A DNA stretch of 64,000 bases. Source: Mycobacterium seoulense (GTDB lineage: Bacteria > Actinomycetota > Actinomycetes > Mycobacteriales > Mycobacteriaceae). The number at the start of each line of letters is the position of its first letter. The first letter of the stretch is position 1. The position numbers and the translations under genes are program-made. Shown one piece after another: positions 1 through 64,000 of this stretch. The stretch is taken from the NCBI RefSeq assembly GCF_010731595.1, contig NZ_AP022582.1:1178001-1242000 (forward strand), written 5' to 3'. A model generated the notes under the pieces. The model saw nothing but the letters and a program-made list of their open reading frames with translations, searched no databases and had not been told where the DNA came from.

Positions 1-1842
1 AACGCTGTCGAGTACTTCGTGTCGTACTACGACTACTACCAGCCGGAGGCGTACATCGCGCAGACCGACACCTACATCGAAAAGGACAGCTCGATCAATG
101 ACGACGTGGAGCGGCTGCGGCACTCCGCGACGTCGTCGCTGCTCTCGCGGCGCGACGTGGTCGTGGTGGCCTCGGTGTCGTGCATCTACGGCCTGGGCAC
201 GCCGCAGTCCTATCTGGACCGCTCCGTGGAACTCGGCGTGGGCACCGAGGTGCCCCGCGACGCGCTGCTACGGCTGCTGGTCGACGTGCAGTACACCCGC
301 AACGACCTGTCGTTCACCCGCGGCTCGTTCCGGGTGCGCGGCGACACGGTCGAGATCATCCCGTCCTACGAAGAGCTGGCGGTGCGCATCGAGTTCTTCG
401 GCGACGAGATCGAGGCGCTGTACTACCTGCACCCGCTCACCGGCGACGTGATCCGCCAGGTCGACTCGCTGCGCATCTTCCCCGCCACGCACTACGTCGC
501 CGGTCCGGAGCGGATGGCCCACGCCATCTCGACCATCGAGGAGGAGCTGGCGGAGCGGTTGGCCGAGCTGGAGGGCCAGGGCAAGCTGCTGGAGGCGCAG
601 CGGCTGCGGATGCGCACCAACTACGACATCGAGATGATGCGCCAGGTCGGCTTCTGCTCCGGCATCGAGAACTATTCGCGCCACATCGACGGCCGTGGCC
701 CGGGCTCACCGCCGGCCACCCTGCTCGACTACTTCCCCGAGGACTTCCTGCTCGTCATCGACGAGTCCCACGTCACGGTGCCGCAGATCGGCGGCATGTA
801 CGAGGGTGACATGTCCCGCAAGCGCAACCTGGTCGAATACGGGTTCCGGCTACCGTCGGCGTGCGACAACCGCCCGCTCACCTGGGAGGAGTTCGCCGAC
901 CGGATCGGCCAGACGGTGTACCTGTCGGCCACCCCGGGCCCCTACGAACTCAGCCAGGCCGGCGGAGAGTTCGTCGAGCAGGTGATCCGGCCGACCGGCC
1001 TGGTGGACCCGAAAGTCGTGGTCAAGCCGACCAAGGGGCAGATCGACGACCTGATCGGCGAGATCCGCAAGCGCACCGACGCCGACGAGCGGGTGCTGGT
1101 CACGACGCTGACCAAGAAGATGGCCGAGGACCTCACCGACTACCTGCTGGAGATGGGCATCCGGGTGCGCTACCTGCACTCGGAGGTCGACACGCTGCGC
1201 CGCGTGGAACTGCTCCGCCAGCTGCGCCTGGGCGAGTACGACGTGCTCGTCGGCATCAACCTGCTGCGCGAGGGTCTGGACCTTCCGGAGGTGTCGCTGG
1301 TGGCGATCCTGGACGCCGACAAGGAGGGTTTCCTGCGGTCGTCGCGCAGCCTGATCCAGACCATCGGCCGTGCCGCCCGCAACGTGTCCGGCGAAGTGCA
1401 CATGTACGCCGACTCGATCACCGACTCGATGAAGGAGGCGATCGACGAGACGGAACGGCGGCGGGCCAAGCAGATCGCCTACAACGAGGCCCACGGCATC
1501 GACCCCCAGCCGCTGCGCAAGAAGATCGCCGACATCCTCGATCAGGTCTATCGCGAGGCGGACGATACGGAAACGGTGGGAGTCGGCGGGTCCGGGCGCA
1601 ACTCCTCCCGGGGCCGGCGAGCCCAGGGCGAGCCGGGCCGCGCCGTCAGCGCCGGCGTCTTCGAGGGCCGCGACACGACCAGCATGCCGCGCGCCGAACT
1701 GGCCGACCTGATCAAGGACCTGACCGAGCAGATGATGGCGGCCGCGCGTGACTTGCAGTTCGAGCTGGCCGCGCGCTTCCGCGACGAGATCGCCGACCTG
1801 AAGAAGGAACTGCGGGGGATGGACGCGGCCGGCCTGAAATGA
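1..1842 (+). CDS. uvrB: UvrB, excinuclease ABC subunit B (5' end outside window)
   Basis: DNA damage-recognition helicase of nucleotide excision repair. It is loaded by UvrA and then recruits UvrC. The frame is open from base 1 ([15 protein letters not shown]), so the gene enters the window already started; about 85 N-terminal residues, including Walker A, are missing. The visible 613 residues hold the beta-hairpin region ([10 protein letters not shown]), the DEAH-like block [11 protein letters not shown], helicase motif V/VI blocks [13 protein letters not shown] and QTIGRAARN, and a C-terminal UVR domain (last ~45 residues, [16 protein letters not shown]) that contacts UvrC. The stop TGA lies at 1840-1842. 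uvrA lies about 4.8 kb downstream on the same strand with unrelated genes between them, as in M. tuberculosis. Confidence 0.97.
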
Positions 1843-1899
1843 GTTTGCTGGCAGCACATCTCGGATTGGCACCCCGAAGACGCCCCATACGGTAGAAGG

Positions 1900-3309
1900 G
1901 TGACCGACACCGTGACCGTCACCGGCGGCTGGAACGAGCTGCTGGGGCCGAGGTATCTGAGGACCTCCATCCTGCTGGCCGGCGGGGTGGCGCTGTACGC
2001 CACCAACGAGTTCCTGACCACCAGCTTGTTGCCCAACACCATCGCCGAAATCGGCGGCAGCCGGCTCTACGCCTGGGTGACGACCCTGTACCTGGTCGGG
2101 TCGGTGGTGGCGGCGGCGATGGTCAATCCGATGCTGCTGCGCGCCGGGGCACGGTCGTCGTACCTGACCGGGCTCGCCGTGTTCGGTGTCTCCAGCCTGG
2201 TTTGCGCGGCCGCGCCGACCATGCAGGTGTTGATAGCTGGGCGCGCCCTGCAGGGCGTCGCAGGGGGACTGTTGGCCGGCCTCGGCTATGCGGTCATCAA
2301 TTCGGCTCTGCCGCAGGAGCTGTGGACGCGGGGATCGGGGCTGGTGTCGGCGATGTGGGGCGTGGCCACGGTGGTCGGCCCCACGACGGGCGGCCTGTTC
2401 GCCCAGCTCGGCCTGTGGCGGTGGGCCTTCGTGGCGATGGCGGTGCTGACCGGCCTGATGGCCATGCTGGTGCCGGTGGCGCTGGCCGGCGCCACGCCCC
2501 GCACGGCCACCTCGCCGATGAAGGTGCCGGTGCGGTCGCTGCTGCTGATCGGCGCTGCCGCGCTCGCGGTCAGCGTCGCCCAGATTCCGCGCAACACCCT
2601 GGCGACGTTCGCCCTGCTCGCCGCCGGCATCGCGCTGGTGGTGCTGTTCGTGCTCGTCGACTGGCGGATGCACGCCGCGATCCTGCCGCCGAGCGTGTTC
2701 CGCCCCGGGCCCCTGAAGTGGATCTACCTGACGATGGGCGTGCTGATGGGCGCCGCCATGGTCAACACCTACGTGCCGTTGTTCGGGCAGCGGTTGGCGC
2801 ATCTGACCCCGATCGCGGCCGGGTTCCTGGGCGCGGCGCTCGCGCTCGGCTGGACGGTCAGCGAAATCCTCAGCGCGTCGTTGGAGAACCCCCGCACGAT
2901 CGGGCGGGTGATCGTGGCGGCCCCGATCGTCGCCGCCTCCGGCCTGGCCCTGGCCGCGGTCGCCCGCCGCGGGGACACCTCGCCGTGGACGGCCACGCTG
3001 TGGGCGGTGGCGCTGCTGGTGGCGGGGACCGGGATCGGGATGGCCTGGCCGCATCTGTCGGCGCGCGCGATGGCCTCGGTCGACGACCCGGCCGAAGGCG
3101 GGGCCGCCTCGGCGGCGATCAACACCGTCCAGCTGATCTCCGCGGCGATCGCCGCCGGTCTGGCCGGGGTGGTGGTCAACACCGCCAAGGGCGGCGACGG
3201 GATGGCGGCGCACTGGCTGTTCACGGTGTTCACCGCGCTCTGCGCCGCCGGGGTGGCGGTGGCCTACGGCGCGACCCGCGGCGTCCGCCAGGTGCAGCCG
3301 GTCGGCTAG
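1900..3309 (+). CDS. MFS drug-efflux-type transporter (Rv1634-like)
   Basis: Polytopic membrane transporter of the major facilitator superfamily, 469 aa. I count about 14 hydrophobic segments from residue ~22 to the C-terminus, the number typical of the DHA2/EmrB-type proton antiporters. The loop motif GRALQGVAGGL near residue 110 and the VGPTTGGLF segment after it are family hallmarks. The length matches the M. tuberculosis Rv1634 homologue (about 470 aa), which has been proposed as a drug-efflux protein; the substrate cannot be read from sequence. The start GTG at 1900 is preceded directly by AGAAGG. A second in-frame GTG at 1912 is possible. It lies 57 bp after uvrB and converges with the mannosyltransferase at 3355, leaving only 45 bp with no clear terminator. 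Confidence 0.88.
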   Translation: MTDTVTVTGGWNELLGPRYLRTSILLAGGVALYATNEFLTTSLLPNTIAEIGGSRLYAWVTTLYLVGSVVAAAMVNPMLLRAGARSSYLTGLAVFGVSSLVCAAAPTMQVLIAGRALQGVAGGLLAGLGYAVINSALPQELWTRGSGLVSAMWGVATVVGPTTGGLFAQLGLWRWAFVAMAVLTGLMAMLVPVALAGATPRTATSPMKVPVRSLLLIGAAALAVSVAQIPRNTLATFALLAAGIALVVLFVLVDWRMHAAILPPSVFRPGPLKWIYLTMGVLMGAAMVNTYVPLFGQRLAHLTPIAAGFLGAALALGWTVSEILSASLENPRTIGRVIVAAPIVAASGLALAAVARRGDTSPWTATLWAVALLVAGTGIGMAWPHLSARAMASVDDPAEGGAASAAINTVQLISAAIAAGLAGVVVNTAKGGDGMAAHWLFTVFTALCAAGVAVAYGATRGVRQVQPVG

Positions 3310-3354
3310 CCACTGCCCGACAAATGGTGGTTCAAGCCGCCGGCAAAGCGCGAA

Positions 3355-5004
3355 TCAGCGCGTCGACTTCACCACCTGCGAGTAATGGAACTGCCAACGT
3401 TCGACAATGCGGAACCCGAGGTAACTCGGGAATCGATAGGCCGGGGCGCGCCCGAATGCCGGTCCCGGCGGCAATGACCGTCCGACTTGATGGTCGGGCA
3501 GCGATGTTTCTTTATTGGTAATGGTCCAGATCGCCGGACATTTGTTGATTTTGGCCGTCGTCAGCCACACGGCAACGTGGCCGTCCCACAGCGCGCCCAC
3601 CTTTGGCCCGTACGCCCCCCGCTCGACGTCGATCAGTGACCGGAAGGCCGCGGGCCGGGTGGCCAGCAGGGCGCGGATCGGACCGGGCCGCCACGGCACG
3701 GTGTTGTCCACCATCAGACAGTCACCCGGCGCCGCGTGGGAGCTGATCAGATCGGCGACCTGGCTGTAGTCCCAGCCCTCCTTGGCGTACGGCCAGCGCT
3801 GGATGAACAGGTAGTTCGGCACGGCGGCGACGGCGCAGACCAGCACCACACCGGCGATGGGCCACGGTTTGCGGGCGACGGTGGCGATGCAGACGGCCAG
3901 CACGACGGCCATCGCGGGCGCGGTGAAGATCAGGTAGCGCGGGTAGTAGATCGGTTCGTTGACCGCCGAGTAGATGACCACGAGCGCGGTGGGGATGACG
4001 AGCCACGCCGCGCAGACGATCAACAGCCGACGCACGTCGCCGGCCGGGGGCCGGACGCCGGCCAGCCGGGCGGCGACCGCCGCCACGATGAGCACGGCGG
4101 AAACAATGGCGAACGGAACGCTGTGATCGAAATACTGGCGCAGGATGATGTCGAACGCGTAATGCCAGCTGACCGGGTAAATCCAGTTGACCTGCCACAC
4201 CTGGGCGTGCGCGAACACCATGAACGGCGTCATGGCGGCGACCGCGACGGCAGAACTGACCGCCCACCGAATCACCGGCGATTTCCGCGCTTTCGGGGGC
4301 GCCAACAGCGGCACCATTACGGCGTAAACCGGCACCAACAGCACCATATTCAGATTCAGCAGGATCGAGAGCATCAACGCCAGCGCATAGCAAGCCCACA
4401 GTCGCGGCCTGTTGCGCCGGACGGCGGAGACCAGCAACACCGTGAGCCAGGCCGCCGCGGCGGCCGCGAAGGCGTACGGACGCGCCTCCATACCGGCCCA
4501 GGTGGTGCGCGGCAGGATGGCGAACATGACACCCGCGCACACCGCGACCGGCCGCGTCGAGAACTGCCTGGTGAAGACCGTGACACCCGCGGCGGCGGCG
4601 CCCACCGCCAGGGCGCTGGGCGCCCGTGACCAGAATTCGGTCGGCGGAAATACCGCGAACCACCCGTGCATCAGCAGGTAGTACAGGCCGTGCACGGCGT
4701 CGATGTGGCCCAGCAGTCGCCACAGCTCCGCCAGAGTGCGGCTCGCCGCGGCCGATATGGTCGCGCCCTCGTCGAACCACAGGGAGGGCCGACAGGCCCA
4801 GGCGCCGCTGACAACCGCCGCGAACGCGGCGATCGCCCACGGATCGAGCAACCTGCCGGGCGAACGGGCGGGCGCGGGCTGCTCGATCTGGGCCGCGACG
4901 GGCTGCTCGACGGTGGGCATGGACATGATGCTTGTCACTGTAAAGCTGAATCCGGGAGCCGCGTCACAAATGGCCCGGGCCAATTCACCGCCCGGCGTCC
5001 GCAT
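3355..5004 (-). CDS. GT-C mannosyltransferase, LAM-capping type (Rv1635c-like)
   Basis: Integral membrane glycosyltransferase of the GT-C fold (GT39-like), expected to use a polyprenyl-phosphate-mannose donor on the outer face of the membrane. After a short cytoplasmic tail and the first membrane helix, the motif PSLWFDEGATIS supplies the Asp-Glu pair expected in the first extracytoplasmic loop (residues 78-79 from this start). Ten or so hydrophobic segments follow. In M. tuberculosis the syntenic Rv1635c adds the first mannose of the mannose cap on lipoarabinomannan, and that role is inferred here. The open frame reaches 5127 (GTG, 590 aa). The ATG at 5004 gives 549 aa, closest to the ~556 aa recalled for Rv1635c. 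ATGs at 4926 and 4920 would also keep all membrane segments. No start has a convincing ribosome site. Confidence 0.85.
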   Translation of the reverse strand: MRTPGGELARAICDAAPGFSFTVTSIMSMPTVEQPVAAQIEQPAPARSPGRLLDPWAIAAFAAVVSGAWACRPSLWFDEGATISAAASRTLAELWRLLGHIDAVHGLYYLLMHGWFAVFPPTEFWSRAPSALAVGAAAAGVTVFTRQFSTRPVAVCAGVMFAILPRTTWAGMEARPYAFAAAAAAWLTVLLVSAVRRNRPRLWACYALALMLSILLNLNMVLLVPVYAVMVPLLAPPKARKSPVIRWAVSSAVAVAAMTPFMVFAHAQVWQVNWIYPVSWHYAFDIILRQYFDHSVPFAIVSAVLIVAAVAARLAGVRPPAGDVRRLLIVCAAWLVIPTALVVIYSAVNEPIYYPRYLIFTAPAMAVVLAVCIATVARKPWPIAGVVLVCAVAAVPNYLFIQRWPYAKEGWDYSQVADLISSHAAPGDCLMVDNTVPWRPGPIRALLATRPAAFRSLIDVERGAYGPKVGALWDGHVAVWLTTAKINKCPAIWTITNKETSLPDHQVGRSLPPGPAFGRAPAYRFPSYLGFRIVERWQFHYSQVVKSTR

Positions 5005-5179
5005 TCCGCGAAAAGCGGCGTTATGCAACGCTTTCCGCCTCGGGTCCGGGCGTTTGAATGTTTTGTCACCGGCGATATTGTCGGTTGGCGCAGCGCTGGC
5101 CCGCAAATTGTGGACACGCCGCGCCACGCGGTGTCGCTAATCTGTTCCCTCTACAACGGGCAAACGCGATACTGTCTTG

Positions 5180-5195
5180 GGTTGGCTGACCAACC
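5180..5195. promoter_or_regulatory. Inverted repeat upstream of the universal stress gene
   Basis: GGTTGG-CTGA-CCAACC is a perfect 6-bp inverted repeat with a 4-nt centre. It ends 16 nt before the ATG at 5212 and just before the ribosome-binding purine run at 5201-5208. It could be a protein operator or an RNA hairpin in the 5' leader. No known regulator consensus (SOS, CRP or DosR type) is matched, so its function is unassigned. Confidence 0.4.
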
Positions 5196-5211
5196 GAAAC
5201 TGGGAGGGTAG

Positions 5212-5655
5212 ATGGGCGCCTATCGGACTGTGGTGGTGGGAACCGACGGCTCGGACTCGTCAATGCGCGCGGTAGACAGGGCGGCGCAGATCGCCGGGCA
5301 GGACGCCAAGCTGATCGTCGCCTCGGCGTACCTGCCCCAGCACGAGGACACCCGGGCCGCCGACGTGCTGCGGGACGAGAGTTACAAGGTGTCCGGCACC
5401 GCGCCCATTTACGCGATCCTGCAGGACGCCAAGGAGCGCGCGCACAAGGCCGGGGCCAAGAACGTCGAGGAGCGCCCGATCGAGGGCGCTCCGGTCGACG
5501 CGCTGGTCAAGCTGGCCGAGGACGAGAAGGCCGACCTGCTGGTCGTCGGGAACGTCGGACTGAGCACGATCGCCGGCCGGCTGCTGGGATCGGTGCCGGC
5601 CAACGTGTCGCGCCGGGCCAAGGTCGACGTGCTGATCGTCCACACCACGTCCTAG
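5212..5655 (+). CDS. Universal stress protein, Rv1636/TB15.3-like
   Basis: Small cytosolic single-domain USP of 147 aa, starting VVVGTDGSDSS. The C-terminal nucleotide-binding signature G-2x-G-9x-G-(S/T) is complete (GNVGLSTIAGRLLGS, near residue 112). The M. tuberculosis orthologue Rv1636 is known to bind cAMP and ATP, and a cAMP-sequestering role is inferred here. A class III adenylyl cyclase is also encoded in this window, at 20705. ATG at 5212 follows the purine-rich run TGGGAGGG at 5201-5208. The gene is divergent from the mannosyltransferase and convergent with the MBL-fold hydrolase; its stop codon is immediately followed by the 56-bp repeat array. Confidence 0.93.
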   Translation: MGAYRTVVVGTDGSDSSMRAVDRAAQIAGQDAKLIVASAYLPQHEDTRAADVLRDESYKVSGTAPIYAILQDAKERAHKAGAKNVEERPIEGAPVDALVKLAEDEKADLLVVGNVGLSTIAGRLLGSVPANVSRRAKVDVLIVHTTS

Positions 5656-5823
5656 CTTTCTTGGTGGCGACCCGACGTCGCCCGGCTACGCCGCGCTCGC
5701 GATCGCCACGGCTTTCTTGGTGGCGACCCGACGTCGCCCGGCTACGCCGCGCTCGCGATCGCCACGGCTTTCTTGGTGGCGACCCGACGTCGCCCGGCTA
5801 CGCCGCGCTCGCGATCGCCACGG
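5656..5823. repeat. Three identical tandem copies of a 56-bp unit
   Basis: Units lie at 5656-5711, 5712-5767 and 5768-5823, each beginning CTTTCTTGGTGGCG and ending GATCGCCACGG, with no difference between copies. The array starts at the first base after the USP stop codon and ends 6 bp before the stop codon of the convergent hydrolase, so it fills the whole gap. Each unit can fold as GGCGAC-ccgac-GTCGCC. Across unit junctions TCGCCAC can pair with GTGGCGA over a 10-nt loop. Such hairpins suit a bidirectional transcription barrier. The architecture is that of a mycobacterial MIRU/VNTR locus. The unit is not a multiple of 3 and no coding role is apparent. Confidence 0.97.
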
Positions 5824-5829
5824 ACCCGC

Positions 5830-6528
5830 TTACCAGCCTCGCTCGCGCCATTCGCCCAGGTGGGGGCGTTCGGCGCCGAGAACCGTGTCGTCGCCGTGGC
5901 CGGGATAGATGACCGTGGCGTCGTCGTACACGTCGAACACCCGGGTGGTGACGTCATCGAGTAGCCGGGTGAAATCGCCCTTCTGCCACGTCTTCCCGAC
6001 GCCGCCAGGGAACAGGCAGTCGCCGGTGAACAGCTGGGTGACCCCGCCCGTCGCCGGGCCGTCGAGCGCGAGAGCGATCGATCCGGGAGTGTGTCCGCGC
6101 AGGTGGATGACGTCGAAACGCAGCTCGCCGATCTGGACGGTGTCACCGTGCGCCAGCAAACGGTCCGGTTTGACCGGCAGCGGCTCGGCGTCGATCTCGT
6201 TGGCGGCGGTCGGCGCCCCGGTGGCCGCGGCCACGGCCTCGAGCGCCTGCCAGTGGTCGAAGTGCTGATGGCTGGTCACGATCAGCGACAGCTTGGGCGC
6301 GTTCCGCCGGATCAGGCCGATGAGGGTGTCCGCGTCGTTGGCGGCGTCGATCAGCAGGCTCTCTCCGGTCGCGGAACACGTCACCAGATACGCATTGTTG
6401 TCCATGGGGCCCACCGATGCCTTTAGGATCGTGGCGCCGGGTAGGGTCCGGCGGGCCGCGGTGCCAGGGTCGACGTGTCCGGTGTAGTCGTCGCTCGGCT
6501 CGACAGCGGACTGGTCTGAGGCGGTCAT
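5830..6528 (-). CDS. MBL-fold (glyoxalase II-like) hydrolase, Rv1637c-like
   Basis: Metallo-beta-lactamase-fold hydrolase of 232 aa. The metal-binding motif HxHxDH is present as SHQHFDHW, followed by LRGHTPGS, FTGDCLFPGG and a terminal YPGHGD. This is the ligand set of the glyoxalase II/YcbL group, which hydrolyses thioesters such as S-lactoyl thiols. The exact substrate is not determinable, and mycothiol-linked chemistry is only an inference. The reading frame stays open far upstream through uvrA, but homology begins near MTASDQSAVEPSDDY, so the ATG at 6528 is chosen. A second ATG at 6579 would add 17 residues. It is divergent from uvrA across about 110 bp. Confidence 0.9.
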   Translation of the reverse strand: MTASDQSAVEPSDDYTGHVDPGTAARRTLPGATILKASVGPMDNNAYLVTCSATGESLLIDAANDADTLIGLIRRNAPKLSLIVTSHQHFDHWQALEAVAAATGAPTAANEIDAEPLPVKPDRLLAHGDTVQIGELRFDVIHLRGHTPGSIALALDGPATGGVTQLFTGDCLFPGGVGKTWQKGDFTRLLDDVTTRVFDVYDDATVIYPGHGDDTVLGAERPHLGEWRERGW

Positions 6529-6639
6529 AGCGGCCACGTTACTGGTCAAACGTTGCTTGTCGGTATGGGCACATAGCATGGAATGCGCCGTGCGCATCAA
6601 CGGCTGCAATACGCAAAAGATCCACTGAGAGAGGGCAGC

Positions 6640-9543
<2,904 letters not shown>

Positions 9544-9550
9544 CCGGTCG

Positions 9551-11293
9551 TCAGCCGGGGATCCTCGTCCCCATCTGGTTGGCGATCAGCCTGGCTTCGT
9601 TGATGATCCCGGGTCCGCAGACGTTGACGTCGAGGACGACGTTGGCCACCGCCAACAGGACGTGCTGGCACACCACCGGGCTGTTGGCCAGCGTGTGCTG
9701 CAGGGCGATATCGGGCGGATTGCCGCTGATCTGCCCGAAGGTCCATTCGAACGGGGCCTTGTCGCCGGGTTGGGTCACGGTTTTCCCCCCGCAGTCCCGC
9801 CATTGCGCCCATTGGTCCTTCACGAACCCCCGGGCCTGGTCGGCGGACGCGAATAGCACGGCACCCTGGACCACGGCGTAGGGCGGATTGCTCTGGGGCT
9901 TCTTCATCAGCTGGGCGACCATCGCGGTGTAGCCGCTGCTCTTGTACGTCCGGGTTTGGAAACCGATGAGCGCTCCGAGGCACTTGTCGTCCGACAGCGT
10001 ATTGCCGGGGCCGGGGTCGGTCATGTCCGTCACGTTGTGGTCGACGACGATGCCGGTGGTACCGACGAGGACGTTGATCTGGTCGACCGTAAGCAGCAGC
10101 GAATTCAATTGTGCGGGAGCCACTGTGGGGGCGGCGCTGGTGGTCACTGCGCTCGAGGTGGGTGCCGCGATTGTCGTGCTGGTGGTGGGGCCCTCGGGCT
10201 GCGTGGCCCCGGACTTGTCGACGGCCAACCACACCCCGGTGCCCGCGATGACCGCGACGACGAGCGCCAGAGCGCCGATGACCAGCCCCAGCCTGCGCTT
10301 GGGCGGCACCACCGGGGGCGCCCACGGCGCGACGGGCGGAGCGGCGAACCACGTCGGATGCGGCGGTGCCGGCTCGGGCCGAAACTGCTCCACGCGCGCC
10401 GGCGGCGCGAAATGCTGGCTGTGCTGGATCAATTCGGTCGCCTGGCGTTGGTCGGGCGTGCTCAGCGCGCGCAGGGCCGCTTTCGCCAGATCGCCCGCCG
10501 TGACGTAGCGGTCGTCGGGGTCTTTGGCCATGCCGCGCGCGATGACGTCGTCGAACGCCGCCGGGACGGCGGGATTGCGTTGGCTGGGGCGCGGGATGGG
10601 TTCGACCAGGTGGGCAGCCATCAGCGCGCTCAGGCTGGTGGTCTGGAAAGGCCTTGTGCCCGTGAGGCATTCGAAAAGGAGGCAGGCCAGAGCGTAGATG
10701 TCGACCCGGTAGGTGGTGTCGTCGTCGCCGAATCGCTCGGGGGCCATGTAGTTCCAGCTGCCGATGGCGGCGCCGGTCTTGGTCAGCCGCTGATCGGTGG
10801 CCGCGGCGGCGATGCCGAAATCCACCAGATAGGCGAAGTCGCCCTCGGTGAGCAGGATGTTCTCGGGTTTGATGTCACGGTGAATGACGCCGGCGCGGTG
10901 CGCGGCGTCCAGGGCGGAAGCGACTTGTTCGACAATCGCGACCGCGCGCGGGGGTGGCAGCGGCCCAGATCGGCTCAGCACGGTGCCCACGTCACGCCCC
11001 TCGATGAGGCGCATGTCGATGAACACCTGACCGTCGAGCTCGCCGAAATCGTGGATCGGCACGATGTGCGGTTCCTGCAGTCGGCCCGCGGTCCGGGCTT
11101 CGCGTTGCATGCGCCGGCGGAAGACGTCGTCGGAGCTGACCTGTTCGGACACCAGCTTGAGCGCCACCACGCGATCCTTGACGGTGTCGTAGGCCTCGTA
11201 GACCTCGCCCATTCCGCCGCGGCCCAGCAGCCGCCGCAGCCGGTAGGGCCCAAACTGGCTCCCAATCCGCGAATTCGGCTGCGTTTCACTCAT
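9551..11293 (-). CDS. PknH-type transmembrane Ser/Thr protein kinase
   Basis: Receptor-like protein kinase of 580 aa. The kinase domain spans about residues 17-280, with glycine loop GRGGMGEVYEAYD, ATP lysine K46 (VALKLV), catalytic HRDIKPEN (D140) and DFG at 158-160. Thr171 and Thr173 lie in the activation loop ahead of NYMAPE, so the kinase looks active and of the RD type. A Pro-rich linker leads to one membrane helix (~335-357). The outer part (~360-580) resembles the PknH sensor domain, with four cysteines (DKCLG, WRDCGG, VVCQH, VNVCG) that could form two disulfides. It is the last gene of the lysX-side minus-strand run, 29 bp after the small acidic protein. No kinase gene sits here in M. 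tuberculosis, so this is an insertion or a lineage-specific gene. Ligand and substrates are unknown. Confidence 0.93.
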   Translation of the reverse strand: MSETQPNSRIGSQFGPYRLRRLLGRGGMGEVYEAYDTVKDRVVALKLVSEQVSSDDVFRRRMQREARTAGRLQEPHIVPIHDFGELDGQVFIDMRLIEGRDVGTVLSRSGPLPPPRAVAIVEQVASALDAAHRAGVIHRDIKPENILLTEGDFAYLVDFGIAAAATDQRLTKTGAAIGSWNYMAPERFGDDDTTYRVDIYALACLLFECLTGTRPFQTTSLSALMAAHLVEPIPRPSQRNPAVPAAFDDVIARGMAKDPDDRYVTAGDLAKAALRALSTPDQRQATELIQHSQHFAPPARVEQFRPEPAPPHPTWFAAPPVAPWAPPVVPPKRRLGLVIGALALVVAVIAGTGVWLAVDKSGATQPEGPTTSTTIAAPTSSAVTTSAAPTVAPAQLNSLLLTVDQINVLVGTTGIVVDHNVTDMTDPGPGNTLSDDKCLGALIGFQTRTYKSSGYTAMVAQLMKKPQSNPPYAVVQGAVLFASADQARGFVKDQWAQWRDCGGKTVTQPGDKAPFEWTFGQISGNPPDIALQHTLANSPVVCQHVLLAVANVVLDVNVCGPGIINEARLIANQMGTRIPG

Positions 11294-11322
11294 CGACGTC
11301 CCCCCGACGCTGCGCGACTTCC

Positions 11323-11571
11323 CTAGCCCTCGTCCGGACGCATCGACGCGCGAATCTGGGCCAACCGCTCGGCAGCGGCGCGCTCGCGCTCGTCGTATTG
11401 CTCGGCGACGGAACGGCCCTCGGGGGACTCGGCGTCCAGCTCCGCGTCGCCCAGAGACGTCGCGTAGCGATTCTCGATCTTCTCGCGCACGGACTCGAAG
11501 GTCGGCACGCCGCCGCTGTCATACCCGGGGTCGGGTGGGGTGCTGCCGGGCGTTTCCGGTTCGTCGGGCAT
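11323..11571 (-). CDS. Small acidic conserved protein, Rv1638A-like
   Basis: Conserved mycobacterial protein of 82 aa with no assigned function. The first 25 residues are Pro/Gly/Asp-rich and probably disordered. The remainder (SVREKIENRYATSLGDAE... and EQYDERERAAAERLAQIRAS) is strongly charged and helical, consistent with a short coiled coil. Its place beside uvrA matches Rv1638A of M. tuberculosis. ATG at 11571. It sits between the DUF6653-like protein (10 bp upstream) and the kinase (29 bp downstream), so all three are probably co-transcribed. No signal peptide or membrane segment is visible. Confidence 0.8.
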   Translation of the reverse strand: MPDEPETPGSTPPDPGYDSGGVPTFESVREKIENRYATSLGDAELDAESPEGRSVAEQYDERERAAAERLAQIRASMRPDEG

Positions 11572-11581
11572 GGTCGTTACG

Positions 11582-12019
11582 CTACTGAACCCCGGCGTGG
11601 TCCCGCCGCTCCCGTTCCCGATACCGCACCATCTGTTCCCAGTACACCAGTGTCAGCGCCATCTGTACCGCGACGGCGGCCGCCGCGGGCAGCGCACGAC
11701 GCCGCCCGGCGGCGACGACGGCCCCCAGCGCCGCCACCGACGTCAGCGCGCTGACCACCAGGGCCGCGTCCCGTGGCCGGCGGCTGATCCACATCTCCTC
11801 GCCCAGCATCGCCCGGGTCGACCAGGCCCGCTCGTGCGCCGGCTTGCCGAAGACGAACGGGTTGACCGCCATCCACAACGCGATCCACGCCGCGTGGCTC
11901 CAGCGCCGCGTCCAGGGGGGCACCAGGATCAGCGGGGTGCTCGCCCAGCGGGTCCAGGCGCTCCACGGATTGCAGTGCCGCGCAAAGATCGCACGCCGAA
12001 TCGGCGCAACGGACGGCAC
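11582..12019 (-). CDS. Small membrane protein, DUF6653-like
   Basis: Protein of 145 aa with the look of the DUF6653 family: a Trp-rich N-terminal half (HCNPWSAWTRW, WTRRWSHAAWIALWM, NPFVFGKPAHERAW) and at least two hydrophobic segments further on (ALVVSALTSVAALGAVVAAG and AAAAVAVQMALTLVYW). Function is unknown. The GTG start at 12019 lies 6 bp after the stop of the upstream esterase gene, and the stop lies 10 bp before the next ATG, so it is an internal gene of the minus-strand operon. The frame also contains overlapping plus-strand ORFs, which lack family features and were discarded. Confidence 0.72.
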   Translation of the reverse strand: MPSVAPIRRAIFARHCNPWSAWTRWASTPLILVPPWTRRWSHAAWIALWMAVNPFVFGKPAHERAWSTRAMLGEEMWISRRPRDAALVVSALTSVAALGAVVAAGRRRALPAAAAVAVQMALTLVYWEQMVRYRERERRDHAGVQ

Positions 12020-12025
12020 CCGCGC

Positions 12026-13507
12026 CTACCGCCTGGCGGGGGAATGGTCGGCCGGTACGACGATCGGGGTGGGGAGCGCGGGCGGGGCGGCGCCGGGCAA
12101 CGCCGTCCGCGGAATTCCCGGCGTGCCCAGCCGGCCCGCCAGCCACGGCAGCGCTGTGGCGAAGACCTGGTCCGCGAACTGCCAATCGTGCCTGCCGGGC
12201 TGCGCGAGCACCGCGCAGTCGATCCCGTTGGCGCGCCCCACCGCGCACAGCGAATAGGCGGCCGCCGTCTGGTTACCGGGATCGGCGGCCGCCTCCCGGC
12301 TGGCGAGTCGGACCGCCCCGATGTCGGTGCCGCCCACCTCGCGGCGTGTCGCCGGCGTGCTGTCGGAGGAGATCGCGAACCAGCCCGCGACGTCGCTGTA
12401 GGGGCCGTGCCGGTCGATCACCGTGGTCGGGTCGAATGCCGCCCACGCGTCGGCGTTTCCGCCGAACAGCCGGGCGATGGTCTGGGCCTTGTTGCCGGCG
12501 TTCGGGTAGAAGTCGCCGGCAACGTCGACGAACGCGCTGAACATGTCGGGGTGCATGACGGTCAGGTCCACGGCGCAGGTTCCGCCCATCGACCAACCGG
12601 CGATGCCCCAGTGGGATCGATCGCGGCTGACGCCGAACTTGGACACCATGTAGGGCACCACGTCCTTGGTCAGATGATCCGCGGCGTTACCGCGGACGCC
12701 GTTGACGCATTCGGTGTCGTTGTTGAAGGCCCCGCCGGAGTCGACGAACACCAACACCGGCGCCTTGCCGTCGTGGGCGGCCGCGAAGTCGTCGATCGTC
12801 TTGACCGCGTTGCCCGCCCGGGTCCAGTCGGCGGGGGTGTTGAACTGGCCGCCGATCATCATCACCGTCGGCAGCGCCGGCGGCGGGCTGCTGGTGAACC
12901 ATTCGGGCGGCAGGTAAACCAGCTCGCCGCGGTGTTTGAAATGCGATGCGTCGGAAGGGATCACGACGGGAACCACGCTGCCGTGCGGCGGCCGCGCCCG
13001 TTTGGCGGCCATGGCGGTGACGGTGGCGGGGTCGGTCTGATCCGGCAGGGGCCCGGAGGTCAGCTGGTTCCACGCCGCCTGCACGGTGGGGAAGTAGCCC
13101 ACCCACAGGTTGAGCACCAGCGCGGCGCACAGGGCGCACAGCGGGACGGCCAGCAGCCCGGCCCCGCGGCGCCAGCCGCGAGCGCCGCGCCACCCCAGGA
13201 TCAGGACCGCGACCGCCATGCCGGTCAAGGTGATCCACACCCACAGCGCGGGCGGCGCGGGTTCTTCGGACAGGCCGCGGTCGACGATGTACCAGTGCGT
13301 CAGGTAGGCGGCGGCGGCACCCGCCAGCGCGGCGGCCGGCAACCACACCGTCCGCCACCGACGCGACCGCCAGCCGACGGCCAGCGTCAGGACCACCGCG
13401 GTCACCACCTGGATCGTGGTGGGCACCCACCCGTGCATCAGCGACGTGTGACTACTTGCCAGCAACTGCGTCATGGCTGTGGTCGTCGGCGCAATCACGG
13501 CATTCAT
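12026..13507 (-). CDS. Membrane-anchored alpha/beta hydrolase, esterase (Ag85-like fold), Rv1639c-like
   Basis: Protein of 493 aa with four N-terminal membrane helices (residues ~25-155) and an extracytoplasmic alpha/beta hydrolase domain of the esterase-D/antigen 85 type. The nucleophile elbow is GWSMGGTCA, with an upstream VFVDSGGAFNND loop, and Asp and His candidates near FVDVAGDFYPN and QPGRHDWQF. The length agrees with M. tuberculosis Rv1639c (~489 aa). By fold it could act on cell-envelope acyl esters; the substrate is unknown. It lies 77 bp downstream of lysX, whose product modifies phosphatidylglycerol, so an envelope-related shared transcript is plausible. ATG at 13507. Confidence 0.85.
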   Translation of the reverse strand: MNAVIAPTTTAMTQLLASSHTSLMHGWVPTTIQVVTAVVLTLAVGWRSRRWRTVWLPAAALAGAAAAYLTHWYIVDRGLSEEPAPPALWVWITLTGMAVAVLILGWRGARGWRRGAGLLAVPLCALCAALVLNLWVGYFPTVQAAWNQLTSGPLPDQTDPATVTAMAAKRARPPHGSVVPVVIPSDASHFKHRGELVYLPPEWFTSSPPPALPTVMMIGGQFNTPADWTRAGNAVKTIDDFAAAHDGKAPVLVFVDSGGAFNNDTECVNGVRGNAADHLTKDVVPYMVSKFGVSRDRSHWGIAGWSMGGTCAVDLTVMHPDMFSAFVDVAGDFYPNAGNKAQTIARLFGGNADAWAAFDPTTVIDRHGPYSDVAGWFAISSDSTPATRREVGGTDIGAVRLASREAAADPGNQTAAAYSLCAVGRANGIDCAVLAQPGRHDWQFADQVFATALPWLAGRLGTPGIPRTALPGAAPPALPTPIVVPADHSPARR

Positions 13508-13531
13508 TGTGATCCATTGTTAACCGGCCTG

Positions 13532-13552
13532 GAACATATTCACCGAATGTTC
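13532..13552. promoter_or_regulatory. Inverted repeat upstream of the esterase gene
   Basis: GAACAT, a 9-nt spacer, then ATGTTC form a perfect 6-bp inverted repeat 25 bp upstream of the ATG at 13507. It resembles an operator half-site pair. It does not fit the SOS box, which needs TCGAAC and a 4-nt spacer. It could give the esterase operon its own control downstream of the lysX terminator hairpin. Function is unproven. Confidence 0.3.
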
Positions 13553-13561
13553 GCGATGCGA

Positions 13562-13584
13562 CCGGCCGCGCGTCCCGCGGCCGG
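13562..13584 (-). terminator. Strong hairpin abutting the lysX stop codon
   Basis: CCGGCCGCG-CGTCC-CGCGGCCGG is a perfect 9-bp GC stem with a 5-nt loop. It begins at the first base after the lysX TAG (13587-13585, minus strand). No U-run follows, as is common for mycobacterial hairpin terminators. It may end or attenuate lysX transcription before the esterase operon, or protect the lysX mRNA 3' end. Confidence 0.6.
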
Positions 13585-16500
13585 CTAGTGCGGCTTGGCC
13601 AGCGGAAACGGCAGGGTCTCGCGGATGCTGCGGCCGGTTATGAGCATGACGAGCCGATCGATGCCCATGCCCATCCCGCCGGTGGGCGGCATGGCGTATT
13701 CCATGGCTTGCAGGAAGTCCTCGTCGAGCTCCATCGCCTCGGGGTCCCCGCCGGCGGCCAGCAGCGACTGCTCCTGCAGGCGGCGCCGCTGCTCCACCGG
13801 ATCGGTCAGCTCGCTGTAGGCGGTTCCCAGCTCCACTCCCCACGCCACCAGGTCCCACCGCTCGGCGACGCCGCGCCGGCTGCGGTGCGGCCGGGTCAGC
13901 GGCGAGACGGAGGTGGGGAAGTCGATGTAGAAGGTCGGCCGCTCGGTCCGGTCCTCGACCAGGTGCTCATAGAGCTCCAGCACCACGGCGCCGGCGTCCC
14001 ACTGCGCCCGATACGGAATGTGCGCGGCGTCGGCCAGTTTGCGCAAGGCGGACAACGGGGTGTCCGGATCGACGTGTTCCCCGAGGGCTTCGGACACCGC
14101 GTCGTGCACGGTCTTGACCGGCCAGTCGCCGGAGATGTCGACCGGTTGCAGGCGGCCGTCGGCGCCGTCACCAGGCCGCAGCACGCTCTGCTCGCCGTGG
14201 GCGGCCTCCGCCGCGTTTTGGATGAGCTCCCGGCAGCCGTCGATCCAGACCTTGTAGTCGGCGTGCGCTTGGTAGGCCTCCAGCAGGGTGAACTCCGGGT
14301 TGTGGCTGAAGTCGACGCCCTCGTTGCGGAAGGCCCGGCCCAGCTCGAACACCCGCTCGACGCCGCCGACGCACAACCGCTTGAGGTACAGCTCCGGCGC
14401 GATGCGCAGGAACAGGTCCATGTCGTAGGTGTTGATGTGGGTGACGAACGGCCGGGCGGTGGCTCCGCCGTGGATCTGCTGCAGGATCGGCGTCTCGACC
14501 TCGATGAAACCCTTGGCGAACAACGTTTCCCGCACGGAGCGCAGGACGCTGCTGCGCGCCGTGATCAGCTCGCGCGACTCCGGGTTGACCGCCAGGTCGA
14601 CGTAACGGGTCCGCACCCGCGCCTCCGGGTCGGTGAGGCCGTTCCACTTGTTCGGCAGCGGTCGCAGGCACTTACCGATCATCCGCCAGTCGCGCACGAT
14701 CAACGAGCGGGTTCCGTTCTTGGAAAACCCCATGTGCCCGGTCATCTCGATGAGGTCGCCGAGGTCGATCGCGGCGGTGAAATCCGCGGTGCGCCCACGC
14801 TCCAGGCGTGAATTGTCCAGCAGCACCTGCAATTCGCCCGACCAGTCCCGCAGCTGGGCGAACAACACCCCGCCGTAGTCGCGTATCCGCAGGATCCGGC
14901 CCGACACGGAGATTGGTTCCTGGTCGTCGGCTTCCAGCGCGCGGGCGACGGTGTGGCTGGGCGGAGACCCCACCGGGTAGGCGTCAATGCCCTTGCGCCG
15001 CAGTATCTTCAGCTTGGCCAGGCGCACCCGCACCTGCTCGGGCAGGCGGGCCCTCGACTCTTCCAGCTCCGCGTCGTCGCGTCGCTGCTGCAACTCGCTG
15101 ACGTCCGGCGCCGACCCGTCGTGGTGCAGCAGGCCCGACTCCACCAGCCTGGACGGCACGGCGGGGTGATGACCGGTGTGCACCCGGTCGCGCCGGGTGA
15201 ACGGCAGCACCAGGAAGCCCTCCGCGATCACCGAGGCGACGCCGACCCGGGGAATCAGGCGCGCGTCCTCGTAGCAGGCGTAGCGCGGAACCCATTCGGG
15301 TTGGTACTTCATGTTCGAGCGGTACAGCGTCTCCAGCTGCCACCACCGCGAGAAGAACAGCAACAGCCCTCGCCACAACCGGGCGACCGGTCCGGCGCCC
15401 AGCTGGGCGCCCTGTTCGAACGCCGAGCGGAACATCGCGAAGTTCAGTGAAATGCGGCTGATGCCAAGGGTTTCGGCGGTCAGGGCGAGCTCGCTGACCA
15501 TGAGCTCGATGGTGCCGTTGGGGGACTGCGGGGAGCGGCGCATCAAATCCAGGGAGACGCCGGTGGTTCCCCACGGAACCAGCGACAGCATCGCCGCGAC
15601 CGCGCCGTCGCGGTCCAACGCCTCGACCAGCAGGCAATCGCCGTCCGCCGGGTCGCCGAGCCGGCCCAGCGCCATGGAGAAGCCGCGCTCGGTCTGGGTG
15701 TCGCGCCAGGCGTCCGCACGGGCGATGGTCTCGGCCATCTCCTCGGCCGAGATGTCGCGGTGCCGCCGGATGCGCAAGGTCAGCCCGGCCCGGCGGGCCC
15801 GGGTCACGGCCTGGCGCACCCCGCGCATGTCGGGGCCGGACAGGCGGAAGTCGGCGGTTCGCAGAATCGCCTCGTCGCCCAGCTCGAGCGCGTTGAGCCC
15901 GGCTTCCCGATACACCCGCGCCCCTTGCGTGCTGGCCCCCATGACGCCCGGCGCCCAGCCGTAGCTCTGGCACAACCCCAGCCAGGCGTCGATGGCCTGG
16001 GGCCAGGCCCGCGGGTCGCCGATCGGGTCGCCGCTGGCCAGGCAGACCCCGACTTCGACGCGGTAGGTGATGGCGGCGCGACCGCTCTGGGCGAACACCA
16101 CCGACTTGTCGCGGCGGGTGGCGAAGTAACCGAGCGAGTCGTTCTTGCCGTACAGCTCGAGGAGCCCACGGATGGCCGACTCGTCCTCACCGGTCAGCGC
16201 GTTCTCCGCGCGCTGGGACTGGAAGAGCACGATGGTCGCCAGGATCAGCGCCAATGCGCCGAAGAGGCCGAAGATCGCGTTGAGGAAGACGTGCGGCTTG
16301 CCGGTGAACAGGTCCGGGTCGGCCAGGGCGAACCCGACGACCCGGTTGGCCACGTAGGGCAGGCGGTCCGGGCGGGCCAGCGTTCCCGGCCACAACTCCA
16401 CCATTCCCCAGGACAACAGGATTCCGACCACGTCCCCGGCGACCAGCACCGCGGCCGCCTTGACCAGGGCGCCCTTGCGGACCTTCGCCCAGAACTCCCG

Positions 16501-16926
16501 GTAGGCCAGCACCAGCAGGACGATCGCGACGATGTGCACCGCGAACCCGAGGTTTTCCCCGAAGGTTTCGGCCGCGGTGTTGTCGCCCGCGGCCATGTCG
16601 GCGGCGTTCAACCCCGCGGCGATGATCATCTGGCCCAGTAACACCAGCCAGGCGATCCGTTTCCGGGCGGTCAGGGCCCCGGCCAGCAACGCCAGCACGA
16701 ACGACCAGGCGATGCTCGTGTCGGGGAAGTTGAACAGGTAGTCGTTGATGAACTCGCGCGGGACCTTGATCAGCCACCGGATCGCGGGCGACACGCTGGC
16801 CACCAGCGACACCGTGGCGATGACGCCCACGATCCACCCGGCCGCCGCCGGCACCCAGCGATACCGGGAATGCGACCGTCCGCGGGGTCCCGAACGGGAC
16901 CCCGACCGTGATGAAGCGAGTGTCAC
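13585..16926 (-). CDS. lysX: LysX, lysyl-tRNA synthetase fused to lysylphosphatidylglycerol synthase
   Basis: Two-function membrane protein. The N-terminal membrane domain (first ~250 residues, six or more hydrophobic helices) and the following DUF2156 transferase domain ([38 protein letters not shown]) put lysine on phosphatidylglycerol. The C-terminal class II LysRS charges tRNA-Lys and has an OB fold ([14 protein letters not shown]), motif 2 ([14 protein letters not shown]) and motif 3 ([15 protein letters not shown]). In M. tuberculosis, LysX gives resistance to cationic peptides. From GTG 16926 the product is 1113 aa. The ORF extends to a TTG at 16989 (1134 aa), and the M. tuberculosis protein has similar residues (ISSRSVTL) upstream, so the longer start cannot be excluded. 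It is divergent from the infC operon. Confidence 0.95.
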
Positions 16927-17071
16927 AGACCGCGAGGATATGCCCTCAGTCCGTGAAAAGCTTGACGAAGCGCTAAGAGCGGCCGGCAAGATTCGTCCGG
17001 TCGCGCACGCGTGCCGGTGCGCGCGGGACGAGGCGCCGGAGGCGAAGTACGAAAAGGCGTCCCGTGGCTGC

Positions 17072-17369
17072 TAAACTAGCGTTCGCGACCATCCCGGCGA
17101 AGGCCAGGAACAGTTAAGTGGAGTCCCACTCCCACCGCGAGCCACGAGAATCTTCAAGGCTTTGCGGTCCGGTCACAGGCATCGCGCATGTCTGTTCCGC
17201 GGGCGACGCGGGCGGCTTGACCAATGGCAAGCCGTGATCGGTCGGCATTGGGCCCTGCTATTGCAGGGCTTTTCTGCTGGTGGTGTGGTGTTTCCGCCGC
17301 TGAATCCGAATCGGACCCAGGCCCTGGCCGCCGCTGCAGGACACGTGTAAGCCCAACAAGGGAGGCCCC
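17072..17369 (+). promoter_or_regulatory. Long leader of the infC-rpmI-rplT operon
   Basis: About 440 bp separate lysX and infC. TAAACT at 17072-17077 is a TANNNT-type -10 candidate without a good -35. If used, it gives a leader of nearly 290 nt carrying the hairpin-plus-U-run described separately and ending in the ribosome site AAGGGAGG at 17358-17365. An out-of-frame ATG ORF (17224-17424) crosses the hairpin and overlaps the infC start; it lacks a good ribosome site and is not called as a gene. Long regulated leaders are usual for infC-rpmI-rplT operons, where L20 or IF3 feeds back on translation. The mechanism here is inferred. Confidence 0.45.
17252..17275 (+). terminator. Intrinsic terminator-like attenuator in the infC leader
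   Basis: GCCCTGC (17252-17258), loop TATT, GCAGGGC (17263-17269) form a perfect 7-bp stem with a tetraloop, followed at once by TTTTCT (17270-17275). This is a canonical factor-independent terminator shape, uncommon in mycobacteria, placed about 100 nt before the infC start inside the presumed leader. Premature termination or attenuation of the translation operon is the simplest reading. Confidence 0.65.
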
Positions 17370-17978
<609 letters not shown>

Positions 17979-18022
17979 CCCGGCACGACACGGAAGAACT
18001 CGAGAGCAGAAGTAGAGGAAAC

Positions 18023-18217
18023 ATGCCCAAGGCCAAGACCCACAGCGGGGCTTCGAAGCGGTTCCGGCGCACCGGAACCGGCAAGATCGTCCGCCAGAAA
18101 GCCAACCGCCGGCACCTGTTGGAGCACAAGCCGTCGACCCGGACCCGGCGTCTGGAAGGCCGCACCACCGTGGCGGCCAACGACACCAAGCGGATCAACA
18201 AGCTGCTGAACGGCTGA
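18023..18217 (+). CDS. rpmI: 50S ribosomal protein L35
   Basis: Ribosomal protein L35 of 64 aa, highly basic, beginning [21 protein letters not shown] and containing the typical [21 protein letters not shown] stretch in the middle. It binds 23S rRNA in the large subunit. ATG at 18023 follows a purine-rich segment (AGTAGAGGAAAC). It lies 44 bp after infC and 63 bp before rplT, the usual order of the IF3-L35-L20 operon. Confidence 0.97.
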
Positions 18218-18222
18218 CCATC

Positions 18223-18244
18223 GCGCCGGACCCGGTGCCGGCGC
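18223..18244 (+). promoter_or_regulatory. Hairpin between rpmI and rplT
   Basis: GCGCCGG, 8-nt loop ACCCGGTG, CCGGCGC form a perfect 7-bp GC stem in the 63-bp gap between the L35 stop and the L20 start. It has no U-run. It could stabilise or partly terminate the message, or be a site for L20 feedback, which in other bacteria acts on this operon. Evidence is structural only. Confidence 0.35.
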
Positions 18245-18280
18245 CCCACCATTGACTTTTCAACGAGAGTAGGAACACCC

Positions 18281-18676
18281 ATGGCACGCGTGAAGCGGGC
18301 GGTCAACGCCCACAAGAAGAGGCGCAGCATCCTCAAGGCCTCGAAGGGCTATCGCGGCCAGCGATCGCGGCTCTACCGCAAAGCCAAAGAGCAGCAGCTG
18401 CATTCGCTGAACTACGCCTACCGCGACCGCCGCGCGCGTAAGGGCGAGTTCCGGAAGCTGTGGATCTCGCGGATCAACGCGGCCGCGCGCGCCAACGACA
18501 TCACCTACAACCGGCTGATCCAGGGCCTCAAGGCCGCGGGCGTCGAGGTGGACCGCAAGAACCTCGCCGACATCGCGATCACCGATCCCGCGGCGTTCAC
18601 GGCGCTGGTCGACGTCGCGCGGGCCGCGCTGCCCGAGGACGTCAACGCCCCCTCGGATTCCGGAGAGGCCGCCTAG
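18281..18676 (+). CDS. rplT: 50S ribosomal protein L20
   Basis: Ribosomal protein L20 of 131 aa, an early 23S rRNA-binding assembly protein and, in several bacteria, the translational repressor of its own operon. The sequence opens [19 protein letters not shown] and includes the conserved [16 protein letters not shown] and [20 protein letters not shown] blocks. The C-terminus ([13 protein letters not shown]) is a short acidic tail. ATG at 18281 is preceded by ACGAGAGTAGGAAC. Its TAG stop lies in the same reading frame as tsnR, which resumes after one CCC codon. Confidence 0.97.
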
Positions 18677-18679
18677 CCC

Positions 18680-19471
18680 CTGCTGACCGAACGATCGGCC
18701 CGGGTCGCCGCGGCGGTCAAACTGCATCGCCACGTCGGTCGACGCCGGGCGGGGCGATTCCTCGCCGAAGGTCCCAACCTGGTCGAGGCGGCCGCCGCCC
18801 GCGGTCTCGTCCGCGACGTCTTCGTCACCGAAGCCGCCGGCGAGCGGTATGCGTCTTTGCTTGGTGCGCAAGCAGTTCCGGTGCATCTGGTCAACGAGCG
18901 GGCCGCGAAGGCGCTGTCCGACACCGTCACCCCCACCGGGCTGGTGGCGGTCTGCGAAATGCCGGCGACCCGGCTGGCGGACGTGCTGGCCGGTTCGCCC
19001 CGGCTGATCGCGGTCGCCGTCGAGATCAGCGAGCCGGGCAATGCCGGCACCCTCATCCGCATCGCCGACGCGATGGGCGCGCACGGTGTGATCCTCGGCG
19101 GCCACAGCGTCGACCCGTACAACGGCAAGTGCCTGCGCGCCTCGACCGGCAGCATCTTCTCCATTCCGGTGGTCGCCGCGCCCGACACGGCCGCCGCGCT
19201 GGATGCGGTTCGCGACGCCGGGCTGCGGGTGCTGGCCGGCACGGTGGACGGCGAGACGCGCCTCGACGAGGCCGGCCCGCTGCTCGCCAGGCCGACCGCC
19301 TGGCTGTTCGGGCCCGAATCGCAAGGCCTGCCAAGGCACATCGCGGGGGCGGCGGACCACCGGGTGCGCATCCCGATGTCCGGCGGTGCGGAAAGCCTGA
19401 ACGTGGCCTCCGCCGCGGCCATCTGCCTCTACCAGAGCGCCCTGGCGCTGGGCACGTTCAAGCGGCCCTGA
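18680..19471 (+). CDS. tsnR: TrmH/SpoU-family rRNA methyltransferase, apparent CTG start
   Basis: SAM-dependent 2'-O-ribose methyltransferase of the SPOUT class, annotated in M. tuberculosis as TsnR (thiostrepton-resistance-type 23S rRNA methylase). Motif 1 NAGTLIRIADAMGAHGVIL, motif 2 LFGPESQGLP and motif 3 IPMSGGAESLNVASA form the knotted SAM site. The N-terminal substrate domain (TERSARVAAAVKLHRHVG, then GRRRAGRFLAEGPNLVEA) begins right after two CTG codons at 18680 and 18683. No ATG, GTG or TTG occurs in frame before the TTG at 18857, which would delete that domain. GGAGAGG at 18662-18668 precedes the CTGs, so a CTG start is inferred, giving 263 aa (M. tuberculosis ~260). The 3' end overlaps the convergent DUF2236 gene by 14 bp. 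Confidence 0.88.
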   Translation: MLTERSARVAAAVKLHRHVGRRRAGRFLAEGPNLVEAAAARGLVRDVFVTEAAGERYASLLGAQAVPVHLVNERAAKALSDTVTPTGLVAVCEMPATRLADVLAGSPRLIAVAVEISEPGNAGTLIRIADAMGAHGVILGGHSVDPYNGKCLRASTGSIFSIPVVAAPDTAAALDAVRDAGLRVLAGTVDGETRLDEAGPLLARPTAWLFGPESQGLPRHIAGAADHRVRIPMSGGAESLNVASAAAICLYQSALALGTFKRP

Positions 19472-20513
19472 CGCGCGCCCGGGCGGGCCGCAGCCCCGCC
19501 AGCGACAGCGTCCCGTGCACCAGCGAGCCTGCCCGCTCCATGAGCGCCTTCGCGGGGTCGAGCGGCGATCGGGGAGCGAGGCGGGAACGGGGAGGGAAAT
19601 AGTGCATGGGCAGCCCGCGGCGGTCGCGGGGCGGCGCCATGAACGTCGGCGCCTCCACCAGCGGCGCGTCGCTGGGCAGCCGGCCCTCGGCGCGGCGGTA
19701 GGCGGCCAGCGCGCGCGGGTGCAGCCGGATCTCGTCGGGAACCGCCAGGAAGGCCAGTTCGACGAGCTTGCCGAACAGGCGCAGCAGCACCTCGTCGCCC
19801 GGCGTCCAGCGCATGCCGGCCTTCTCGCGGACGGCGGGCTCGAACAGGCCCGCGGCGATCCAGCGCTGGCCGGCGACCAGCGGCCTGAACATCTGGTCCC
19901 AGACCGGCGTGGGCATCAACACGAATTTCGGTTTGGGGATCCGGATTTGGAAGATGTCCAGCGTCGCGCGGTTGATTTCCAGCTCCTCGCGGCACACCCG
20001 GTCCCAGTACTCCTGAAACTCCTCCCAGGAGCCGGGCACCGGCCGCATGCTCATCCCGTACATCCGGTACCACCGCACGTGCTCGTCGAACAGCTGGCGC
20101 TTCTCGGCCTCCGTCAGGCCCCCGCAGAAGTACTCGGCCACCTTGATCACCAGCATGAAGAAGGTGGCGTGCGCCCAGTAGAACGTTTCCGGATTCAGCG
20201 CGTGATAGCGGCGCCCGGACGCGTCCACGCCCTTGATGGTGTGGTGGTAGCTCTTGATCTGCCGCCCCGTCACCGCGGCCCGGTCACCGTCGTAGACGAC
20301 GCCCATGATCGGGTACACCGAGCGGGCCACCCGCTGCAGGGGCTCGCGCAGCAGGATCGAATGCTCCTCGACGCCCGCCCCCAGCTCCGGATACATGTTC
20401 TGGATCGCGCCGATCCATACGCCCATCATTCCGGTGCGCAGATCGCCAAAGTACTTCCAGGTCAGGGAATCTGGTCCGAGCGGATCGTCGGACGTCGCGG
20501 GAATGGCAGTCAT
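19458..20513 (-). CDS. DUF2236 (MpaB/Lcp-type) putative oxygenase, Rv1645c-like
   Basis: Protein of 351 aa, the same length as M. tuberculosis Rv1645c, from the DUF2236 family. Some members of this family (latex-clearing protein, MpaB') are haem enzymes that oxidise lipids or rubber. Conserved features visible are GVWIGAIQNMYPELGAGVEEHS near residue 40, YHALNPETFYWAHATFF with a candidate His near residue 115, and MYGMSMRPVPGSWEEFQEYW. There is no signal peptide, so it is probably cytosolic or peripheral. ATG at 20513 has GGAGG nearby and a good promoter overlapped by a palindrome just upstream. Its 3' end overlaps tsnR by 14 bp in convergent orientation. Confidence 0.83.
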   Translation of the reverse strand: MTAIPATSDDPLGPDSLTWKYFGDLRTGMMGVWIGAIQNMYPELGAGVEEHSILLREPLQRVARSVYPIMGVVYDGDRAAVTGRQIKSYHHTIKGVDASGRRYHALNPETFYWAHATFFMLVIKVAEYFCGGLTEAEKRQLFDEHVRWYRMYGMSMRPVPGSWEEFQEYWDRVCREELEINRATLDIFQIRIPKPKFVLMPTPVWDQMFRPLVAGQRWIAAGLFEPAVREKAGMRWTPGDEVLLRLFGKLVELAFLAVPDEIRLHPRALAAYRRAEGRLPSDAPLVEAPTFMAPPRDRRGLPMHYFPPRSRLAPRSPLDPAKALMERAGSLVHGTLSLAGLRPARARVRAA

Positions 20514-20530
20514 CTCGGCCTCCTGCGCTC

Positions 20531-20559
20531 ACGATAACTTTGACAACGTGCGTTGTCTA
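20531..20559 (-). promoter_or_regulatory. Promoter of the DUF2236 gene with overlapping palindromic operator
   Basis: On the minus strand a -35 TAGACA (20559-20554) and a -10 TATCGT (20536-20531) are separated by exactly 17 bp, followed by GGAGG and the ATG at 20513. A perfect 16-bp palindrome GACAACG-TG-CGTTGTC (20542-20557) covers the spacer and part of the -35 box. That is the classic position for a dimeric repressor such as a TetR-family protein. No regulator gene is adjacent in the window. Confidence 0.6.
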
Positions 20560-20704
20560 CGATTTCGCCCCTGCGCGCCCGCGGCTGTTATCGAGCATCC
20601 ACAGCGGCGTGGCGCCGCCGTGATCAGGCGATATCGTGCGAGCTGTGACACAAACCGCGCGGCGTTGATTGCCCGCCTCCGGCGGGAGGAAATAACCTGG
20701 CCGG

Positions 20705-21619
20705 GTGGAACTCGCGCGTCGGGAATCGGATTCGGGCGGGCCCGACGAGCCGACCGTGACGCCATCCGATCCGCCGCGGCGTTCCCCCGTCTCGGTGCAC
20801 AGCGCGACGCAGTGGCTGCACGGCCGGAACCACAGCCCCGGCGCGGTGGCCTTCATCCGCCGGGCCCGACGGCTGCTCCCCGGCGACCCCGAGTTCGGTG
20901 ACCCGCTCTCGACGGCCGGCGAGGGCGGTCCAAGCGCCGCGGCGCGGGCCGCCGACCGGCTGCTGGGCGACCGCGACGCGGTGTCGCGGGAAGTCAGCCT
21001 CGGGGTGCTGCAGTTGTGGCAGGCGCTGACCGAGTCGGTTGCCCGCCGGCCGGCGAATCCCGAGGTGACGCTGGTCTTCACCGACCTGGTCGGTTTCTCG
21101 TCGTGGTCCCTGCAGGCCGGCGACGAGGCGGCCCTCACCCTGCTGCGACAGGTGGCCCGGGCCGTCGAGCCGCCGCTGCTGGACGCCGGCGGCCACATCG
21201 TCAAGCGGATGGGCGACGGCCTCATGGCCGTCTTCGCCGATCCGACGGTCGCGGTGCGCGCCGTGCTGGCCGCCAAGGAGGCGCTGAAGTCGGTCGAGGT
21301 GGAAGGCCACACGCCGCGCATGCGGGCCGGGATCCACACCGGGCGGCCCCAGCGGCTGGGGTCGGACTGGCTCGGCGTCGACGTGAACATCGCCGCGCGG
21401 GTGATGGAACGCGCCACCAAGGGCGGGGTGATGGTGTCGAGTTCGACACTCGACCTCATCGCCCAGAGCGAACTCGACGCCATGGGCGTCGTCGCCAAAC
21501 GCGCACGTAAACCCGTGTTTGCGGGCAAGACCACCGGCGTGCCGCCCGACTTGGCGATATATCGTTTGCGAACTCATAGGGAGTTGACAGCGCCCGATCA
21601 CGGCGCCGAAACAAACTAG
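20705..21619 (+). CDS. Class III adenylyl cyclase, Rv1647-like
   Basis: cAMP-forming enzyme of 304 aa with one C-terminal cyclase domain (residues ~118-280). Metal-binding Asp127 (FTDLVGFS) and Asp171 (KRMGDGLMAVF), adenine-specifying Lys167 and Asp226, and transition-state Asn228 and Arg232 (VNIAARVME) are all present, so a catalytically complete homodimeric cyclase is expected. The N-terminal ~110 residues carry no membrane helix. The orthologue Rv1647 is a soluble adenylyl cyclase. The GTG start at 20705 follows a weak ribosome site. The cyclase stop is 9 bp from the start of the next gene, suggesting one transcript. PE17 (Rv1646), which precedes Rv1647 in M. tuberculosis, is absent here. 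Confidence 0.93.
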   Translation: MELARRESDSGGPDEPTVTPSDPPRRSPVSVHSATQWLHGRNHSPGAVAFIRRARRLLPGDPEFGDPLSTAGEGGPSAAARAADRLLGDRDAVSREVSLGVLQLWQALTESVARRPANPEVTLVFTDLVGFSSWSLQAGDEAALTLLRQVARAVEPPLLDAGGHIVKRMGDGLMAVFADPTVAVRAVLAAKEALKSVEVEGHTPRMRAGIHTGRPQRLGSDWLGVDVNIAARVMERATKGGVMVSSSTLDLIAQSELDAMGVVAKRARKPVFAGKTTGVPPDLAIYRLRTHRELTAPDHGAETN

Positions 21620-21627
21620 CCGACATA

Positions 21628-22440
21628 ATGGAGGCAATGTTTGGGGGCATCCTTGCCCGGCTCGCCCGGGTCCAGTTCACGTTGGGTTACGTGGCGGTGC
21701 TGCTTGCCGTCAGCTGCGCCATCCTGGTCCTCGGCCCGCACGCCCATGACGTGCTGGTGGAGCGAGCCAGCACCAACCTGCACAACCTCGCCCACGGCCA
21801 CGTGGGCACCCTGTTGGGCAGCGCGCTGGTCGTCGACGCCGGCCCGCTCTACTTCTGGCTGCCCTTCCTCACCTGCCTGCTCGCGCTCGGCGAGCTGCAC
21901 CTGAGCACCATCCGGCTGGTGGTCGCCTTCGTCGTCGGGCACATCGGCGCGACGCTGGTCGTGGCCGCCGCCCTGGCCGCGGCGGTCGAGTTCGGCTGGC
22001 TGCCGCTGTCGATCACCCGGGCCAGCGACGTCGGGATGAGCTACGGCGCCCTGGCGGTGCTCGGCGCGATGACGGCGGTCATTCCCCAGCGCTGGCGGGC
22101 CGCCTGGGTCGGCTGGTGGGTGTCGGCGGGCGTGGCGTCGGCAATCATCGGCGGCGATTTCACCGACGCCGGCCACACCGTCGCCGTGGTGTTGGGCGTG
22201 CTGGTGTCCGCCCGATTCCGCCAGCCCATCCATTGGACGCCGGTGCGCCTCCTGATGATGGTGGCCTCGTCGGGCTTCGGCTTCCTGGTCCTCGCCCACC
22301 ACTGGGGAACGATGGCCGCGGCGCCCGCGTTCGGGGTCCTGGGCGCGCTGGTGGCGCACAAGGCCGTGCAGTTCGGCACCGGGCGCGCCGCGCTCGGCGA
22401 CGCCGCCCTGACCGGTGCGCAGCCGGCCACGGCGGGCTAG
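21628..22440 (+). CDS. Rhomboid-like integral membrane protein, Rv1648-like
   Basis: Protein of 270 aa with about six or seven hydrophobic segments and little else; the size matches Rv1648. The segment GMSYGALAVLGAM, in a predicted membrane helix, resembles the rhomboid protease serine motif (GxSx), and GHTVAVVLGVL in a later helix supplies a His, so a Ser-His dyad is conceivable. Proteolytic activity is unproven. ATG at 21628, 9 bp after the adenylyl cyclase stop, suggests co-transcription. A second ATG at 21637 would shorten it by three residues. Confidence 0.8.
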   Translation: MEAMFGGILARLARVQFTLGYVAVLLAVSCAILVLGPHAHDVLVERASTNLHNLAHGHVGTLLGSALVVDAGPLYFWLPFLTCLLALGELHLSTIRLVVAFVVGHIGATLVVAAALAAAVEFGWLPLSITRASDVGMSYGALAVLGAMTAVIPQRWRAAWVGWWVSAGVASAIIGGDFTDAGHTVAVVLGVLVSARFRQPIHWTPVRLLMMVASSGFGFLVLAHHWGTMAAAPAFGVLGALVAHKAVQFGTGRAALGDAALTGAQPATAG

Positions 22441-23603
<1,163 letters not shown>

Positions 23604-23604
<1 letters not shown>

Positions 23605-26102
23605 TGCGGGTCCCCTACAGCTGGCTGCGGGAGGTCGTGAACGCCGGCGCGCCGGGCTGGGAAGTCACCGCCGGCGATCTCGAGCAGACGCTGGTGCGGA
23701 TCGGCCACGAGGTGGAGGAGGTCGTCACCCTCGGCCCGGTCGACGGCCCGCTGGCGGTGGGGCGGGTGACCGCCATCGAGGAGCTCACCGGATTCAAAAA
23801 GCCGATCCGCGCCTGCCGGGTCGACGTCGGCGACGGCAGGGACCGCGACATCGTCTGCGGCGCAACCAATTTCGCCGTCGGTGAGCTGGTCGTCGTGGCG
23901 CTGCCCGGCGCCACGCTGCCCGGCGGATTCGCCATCACGGCGCGCAAGACCTACGGCCGCGACTCCGAGGGCATGATCTGCTCGGCGGCCGAACTCGGTT
24001 TGGGCGCCGACCATTCCGGGATCCTGGTGCTGCCGCCCGGCACCGCCGAACCGGGCGCCCCTGGCGCAGCGGTGCTGGGACTGGACGACGTGGTCTTTCA
24101 CCTGGCGATCACCCCCGACCGCGGCTACTGCATGTCGGTGCGCGGCCTGGCCCGGGAGGTCGCCTGCGCCTACGACCTCGACTTCGTCGACCCGGCGGAC
24201 GTCAAGCCGCTGCCCGCCGCCGGCGAGGCCTGGCCCCTGACCGTCCAGCCGGAAACCGGCGTGCGGCGGTTCGCCCTGCGGCCCGTGACCGGCATCGACC
24301 CCGCGGCGGTGTCGCCGTGGTGGCTGCAACGCCGGCTGCTGCTGGCCGGCGTCCGCGCGACCTCCCCGGCGGTGGACGTCACCAACTACGTGATGCTCGA
24401 ACTCGGCCACCCCATGCACGCGCACGACTGCGACCGCATCTCCGGGGGCCTCGCCGTGCGGTTCGCCCGGCCCGGCGAGACCGTCGTCACCCTCGATGAC
24501 GTCGAGCGCCGGCTCGATCCGGCCGACGTCCTCATCGTCGACGACCGCGCGACCGCGGCGATCGGCGGCGTGATGGGTGCGGCGAGCACCGAGGTGCGCG
24601 CCGAGTCCACCGACGTGCTGCTGGAGGCCGCCGTGTGGGACCCCGCCGCCGTCTCGCGCACCCAGCGCCGGCTGCACCTGCCCAGCGAGGCCGCCCGGCG
24701 TTACGAGCGCGGGGTGGACCCGGCCGTCTCGGTGGCCGCGCTGGACCGGTGCGCCGCACTGCTCGTCGACATCGCCGGGGGAGCGGTATCGGACGAGCTG
24801 ACCGACTGGCGCGGCGACCCGCCGGTCGGCAACTCGGCCGCCGACTGGTCGCTGCCGCCGATCCGGATCCCCGCCGACCTGCCCGACCGCGTCGCCGGGG
24901 TGGCCTATCCCCCGGGGACCGCCGCGCGGCGCCTGGCGCAGATCGGGGCTGCGGTGACCGACGACGGCTCGGCATTGACCGTGACGCCCCCGAGCTGGCG
25001 GCCCGACCTGCTGCAGCCCGCCGACCTCGTCGAGGAGGTGCTGCGGCTGGAGGGGCTGGAGACCATCCCGTCGGTGCTGCCCGCGGCGCCCGCGGGCCGG
25101 GGCCTCACCGCGGGGCAGAAGCGTCGCCGCGCCATCGGCAGATCGCTCGCCCAATCCGGCTACGTCGAGATCCTGCCGACGCCGTTCCTGCCCGCGGACG
25201 TGTTCGACCTGTGGGGCTTGCCGGACGACGACCCGCGGCGCACCACCACCCAGGTGCTCAACCCCCTGGAGGCCGACCGCCCGCATTTGGCCACCACGTT
25301 GCTGCCCGCGCTGCTGGAAGCCTTGGTGCGCAACGTGTCCCGCGGGCTGGTGGACGTCGCGCTGTACGCCGTGGCGCAGGTGGTGCAGCCGACCGAGGAG
25401 ACCCGCGGCGTGCGGCCCATCCCCGTGCACCGCCGGCCGACCGACACCGAGATCGCCCAGCTGAACGCCTCGCTGCCGCGCCAGCCGCAGCACGTCGCGG
25501 CCGTCCTGGCGGGCCTGCGCGAACGCCGCGGACCGTGGGGTCCCGGCCGCCGCGCCGAGGCCGCCGACGCCTTCGAGGCGGCGCGCATCATCGCCCGCGC
25601 CAGCGGGGTCGAGGTCAGCCTGCGGGCGGCCCAGCACCTGCCGTGGCACCCCGGCCGGTGCGCCGAGGTGCTCGTCGGGGAGACCGTCGTCGGCCACGCC
25701 GGGCAGCTGCACCCGGCGGTGATCGAGCGATCCGGCCTGCCGAAGGACACCTGCGCCGTCGAACTCAACCTCGACGCGATCCCCGTCGCGGTGGCGTTGC
25801 CGGCACCCAAGGTGTCGCCGTTCCCGGCCGTCTTCCAGGACCTCAGCCTGGTGGTGCCCGCGCACGTGCCGGCCCGGGCGGTGGCCGACGCGGTCCGGGA
25901 GGGCGCCGGCGAGCTGCTCGAAGACCTGCAACTGTTCGACGTCTTCACCGGCCCGCAGGTCGGGGAGGGCCGCAAGTCGCTGACGTTCGCGCTGCGCTTC
26001 CGCGCGCCGGACCGCACGCTGACCGAGGACGACGCCAGCGCGGCCCGCGACGCCGCGGTCCGGCGCGCCGCCGGGGCGGTCGGCGCGGAACTGCGCGCCT
26101 GA
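23604..26102 (+). CDS. pheT: Phenylalanyl-tRNA synthetase beta subunit
   Basis: Beta subunit of PheRS, 832 aa (M. tuberculosis ~831). It has the N-terminal EMAP/tRNA-binding-like region (residues ~40-160, [20 protein letters not shown]), the B3/B4 editing domain ([25 protein letters not shown]-like [16 protein letters not shown]), a B5 domain and the C-terminal ferredoxin-fold anticodon-binding domain ([35 protein letters not shown]). ATG at 23604 overlaps the pheS stop, giving translational coupling. In M. tuberculosis a PE_PGRS gene separates pheT from argC; here only 51 bp lie between them. Confidence 0.96.
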
Positions 26103-26127
26103 CCCGTCGGAATGGATTTGCAAAGCA

Positions 26128-28401
<2,274 letters not shown>

Positions 28402-28405
<4 letters not shown>

Positions 28406-29289
28406 CCATCGACACCCGCGAGTTGCCCACCGCGGTCAAGGCGCAGGTGCTGGCCGAGGCGCTGCCCTGGCTCAAGCAGCTCTACGGCAAGGTCGTCGTC
28501 ATCAAGTACGGCGGCAACGCCATGACCGACGACACGCTGCGGCACGCCTTCGCCGCCGACATGGCCTTCCTGCGCAACTGCGGCATCCACCCCGTGGTGG
28601 TGCACGGCGGTGGCCCGCAGATCACCGCCATGCTGCGGCGCCTGGGCATCGCGGGCGATTTCAAGGGCGGCTTCCGGGTCACCACACCGGAAGTGCTCGA
28701 CGTGGCGCGGATGGTGCTGTTCGGGCAGGTGGGCCGCGAACTGGTCAACCTGATCAACGCGCACGGGCCCTACGCCGTCGGGATCACCGGCGAGGACGCG
28801 CAGCTGTTCACCGCGGTGCGGCGCAGCGTCACCGTGGACGGCGTGGCCACCGACATCGGGCTGGTCGGCGACGTCGAGCGGGTCAACACCGCCGCGGTGC
28901 TGGATCTGATTGCGGCGGGCCGCATCCCGGTGGTGTCGACGCTCGCCCCGGACGCCGAGGGCGTGGTGCACAACATCAACGCCGACACCGCCGCGGCGGC
29001 CCTCGCCGAGGCCCTGCGGGCCGAAAAGCTGTTGATGCTCACCGATGTCGAGGGCCTCTACACCAGCTGGCCGGACCGCGATTCGCTGGTCAGCGAGATC
29101 GACACCGCCACTTTGGCGCAACTGCTGCCCACGCTGGAGGCCGGCATGATCCCCAAGGTGGAGGCGTGCCTGCGGGCTGTGACGGCGGGCGTGCCGAGCG
29201 CGCACGTCATCGACGGGAGGGTCAATCACTGTGTGCTGGTGGAGCTTTTCACCGACGCGGGAACCGGCACCAAGGTGGTGAGCGCATGA
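28402..29289 (+). CDS. argB: N-acetylglutamate kinase
   Basis: Phosphorylates N-acetylglutamate, the usual arginine-feedback step. 295 aa, amino-acid kinase fold: [13 protein letters not shown] (phosphate-binding Lys), [43 protein letters not shown] and a C-terminal GMIPKVEAC. The N-terminal helix (PWLKQLYGK) is the mobile helix found in arginine-sensitive hexameric forms, so feedback inhibition by arginine is likely. ATG at 28402 overlaps the argJ TGA in a 4-bp ATGA junction. Longer open frames upstream lie inside argJ in another frame and are not real. Confidence 0.97.
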
Positions 29290-30470
29290 CGAACGCGGAT
29301 GCTATGAGACACCGCTGGGAAGCCGTCATGATGAACAACTACGGCACCCCGCCGCTGGCCCTGGCCACCGGCGACGGCGCCGTGGTCACCGACGTGGACG
29401 GCAACACGTACCTGGACCTGCTGGGTGGCATCGCCGTCAACGTCCTCGGCCATCGTCACCCGGCGGTCATCGAGGCCGTCACGCACCAGATGACGACGCT
29501 GGGCCACACCTCCAACCTGTATGCCAGCGAACCGGGCATCGCGCTGGCCGAAGAGCTGGTGGCCCTGCTCGGGGCGGACGCGCCGGCGCGGGTGTTCTTC
29601 TGCAACTCGGGAACCGAGGCCAACGAGGTGGCTTTCAAGCTGTCCCGGCTGACCGGGCGCACGAAACTGGTTGCGGCGCAAGGCGGTTTCCACGGGCGCA
29701 CCATGGGCTCGCTCGCGCTCACCGGTCAGCCCAGCAAGCAGGCGCCGTTCGAGCCCCTGCCGGGATACGTCACGCACGTGCCCTACGGCGACGCCGCCGC
29801 GCTGGCCGCCGCGGTCGACGACGCCACCGCCGCGGTGTTCCTCGAACCGATCATGGGGGAGGGCGGCGTCGTCGTCCCAACGGAGGGCTACCTGAGCGCC
29901 GCGCGTGACATCACCTCGCGGCACGGCGCGCTGCTGGTGCTCGACGAGGTGCAGACCGGAATGGGCCGCACCGGAGCCTTTTTCGCCCATCAGCACGACG
30001 GCATCACCCCGGACGTCGTGACCATGGCCAAGGGACTCGGCGGCGGGCTGCCCATCGGCGCGTGCCTGGCCATCGGTCCGGCCGCCGCCCTGATGACCCC
30101 GGGCCTGCACGGCAGCACCTTCGGCGGCAACCCGATCTGCGCCGCGGCGGCGCGGGCGGTGCTGCGGGTGATCGCCGACGAGGACCTCGCCCGGCACGCC
30201 GAGGTGCTGGGCAAGTCGCTGCGCCACGGCATCGAGTCGCTGAATCACCCGCTGGTCGACCACGTGCGCGGACGCGGGCTGCTGCAGGGCATGGCGCTGA
30301 CCGCGCCGCGCGCCAAGGACGCCGAAATGGCCGCGCGCGAGGCCGGATTCCTGATCAACGCCGCCGCGCCCGACGTCATCCGGCTGGCCCCGCCGCTGAT
30401 CGTCACCGAAGCCCAGCTCGACTCCTTCGTCGCGGCCCTGCCCGGCATCCTCGACAAGGCCGCGGCATGA
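29286..30470 (+). CDS. argD: Acetylornithine aminotransferase
   Basis: PLP-dependent class III aminotransferase, 394 aa, converting N-acetylglutamate semialdehyde to N-acetylornithine. Visible: [18 protein letters not shown], phosphate-binding [45 protein letters not shown] and the PLP lysine in [19 protein letters not shown] at 29286 overlaps the argB TGA; in-frame alternatives further in (for example at 29304) would remove few residues. The stop is 50 bp before argF, the first real gap in the operon. Confidence 0.96.
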
Positions 30471-30505
30471 GCCCCCGGCAACGACGATGCAGAGCGAAGC
30501 GATGA

Positions 30506-31443
<938 letters not shown>

Positions 31444-31444
<1 letters not shown>

Positions 31445-31944
31445 TGACTCGTAGCAAGACCAGCCCCGAGACCACCCGCGCCGGCCGGCAGGACCGCATC
31501 GTGGCGATCCTGTCGTCTGCGTCCATCAGCAGCCAGAGCGAGCTGGCGGCCCGGCTGGCCGACGAGGGCATCGAGGTCACCCAGGCCACCCTGTCGCGCG
31601 ACCTCGAGGAACTCGGCGCGGTGAAGCTGCGCGGCGCCGACGGCGGCGTCGGCGTCTACATCGTCCCCGAGGACGGCAGCCCGGTGCGCGGCGTATCGGG
31701 CGGCACCGCCCGGCTGTCGCGGCTGCTCAGCGAGCTGCTGGTGTCGGCCGATGCCAGCGCCAACCTCGCCGTGCTGCGCACCCCGCCCGGCGGCGCCAAC
31801 TATTTGGCCAGCGCGATCGATCGCGCGGCGCTACCGTACGTCGTCGGCACCATCGCCGGCGACGACACGGTCTTCGTCGCGGCCCGAGACCCGATGACCG
31901 GCGCCGAGCTGGCCCGCACGCTCGAAAGCCTCACCACAACCTAA
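31444..31944 (+). CDS. argR: Arginine repressor ArgR
   Basis: Transcriptional regulator of 166 aa that binds ARG boxes as an arginine-loaded hexamer. The N-terminal winged helix (residues ~15-85) carries [20 protein letters not shown] and [12 protein letters not shown]. The C-terminal oligomerisation and arginine-binding domain contains [18 protein letters not shown] and [15 protein letters not shown], with the acidic GDD that contacts arginine. Its operator candidate is the palindrome at 26128-26143, so the gene is part of the operon it controls. ATG at 31444 overlaps the argF stop. Confidence 0.96.
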
Positions 31945-31956
31945 GGAGATTGGTTC

Positions 31957-34580
<2,624 letters not shown>

Positions 34581-34685
34581 GATGACGCCGTTTACGCGCC
34601 GGTCAATTCCCAGCGGACTAGACTTCCGGCTAGCGATGCGGCTGAACCTGTCAGGCCAAATCTTCGTCACCAAGGGGTGGGACCA

Positions 34686-35747
34686 ATGAGCGTCGTCGCG
34701 GGCGTATTCGGTGCGTTGCCGCCGTATCGGTACTCGCAGCGGGAGCTCACCGACTTCTTCGTCAGCATCCCGGAGTTCGACGGCTACGAGGACATCGTCC
34801 GGCAGCTGCACGCCAGCGCCAAGGTCAACAGCCGGCACCTGGTGCTGCCGCTCGAGCGCTATCCCACCCTGACCGACTTCGGCGTGGCGAACCGGATCTT
34901 CATCGACAACGCCGTCGACCTGGGCTGCGAGGCGCTGTCGGGCGCGCTGGACGAGGCGGGCCTGCGCCCGCAGGACCTGGACGCGCTGATCACGACGACG
35001 GTCACCGGCCTCGCGGTGCCCTCGCTGGACGCCCGGATCGCGGGGCGGCTGGGCCTGCGCGACGATGTGCGCCGGGTGCCGCTGTTCGGCCTGGGCTGCG
35101 TGGCCGGGGCCGCCGGCGTGGCCCGGCTGAACGACTACCTGCGGGGCGCACCGGACGCCGCCGCGGCCCTGATCTCGGTCGAGCTCTGCTCGCTCACCTA
35201 CCCCGGATACCAGCCGTCGCTGCCGGGCCTGGTCGGCAGCGCGCTGTTCGCGGACGGGGCGGGCGCGGTGGTGGCCGTCGGGGAGCGCCGCGCCGAACAG
35301 GTAGCCGCCCGCGGGCCCGCGATCCTGGACTCCCGCAGCACGCTGTATCCCGACTCGCTGCGCACCATGGGCTACGACGTCGGCGCGGCCGGATTCGAGC
35401 TGGTGCTGGCCAAGGACCTGGCCCAGGTGGTCGAGGAGCACATCGAGCAGGACGTCTCCGGGTTCCTCGGGGCGCACGGGCTCACGACGACCGACATCGG
35501 CGCCTGGGTCAGCCACCCCGGCGGCCCGAAGATCATCGACGCGATCAACGCGAGCCTGGGCCTGCCGCCGGATGCGCTGGAGCTGACCTGGCGGTCGCTG
35601 GGCGAGATCGGCAACCTCTCGTCGGCCTCGGTGCTGCACGTGCTGCGGGACACCCTGGCCAAGCCGCCACCCAGCGGAAGCCCCGGCCTGATGATCGCGA
35701 TGGGTCCGGGATTTTGTTCCGAACTCGTCCTGCTGCGCTGGCACTGA
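34686..35747 (+). CDS. pks10: Type III polyketide synthase (Pks10-like)
   Basis: Chalcone-synthase-like homodimeric enzyme, 353 aa, that takes an acyl-CoA or acyl-ACP starter and extends it with malonyl-CoA, typically to alkyl pyrones or resorcinols. The thiolase-fold triad is complete: Cys138 ([11 protein letters not shown]), His277 (SHPGGPK) and Asn310 (GNLSSAS). ATG at 34686 after AAGGGGTGGG is preferred to the GTG at 34677. The 105 bp upstream contain TAGACT (34619-34624), a possible -10. It opens the pks cluster, 85 bp before pks7, and has a close paralogue at the other end (pks11). In M. tuberculosis, pks10 has been linked to phthiocerol dimycocerosate levels; the direct product here is unknown. 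Confidence 0.94.
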
Positions 35748-35832
35748 CATCCAAGGCGTTGCTTCTTGTGCCCCGCAGAGAATCAGTGATGGAACGGCGA
35801 ACGACCCCGCTTCCCCGCCCAGGTCGCGCTTC

Positions 35833-38800
35833 ATGACCGGCACCTCCGAAGAACTCGTCCAGGCCCTCCGTGCGGCGCTGAAGGACAACGAGCGGCTGAA
35901 GCGGGAGGCCCGCGAATACCTCACCGCGGCAACCGAACCCGTGGCGGTGGTCGGGATGGCTTGCCGCTATCCGGGGGGTGTGGATTCCCCGGAAGCCCTG
36001 TGGCAGATGGTGGTCGAGGGCCGCGACGTGGTCTCGGACTTCCCGGCGGACCGGGGCTGGAACCTGGCGGGGCTGTTCGATCCCGACCCCGACGCGGTGG
36101 GGAAGTCCTATGCCCGGTGCGGCGGCTTCCTGGCCGACGTGGCCGACTTCGACGCCGCGTTCTTCGGCATCGCGCCCAGCGAGGCGCTGGCGATGGACCC
36201 GCAGCAACGCCTGCTGCTGGAGGTGTCCTGGGAGGCGTTGGAGCGGGCCGGGATCGACCCCGCCGAGTTGCGCGGCTCGGCGACGGGCGTGTTCGCCGGG
36301 ATCTTCCACGGCTCGTATGGGGGCCAGGGCCGGGTGCCGGGGCACCTGGAGCGCTACGGCTTGCGCGGGTCGACGTTGAGCGTGGCGTCGGGCCGGGTGG
36401 CCTACTCGCTGGGCCTGGAGGGCCCGGCCGTCTCGGTGGATACGGCGTGTTCGTCGTCGCTGGTGGCCCTGCACCTGGCGGCGCGGTCGCTGCGCGCCGG
36501 CGAGTGCGACCTGGCGCTGGCCGGCGGCGTGACGGTGATGGCCACCCCGGCGATGTTCGTCGAGTTCAGCCGGCAGCGGGCGCTGGCCGCCGACGGGCGG
36601 TGCAAGGCCTATGCGGGTGCCGCCGACGGCACCGGCTTCTCCGAGGGCGTCGGCGTGCTGGTGCTGGAACGGCTGTCCGACGCGCGCCGGCTCGGCCATC
36701 GAGTGCTGGCGTTGCTGCGCGGCTCGGCGGTCAATCAGGACGGCGCCTCGAACGGGCTGGCGACGCCCAACGGGCCCTCGCAGCAGCGGGTGATCCGGGC
36801 CGCGCTGGCCGACGCGCGGCTGAGCAGCGCGGACGTCGATCTGGTGGAGGGTCACGGGACCGGCACCACCCTCGGGGATCCGATCGAGGCGCAAGCGGTT
36901 CTGGCGACCTACGGGCAGGACCGGCCGGCCGACCGGCCGCTGTGGCTGGGGTCGATCAAGTCCAACATGGGCCACACCTCGGCGGCGGCCGGCGCCGGCG
37001 GGGTGATCAAGATGGTGCAGGCGATCCGGCACGGGGTGATGCCGAAGACGTTGCACGTGGATGTGCCCACGCCACACGTGGATTGGTCGGCGGGCGCGGT
37101 GTCGCTGCTGACCGAGGCGCGGCCATGGCCGACGGAGGACCGGCCGCGTCGCGCCGGGGTGTCGTCCTTCGGGATCAGCGGCACCAACGCGCACGTCATC
37201 GTCGAGCAGTCACCGCAGGAGACCGAAAGCCCCGCGCCCGCCGGCGATGACGCGCCGGCGCCATGGGTGCTGTCGGCCCGGTCGGCCGACGCGCTGGCCA
37301 ACCAGGCGTCGCGGCTGCTGGCGCGGGTGAGCGACGACCCGGGCCTGCGCATGGTCGACGTGGCCTGGTCGCTGGTTTCGACGCGTTCACTGTTCGAGCA
37401 CCGGGCCGTGCTGGTCGGCGGCGACCGCGAGCGCCTGCTGGCGAGGTTGGCCGAAGTGGCCGTCGGCGCGCCGGGAGCGGGCGCGGTGGTGGGCCGGGCG
37501 CAACCGGTGGGCAAGACGGTGTTCGTGTTCCCCGGCCAGGGCTCCCAATGGGTCGGCATGGGAGCCGAATTGCTCGACCGTTCAGTGATTTTCGCCGAGC
37601 ACCTGCAGCGCTGCGAGAAGGCGCTCGCCGAACACGTGGACTGGTCGCTGCTCGACGTCATCCGCGGGACGCCCGGGGCGCCGGGGCTGGACCGGGTCGA
37701 CGTGGTGCAGCCGGCCCTGTGGGCGGTCATGGTGTCCCTGGCCGAGTTGTGGCGCTCGCTCGGCGTGGTCCCCGACGCGGTGATCGGTCATTCGCAGGGG
37801 GAGATCGCGGCGGCGTACGTCGCGGGGGCTCTTTCGCTGGAGGACGCCGCCAGGGTGGTGGCGCTGCGGAGCCGGCTGCTGGTGGGGCTGTCGGGTGCGG
37901 GCGGCATGGTGTCGCTGGCCTGCGGCCAGGCCAGGGCCGAAGAACTGATCGCCGAGTGGGGCGATCGGTTGAACATCGCCGCCGTCAACGGCGTTTCGGC
38001 GGTGGTGGTGTCCGGCGAGGTGGCGGCGCTCGACGGGCTGATGCGGCGCTGCGAGGCCGACGACGTCCGCGCCCGCCGGATCGACGTCGACTATGCCTCC
38101 CATTCCCGGCACGTCGACGCCATCCGCGCGGCGCTGGCCGAGGCGCTGGCCGGGATCGAGCCGCGGTCGTCCTCGGTCGCGTTGTTCTCCACGGTGACCG
38201 GCGAACTCCTGGACACCGCGGGCCTGGACGCCGACTACTGGTATCGCAGCATCCGGCAAACGGTGCAGTTCGAACGGGCGGTGCGCAACGCGTGCGGCGC
38301 CGGCTATGGCGTGTTCGTCGAATCCAGCCCGCACCCCGTGCTGCTCGCCGCCGTCGAGGAGACGCTGGCCGACTGCGGCCACGATGCGATCGTGGTCCCG
38401 TCCCTGGGCCGCGATGACGGTTCCCTGCAACGGTTTTGGCTTTCGGCCGGTCAGGCCCACGTGGCCGGCGTGGCGGTGGACTGGCGCGCCGCCATCGCCG
38501 GGCTGGGCGGGCGGCGCGTGGACTTACCGACGTATGGCTTCGCGCGGCAGCGGTTTTGGCTGCCCGGCGGCGCCACCGGGTCGGGCGACGTGGCCACCCT
38601 GGGGCTGGCGGGCGCGCAACACGCGCTGCTGGGTGCGGTGGTGGCGCGGCCCGATTCCGGTGGGGTGGTGCTGACGGGCCGGCTGTCCACGGCCGCCCAG
38701 CCGTGGCTGGCCGACCACGCGGTGGGCGGCACGGTGTTGTTCCCCGGTGCGGGATTTGTGGAACTGGCCGTCCGCGCCGGTGACGAGGTCGGCTGCGCCG

Positions 38801-41800
38801 TCCTCGAGGAGCTGACGTTGTCGGCGCCGTTGGTGCTGCCGGCCGCGGACGGTGTGCAGGTGCAGGTGGTGGTCGGTGCCGCCGCCGAGTCGGGCCGGCG
38901 CGGGGTGTCGGTGTATTCGGCCGGCGCGCAGTCGGAGTGGGTGCTGCACGCCCAGGGCCTGTTGGGCGCGGCTGCGGTCGCGCCGGCCGCCGACATGTCG
39001 GTGTGGCCGCCGGTGGGGGCGACGCCGGTGGAGGTGGGCGACGCCTACGCGCGGCTGGCGGAGCGGGGCTACGAGTATGGCCGGGCATTCCGCGGCCTGC
39101 GCGCGATGTGGCGGCGGGGCGACGAGATCTTCGCCGACGTCGCCCTGCCGGACGACGCCGGCGCGCAGGACGGCGGGTTCGGCATCCACCCGGTGCTGCT
39201 GGACGCGGCGCTGCACGCGATCGGTGTCGCCGCCGAGCAGACCCAGACCGTGCTGCCGTTCTCCTGGCAGGGGGTGTCGTTGCACGCGGCGGGCGCGTCG
39301 CGGGCGCGGGTCCGGATAGCGCCCGCGGGCGCCGGGGCGGTCTCGGTGGAATTGGCCGACGGCTCCGGTCTGCCGGTGTTGTCGGTGCGCTCGCTGGCGA
39401 TGCGCCCCGTTTCAGCCGAGCAGTTGTCCCTCGCGGCCGCACCCGCCGAGGGACTGTTCGAGGTGGCGTGGTCGCCAATCGCGTTGACGGGCAACGGCTT
39501 CAGTGCGGATGCCACGGTGTGGGAGCCGGTTGCGCACGCCGGTGACGCCGCGCGATCGGTGCACGCGGCGACCACCGAGGCGCTGGGCGTGCTGCAAACC
39601 TGCTTGGGCGATGCCGGGTCGCCGGTGTTGGTGGTGCAGACCCGGGGCGCGGTCGCGCTCGCCGGTGAGGACGTCACCGACCTGGCCGGCGCGGCGGTGT
39701 GGGGCCTGGTGCGCTCCGCCCAGGCCGAGCATCCCGGCCGGGTGGTGTTGATCGACTCCGACGGATCGCTCGACGCGCGGGCCGTGATCGGGTGCGGCGA
39801 GCCGCAGTTGGCCGTCCGCGCGGGCGTGGCCTACGCGGCCCGGATGCGGCCGTTACGACGGGGTTCGGTGCTCCGGCTTCCGCCCGGGGGGTGGCGGCTG
39901 GATGCCGGCGGCGGGGGCACGCTGGAGGACCTGGTGGTGAGCCCGTGCCCGCGGCCCGAACTGGAGGCCGGGCAGGTCCGGGTGGCCGTGGCCGCGGTCG
40001 GGGTGAACTTCCGCGACGTGCTGGTCGCCCTGGGCATGTATCCCGGCGGCGGCCAATTGGGGGCCGAGGGCGCCGGCGTGGTCGTCGAGGTCGGCCCCGG
40101 GGTGACCGGGCTGGCGGTCGGCGATGCGGTGATGGGGCTGCTCGGCGTCGTCGGTGCCGAAGCGGTGGTGGATCAGCGCCTGGTGACACCGGTGCCGGAG
40201 GGCTGGTCGCTGGTGACGGCCGCGGGGGTGCCGGTGGTGTTCCTCACCGCGCTCTACGGGTTGTCGGTGCTGGCGGGGTTGCGCCCCGGCGAGCGGGTGC
40301 TGGTGCACGCCGCCACCGGCGGGGTGGGCATGGCCGCGGTTCAGCTGGCGCGCCATTGGGGCGCGGAGGTGTTCGCCACGGCGAGTCGCGGCAAGTGGGA
40401 CACCTTGCGCGCGATGGGATTCGACGACGACCACATCGGTGATTCGCGGACGCTGGACTTCGAGGAGAAGTTCACGTCGGCGACCGGCGGGGCCGGGGTA
40501 GACGTGGTGCTCAATTCGCTGGCCGGTGACTTCACCGACGCGTCGCTGCGGCTGCTGGCTCCCGGCGGGCGTTTCATCGAGATGGGCAAGACCGACGTCC
40601 GCGATCCGGACGTCGTCGCCGAACGGTACCGGGGCGCGCAGTATCGCGCCTTCGACCTGATGGAGGCCGGCGCCGACCGCACGGCGGCGATGCTGGCCCA
40701 GATCGTGCAATTGCTGCGGGACGGGGCCCTGGAGCCGCTGCCGCTCAAGACGTTTGACGTCCGCTGCGCCTCGGCGGCCTACCGGTTCGTCAGCCAGGCC
40801 CGCCACATCGGCAAGGTCGCGCTGACCGTTCCGACCGGGCCCGGCGCGGTGCTCAGTGGGTGCGGCGGGCTGGCCGGCGGCAGCGTGGTGATCACCGGCG
40901 GCACCGGCATGGCGGGTTCGGCGCTGGCCCGCCACCTCGTCGAGCGCTACCGGGTGGCCCACGTGGTCCTGGCCAGCCGCGCCGGCGCCGGGGCGGCGGG
41001 GGTCGCCGAGTTGGTGGAGCGCCTGCAGGAGGCCGGCGCCGGCGTGTCGGTGGTGGCCTGCGATGCCGCGGACCGCGACGCGGTCGCGGCGATGCTGGCG
41101 CAGATACCGCGGCAGTATCCGCTGCGCGGAGTGGTGCACGCGGCCGGCATCCTCGATGACGGGCTGGTCTTGTCGTTGACGCCGGAGCGGCTGGACGCGG
41201 TGTTGCGGGCCAAGGTCGACGGGGCGTGGCACCTGCACGAGCTGACGCGGGAGCTGGATTTGTCGGCGTTCGTGGTGTTTTCGTCGATGGCCGGCATCGT
41301 GGGCACCCCCGGCCAGGCCAACTACGCGGCGGCCAACAGTTTCCTCGACGGGCTGGCCGCGTATCGGCGTGCGCGCGGGCTGCCGGGTCTTTCGCTGGCC
41401 TGGGGCCTGTGGGAGCAGGCCTCGGCGATGACGGCCCACCTCGGCGAGCGTGACAAGGCCCGGATGAGCCGGATCGGGATCGCGCCGCTGTCGACCGAGC
41501 AGGCACTCGAGTCGTTCGATGCCGCCATGCTGACCGAGGCCCCGGTGCTGATGGCCGCCCGCCTGGACCGGGTCGCCTTGTCCGACAACGCCGCCGGGCT
41601 GCCCCCGCTGTTGAGCGAGCTGGGCGCCCGTACCACCCGGCGCGTCATCGACGACGCCGATACGACCGCCCTGATGACCGGCCTGACGGCGCGGCTGCAC
41701 GGCCTGACCCCCGAGGCGCGGCAGCGTGAACTGGTCGACCTGGTCTGCGGCAATGCGGCCACCGTGCTGGGGCTGCCGAATCCCGCCGACATCAACGCCG

Positions 41801-42204
41801 GCCGCGCATTCCAGGACCTGGGCTTCGATTCCCTCACCGCCGTCGAGCTGCGCAACCGGCTGAAAACCGCCACCGGGCTGACGCTTTCGCCCACGCTGAT
41901 CTTCGACTATCCGACCCCCGCGGTGCTGGCCGGGCACCTGGACACCCAACTGGCCGGCGCGGGGCCGGACGACCAGCCGGACCTGATGGCGCGCTTCACC
42001 GACATCACCCGCGAACTGCAGGCACTGCTCAGCCGGCCCACTTGGGCCGCGGGCGACAGATCGGCGCTGCGGGCCCGCCTGCACACCCTGCTCGCCACCC
42101 TGGCCCCTGACGATCACCCCGACACCGAAGGCCTGGACTCCGACCTCGATGCCGCCACCGAAAGCCAACTCTTTGCCATCCTCGACGAAGAACTCGGCCG
42201 CTGA
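35833..42204 (+). CDS. pks7: Type I PKS, complete reducing module KS-AT-DH-ER-KR-ACP (Pks7-like)
   Basis: 2123 aa, one module. An N-terminal docking helix (residues ~4-30, [20 protein letters not shown]) precedes KS (from ~37; Cys206, His341, His381). AT (~562-880) has Ser654 in GHSQGE and YASH at 754-757, which with RVDVVQ predicts methylmalonyl-CoA. DH: His962 in a full HxxxGxxxxP and Asp1124. ER lies between DH and KR, with NADPH motif near 1496. KR has GGTGMAG (~1689), Tyr1831 and an LDD (B-type) motif. ACP Ser2000 (LGFDSL). The C-terminal tail [15 protein letters not shown] looks like a docking segment. No thioesterase. Predicted to add one fully reduced, alpha-methyl-branched two-carbon unit per cycle. 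The next gene starts 8 bp after its stop. Confidence 0.95.
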
Positions 42205-42211
42205 GACCGCG

Positions 42212-45200
42212 ATGCCGGATACCTCGCAGCACGTCGACTACCTGAAACGCCTGACGGCCGATCTCAGGCGGGCGCGCCGACGCGTCTCGGAGCTGGAAGG
42301 CCAGCTATCCGAACCGATCGCGGTGGTCGGCATGGCGTGCCGCTACGCGGGCGGGGTGGATTCCCCGGAATCCTTGTGGGACTTGGTGAATGACGGCCGT
42401 GACGCGGTATCCGACTTCCCGTCGGACCGCGGCTGGGATGTTGAGGGGCTCTACGACCCGGATCCCGACGCGGCGGGCAAGATGTACACCCGCCAGGGCA
42501 GCTTTCTGCGCGACGCGGCGGACTTCGACGCCGGATTCTTCGGGGTCGGGCCCAGTGAGGCCCTGGCGATGGATCCCCAGCAGCGGCTGATGCTGGAGAT
42601 TTCGTGGGAAGCGTTGGAGCGGGCGGGAATTGACCCACTGGCGCTGCGCGGCTCGGCGACCGGGGTGTTCGCCGGTGTCATCCACGCCGGCTACGGCGGC
42701 GAGGTGAAGGGCGAGCTGGAGGGGTACGGGCTGACCGGTTCGACCCTCAGCGTGGCCTCGGGCCGGGTGTCCTACGTGCTGGGCCTGGAAGGCCCAGCGG
42801 TGTCGGTGGATACGGCGTGTTCGTCGTCGTTGGTGGCGATGCATCTGGCGGCGCAGTCGCTGCGCTCCGGGGAGTGCGACCTGGCGCTGGCCGGCGGCGT
42901 GACCGTGATGGCGACCCCGGCCGCGTTCGTGGAGTTCAGCCGGCAGCGGGCGCTGGCCCCGGACGGCCGGTGCAAGGTGTACGCGGGTGCGGCGGACGGC
43001 ACGTCGTGGTCGGAGGGTGCCGGCGTCCTGGTGCTGGAGCGGCTGGCGGACGCGCGGCGGCTCGGGCATCCGGTGCTCGCGGTGCTGCGGGCCACCGCGG
43101 TGAACCAGGACGGCGCCTCCAACGGCCTGACCGCGCCCAACGGGCCGTCCCAGCAGCGGGTGATCCGCGCCGCGCTGGCCAACGCCGGTTTGACCACCGC
43201 GGACGTCGACGTGGTCGAAGGCCACGGCACGGGAACGGTTTTGGGTGACCCGATCGAGGCCCAGGCCCTGCTGTCGACGTACGGGCAGGACCGGCCGGCG
43301 GACCGGCCGCTGTGGCTGGGGTCGATCAAGTCCAACATCGGTCACACCTCGGCCGCGGCCGGAGTGGCCGGGGTGATCAAGATGGTGCAGGCCATGCGGC
43401 ACGGGGTGATGCCCAAGACGCTGCACGTGGACGTGCCGTCACCGCACGTGGATTGGTCGGCGGGCGCGGTGTCGCTGCTGACCGAACCCCGGCCGTGGCC
43501 GGCGCGGGACGGCCGCCGCCTGGCGGGGGTGTCGTCGTTCGGGATCAGCGGCACGAACGCCCACGTGATCGTCGAGCAGCCCCCGGATGAGCCGGAAACC
43601 GTTGCAGTGCAAGGTGATCCACCGGATCCCGTGGTGGCCTGGGTGGTGTCGGCCCGGTCGGCCGACGCGCTGGCCGCCCAGGCCGCGCGGCTGTCGGCCC
43701 GGCTGGACGCCGAGCCGGGCCTGCGGGCCGTGGACGTGGGCTGGTCGCTGGCCACCACCCGGGCGGCCCTGGAACACCGCGCGGTGCTGGTGGGCGCCGA
43801 CCGCGACACCCTGGCCGCCGGGCTGGCGGGCGTGGCGGCCGGACGGCCCGGCCCGGGCGTGGCGGTCGGGCGCACCCGCGCCGTCGGTAAGCGCGCGTTC
43901 GTGTTTCCCGGCCAGGGTTCGCAGCGGCTCGGGATGGGACGGGACCTGCACGGGCGCTTCCCGGTGTTCGCCGAGGCCTTCGACGAGGCCGTGGCGGCGG
44001 TGGACGCCCACGCGCGGCTGCCGCTGCGCGACGTGATGTGGGGCAGCGACCCGGAGCTGTTGCAGAGCACGGAATTCGCCCAGTCGGCGTTGTTCGTGCT
44101 GGAGATCGCACTGGCTGCCCTGTGGCGGTCCTGGGGCGTGACACCCGACGTGGTGATCGGCCATTCGGTGGGGGAGATCGCCGCGGCCTGCGTCGCCGGC
44201 GTGTTGTCGCTGCCGGACGCGGCGCGGGTGGTGGCGGCCCGCGGCCGGTTGATGGCCGCACTGCCGGCCGGCGGGGTGATGGTGGCGGTGACCGCCACCG
44301 AGGCCGAGGTCGCGCCGCTGCTGAACGGCGACGTGAGCATTGCGGCGGTCAACGGCCCCGAAGCGGTGGTGCTGTCCGGCGAACGGGCCGCGGTGACGAG
44401 TGTGGCGGATCGGCTGACCGAGCGCGGCAGGCGGGTGCGGCAGCTGGCCGTCTCGCACGCGTTCCACTCGCCGCTGATGGAACCCATCATCGAGGAGTTC
44501 GCCGCGGTGGTGGCCGGAGTGTCACCCGGCGCGCCGCGAATCGACCTGGTGTCCAACGTGACCGGGCAACTGGCCGGGCCGGGATACGGATCCGCCGACT
44601 ATTGGGTCGAGCACGTGCGCCGCCCGGTGCGGTTCGTCGACGGTGTGCGCGGGGCCGAATCACTGGGCGCCGGCACGTTTTTGGAGGTGGGCCCGGGCGC
44701 GGCGCTGACGGCGGCGGTGGAACAGTCCCTGGCGGCCGAGCCGGCCGTCGCGGCGGTGTCGATGCCCAAGGACCGCCCCGAGATCGAGGCGCTGCTGCTG
44801 GCGGCGGGGCAGCTGTTCGTGGCCGGCGCCGACGTGAATTGGGCCGCGGTGTACGCCGGCCTGCCCGCCCACCGGGTCGACCTGCCGACGTATGCCTTTC
44901 AGCGGCGCAGGTTTTGGCTTCCGACCGAGTCGGTGGGCGCCCGCGACACCGCCGGCCTGGGGTTGGCGGCGGCCGGGCATGCGCTGCTGGGCGCGGTCGT
45001 CGAGCGGCCCGATTCGGGCGGCGTGGTCCTGACGGGCCGGCTGTCGACGGCGGCCCAGCCCTGGCTGGCCGATCACGCGGTGACCGAGACGGTGTTGTTC
45101 CCCGGCGCGGGGTTCGTGGAGCTGATGCTGCGGGCCGGCGACGAGGTGGGCTGTCCGGTGATCGAGGAGCTGATGCTGTCGGCCCCGTTGCCGCTGCCGG

Positions 45201-48200
45201 CCGCGGGCGCGGTACGGGTGCAGGTGGTGGTGGATGCCCCCGACGAGAGCGGAACCCGTTCGGCGGCGGTGTATTCGCAGGCCGGGTCGCAGTGGACGGC
45301 GCATGCCCAGGGTGTGCTGAGCGAAGGCTCGCCCGCGCCGGCTGCCGACCTTTCGGTGTGGCCGCCGGTCGGCGCCACGGCGGTCGACGTGACCGGCGCC
45401 TACGATGATTTGGCCGCGCGCGGCTACGGGTACGGCCCCGCCTTCCGGGGTCTGCGCCAGGTGTGGCGGCGTGGTGCCGAGATCTTCGCCGAGGTGGAGG
45501 CCCCGCAGCAGGCCGGCGTGACGGTGGGCGGCTTCGGGATTCATCCGGTGGTGCTGGACGCGGCCTTGCATGCCCTGGGGGTGGCCGACCAGGGGGCCGA
45601 GACCGTCCTGCCGTTCTCCTGGCAGGGGGTGTGTCTGCATGCGGCCGGGGCGTCGCGGGTCCGGGTGCGGCTTGCGCCGGTCGGCAAGGGCGGCGTGTCG
45701 GTCGAACTCGCCGATCCCTCGGGCCTGCCGGTGCTGTCGGTCCGGGAGTTGGCGACGCGTCCGGTCTCGGCCGCGCAGCTGTCGGCGGCCGCGGCGGCGC
45801 GATCCGGGGGCGGCGAGTTGCTGGAGGCGGTCTGGTCGCCGGTTCGGTTGCCCGACAACGGCACCGGCGCGGCCCCCGAGGTGTGGCGGCCGCCGCTGCA
45901 TGCGTCGGGGGTGGTCGGATCGGTGTACGCCGCCACCCATGAGGCGTTGCGTGTCCTGCAGTCCCGCGGTGATGGGGCCGGGCCGTTGGTGATCCTGACC
46001 CATGGCGCCGTCGCGCTGCCGGGCGAAGACGTGTCGGACCTGGCCGGCGCGGCGGTGTGGGGGCTGGTGCGCTCGGCGCAGGCCGAGCATCCGGGCCAGG
46101 CGGTGCTGGTCGACTCCGACGGATCCCTGGACCTCGGTTCCGTGCTCGGCTGTGGTGAGCCGCAAGTGGCGGTGCGCGAGGGGGTCGCCTACGGCGCCCG
46201 GTTGAAGCCGCTCACGGCGCACCCGGTGTTGCGGGTGCCCGAGGCGCCGTCGGTCTGGCGGCTGGCCGCCGGTGCGGCCGGGACGCTGGAGGACCTGGCG
46301 GTGCAGTCCGGCCCGCCCGCGGAACTGGCGGACGGCCAGGCGCGGGTGGCGGTGGCGGCGGCCGGGGTGAACTTCCGCGACGTGTTGGTGGCGCTGGGGA
46401 TGTATCCGGGCGCCGCGCAGTTGGGCGCCGAAGGCGCCGGGCTGGTGACCGAGATCGGCCCCGGTGTAACGGATCTGGCCGTCGGTGACGCGGTCATGGG
46501 AATCTTGGGCCTGACCGGGTCCGAGGCGGCCGTCGATCGGCGGCTGGTGACGCGGGTTCCGCCGGGCTGGTCGTTCGCCGAGGCCGCGGGAGTGCCGGTG
46601 GTGTTTCTGACCGCGTATTACGGGTTGTCGGTCCTGGGCGGCTTGCGGGCCGGTGAGCGGGTGCTGGTGCACGCCGCCGCGGGCGGGGTGGGCATGGCGG
46701 CCGTGCAGCTGGCCCGGCACTGGGGCGCCGAGGTTTTCGCGACCGCCAGCCGCGGCAAGTGGGACACCCTGCGCGCCATGGGTTTTGACGACAAGCACAT
46801 CGCGGATTCGCGAACGCTGGACTTCGAGGACGAGTTCTCCATCGTCACGGGCGGTGCCGGAATGGACGTCGTGCTCAACTCGCTGGCCGGCGAGTTCACC
46901 GACGCCTCGCTGCGGTTGTTGGCCCCCGGCGGGCGATTCATCGAGATGGGTAAGACGGACCTACGCGACCCGGCGGTCCTCGCCGCATCCGGTATCGGCT
47001 ACCGCGCGTTCGATCTGATGGAGGCCGGACCCGACCGCATCGCCGAGATGCTGGCCGAGCTGATGCGGTTGTTCGCCGCCGGGGTGCTGACGCCGCTGCC
47101 GGTCAAGGCCTTTGACGTGCGGCGCGCCGCAGACGCTTACCGCTTCGTCAGCCAGGCCCGCCACATCGGCAAGGTCGTGCTGACCATGCCCGACGGGCCC
47201 GCCGGGCTGGCCGGCGGCACCGCACTGATCACCGGCGGGACCGGCATGGCGGGTTCGGCGGTGGCTCGCCACCTGGTCGAGCGTTACCGGGTGCCGCACG
47301 TCATGCTGGTCAGCCGCAGCGGTGAGCGGGCCGACGGGATGTCCGGTCTGGTCGCCGAACTGCGCGACGCCGGGGCCCAGGTGTCGGTGGTGGCCTGCGA
47401 CGTCGGCGACCGGGACGCCGTGGCCGGGCTGCTGGCGCGGGTCCCGGCGCATCTCCCGCTGCGCGCGGTCTTCCATGCCGCGGGCGCGCTGGACGACGCG
47501 ATGATTGCGTCGCTGACGCCGGAGCGCATCGACACGGTGCTGCGGTCCAAGGTCGACGGGGCGTGGCACCTGCACGAGCTGACCCGGGAGCAAGATCTCG
47601 CGGCATTCGTGATGTTTTCCTCGATGGCGGGGATCGTCGGCGCCCCGGGGCAGGGCAACTACGCGGCCGCCAACAGCTTCCTCGACGCGCTGGCGGCGTA
47701 CCGCCGCGCCCACCGGTTGCCCGGCTTGTCCATCGCCTGGGGGATGTGGGAGCAGGCGTCGGCCATGACCGAGCACCTCGGCGACCGCGACAAGGCCCGG
47801 ATGAGCCGCGCCGGGCTCGCCGCGCTGCCCACCCGGCAGGCGCTCGGCCTGCTCGACGCCGCGCTGCTGGCCGAGCCGCCGGTCGTCGTGGCCACCCGGC
47901 TCGATACCGCCGCGCTGGCGCACGCCGGCGCCGCGCTGCCGCCGCTGTTGAGCCAGTTGGCATCTCGGCCGGCGCGGCGGGTGCTCGACCCCACCGACAT
48001 GGTGTCGCTGACGGGCCTGCGGGCCCGGCTGGAGGGCCTGGGCCCCGAGCAGCGTCGCCGCGAGCTGGTCGAGCTGGTCTGCGACAACGCCGCCACGGTG
48101 TTGGGGCACAGCACCGCGGACGTCAACCCCGAGCACGCCTTCGCCGATCTCGGCTTCGACTCGCTGACCGCCGTGGAGCTGCGCAACAGGCTCAAGATCG

Positions 48201-48550
48201 CGACGGGACTGACCCTTTCGCCGACGCTGATCTTCGATCACCCCACGCCCGCGGCGCTGGCCGAGCATCTCGACGGGCAGCTGACCACCGGGACCACCGG
48301 CGAGCCGCCCGACCGGTTGGCCCGCTTCAACGACGTGGCCCGCGAACTGCAGGCGCTGCTCGGCCAAGGCGACTGGAGTCCCGGTGACAAAGCGCAGCTC
48401 GTCACCCGGCTGGAAGGCCTGCTGAACAGCCTGACCGGCCCCGGGCAGGTGCCCTATTCGGAGCCCGCCGACGACCTGTTCGACGACGACATCGCCACCG
48501 CCACCGAAAGCCAGCTCTTCGCCATCCTCGACGAGGAGATCGGCCCCTAG
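42212..48550 (+). CDS. pks8: Type I PKS, complete reducing module KS-AT-DH-ER-KR-ACP (intact Pks8/Pks17-like)
   Basis: 2112 aa, one module corresponding to M. tuberculosis Pks8 plus Pks17 (about 1602 + 502 aa) in one frame. N-terminal docking helix [20 protein letters not shown], then KS (Cys203, His338, His378). AT has Ser652 in GHSVGE and HAFH at 749-752, predicting malonyl-CoA, unlike Pks7. DH keeps His955 and Asp1116, but the motif glycine is Glu959 ([10 protein letters not shown]). ER NADPH motif is near 1491. KR: GGTGMAG near 1675, Tyr1817, LDD motif. ACP Ser1984. The C-terminus [15 protein letters not shown] resembles that of Pks7. ATG at 42212 is used; the frame is open to 42149 inside pks7. 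In M. tuberculosis, pks8/pks17 mutants lose monomethyl-branched unsaturated fatty acids, so an acyl-chain role is plausible. Confidence 0.95.
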
Positions 48551-48551
48551 C

Positions 48552-51500
48552 ATGACGGACGTCGCGATCATCGGTCTCGCCTGCCGATTCCCCGGCGCGG
48601 AAAATCCGCGCGAGTTCTGGGAGGTCCTCCGCGACGGTCGCGAGGCGACGCGGCTGCCCGGCGACGTCGCCGAGTTCGACGCCGACTTCTTCCACGTCTC
48701 GCCGCGCGAGGCGTGCGCGATGGACCCCCGCCAACGGCTGGCGCTCGAACTGGCCTGGGAGGCATTCGAAGACGCCTTCGTGGCGCCGGAAACGATGCGC
48801 GGCGAGGCGATTTCGGTGTACGTCGGTGCTATGGCCGACGACTACGCCGTGCTGACGCTGCGCGACATCGCCGACAACCTGGACCACCACTCGTTCGCCG
48901 GGATCAGCCGGGGGATGATCGCCAACCGGATCTCGTATGCGTTCGGGTTGCACGGGCCCAGCATGACCGTCGACTCCGGGCAGTCGTCGTCGCTGACCGC
49001 GGTGCACCTCGCCTGCGAGAGCCTGCGTACGGGCGAGTCGGCGCTGGCGATCGCCGGCGGGGTCCACCTCAACCTGGCCGACGAAACCGCGATGCTGGAA
49101 CGCGAATTCGGCGCGCTGTCGACATCGGGTCACACCCACGCGTTCGATCGACGCGCGGACGGCTACGTGCGGGGCGAGGGCGGGGGACTGGTGCTGCTCA
49201 AGCCGTTGCCCGCGGCCCTGCGGGATGGGGACCGCATCCACGCGGTGATCCGGGGCAGCGCCGTGGGCAACGCCGGGCACAGCGCCGCGGGCCAGACGGT
49301 GCCCTCGGTTTCCGGGGAGGCCGACGTGATCAGGCGGGCACTCGCCGCCGCCGGCCTGGGCAGCGGCGACATCGACTTCATCGAGGCCCACGGCACCGGC
49401 ACCAAGGTCGGCGACGACGCGGAGGCCAGTGCGCTGGGCGAGGTGTTCGGTGCGCGCGGGCGCCCGCTGAACGTGGGTTCGGTGAAGACCAACATCGGCC
49501 ACGCCGGCGGCGCCGCGGGAATCGCGGGCCTGCTCAAGGCCGTGCTCGCGCTGACGCATCCGGTGATCCCGCCGAGCCTCAACCACGCCGGCGCCGATCC
49601 CGAACTCGAGCGCCTGGGGCTGCGGGTCAACACCGCCGCGCTGCCGTGGCCGGTGGCCGACCGACCGCGCCGCGCCGGGGTGTCGTCGTTCGGCATGGGC
49701 GGCACCAACGCGCACGTCGTCGTGGAACAAGCTCCCGCGCAACCGGATACGCCCGCGGACGCGCCCGACCGGCCGGTGGCGTGGGTGCTGTCGGCCCGAT
49801 CCGAGCAGGCGCTGGCCAACCAGGCGCGCCGCCTGGCGGCGTGGGCGGCCGACCCGGGGGTGACCCCGGCGGACGTCGGGTGGTCGTTGGTGACGACGCG
49901 CTCGGTGTTCGACCATCGGGCGGTCGTCGTGGGCGGCGATCGCGAGGCGCTGACGCGCGGCCTGGCCGGCGTGGCGGCCGGGGAGCCGGCGCCCGGTGCG
50001 GTGGTCGGCCGCGCCGGCCCGGCGGGCAAGACGGCCTTCGTGTTCCCCGGCCAGGGCTCGCAATGGCCCGGGATGGGCCGCGAGCTCCATCACCGGTTCC
50101 CGGCCTTCGCGCACGCCTTCGACGAGGCCGCGGCCGCGGTGGACGCCCACCTGCGGGCGCCGGTGCGCGACGTGATGTGGGGCGACGACGCGGAGTCGTT
50201 GCGGGACACCGAGTTCGCGCAGCCGGCGCTGTTCGTGCTCGAGGTGGCCCTGGCCGCGCTGTGGCAATCGTGGGGTGTGACACCCGACGTGGTGCTGGGC
50301 CATTCGGTGGGGGAGATCTCGGCGGCGTGTGTGGCGGGCGTGTTGTCGCTGACGGACGCGGCGCGCGTCGTGGCGGCGCGTGGCGAATTGATGGCCCGGT
50401 TGCCGGCGGGCGGGGTGATGGTGGCGGTCAGCGCCGCCGAGGCCGAGGTGGCCCAGATGCTGACCGCGGGTGTCGGCATCGCGGCGGTCAACGGCCCCAA
50501 CGCGGTGGTGCTGTCCGGTGAGCGCGCCGCGGTGGGCGCAACGGTGGATCGCCTGGCGGGCGCCGGCCGGCGGACGCACCGGTTGGCGGTCTCGCACGCC
50601 TTTCATTCGGCATTGATGGAACCGATGCTCGACGCGTTCTCACAGAGGGTCGCCGACGTCGGACCGCGGCAGCCGCGAATCTGCCTGATTTCCAACGTGT
50701 CCGGCGAACCGGCCGGCCCGGGGTACGGGTCCGCGCGGTATTGGGTCGACCATGTGCGCCGGCCGGTGCGGTTCCTCGACGGCGTGCGTGCCGCCGAGGC
50801 CCTGGGGGTAACGGCGTTCCTCGAGGTGGGCCCGGGCGGTGGGTTGAGCGCGGCGGTGGATCAGTCGCTGACCACCGAGCGGCCGGTCTCGGTGGTCACC
50901 ATGCCCAAGGGCGGTCCCGAGATCGAGTCGACGCTGCAGGCGGCCGGCCGGCTGTTCACCTCCGGGGTGGGCGTGAGCTGGCCTGCGGTGTTCACCGGCT
51001 CGCGAGCGCGCCGGGTCGACCTGCCGACGTATGGCTTTGCGCGGCAACGATTCTGGCTGGGAAGCGGACGGGATACACTGCCCGCCAAGGCAACCCGCGC
51101 CCCGGACCTGGCCGAGCAGTTGCACGCCCTGCCCCCCGCGGAGCAACTGCGGCGGCTGGTCGAGCTGGTCTGCGGGCACGCCGCCGCCGTCTCGGGGCAC
51201 CCGGGCGGCCGTGCCATCGACCGCGACCGCGCCTTCGCCGACCTCGGATTCGACTCGCTGACCGGCGTCGAACTGCGCAACCGGCTCACGACGGCAACCG
51301 GCCTGGCCCTGCCGCGCACCCTGATCTTCGACTACCCCACCCCCGCGGCCCTGGCCGATCTGCTGCGGCAGCAACTGTTCCGCGGCGACGACGGCGAATC
51401 CGACGAGGAGAAGTTGTGGTCTTCGCTGCGCAGGATTCCGCTCGCCGAGCTGCGCAGGACCGGATTGCTCGACAAGCTTCTGTTACTGACCGGTGAAGCG

Positions 51501-51605
51501 GAAAGCCCTGGCGCCGAACCGGAAATCGACATGATCGATTCGCTGAGTCCCGAGGCGTTGGTCGCGATGGCGCTCCACTCGACGGACGACGAGGGCGCCA
51601 AATGA
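48552..51605 (+). CDS. pks9: Type I PKS KSQ-AT-ACP, predicted loading module (Pks9-like)
   Basis: 1017 aa, domains KS-AT-ACP only. The KS starts at residue 2 (TDVAIIGLACRFPGA), so there is no N-terminal docking helix. The active-site block reads VDSGQSSSL where VDTACSSSL is normal: Cys is replaced by Gln144, while His280 (EAHGTG) and His317 (NIGHAGG) are kept. This is the KSQ type, which decarboxylates ACP-bound malonate to make an acetyl starter. AT Ser585 (GHSVGE) with HAFH at 682-685 predicts malonyl-CoA, as required. ACP Ser902 (LGFDSL). A long C-terminal extension (~935-1017; LWSSLRRIPLAELRRTGLL, then DSLSPEALVAMAL) resembles class 1a docking tails. ATG at 48552 is 1 bp after the pks8 stop. 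Confidence 0.93.
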   Translation: MTDVAIIGLACRFPGAENPREFWEVLRDGREATRLPGDVAEFDADFFHVSPREACAMDPRQRLALELAWEAFEDAFVAPETMRGEAISVYVGAMADDYAVLTLRDIADNLDHHSFAGISRGMIANRISYAFGLHGPSMTVDSGQSSSLTAVHLACESLRTGESALAIAGGVHLNLADETAMLEREFGALSTSGHTHAFDRRADGYVRGEGGGLVLLKPLPAALRDGDRIHAVIRGSAVGNAGHSAAGQTVPSVSGEADVIRRALAAAGLGSGDIDFIEAHGTGTKVGDDAEASALGEVFGARGRPLNVGSVKTNIGHAGGAAGIAGLLKAVLALTHPVIPPSLNHAGADPELERLGLRVNTAALPWPVADRPRRAGVSSFGMGGTNAHVVVEQAPAQPDTPADAPDRPVAWVLSARSEQALANQARRLAAWAADPGVTPADVGWSLVTTRSVFDHRAVVVGGDREALTRGLAGVAAGEPAPGAVVGRAGPAGKTAFVFPGQGSQWPGMGRELHHRFPAFAHAFDEAAAAVDAHLRAPVRDVMWGDDAESLRDTEFAQPALFVLEVALAALWQSWGVTPDVVLGHSVGEISAACVAGVLSLTDAARVVAARGELMARLPAGGVMVAVSAAEAEVAQMLTAGVGIAAVNGPNAVVLSGERAAVGATVDRLAGAGRRTHRLAVSHAFHSALMEPMLDAFSQRVADVGPRQPRICLISNVSGEPAGPGYGSARYWVDHVRRPVRFLDGVRAAEALGVTAFLEVGPGGGLSAAVDQSLTTERPVSVVTMPKGGPEIESTLQAAGRLFTSGVGVSWPAVFTGSRARRVDLPTYGFARQRFWLGSGRDTLPAKATRAPDLAEQLHALPPAEQLRRLVELVCGHAAAVSGHPGGRAIDRDRAFADLGFDSLTGVELRNRLTTATGLALPRTLIFDYPTPAALADLLRQQLFRGDDGESDEEKLWSSLRRIPLAELRRTGLLDKLLLLTGEAESPGAEPEIDMIDSLSPEALVAMALHSTDDEGAK

Positions 51606-51732
51606 CGAAATCCCAACGCAATTGGGCACATGTCGAATACGCCGAGTTTTTGCCGGAGTACTCGGATCGGCCTACACTTCAGGAATTGGCTCAAGTCCCG
51701 TTTGAGCTGGGATGCAAGCAAGAGGGTGGGGC

Positions 51733-52794
51733 ATGAGCGTCATTGCGGGTCTGTTCGGAGCGTTGCCGCCGCATCGTTACAGCCAGGCCGAAATCACCGA
51801 TCAGCTCGTCGAATTCCCCGCTCTCAAAGAGCACGAGGGGGTCGTCCGGCGGTTGCACGCCGCCGCCAAGGTCAACAGCCGTCACCTGGTCCTGCCGCTC
51901 GAGCGCTACCCGTCGCTGACCGATTTCGGTGAGGCCAACGAGATCTTCATCGAACACGCCGTCGACCTCGGCTGCGAAGCGCTGCTGGGCGCGCTCGACG
52001 AGGCCGGCCTGCGGCCGGAGGACATCGACATGATCGCCACCACCACGGTGACCGGCGTCGCGGTGCCGTCGCTCGACGCGCGGATCGCCGGGCGGCTCGG
52101 CCTGCGCCCGGATGTGCGCCGGATGCCGCTGTTCGGGCTGGGCTGCGCGGGCGGGGCGGCGGGAGTGGGCCGGCTGCACGACTACCTGCGCGGCGCGCCG
52201 GACGGCGTCGCGGTGCTGGTGTCGGTCGAGCTGTGCTCGCTCACCTTCCCGGCGGTCAAGCCGACCGTATCCGGCCTGGTGGGCACCGCCATGTTCGGCG
52301 ACGGCGCGGCCGCCGTGGTCGCCGTCGGCGACCGTCGCGCCGACCGGCTGAGCCCGGACGGGCCCGACATCGTCGATTCCCGCAGCCGCCTCTACGCCGA
52401 CTCGCTGCACATCATGGCCTGGAACGTGAGCTCGGCCGGGCTGCACCTGGTGATGGCCCCGGAGCTGACCAATCTCATCGACCGCCACCTGGCCGACGAC
52501 GTGAGCCGGATCCTGGGCCCCCACGGCCTGACGAAGGACGACATCGGCTCCTGGGTGGCGCATCCCGGCGGCCCCAAAGTCATCAACGCGATCGCCAACA
52601 GCCTCGAGCTGCCCCCCGATGCCCTCGAGCTGACCTGGCGGTCGCTGGGCGAGGTCGCGAACCTGTCGTCGGCGTCGGTGCTGCACATCCTGCGCGACAC
52701 CATCGCCAAGCCGCCGCCGGGCGGAAGCCCGGGGCTGATGGTGGCGCTGGGCCCGGGGTTCAGCTCCGAGCTCGTGCTGTTGCGCTGGCGCTGA
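51733..52794 (+). CDS. pks11: Type III polyketide synthase (Pks11-like)
   Basis: 353 aa, colinear with Pks10, with the same triad positions: Cys138 ([11 protein letters not shown]), His277 (AHPGGPK) and Asn310 (ANLSSAS). The two type III enzymes differ around the active site (GCVAG versus GCAGG, GFCSEL versus GFSSEL), so starter preference may differ. ATG at 51733 follows AGAGGGTGGGGC; the frame is open to 51712 without homology. It lies 127 bp after pks9 and ends the plus-strand cluster, 5 bp from the convergent SGNH hydrolase. The nearest M. tuberculosis gene by position and residues is pks11 (Rv1665). It probably makes a long-chain alkyl pyrone, but the product is inferred from family only. 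Confidence 0.93.
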
Positions 52795-52799
52795 GCCGG

Positions 52800-53555
52800 T
52801 CAGCTCGCCCCCGCGGGGGAGTCCAGGAAGCCTTGCACGGCATCGGTGAGAATTCGGCCGCCGCGGGTGTTCAGGTGGATGCCGTCGATGTGAAACTCCC
52901 ATCCGTTCATCCGGGAGATCTCGTCGAAGCTGCGCCGCAGCAGCGCCTCCCGGATCAGATAGTCGCGGTAGAACGACGGGAAAGAGAACCGGGTGAACGG
53001 CTTGGCGGTGTTGGCGCGGACCAATTGGTCCTGGAAGGCTTCGAAGAACCCGATGTAGTCCGTCCCCTCGCGCGACGCCACCGCCCGGATCGCGTCGTTG
53101 TAGGCGGCGCATTCGTGGTTCAGCCGCGCCTGAACGACGTGCCGGGAATGCGGGTCTTCCCCCACGGGCGCAAGGGAACTCAGCGCGATCCGGGCGTCGG
53201 TCTCGTGCCGCAACCTGCGCGTGATGATTGCCAGGGTCTCCTCGAACCGCGGCGCGCTCGGCTCGGCGGGCAGCCCCTTCCACACCCGCACCACCCTGCG
53301 GAAGTTGGGAAAGACGCTGGCCAGAATGTCGTTGGTGCCGATCAGGACGATCACCCGGTCGGGCCGGCTGGCCGTCACGCGGCGCAGCCGCCGAATGGTG
53401 TTGAACGACAGGTCGCCACCCACGCCGAAATTCAGGAATCGGAACCGCCCGTTGCGCGGCCGGCCCTCCAGTTCGGCGATCCACCGATAGGTTCCCTTGG
53501 CCGCGGTGGTGCTCGAGCCGACGCATGCCACCGTTTCGGGGAAGTCGGAAGTCAC
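52800..53555 (-). CDS. SGNH/GDSL-type hydrolase
   Basis: Cytosolic hydrolase of 251 aa. SGNH blocks: block I is CVGSSTTAAKG (GSS in place of GDS, nucleophile Ser kept), block II NFGVGGD, block III IGTNDILAS and block V DGIHLNTRGG with the catalytic Asp-x-x-His. No signal peptide. Substrate unknown; the family cleaves acyl esters and thioesters. GTG at 53555 is used; the frame is open to 53729 inside the ABC-F gene but homology starts at TSDFPETVACVGSS. It lies 7 bp downstream of the ABC-F gene and converges with pks11. M. tuberculosis has cyp139A1 at this place, so this is a local gene replacement. Confidence 0.85.
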   Translation of the reverse strand: MTSDFPETVACVGSSTTAAKGTYRWIAELEGRPRNGRFRFLNFGVGGDLSFNTIRRLRRVTASRPDRVIVLIGTNDILASVFPNFRRVVRVWKGLPAEPSAPRFEETLAIITRRLRHETDARIALSSLAPVGEDPHSRHVVQARLNHECAAYNDAIRAVASREGTDYIGFFEAFQDQLVRANTAKPFTRFSFPSFYRDYLIREALLRRSFDEISRMNGWEFHIDGIHLNTRGGRILTDAVQGFLDSPAGAS

Positions 53556-53562
53556 AGTCGCA

Positions 53563-55335
53563 TTATTCGAGGATCTCCGACAGGTCCAGCCAGCGACTCT
53601 CGGTCGAGGCGACCTCGTCTTCCAGCGCGCGCAGCTCCTGGGTGAGCCGCGCGATGCCGATGTGGTCCGATTGGTCGTGCTCGGCCAGTTCGTGGTGTTT
53701 GGCCGCGATCCGGTCGGCCAGGCGCGCAAGCTGGCGGTCCATGCCGGCCAGCTCCTTCTCCGCGGCCCGGCGCTCGGCGCCCGACAGCGCCGGCTCCGGG
53801 GCGGGGGCGGGCGCGGGGGCCGGTGGGGCGGCCCGGCGGGCGGCCAGCCGCAGGTACTCGTCGATGCCGCCGGGCAGGTGCCGCAACCGGCCGTCGAGGA
53901 TCGCGTACTGCTGGTCGGTGATCCGCTCGAGCAGGTACCGGTCGTGCGAGACGACGATCAGCGTGCCCGCCCACGAGTCGAGCAGATCCTCCATGGCGGT
54001 CAGCATGTCGGTGTCGACGTCGTTGGTCGGTTCGTCGAGGAGCAACACGTTGGGCTCGGACAGCAGGGTGAGCATCAGCTGCAGCCGCCGCCGCTGCCCG
54101 CCGGAGAGTTCGCCGATCCGGGCGGACAGCTGGCCGCGACCGAAGCCGAGCCGCTCCAGCAGCTGGGCCGGCGTCACCTCGCGGCCTTCGACTTCGTAGC
54201 CGACGCGCAGCCGGCCCAGCACGTCGGCGATCCGGTCGTCGATCAGCTCGGCCAGGGCGTCGCCCTGCTGGTCGAGCACGGCGAGCCGAACCGTCTTGCC
54301 GCGCTTGACCCGTCCGGTGTCCGGCGTGACGGTGCCGGCGATCAGCCCCAGCAGCGTCGACTTGCCGGCGCCGTTGGCGCCGACGATGCCGGTGCGTTCG
54401 CCCGGGGCGATCCGCCACTCGACGTCGCGCAGCACCGGGCGGCCGTCAAACGCCACCGACACGTCGAGCAGGTCGACGACGTCCTTGCCCAGCCGCGCCG
54501 TCGCCAGCTTGGCCAGCTCGACGGTGTCGCGCAGCGGCGGCACGTCGGCGATCAGCTGGTTGGCCGCCTCGATGCGGAACTTGGGCTTCGAGGTGCGCGC
54601 GGGCGCGCCGCGCCGCAGCCACGCCAGCTCCTTGCGCATCAGGTTCTGCCGCTTGGCCTCGGTGGCGGCGGCCATCCGGTCCCGCTCGACGCGCTGCAGC
54701 ACGTAGGCCGCGTAGCCGCCCTCGAACGGCTCCACGATCCCGTCGTGCACCTCCCACGTCGTGGTGGCGACCTCGTCGAGGAACCAGCGGTCGTGCGTCA
54801 CCAGCAGCAGGCCGCCGGTGTTGCGCGCCCAGCGCTGTTTGAGGTGCTCGGCCAGCCAGGTGATGCCCTCGATGTCCAGGTGGTTGGTGGGCTCGTCGAG
54901 CGCGATGACGTCCCACTCGCCGACCAGCAACTCCGCGAGCTGGACCCGCCGGCGCTGACCGCCGCTGAGCGTGGCGATCGCTGCGTCCCAACCGATGTCG
55001 GACACCAGGCCGGCGACCACGTCGCGGACGCGCGCGTCACCGGCCCATTGGTGTTCGGCCGCCTCGCCCACCAGCGTCCAGCCCACCGTGCGGTCCGGGT
55101 CCAGGGTGTCCGCCTGGCTCAGCGCGCCGACCCGCAGGCCGCTGCGCCGGGTTACCCGGCCGGAGTCGGGCGCCAGGTGACCGGTCAGCAGGCGCAGCAG
55201 GCTGGACTTGCCGTCACCGTTGCGGCCGACGATGCCGATGCGCGCGCCGTCGTTCACGCCGAGGGTGACCGAGTCGAAAACCAGTTGGGTCGGGTATTCG
55301 AGTCGGACGGCCTCGGCCCCCAATAGGTGCGCCAC
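53563..55335 (-). CDS. ABC-F family ATPase, macrolide-resistance-type (intact Rv1668c+Rv1667c)
   Basis: 590 aa, two ABC cassettes without membrane segments, so an ABC-F ribosome-associated ATPase and not a transporter. Cassette 1: Walker A GRNGDGKSSLL, signature LSGGQRRRVQLAELL, Walker B VIALDEPTNHLD. Cassette 2: GANGAGKSTLLGLI, LSGGQRRRLQLML, VLLLDEPTNDVD. The interdomain linker (~residues 235-290) is highly charged, as in antibiotic-resistance ABC-F proteins that dislodge drugs from the 50S. A C-terminal coiled coil follows ~residue 525 (EKELAGMDRQLARLADRIA). In M. tuberculosis H37Rv the gene is annotated as two pieces; here it is whole. The GTG start at 55335 is about 20 bp after the PAS-ANTAR gene stop. 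Confidence 0.9.
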   Translation of the reverse strand: MAHLLGAEAVRLEYPTQLVFDSVTLGVNDGARIGIVGRNGDGKSSLLRLLTGHLAPDSGRVTRRSGLRVGALSQADTLDPDRTVGWTLVGEAAEHQWAGDARVRDVVAGLVSDIGWDAAIATLSGGQRRRVQLAELLVGEWDVIALDEPTNHLDIEGITWLAEHLKQRWARNTGGLLLVTHDRWFLDEVATTTWEVHDGIVEPFEGGYAAYVLQRVERDRMAAATEAKRQNLMRKELAWLRRGAPARTSKPKFRIEAANQLIADVPPLRDTVELAKLATARLGKDVVDLLDVSVAFDGRPVLRDVEWRIAPGERTGIVGANGAGKSTLLGLIAGTVTPDTGRVKRGKTVRLAVLDQQGDALAELIDDRIADVLGRLRVGYEVEGREVTPAQLLERLGFGRGQLSARIGELSGGQRRRLQLMLTLLSEPNVLLLDEPTNDVDTDMLTAMEDLLDSWAGTLIVVSHDRYLLERITDQQYAILDGRLRHLPGGIDEYLRLAARRAAPPAPAPAPAPEPALSGAERRAAEKELAGMDRQLARLADRIAAKHHELAEHDQSDHIGIARLTQELRALEDEVASTESRWLDLSEILE

Positions 55336-55354
55336 CGGCCCGACCCTACTGGCG

Positions 55355-56083
55355 CTATTCGAGGGTCAGCAGCGCCCGGTCCACCTGGCTTTGCGTCTCG
55401 GCCGACGCCTTGCTGGTCAGGGCGTCCAGGAAGCGGCCGGCGAGGTCGCGCAGTTTGAGGTTGGTTTCCTGGGAGCGCCACACCAGGATGTCGAACGCCC
55501 GCTCGGCGGAGATGCCGTAGGCGGCCATCAGCACGCCCTTCGCCTGCTCGATTCGGGCGCGGGCGTCGGCCACCGCCGACAGCACGTTGTTGATGTCGGT
55601 CTGCAGCGAGTCGGTGACGTCGACGTAGAAACCGGACGTCCCGATCAAAGTGCCGCTGTCGTCGACCATCCGGTCGCCCGCGACGACGACGCAGCGGGTG
55701 CGCCCGCCGGTGTCGATGATGCGGTGGCGGCTGCTGAACGGCTTGCCCTGCATCACGCGATCCAGGACGGCCGCCACGCGCTCGCGGTCGTCGGGATGCT
55801 TGTGCTTGAGCAGCAATTCCGTGGTGGGCTCCACCTGGCCCGGCCGATACCCGTGCATGCGGGCGACCGCCGCCGACCACTCCCAACGGTGGCCGTCCAG
55901 ATAGAACCGGAACCGGCCGACGCTCTGCGGCTCGCCGAGGCCCAGGACCACGTCGACCGCGCTGAGGTCTCGTTCTTCGACGGCGTCGGACATGAACGCC
56001 TCACACGCCGAGTCCGCCGAACCGTCGCGGGCGGGCTCGCCGTCGCGGCCCTGCACGGCCTCGTCTTCGAAGTTCACGGTCAT
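55355..56083 (-). CDS. PAS-ANTAR RNA-binding antitermination regulator
   Basis: 242 aa. PAS domain at ~55-158 (RFRFYLDGHRWEWSAAVARM, HPDDRERVAAVL, GTSGFYVDVTDS) joined to a C-terminal ANTAR domain at ~165-222 (ARIEQAKGVLMAAYGISAER, then AFDILVWRSQETNLKLRDLA). ANTAR proteins bind paired hexaloop RNA hairpins and stop transcription termination. The PAS domain would sense a ligand or redox state. ATG at 56083 is preceded by GAAGGG; the frame is open much further upstream without homology. It lies 71 bp downstream of the sugar-oxidation operon on the same strand and may regulate it, but no dual-hexaloop target was recognised by eye. Confidence 0.88.
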   Translation of the reverse strand: MTVNFEDEAVQGRDGEPARDGSADSACEAFMSDAVEERDLSAVDVVLGLGEPQSVGRFRFYLDGHRWEWSAAVARMHGYRPGQVEPTTELLLKHKHPDDRERVAAVLDRVMQGKPFSSRHRIIDTGGRTRCVVVAGDRMVDDSGTLIGTSGFYVDVTDSLQTDINNVLSAVADARARIEQAKGVLMAAYGISAERAFDILVWRSQETNLKLRDLAGRFLDALTSKASAETQSQVDRALLTLE

Positions 56084-56154
56084 CGCGCGTTGCCCTTCAG
56101 ATCCGTAACTATGTCCCCTGCATATCAATGCCCACTTTTGCGCGGGTCCATGCA

Positions 56155-57261
56155 TCAGGCCTTCCGGTAGGGCTCGGCGTCGGCGCGTCTGAATTCCAGG
56201 CCCAGACCGGGCCGATCCTGGTCCGGCCGCAGCGCGCCGCCGTCGGGCGCGAGCGCGCCGTCGAACAGCAGGTGTTCGATGCGGTGATGATCGTGGAAGT
56301 ACTCCAGGTGCCGCAGATTGGGGATCACGCTCGCCACCTGGGCGTGCAGGTTGGGGGCGCAGTGCCCGGACACGTCGACGTTGTGGGCGGCGGCCACGGC
56401 GGCGGCCCGCAGCCAGTCCGTGATGCCGCCGCAGCGGGTGACGTCGATCTGCAGGCAGTCGACCGCCCCGGCGGCGAGCATCCGGTGGAAGTAGGCCAGG
56501 TCGTAGCCGTACTCGCCGGCGGTGACGTCCGGGCTCACCTGGTCGCGGACCTCCCGCAACCCGGCCAGGTCGTCGGAGGGGACGGGTTCCTCGAACCACG
56601 TGACGTCGTGGTCGGCCATCGCCTGGGCCACCCGGATCGCCTGCTTGCGGCGGTAGCCACCGTTGGCGTCGACATACAGTTCGACGTCCGGCCCGATCAC
56701 CCTGCGGGACAGCGCGATTCGGTCGAGGTCGCGGCGCTCGTCGGAGCCCCACGACTCGCCGATCTTGATCTTGACCCGGGGGATCTTCCAGTCGCCGACC
56801 CAGCGTTCGAGTTGAGCCCGGGTCGTGCGCTCGTCGTACGTGGTGAACCCGCCGCTGCCGTAGATCGGTACCGCGTCGTGCGCCATGCCGAGCAGCCGGC
56901 AGACGGGCAGGTCCAGCAGCTTGCCCTTGAGGTCCCACAGCGCGGTGTCGACCGCCGAGACCGCGCACGACACCAATCCGGGCCGGCCGTTGTTACGCAT
57001 CGCCCGGACCATCGCCTGCCACCGCCCGGTGATGTCGAGGGCGCTGTGCCCGGTGAGCGTGCCGGCGAGCGGCCCGGTGATCAGCTCGCCGCACGCGCCG
57101 CCGGCGTAGGTGTAGCCGATCCCGCGCCGCCCGCCCGCGGTCACCTCGGCCAGCACCAGGGTGGTCGACGACCAGGACAACGTTCCGTCGGCTTCCGGTG
57201 CGTCGGTGGGGATTTCGAAGACCTGCGCGGTGACCTCGTCGATGGGTGCGTCGACGTTCAT
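56155..57261 (-). CDS. Enolase-superfamily sugar-acid dehydratase/racemase (mandelate racemase subgroup)
   Basis: 368 aa, cytosolic. A capping N-terminal domain is followed by a TIM barrel. Catalytic residues are complete and offset by only 0-3 from mandelate racemase: Lys164 and Lys166 (VKIKIG), metal ligands Asp198 (YVDANGG), Glu224 (FEEPVP) and Glu250 (AGEYG), and the Asp273 (QIDVTRCGG)/His300 (VSGHCAP) dyad. That set removes an alpha-proton from a carboxylate and usually means an acid-sugar dehydratase. The exact substrate is not readable. ATG at 57261 overlaps the SDR stop (ATGA), and the gene is last in the sugar-oxidation operon. Its presence after a gluconate-dehydrogenase-like pair suggests it dehydrates a sugar acid made upstream. 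Confidence 0.9.
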
Positions 57262-58265
57262 CGGGCCCACCGGCGCGCCGCGAGCCACGCGCCGAGTCCC
57301 GCCGCGCCCAGCGCGCCCGTGCCGCTGGCGACGGGATGGTGGGACGCCCACAGTTGCGGGCTCAGCGTGTGGGAGTTGCCGTCGAACCCGCCGTGCGCGC
57401 CGTGGTCGCTGCCCGGTTCCTGGTCGAGCGGCCGCCACAGGTTGTGGGGCCGCGCGGGGCTGACGTGCTCGTCGGTCTGTTGCGAGTCGTATCCGGTGCG
57501 GCCCAGGTAGCGGTCCAGCAGCGGCGCGACGAACTTCTGCGCCAGCAGCGTCGCCGCGGTGCTGTCGCCGACCCAATATTGTTTGCGCTCCGGATGATCG
57601 GCGGCATACAGGACGCCGCGGGCGGCGACCTCGGGCTGGTAGATCGGCGGCACCGGTTGCGGATGGCGCGGCAGCCGCGAGAGCACCCAGGAGAACTGCG
57701 GGGTGTTGACGGCGGGCATCTGGGCCACGGTGATGCGGACCTTCGAGTGCTCGTGCAGCAGCTCGCAGCGCACCGATTCGGTGAACCCGTTGATGGCGTG
57801 CTTGGCGCCGCAGTAGGCCGACTGCAGCGGGATGGACCGCTGGCTGAGCGCGGAGCCGACCTGCACGACGGTGCCGCGGTCGCGCGGCCGCATCTTGGCC
57901 AGCGCCGCCATGGTGCCGTGCACGTAGCCGAGGTAGGACACCTCGGTCACGCGTTTGAACTCCTCGGCGCTGATCTCGCTGAACGGTGCGAACACGGAGG
58001 TGAACGCGACGTTGACCCAGACGTCGATGGGGCCGAACGCCGCCTCGGTCTCGTCGGCGGCGGCGACGACGGCCGCGTGGTCGGCCACGTCGACGGGGAT
58101 GGTCAGCGCCTTGCCGCCGCCGGATTCGACGTCGCGGGCCGCGCCGTCCAGCCCGGCGGCGCCGCGGGCGAGCAGGGCGACGTTCGCCCCGCGCCGGCCG
58201 AACAGCTGGGCGGTGGCCCGGCCGATGCCGGCGCTGGCTCCGGTGATCACCACTGTCTGCGTCAT
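57258..58265 (-). CDS. Short-chain dehydrogenase/reductase with C-terminal hydrophobic tail
   Basis: 335 aa. Rossmann NAD(P) motif TGASAGIG at 8-15, Ser138 (VQVGSALS), Tyr151 and Lys155 (SAYCGAKHA) form the classical SDR triad. The chain is longer than the usual ~250 aa: residues ~250-335 are an extension ([28 protein letters not shown]) ending in a glycine/alanine hydrophobic stretch ([18 protein letters not shown]) that could touch the membrane. Substrate unknown; context suggests a sugar-derived alcohol or ketone. ATG at 58265 overlaps the GH15 stop and its own stop overlaps the dehydratase ATG, so the three are translationally coupled. Confidence 0.88.
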
Positions 58266-60082
58266 CGCGCGATCTCCTTTCCGTTCAACAGGTCATGGTG
58301 GACGGCGTCGTCGGCGAGCGTGGCCGTGCATTCCAGCATCAGCGCGTGCGCGAAGGCCTGCGGGAGGTTGCCGCGCAGCTGACGCTGCCTGACGTCGTAT
58401 TCCTCGCAGAACAACCCGGGTGGCCCGCAGGCGGCGCGGTTGCGTTCGAACCAGCGCATCGCGCAATGCGCGTGTCCCAGTTGATGTTCGGCGAGCGCCA
58501 TCATGAACCCGCAGAGCAAAAACGCCCCCTCGGCGTCGCCGAGGTCACGCTCGTCGTGCCGGAAGCGGTAGACGAATCCGTCGTGGCTGAGCTGCCTGCG
58601 GACGGTGTCCAGCGTGGCCCGGGTGCGCGGGTCGTCGGCGGGCACCGCGCCGCGCACGGGTGGCAGCAGCAGCGACGCGTCCACCCCGGGCAGCCGCGGG
58701 CTGCGTTGCCAGTAGCCGCCCTGCGGGTGCAGGCTGCCGGCGGCCGTGTCGGCCAGGATCCGGTCGGCTAGCGACGCGCAGGCGGCCACCTCGGCGCCGC
58801 CGCCCGCCACTTTCGCGATCGCGCGCAGGCCGGCGACGCACGCCAGGCGCGACTGCGTCCAGTGCTCGTCCTCGATCTCCCAGATCCCGGCATCCGGGTC
58901 GCGCCAGCGCTTTTCGATCGCGCCGATCGCCGTCTGCGCGGCCCGCCAGCCCTCGGCGTCGAGGCGGCCGGCGTTGCCCGCCCAGGCCAGCAGCTGCAGC
59001 GCCTCGCCGAACACGTCGAGCTGGAACTGCTGGTTGACCCAGTTGCCCACCTTGTCGGTGCCCCCGGGATAGCCGGGCAGGTCGAGGGTTTCCTCGCTGG
59101 GCACGCTGTCGCCCGTGACGGTGTAGGCCGGCTTGAGGTCGGGCCCGTGTTCGAGCAGCCGGGCGCCGACGAATTCGACCGCGCGGTCGAGCAGTTCCGT
59201 CGCCCCGACGGTCGCGGCGGCGATGCCGGCATAGACCTGATCCCGGATCCATGCGTAGCGGTAGTCGTAGTTCTGGTTGGCGTGCGCGCGCTCGGGCAGG
59301 CTCATCGTGGCGGCGGCCACCATGCCGCCGCCGCTGCTGGTCAGCCCGCGCAGCACCGCGTAGGAGTGGCGACCGTCGCGGGGCGCGATGGTGCAGTTCA
59401 GCTCGGGCACGCTGCGATGCCAGGCGGCCTCCGTTGCGTCCCAGGCGATGTCGGGATCGGGCGGCTGGTCGGGAAGCGCGCGCTCGGAGAGCTCCAGCAC
59501 GAAGTCGTGCTGACCGCCCTCGTCGACGGTGATCTCACACATGAGCAGTTCACCGCGCCCGTCGGCCGCTTTGACGGCGCGCGCGTCGCAGGCACCCAGC
59601 CAGCGCCAGTGCAGCCGCCCCGACGTGCCGCGCCACACCCCGTCGTCGGCGCTCAGGTCGCCGGGGCCGTGCCGACCGAACGCCGCGCCCGGCTGCAGCA
59701 GCACCCGCACCCGAGCGCTCCCGCGGCGACCCATGAGACGGCGCAGCAGCACCGCGCGGTCGGGATCGCCGGGGAAGGCGAGCGCCTCACGGCATTCCAC
59801 GATGCCGTCGCGGGTGATCCAGCGATTGCGCCAGATCAGGGTGCCCGGCTCGTAGTAGCCGCCCCACACGTGTCGCACGTCGGTCGGCGTGATCGCGTAT
59901 ATCCCGCCGCCCCCAATGAGATTGGAGAAGACCCCGTCGGAATCCCACCGCGGCGCGCACATCCAGGCGACGTCGCCCTGCGGGCCGATCAGGGCGCCCC
60001 GCTCGCCGTCGGCGAGCAGCGCGTACTCGCGCAGCACCCGCGGCGAGAACGTCGCCTCGATGTCGATCGTGCGGTCAGCCAC
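58262..60082 (-). CDS. GH15 family glucoamylase or trehalase
   Basis: 606 aa. An N-terminal beta-sandwich ([33 protein letters not shown]) leads to the alpha/alpha-barrel of GH15. Hallmarks: [38 protein letters not shown], a general-acid region [20 protein letters not shown] and the C-terminal base region [20 protein letters not shown]. Actinobacterial GH15 proteins without a signal peptide, such as this one, include cytosolic trehalases, so intracellular trehalose hydrolysis to glucose is a reasonable guess; maltodextrin is the alternative. GTG at 60082 overlaps the GMC stop by 8 bp. Confidence 0.9.
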
Positions 60083-61778
60083 GGGCCCCCGCCTTTACCC
60101 GCCGGCCGGCCGGGGCGTCGCGGCGGATCTTCCCGGTCGCCATCCGCTCGGCCAGCCGCGAGGCCAGCGCCATGATCGTCAGTGCCGGGTTCGCCGAGCC
60201 CTGCGTCGGGCACACCGAGCCGTCGGCGAGGAACAGGTTCGGCACGCCCCACACCCGGTGGTCTGAGTCGACGACGGAGTTGTCCGGCCGGGTGCCCATC
60301 CGGGCGCCCCCGATGAGGTGGGCGAAACGCTCGATGGTCAGCACGTCCTGGGCGCCGGAGGCGTGCAGGATGTCGCCGATCACCTTGGTGGAGTAGGCCA
60401 TGTTGGCCTTGTCGTTGTCGCACAGCGTGTAGTCGAACCGGGCGACGGGGATGCCGTACGGGTCGGTTTCCCGGGCCAGGGTGACCCGGTTGTCCGGCAG
60501 CGGCAACAGCTCGTTGAGCACGCCGATGGTCGCCCAGTGGTTGTAGTCGCGCATGTACTCGCGTAACGCGCGGCCCCAATGCCCGTCGGCCAGCACGTGT
60601 TCGGCCCACCCGATGGGCAGCGGCGACACGGTCTGGATGGAGAAGCCGCGGGCGAACCCGCGCGACGGGTCGGTCTCGTAGAACTGCTCCGAGGACACCT
60701 CCGGGGGAGGGGCCTTGTACATCCGGACCTCGTCGGCCCACCGGCCCGCGGACTGCGTGGCGCCCTGCACCATCACGTAGCGGCCGACCTGGTCTTCGTT
60801 GTTGCCCAAGCCGTTCGGGAAGCGTTCGCTCGCCGAGTTCAGCAGCAGGCGCGGCGTTTCGATGGAATACCCGGCGATGGCGACGACCTTGGCCCGCTGC
60901 AGCCGTTCGGTGCCGCCGGCCTCGTCGTAGTAGACCACGCCGCGTGCGGCCCCGTTCTCGTCGAGCTCGACGCGGGCCGCCATGCAGTTGGCCCGGATCT
61001 CCACGGCGTGCGCCAGCGCGTCGGGCAGGTGCGTGACGTAGGGGCTGGCCTTGGCGTTGACCTTGCAGCCCTGCAGGCAGTAACCGCGGTAGATGCAGTG
61101 CGGGCGGTTGCCGAAGGTGCCGTTGACGATGCCGACGGGCCCGACCCGCATCTCGATGCCGAGCCGCATCGCGCCCCGCCACAGCTTGGCGGCCGCACCC
61201 GAAATCGGGTGCGGTGAAAAGGAATACCGATGCGGGTAGCCCCAGGGCCAGTTCTGCCCGGCCACCGGCAGCTCGAGCTCGATCCGCTCGTAGTGGGGGC
61301 GGATGTCCTCGTAGCGGATCGGCCAGTCCGCGCCGACCCCGTCGAGGGTGTGGGTGTGAAAATCGCTGGGATGGAACCGCGGGGTGTAGCCGGCGTAGTG
61401 GACCATCGAGCCGCCCACCCCGCGCCCGGAGTTGTTCTTGCCCAACTCAATTGGATCCTCGCCGCCGATGATGCGCTTTTGCGTCCAGTACAGGGCGTGC
61501 GAACCCGCCTCGTCGGACACCCAGTCCTCGTCCGGGTGCCAGAACGGGCCCGCCTCGAGGATTACCACCCGCCAGCCGGCCCGCGCGAGGCGCTGGGCGA
61601 GCACCGATCCGCCGGCACCCGCGCCGACGACCACCAGGTCGACCTCGTCGTCGTCGCGGTAGCGTTGCATCGTTTTTTCGCCGGGCAGGTCGCGCGAGTG
61701 CACGTCGAGCAGGAACCGCGATTCGTTGTCCCTGGGCCCGACCGCTCCCTTGAGCAGTCCGCGGGGTCGGTCGCCCAT
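60075..61778 (-). CDS. GMC-family FAD oxidoreductase (gluconate/glucose dehydrogenase-type large subunit)
   Basis: 567 aa. FAD-binding Rossmann motif VVGAGAGGSVLAQRLA (GxGxxG at 52-57), the GGxxxHYAGYTPRF loop, RGYCLQGCKVNAKAS with two cysteines as in gluconate 2-dehydrogenase flavoproteins, catalytic-end block HLIGGARMGTRPDNSVVD and C-terminal TQGSANPALTIMALASRLAE. With the adjoining subunit 3-like gene it resembles the membrane-linked gluconate 2-dehydrogenase or glucose-type dehydrogenases that pass electrons to the respiratory chain. No Tat signal is visible. A cytochrome subunit gene is not present. ATG at 61778 shares a base with the upstream TGA; GTG at 61781 is possible. Confidence 0.9.
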   Translation of the reverse strand: MGDRPRGLLKGAVGPRDNESRFLLDVHSRDLPGEKTMQRYRDDDEVDLVVVGAGAGGSVLAQRLARAGWRVVILEAGPFWHPDEDWVSDEAGSHALYWTQKRIIGGEDPIELGKNNSGRGVGGSMVHYAGYTPRFHPSDFHTHTLDGVGADWPIRYEDIRPHYERIELELPVAGQNWPWGYPHRYSFSPHPISGAAAKLWRGAMRLGIEMRVGPVGIVNGTFGNRPHCIYRGYCLQGCKVNAKASPYVTHLPDALAHAVEIRANCMAARVELDENGAARGVVYYDEAGGTERLQRAKVVAIAGYSIETPRLLLNSASERFPNGLGNNEDQVGRYVMVQGATQSAGRWADEVRMYKAPPPEVSSEQFYETDPSRGFARGFSIQTVSPLPIGWAEHVLADGHWGRALREYMRDYNHWATIGVLNELLPLPDNRVTLARETDPYGIPVARFDYTLCDNDKANMAYSTKVIGDILHASGAQDVLTIERFAHLIGGARMGTRPDNSVVDSDHRVWGVPNLFLADGSVCPTQGSANPALTIMALASRLAERMATGKIRRDAPAGRRVKAGARG

Positions 61779-62524
61779 CACAGCTCACCGCGCTGCACCA
61801 CGCGGACCGGGTCCTCGTCCGTCGCGCCCCTCGTCTCGAACGGTTCGCGCGCCGCGGCGTCCCCGGTCGCACCGCCCAGGCGCATGAACCCGCGCGGGTA
61901 GGCCGGGCCGCCGAAACCGATCTCGTTCCACGCCCACGGATGGGAGTAGAACCCGGACAACACCATTCGCATGCACACCGACCACGCGCGTTTGACGTTC
62001 AGGCGCTCCCAGGTTCCGCCCTCCAAGCGGCCGTCGGAGAACCGGTCGATGATCGCCTCGCGCGTGTCGGGCTCGGCGGCGGCGAACGAGTCCTTGCCGT
62101 AGCGGCTCGACGCGGTCTCGTCGAGCGCGCGCAGCACCAGCCGCCAGGTGTCGCGGTCGTCGGGCATGTCGGCGTACTGGTAGCCGTCGAGCCGGCCGTC
62201 GGCGAGCTTGGAGTCGACGGACTCGGCCACCGGCACGCGCGGCTCGGTGTCCTGGGCCAGCACCGTGTCGCAGAACGCGCGCAGACACGGCTCCTCTTCC
62301 GCTGTGAAGAACCGCAGCGGGCCGGGCGGCTCCAGCCGCGCCAACACCACTTTCTTGGTGGCCCGGTCCCAGGTGTCGGTCGTCTCGAGCACGTCGAAAT
62401 CCGGGTACCGGCCGATCATTTGGGGGGTGACTCCCCGGCGTTGTCGGGGGAGCCAGGACGGGTGCGGCGGCTTGCGATCGGGTCGCAGGTTCGGCAGGTG
62501 GTCGGGGCGTGTGGTGTCGGCCAT
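61778..62524 (-). CDS. Gluconate 2-dehydrogenase subunit 3-like protein
   Basis: 248 aa. The segment RFFTAEEEPCLRAFCDTVLA followed by PVAESVDSKLADG, and a later AWSVCMRMVLSGFYSHPWAW then GFGGPAYPRGF, match the subunit 3 fold that accompanies GMC flavoproteins. The family normally has an N-terminal Tat signal; this protein instead has a Pro/Arg-rich cytosolic-looking N-terminus (LPNLRPDRKPPHPSWLPRQR). ATG at 62524 is 5 bp after the membrane-protein stop. It is the chaperone or small subunit expected to be needed for the GMC enzyme encoded next. Confidence 0.85.
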   Translation of the reverse strand: MADTTRPDHLPNLRPDRKPPHPSWLPRQRRGVTPQMIGRYPDFDVLETTDTWDRATKKVVLARLEPPGPLRFFTAEEEPCLRAFCDTVLAQDTEPRVPVAESVDSKLADGRLDGYQYADMPDDRDTWRLVLRALDETASSRYGKDSFAAAEPDTREAIIDRFSDGRLEGGTWERLNVKRAWSVCMRMVLSGFYSHPWAWNEIGFGGPAYPRGFMRLGGATGDAAAREPFETRGATDEDPVRVVQRGEL

Positions 62525-62529
62525 CGCGC

Positions 62530-63009
62530 TCAGCCCCGGAACCGCTCGCGCCGCAGGATGGAGGCCAGCAGCCCCATCCCGCCGACCATGCACATCAGCC
62601 CGGGCGCCGCGATCGGTGGGCCCATGGGCACGTTGTAGGACGCGTTCTTCCATCCGCCCGGCTTGCGTGCCACCCCGCGCGCGTGCAGGTACTCGCCCAT
62701 GAGGCCGTTGGCCGTGTAGACGCCCGCCGTGATCGGCAGCCACAGCTTGGCCCAGCGTCGCGAGAACACCCCGCCGATTCCCGCGACGACCACGGGCGGG
62801 GTGACCACGATCGGGCTCCACATCCATTTGTTGCCGAAACTGGCTTTGTAGTGCTCGAAATAGATTTCGGCCGTGGTGACCAGGGCCGCCATGGCCGTCA
62901 GCCCGGACAGCGAGCGTTCGAAGCGCCCGTGCGCGACGTCATACAACGCCCGCTCGCCCAACAGCATGGCCTCGTGCTTGCGCCTTCCACCGTTGCCTAA
63001 CAACAACAT
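62530..63009 (-). CDS. Membrane protein of unknown function, first gene of the sugar-oxidation operon
   Basis: 159 aa; I do not recognise a named family. Hydrophobic segments near residues ~36-50 (SLSGLTAMAALVTTAE), ~64-82 (SPIVVTPPVVVAGIGGVFS), ~88-103 (LWLPITAGVYTANGLM) and ~132-152 (PIAAPGLMCMVGGMGLLASI) give about four membrane spans. An N-terminal basic stretch (GNGGRRKHEAM) precedes them. ATG at 63009 has the strong upstream GGAAGGG. The position next to subunit 3 and GMC genes suggests it anchors the flavoprotein or hands its electrons on, but no haem-binding CxxCH or quinone motif is visible. Confidence 0.75.
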   Translation of the reverse strand: MLLLGNGGRRKHEAMLLGERALYDVAHGRFERSLSGLTAMAALVTTAEIYFEHYKASFGNKWMWSPIVVTPPVVVAGIGGVFSRRWAKLWLPITAGVYTANGLMGEYLHARGVARKPGGWKNASYNVPMGPPIAAPGLMCMVGGMGLLASILRRERFRG

Positions 63010-63406
63010 TGGTTTCCCTTCCTGGCTCGTTGGTCCATGTGCGTCAGCCGATCGATTACGCGCACTGATCTACGCGGAGATACGGGATGTATTGCGAGGC
63101 ACGAACTGTCGGGATAGCCTGCCGCTCCGGTGGCCGCGCACCGAGAATGTCGGCCGCCGTCTTACCCATGCGTCACCTCACTCCCGACACGAAACACGCT
63201 CAGGCAGCCAGCGCGAGGACCGCCCAGAGAACTGGCATGCGCCCAGCTGCGTGTTTCAACCGAGGTGGCCCCGACGGCCCGTCGTGACCGAAGCGCATCC
63301 GGTGCGTACCCGATTCCTGCCGGCGTAAACAGTTCGATCGGTGTCGGGTTGGCGATCCTCGCGCCTCTCAGTGATGTTGTCGGTGGGGCGTCCTACTATC
63401 GAACCT
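63010..63406. other. Intergenic region between the sugar-oxidation operon and the 13E12 gene
   Basis: About 400 bp separate the divergent operon start (63009) and the DUF222 gene (63407). The left side must hold the promoter of the minus-strand operon, though no -10/-35 pair stands out. The right edge holds the SOS box. Short ORFs here lack codon bias and homology and are not called. No repeat, tRNA or attachment site was seen. Confidence 0.5.
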
Positions 63407-63414
63407 ATGTTCGA
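63399..63414. promoter_or_regulatory. SOS box (LexA operator) overlapping the 13E12 start codon
   Basis: TCGAAC-CTAT-GTTCGA is a perfect match to the mycobacterial SOS box TCGAAC-N4-GTTCGA. The ATG at 63407-63409 lies inside it, so LexA bound here would block initiation at or near the start. Several M. tuberculosis 13E12-family genes have such boxes and are induced by DNA damage. Confidence 0.9.
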
Positions 63415-64000
63415 GTATGCCTACGCTTCGCGGTCGACGCCGGAGTCGGCGGCGGTGCTGGCTCGGGTGCGGGAAGCGGGTCGCGCGGAGGCGCGGGCGG
63501 CCGCGGAACGTCTTGTGGCAGTCGGGGACTTGCTGGTGTTGCGCTGCCGCGATACCGGCGAGCGGGCGGACTGGGCGGCCGACGCGTGGGCCGCGGTCGC
63601 CGGGCAAGTCGGCGCGGCGTTGGGCTGCAGTCTGGCGGTCGCGCATACCCACTTGCGCCATGCGATGGCGATGCGCGAGCGGCTGCCGCAGGTCGGCGCG
63701 GCGTTTCAGGCGGGCGACCTGGACTATCGGGCTTTTCAGACGATCGTGTTCCGCACCGACTTGATCACCGACCCCGACGTCATGGCGCGGGTGGATGCCC
63801 GGCTGGCGGCGCTGCTGTCGCGGCGCCCGTCGCTGACCCGGGCGGGCCTGAGCGCGGCGGTGGATCGCGTGGTGGCGCTGGTGGATGCCGACGCGGTGCG
63901 CCGGGCCAGGGAGGCGATCGCGGATCGGTTTGTGGATGTGCAGGCCAACGAGTCGGGGATGGCGTGGCTGACCGGCAGCCTGTTCGGCGCTGACGGGCAT
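63407..64000 (+). CDS. 13E12-repeat/DUF222 family protein (3' end outside window)
   Basis: The frame is open from ATG 63407 to the last base (198 codons), beginning MFEYAYASRSTPESAAVLAR. It matches the DUF222 domain of mycobacterial 13E12-repeat (REP13E12) proteins: AAAERLVAVGDLLVLRCRDT, LRHAMAMRERLPQVGAAFQA and DLDYRAFQTIVFRTDLITDP are typical. Full-length members usually end in an HNH nuclease domain, not visible here. Function is unproven, but the family is linked to DNA damage and mobile repeats. The start lies inside a perfect SOS box, so LexA control is expected. No Shine-Dalgarno is present; a leaderless or near-leaderless message is possible. Confidence 0.9.
   Translation, partial: MFEYAYASRSTPESAAVLARVREAGRAEARAAAERLVAVGDLLVLRCRDTGERADWAADAWAAVAGQVGAALGCSLAVAHTHLRHAMAMRERLPQVGAAFQAGDLDYRAFQTIVFRTDLITDPDVMARVDARLAALLSRRPSLTRAGLSAAVDRVVALVDADAVRRAREAIADRFVDVQANESGMAWLTGSLFGADGH

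What the first reader, a model, noticed from the sequence alone, without database searches (positions are those of the whole stretch)
48552..51605. Pks9 is a KSQ loading module
The KS active-site Cys is replaced by Gln144 (VDSGQSSSL), both catalytic His are kept, the AT has the malonyl-type HAFH motif, and there is no N-terminal docking helix. Together these define a decarboxylative loading module (KSQ-ATmal-ACP) that makes its own acetyl starter. The gene is third among the type I PKS genes and would normally be described as an incomplete extension module.
Basis: partly seen in the sequence, partly recalled or inferred. Interest (0 to 1): 0.85.

Follow-up and report, generated by a model that had tools for sequence, protein, structure and literature searches.

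The report
Pks9: self-starting mycobacterial PKS loader
A small mycobacterial polyketide synthase, Pks9, looks like an ordinary decarboxylating starter module that makes its own acetyl primer; its docking tail suggests it feeds the neighbouring enzymes Pks7 and then Pks8, which gives a testable first scheme for a gene cluster whose type I product is not known to us.

Summary
Codon 48981-48983 is CAG, Gln144, in VDSGQSSSL; His280, His317, a malonyl-type AT (HAFH) and ACP Ser902 are present; the KS starts at residue 2-4 without a docking helix. Gln144 is kept in 195 of 195 Pks9-like proteins and in 48 of 48 fetched genome copies covering the site, so it is no sequencing error. The best solved relative is a GfsA KSQ-AT chimera, and the KS lies inside one KSQ group (22 of 22, support 99). 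Pks9 is a KSQ-ATmal-ACP loading module, a known kind. Added here: (1) its C-terminal docking tail belongs to the class of Pks7's head, and Pks7's tail to that of Pks8's head; the class rule held in 27 of 27 held-out pairs. Predicted order Pks9 -> Pks7 -> Pks8, against gene order 7-8-9. (2) A mosaic: KS of KSQ lineage, AT shared with Pks8. (3) One genome has a second KSQ-ATmal-ACP fused to a Pks7-like methylmalonyl module. (4) Most Pks9 KS domains lack about 27 N-terminal residues. Decarboxylation is inferred, not shown.

The parts
48552..51605 (+). pks9: KSQ-AT(malonyl)-ACP-docking tail, 1017 aa
48552..49733 (+). KSQ domain (residues 1-394)
48981..48983 (+). CAG = Gln144 in place of the KS active-site Cys
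49389..49391 (+). His280 (EAHGTG), first catalytic His of the KS fold
   Evidence: H in 195 of 195
49500..49502 (+). His317 (NIGH), second catalytic His
   Evidence: H in 195 of 195
48663..48668 (+). point (between residues 38 and 39) where about 27 residues present in the GfsA KSQ chain are missing
50031..50921 (+). AT domain, malonyl type (GHSVGE Ser585, Arg610, HAFH 682-685); 73% identical to the Pks8 AT
51156..51377 (+). ACP domain, Ser902 (LGFDSLTGVE)
51378..51602 (+). C-terminal docking tail of class a (holds IDSLSPEALVAMAL near its end)
35833..42204 (+). pks7: KS-AT(methylmalonyl, YASH)-DH-ER-KR-ACP, class a docking head, class b tail; predicted receiver of the Pks9 starter
42149..48550 (+). 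pks8: KS-AT(malonyl, HAFH)-DH-ER-KR-ACP, class b head and class b tail; real start probably 42212
34677..35747 (+). pks10: type III PKS upstream of pks7
51712..52794 (+). pks11: type III PKS downstream of pks9

Best explanation
Pks9 is a free-standing decarboxylative loading module. Its AT loads malonyl from malonyl-CoA onto its own ACP; its KSQ domain, which cannot form the acyl-cysteine needed for condensation, removes CO2 to give acetyl-ACP; its C-terminal docking tail brings the acetyl-ACP to the N-terminal docking helix of Pks7. Pks7 adds a methylmalonyl unit and Pks8 a malonyl unit, both with full reducing loops, so the assembly order is Pks9 -> Pks7 -> Pks8 although the genes lie 7-8-9. 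One pass would give a 4-methylhexanoyl chain (anteiso pattern). Shown: the residues, their conservation, the KSQ grouping, the docking classes. Inferred: decarboxylation, the actual docking, the extender units, the product.
For: Gln144, His280, His317 and the AT His in 195, 195, 195 and 194 of 195 proteins; Gln in 48 of 48 fetched genome copies covering the site. Best PDB match is 9iyw, named GfsA KSQ-AncAT. KS tree: 22 of 22 KSQ rows are one side of a branch, support 99, the 8 Pks9 rows 100. Pks9 KS dN/dS median 0.215 over 20 loci, so under purifying selection. Docking: nearest-neighbour classes built on 23 labelled pairs gave 27 of 27 held-out adjacent pairs as a-a (8) or b-b (19), p = 4.5e-7; Pks9 tail a, Pks7 head a, Pks7 tail b, Pks8 head b; in the window and 20 loci no parsed head or tail fell in the other class. 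AT motifs: Pks8 and Pks9 HAFH in 21 of 21 loci (window included), Pks7 YASH in 20 of 20 that reach it. Order pks7-8-9-11 in 20 of 20 fetched loci. In G064 a second KSQ-AT(HAFH)-ACP is fused in one frame to a KS-AT(YASH) closest, of those compared, to Pks7 (71%).
Against: No activity data. Pks9 KS lacks about 27 residues near its N-terminus that the GfsA chain keeps, effect unknown. Pks9 KS is about 2.4 to 2.7 times less constrained than the KS of Pks7 and Pks8. The ACP Ser is not found in 7 of 195 and the AT motif is not HAFH in 12 of 195. A protein of the same genome that I take for Pks12 (by size, recalled) also has a class a head; a finer test between it and Pks7 was not significant (17 pairs, rho 0.34, p 0.18), and the fused module of G064 is nearly as close to that Pks12 module (68.5%) as to Pks7 (71%).
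Confidence: 0.84

Rival explanations
1. Pks9 decarboxylates malonyl-ACP, but its acetyl goes elsewhere (for example to Pks12, or as a diffusible acetyl donor), not to Pks7.
For: The protein taken for Pks12 in the same genome has a docking head of the same class; the fine test cannot tell it from Pks7.
Against: pks9 lies downstream of pks7-pks8 in 20 of 20 fetched loci, in L136 with about 3.8 kb between; Pks12 has its own class a tail, like the tail of an unrelated pair (L018) whose head is like that of Pks12.
Confidence: 0.1
2. Pks9 is a decaying or inactive protein kept only as a scaffold.
For: Higher dN/dS than its neighbours' KS, loss of an N-terminal KS segment, 7 of 195 without the ACP Ser.
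Against: KS, AT and ACP catalytic residues kept in 188 to 195 of 195; median dN/dS about 0.2 in KS and ACP and 0.3 in AT; the apparent TGA of three genomes is not internal: none is seen up to residue 1015.
Confidence: 0.05
3. Pks9 is an incomplete extension module.
For: Domain order KS-AT-ACP is that of a minimal extension module.
Against: No active-site Cys in 195 of 195; no N-terminal docking domain to receive a chain; the KS groups with KSQ.
Confidence: 0.01

Closest known systems
KSQ loading module of GfsA (PDB 9iyw, named GfsA KSQ-AncAT; 7vee, 7vef and 8in9 are named only 'polyketide synthase' and recalled to be GfsA)
   Same: Gln in place of Cys (8in9 carries Cys at the site), KS His pair, AT with HAFH in the same order; best sequence matches in the PDB
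   Different: Pks9 lacks about 27 residues after residue 38 and begins directly at the KS; its AT is close kin of the Pks8 AT
KSQ domains of Streptomyces, Amycolatopsis, Goodfellowiella and others found here (such as L008, L017, L030, L064)
   Same: KS up to 59% identical (median 56% over 16), one KSQ group in the tree
   Different: In several of these loci the next extension KS follows about 3 kb on, perhaps in the same protein (not tested); Pks9 is a separate protein whose gene lies behind those of its predicted partners
Mycolactone loading modules (MlsA1, MlsB) of M. ulcerans
   Same: Loading modules in the same genus that start with acetate or propionate (PMC3720922, passages)
   Different: Part of giant proteins; the passages do not say which residue stands at the KS active site, and the sequences were not fetched
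KSS loading modules of nystatin and amphotericin
   Same: Loading decarboxylases (PMC12843615, passages); that NysA is a stand-alone protein is recalled
   Different: Ser instead of Gln

Membership tests
KSQ-type decarboxylative loading module | Gln in place of the KS active-site Cys | tested here: met
   195 of 195 proteins; 48 of 48 genome copies covering the site
KSQ-type decarboxylative loading module | Both KS catalytic His kept | tested here: met
   H280 and H317 in 195 of 195
KSQ-type decarboxylative loading module | AT that takes a dicarboxylic unit (malonyl): active Ser, Arg for the carboxylate, HAFH (motif meanings recalled) | tested here: met
   Present in the window; Ser 194, Arg 193, HAFH 183 of 195
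KSQ-type decarboxylative loading module | ACP with phosphopantetheine Ser | tested here: met
   PF00550; Ser902 in 188 of 195
KSQ-type decarboxylative loading module | KS domain groups with KSQ, not with extension KS | tested here: met
   22 of 22 KSQ rows on one side of a branch against 51 Cys rows, SH-aLRT 99 (quick tree without bootstrap)
KSQ-type decarboxylative loading module | No upstream docking domain | tested here: met
   KS starts at residue 2-4; no in-frame start upstream; PF08990 absent
KSQ-type decarboxylative loading module | Complete KS fold | tested here: inconclusive
   About 27 residues missing after residue 38 relative to the GfsA chain; structure job not finished
KSQ-type decarboxylative loading module | Malonyl-ACP decarboxylation without condensation | not testable with these tools
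   Needs enzyme assay
Class a / class b docking pair (DEBS-like) | Pks9 tail and Pks7 head of one class, Pks7 tail and Pks8 head of the other | tested here: met
Class a / class b docking pair (DEBS-like) | Physical binding | not testable with these tools
   Needs binding assay

The most novel reading that the evidence does not exclude
The pks10-pks7-pks8-pks9-pks11 locus is a self-priming hybrid line: Pks9 makes acetyl from malonyl, Pks7 turns it into 2-methylbutyryl, and Pks8, whose own tail and head belong to the same docking class, extends it once or repeatedly with malonyl to give anteiso (single-methyl) chains without isoleucine; the flanking type III PKSs Pks10 and Pks11 then close these chains to methyl-branched pyrones or resorcinols. 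The single methyl would explain why a malonyl-type Pks8 is tied in print (a title) to monomethyl-branched acids.
Probability: 0.3. Interest if true: 0.72.

Novelty: new member of a known kind. Interest (0 to 1): 0.5.

Why it matters
The cluster is found in many mycobacteria (44 near-full Pks9 copies listed among 198 genomes) and probably in the tuberculosis complex, yet I found no product assigned to its type I PKS line as a whole. Knowing that Pks9 is the start, and which protein comes next, fixes the starter unit and the module order, predicts a concrete acyl chain (4-methylhexanoyl or longer anteiso homologues) and says what to look for by mass spectrometry. Reading the genes in order, from pks7, would assume the wrong start.

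Tried and rejected
1. Premature stop: one search listed one TGA in pks9 of G006, G047 and G120; the fetched stretches (L264, L266, L265) align to residue 1015 with no internal stop, so I take it for the normal end.

2. First docking test with fixed motifs (6 a-a, 9 b-b, 0 mixed, 3 unclassified; the motifs were written) and its first held-out run (7 pairs, only 4 classified, all consistent, p 0.25) were too weak and left the Pks7 tail unclassified; replaced by nearest-neighbour classes and 60 newly fetched head regions, of which 27 gave a parseable pair and 33 did not.

3. Telling Pks7 from Pks12 as the partner within class a: not significant.

5. Gokulan 2013 and Dubey 2003 are not held; only their entries in a reference list were seen.

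7. Plasmid collection searched once (221 records, all under 60% identity), of no use. Rfam and the phage collection were not searched.

8. Literature: no paper in the listings was seen to join Pks9 with KSQ or a loading role; listings are capped and the library holds open-licence papers only, so reviews in subscription journals were not seen.

Full report
What was checked. The ORF 48552..51605 encodes 1017 aa. Gln144 is CAG at 48981-48983. Pfam gives KS (2-220 and 230-344), KS-AT linker families, AT (496-806) and ACP (874-938), and no N-terminal docking family, which Pks7 and Pks8 do have. The open frame runs 39 codons upstream but holds no ATG/GTG/TTG there.

Conservation. In 195 Pks9-like proteins (P0001-P0197 without Pks7 and Pks8; two searches, of which the best 120 each were listed) residue 144 is Gln in 195, residues 280 and 317 are His in 195 each, AT Ser585 in 194, AT Arg610 in 193, AT His685 in 194, HAFH in 183, ACP Ser902 in 188. 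Two more partial copies (G007, G165) do not cover it. One partial copy, G015, is only 51-53% identical and may not be a true orthologue. Ten named mycobacterial Pks9 loci have Gln too; L006 and L070, mycobacterial but other PKSs, have Cys. In 32 genomes that match a motif pattern at pks9 the Gln codon is CAA in 18 and CAG in 14 (three further matches, in G057, G161 and G139, were left out as not placed in pks9). A cluster of 3751 sequences of 1017 aa (P0131), 82% identical to the M. decipiens protein, carries the same motif. The window's nearest named protein is from M. seoulense (98%).

Family. The three best PDB matches (E 5e-232 to 1e-225) are 9iyw, named GfsA KSQ-AncAT, and 7vee and 8in9, named only polyketide synthase, with nearly the same KS (8in9 with Cys at the site); that these too are GfsA is recalled. 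In a tree of 73 KS domains the 22 with Gln form one side of a branch with support 99 and the 8 Pks9 rows a clade with support 100 (quick method, SH-aLRT only). KSQ as a decarboxylase that has lost condensation is stated in PMC12843615 (passages).

Mosaic. Pks9 KS is 44% identical to Pks8 KS but up to 59% to KSQ of other actinobacteria; Pks9 AT is 73% identical to Pks8 AT and at most 59% to the AT of the 16 external KSQ modules compared. In a tree of 70 AT domains the Pks8 and Pks9 ATs form one clade (99.5) in which they interdigitate (the Pks9 label needs 5 changes, at least 2 forced by starred branches). This suggests gene conversion or repeated exchange of the AT between the two genes (inference).

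Missing segment. Against GfsA, Pks9 lacks about 27 residues between residues 38 and 39. Of 195 proteins, 157 have the window's length there and 10 are one residue longer; 21 keep 10 to 27 residues more; 7 are shorter by 1 to 16, among them two with nothing aligned there. The catalytic residues are kept throughout, so the loss seems tolerated; its effect is unknown.

Selection. Over 20 syntenic loci compared with the window, median dN/dS is 0.215 for the Pks9 KS, 0.089 and 0.081 for the KS of Pks7 and Pks8, 0.297 for the Pks9 AT and 0.199 for the Pks9 ACP (the odd Pks7 AT values of L126 and L135 and the Pks8 AT value of L138 probably rest on wrong or partial matches and were not removed). Pks9 is under purifying selection but freer than its neighbours, as a domain that need not recognise a growing chain might be (inference).

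Docking and order. From PKS loci outside the mycobacteria I took 24 adjacent gene pairs, labelled 23 by head type, and classed held-out tails and heads separately by nearest neighbour. Of 60 fetched head regions 27 gave a pair; all 27 were a-a (8) or b-b (19), Fisher p = 4.5e-7. By the same rule (score with the class / with the other) the Pks9 tail is a (72/27), the Pks7 head a (102/45), the Pks7 tail b (65/40), the Pks8 head b (96/41), the Pks8 tail b (64/24). In the window plus 20 loci the parser found 18 class a heads of Pks7 type, 19 class b heads of Pks8 type, 19 class a tails of Pks9 type, 37 class b tails of Pks7/8 type and one weak class b tail without the motif (L139); it did not parse every end. 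So the order is Pks9 -> Pks7 -> Pks8. Against certainty: the protein I take for Pks12 (4187 aa frame; name recalled) has a class a head as well, with its own class a tail, and the finer test between the two partners was not significant. The classes resemble published docking classes that I recall; PMC2661021 (passages) describes the DEBS-type four-helix docking.

Chemistry. Pks7 has GHSQGE/YASH (methylmalonyl), Pks8 and Pks9 GHSVGE/HAFH (malonyl) wherever the domain was reached: Pks7 20 of 20, Pks8 and Pks9 21 of 21, window included. Meanings of these motifs are recalled. KS, ER and KR motifs and the DH Asp motif of Pks7 and Pks8 are present; the DH His motif was missed by the pattern and read by eye. 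One pass gives acetyl -> 2-methylbutyryl -> 4-methylhexanoyl. Pks8 head and tail are both class b, so Pks8 could dock to itself and iterate; this is a guess that would fit the title of Dubey 2003 (msl5 = pks8 plus pks17, monomethyl-branched unsaturated fatty acids; title seen only).

A natural fusion. G064 (perhaps M. riyadhense, by the matching protein P0036) has elsewhere a frame of 1871 aa with KSQ, AT HAFH and ACP, then KS with Cys and AT YASH. The KSQ part is about 60% identical to Pks9; of the second part 745 residues are 71% identical to Pks7, 68.5% to the first module of the Pks12-like protein, 69% to a module of L070 and 64% to Pks8. The frame ends soon after the second AT, so the gene may be broken; it is only described.

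Surroundings. pks10-pks7-pks8-pks9-pks11 all run on +; one base lies between the pks8 stop and the pks9 start. The order pks7-8-9-11 is seen in 20 of 20 fetched loci (in L135 the pks7 and pks8 pieces are intermixed by similarity, in L136 about 3.8 kb part pks8 from pks9) and pks10 in 18 of 20; the stretches L126 and L136 do not reach it. PMC5916927 (passages) describes this as the '2x type III pks' cluster, three type I genes between two type III genes, and characterises the type III enzymes of M. marinum; the word pks9 does not occur in it. In the window no P450 gene was found, unlike the cyp139 described beside pks11 of M. tuberculosis and M. marinum.

Verdict. As a thing, Pks9 is an ordinary KSQ loading module; what adds interest is that no paper listed in my searches was seen to record it for this mycobacterial cluster, and that it fixes the start and order of the line.

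Noticed in passing
L276 (G064:C1:3475000-3486000), minus strand: Second KSQ-AT(HAFH)-ACP fused in one frame to a Pks7/Pks12-like KS-AT(YASH); the frame ends soon after the second AT.
   Followed up: partly
P0094, P0102, P0103, P0105, P0106, P0117: Pks9-like proteins of 1045 aa whose AT motif reads LAAH (HAAH in P0117) instead of HAFH and which keep 18 more residues in the KS N-terminal segment; perhaps a different starter unit.
   Followed up: no
window 50031-50921 and 43895-44800: AT domains of Pks8 and Pks9 share one clade and interdigitate between species, as under gene conversion.
   Followed up: partly
window 52800-55332: Beside pks11 lie, on the minus strand, a GDSL-type lipase and a two-domain ABC ATPase; no P450 gene in the window, unlike the cyp139 described next to pks11 in M. 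tuberculosis.
   Followed up: partly
L122:822-3087: Two tandem pks10-like type III PKS genes in front of pks7 instead of one.
   Followed up: no
L136:12156-16000: About 3.8 kb between pks8 and pks9, where the window has one base.
   Followed up: no
G161:C1:3087275, G057:C77:31687 and G139:C145:5707: Further KSQ-like motifs in genomes of the genus, not placed in pks9; not read.
   Followed up: no
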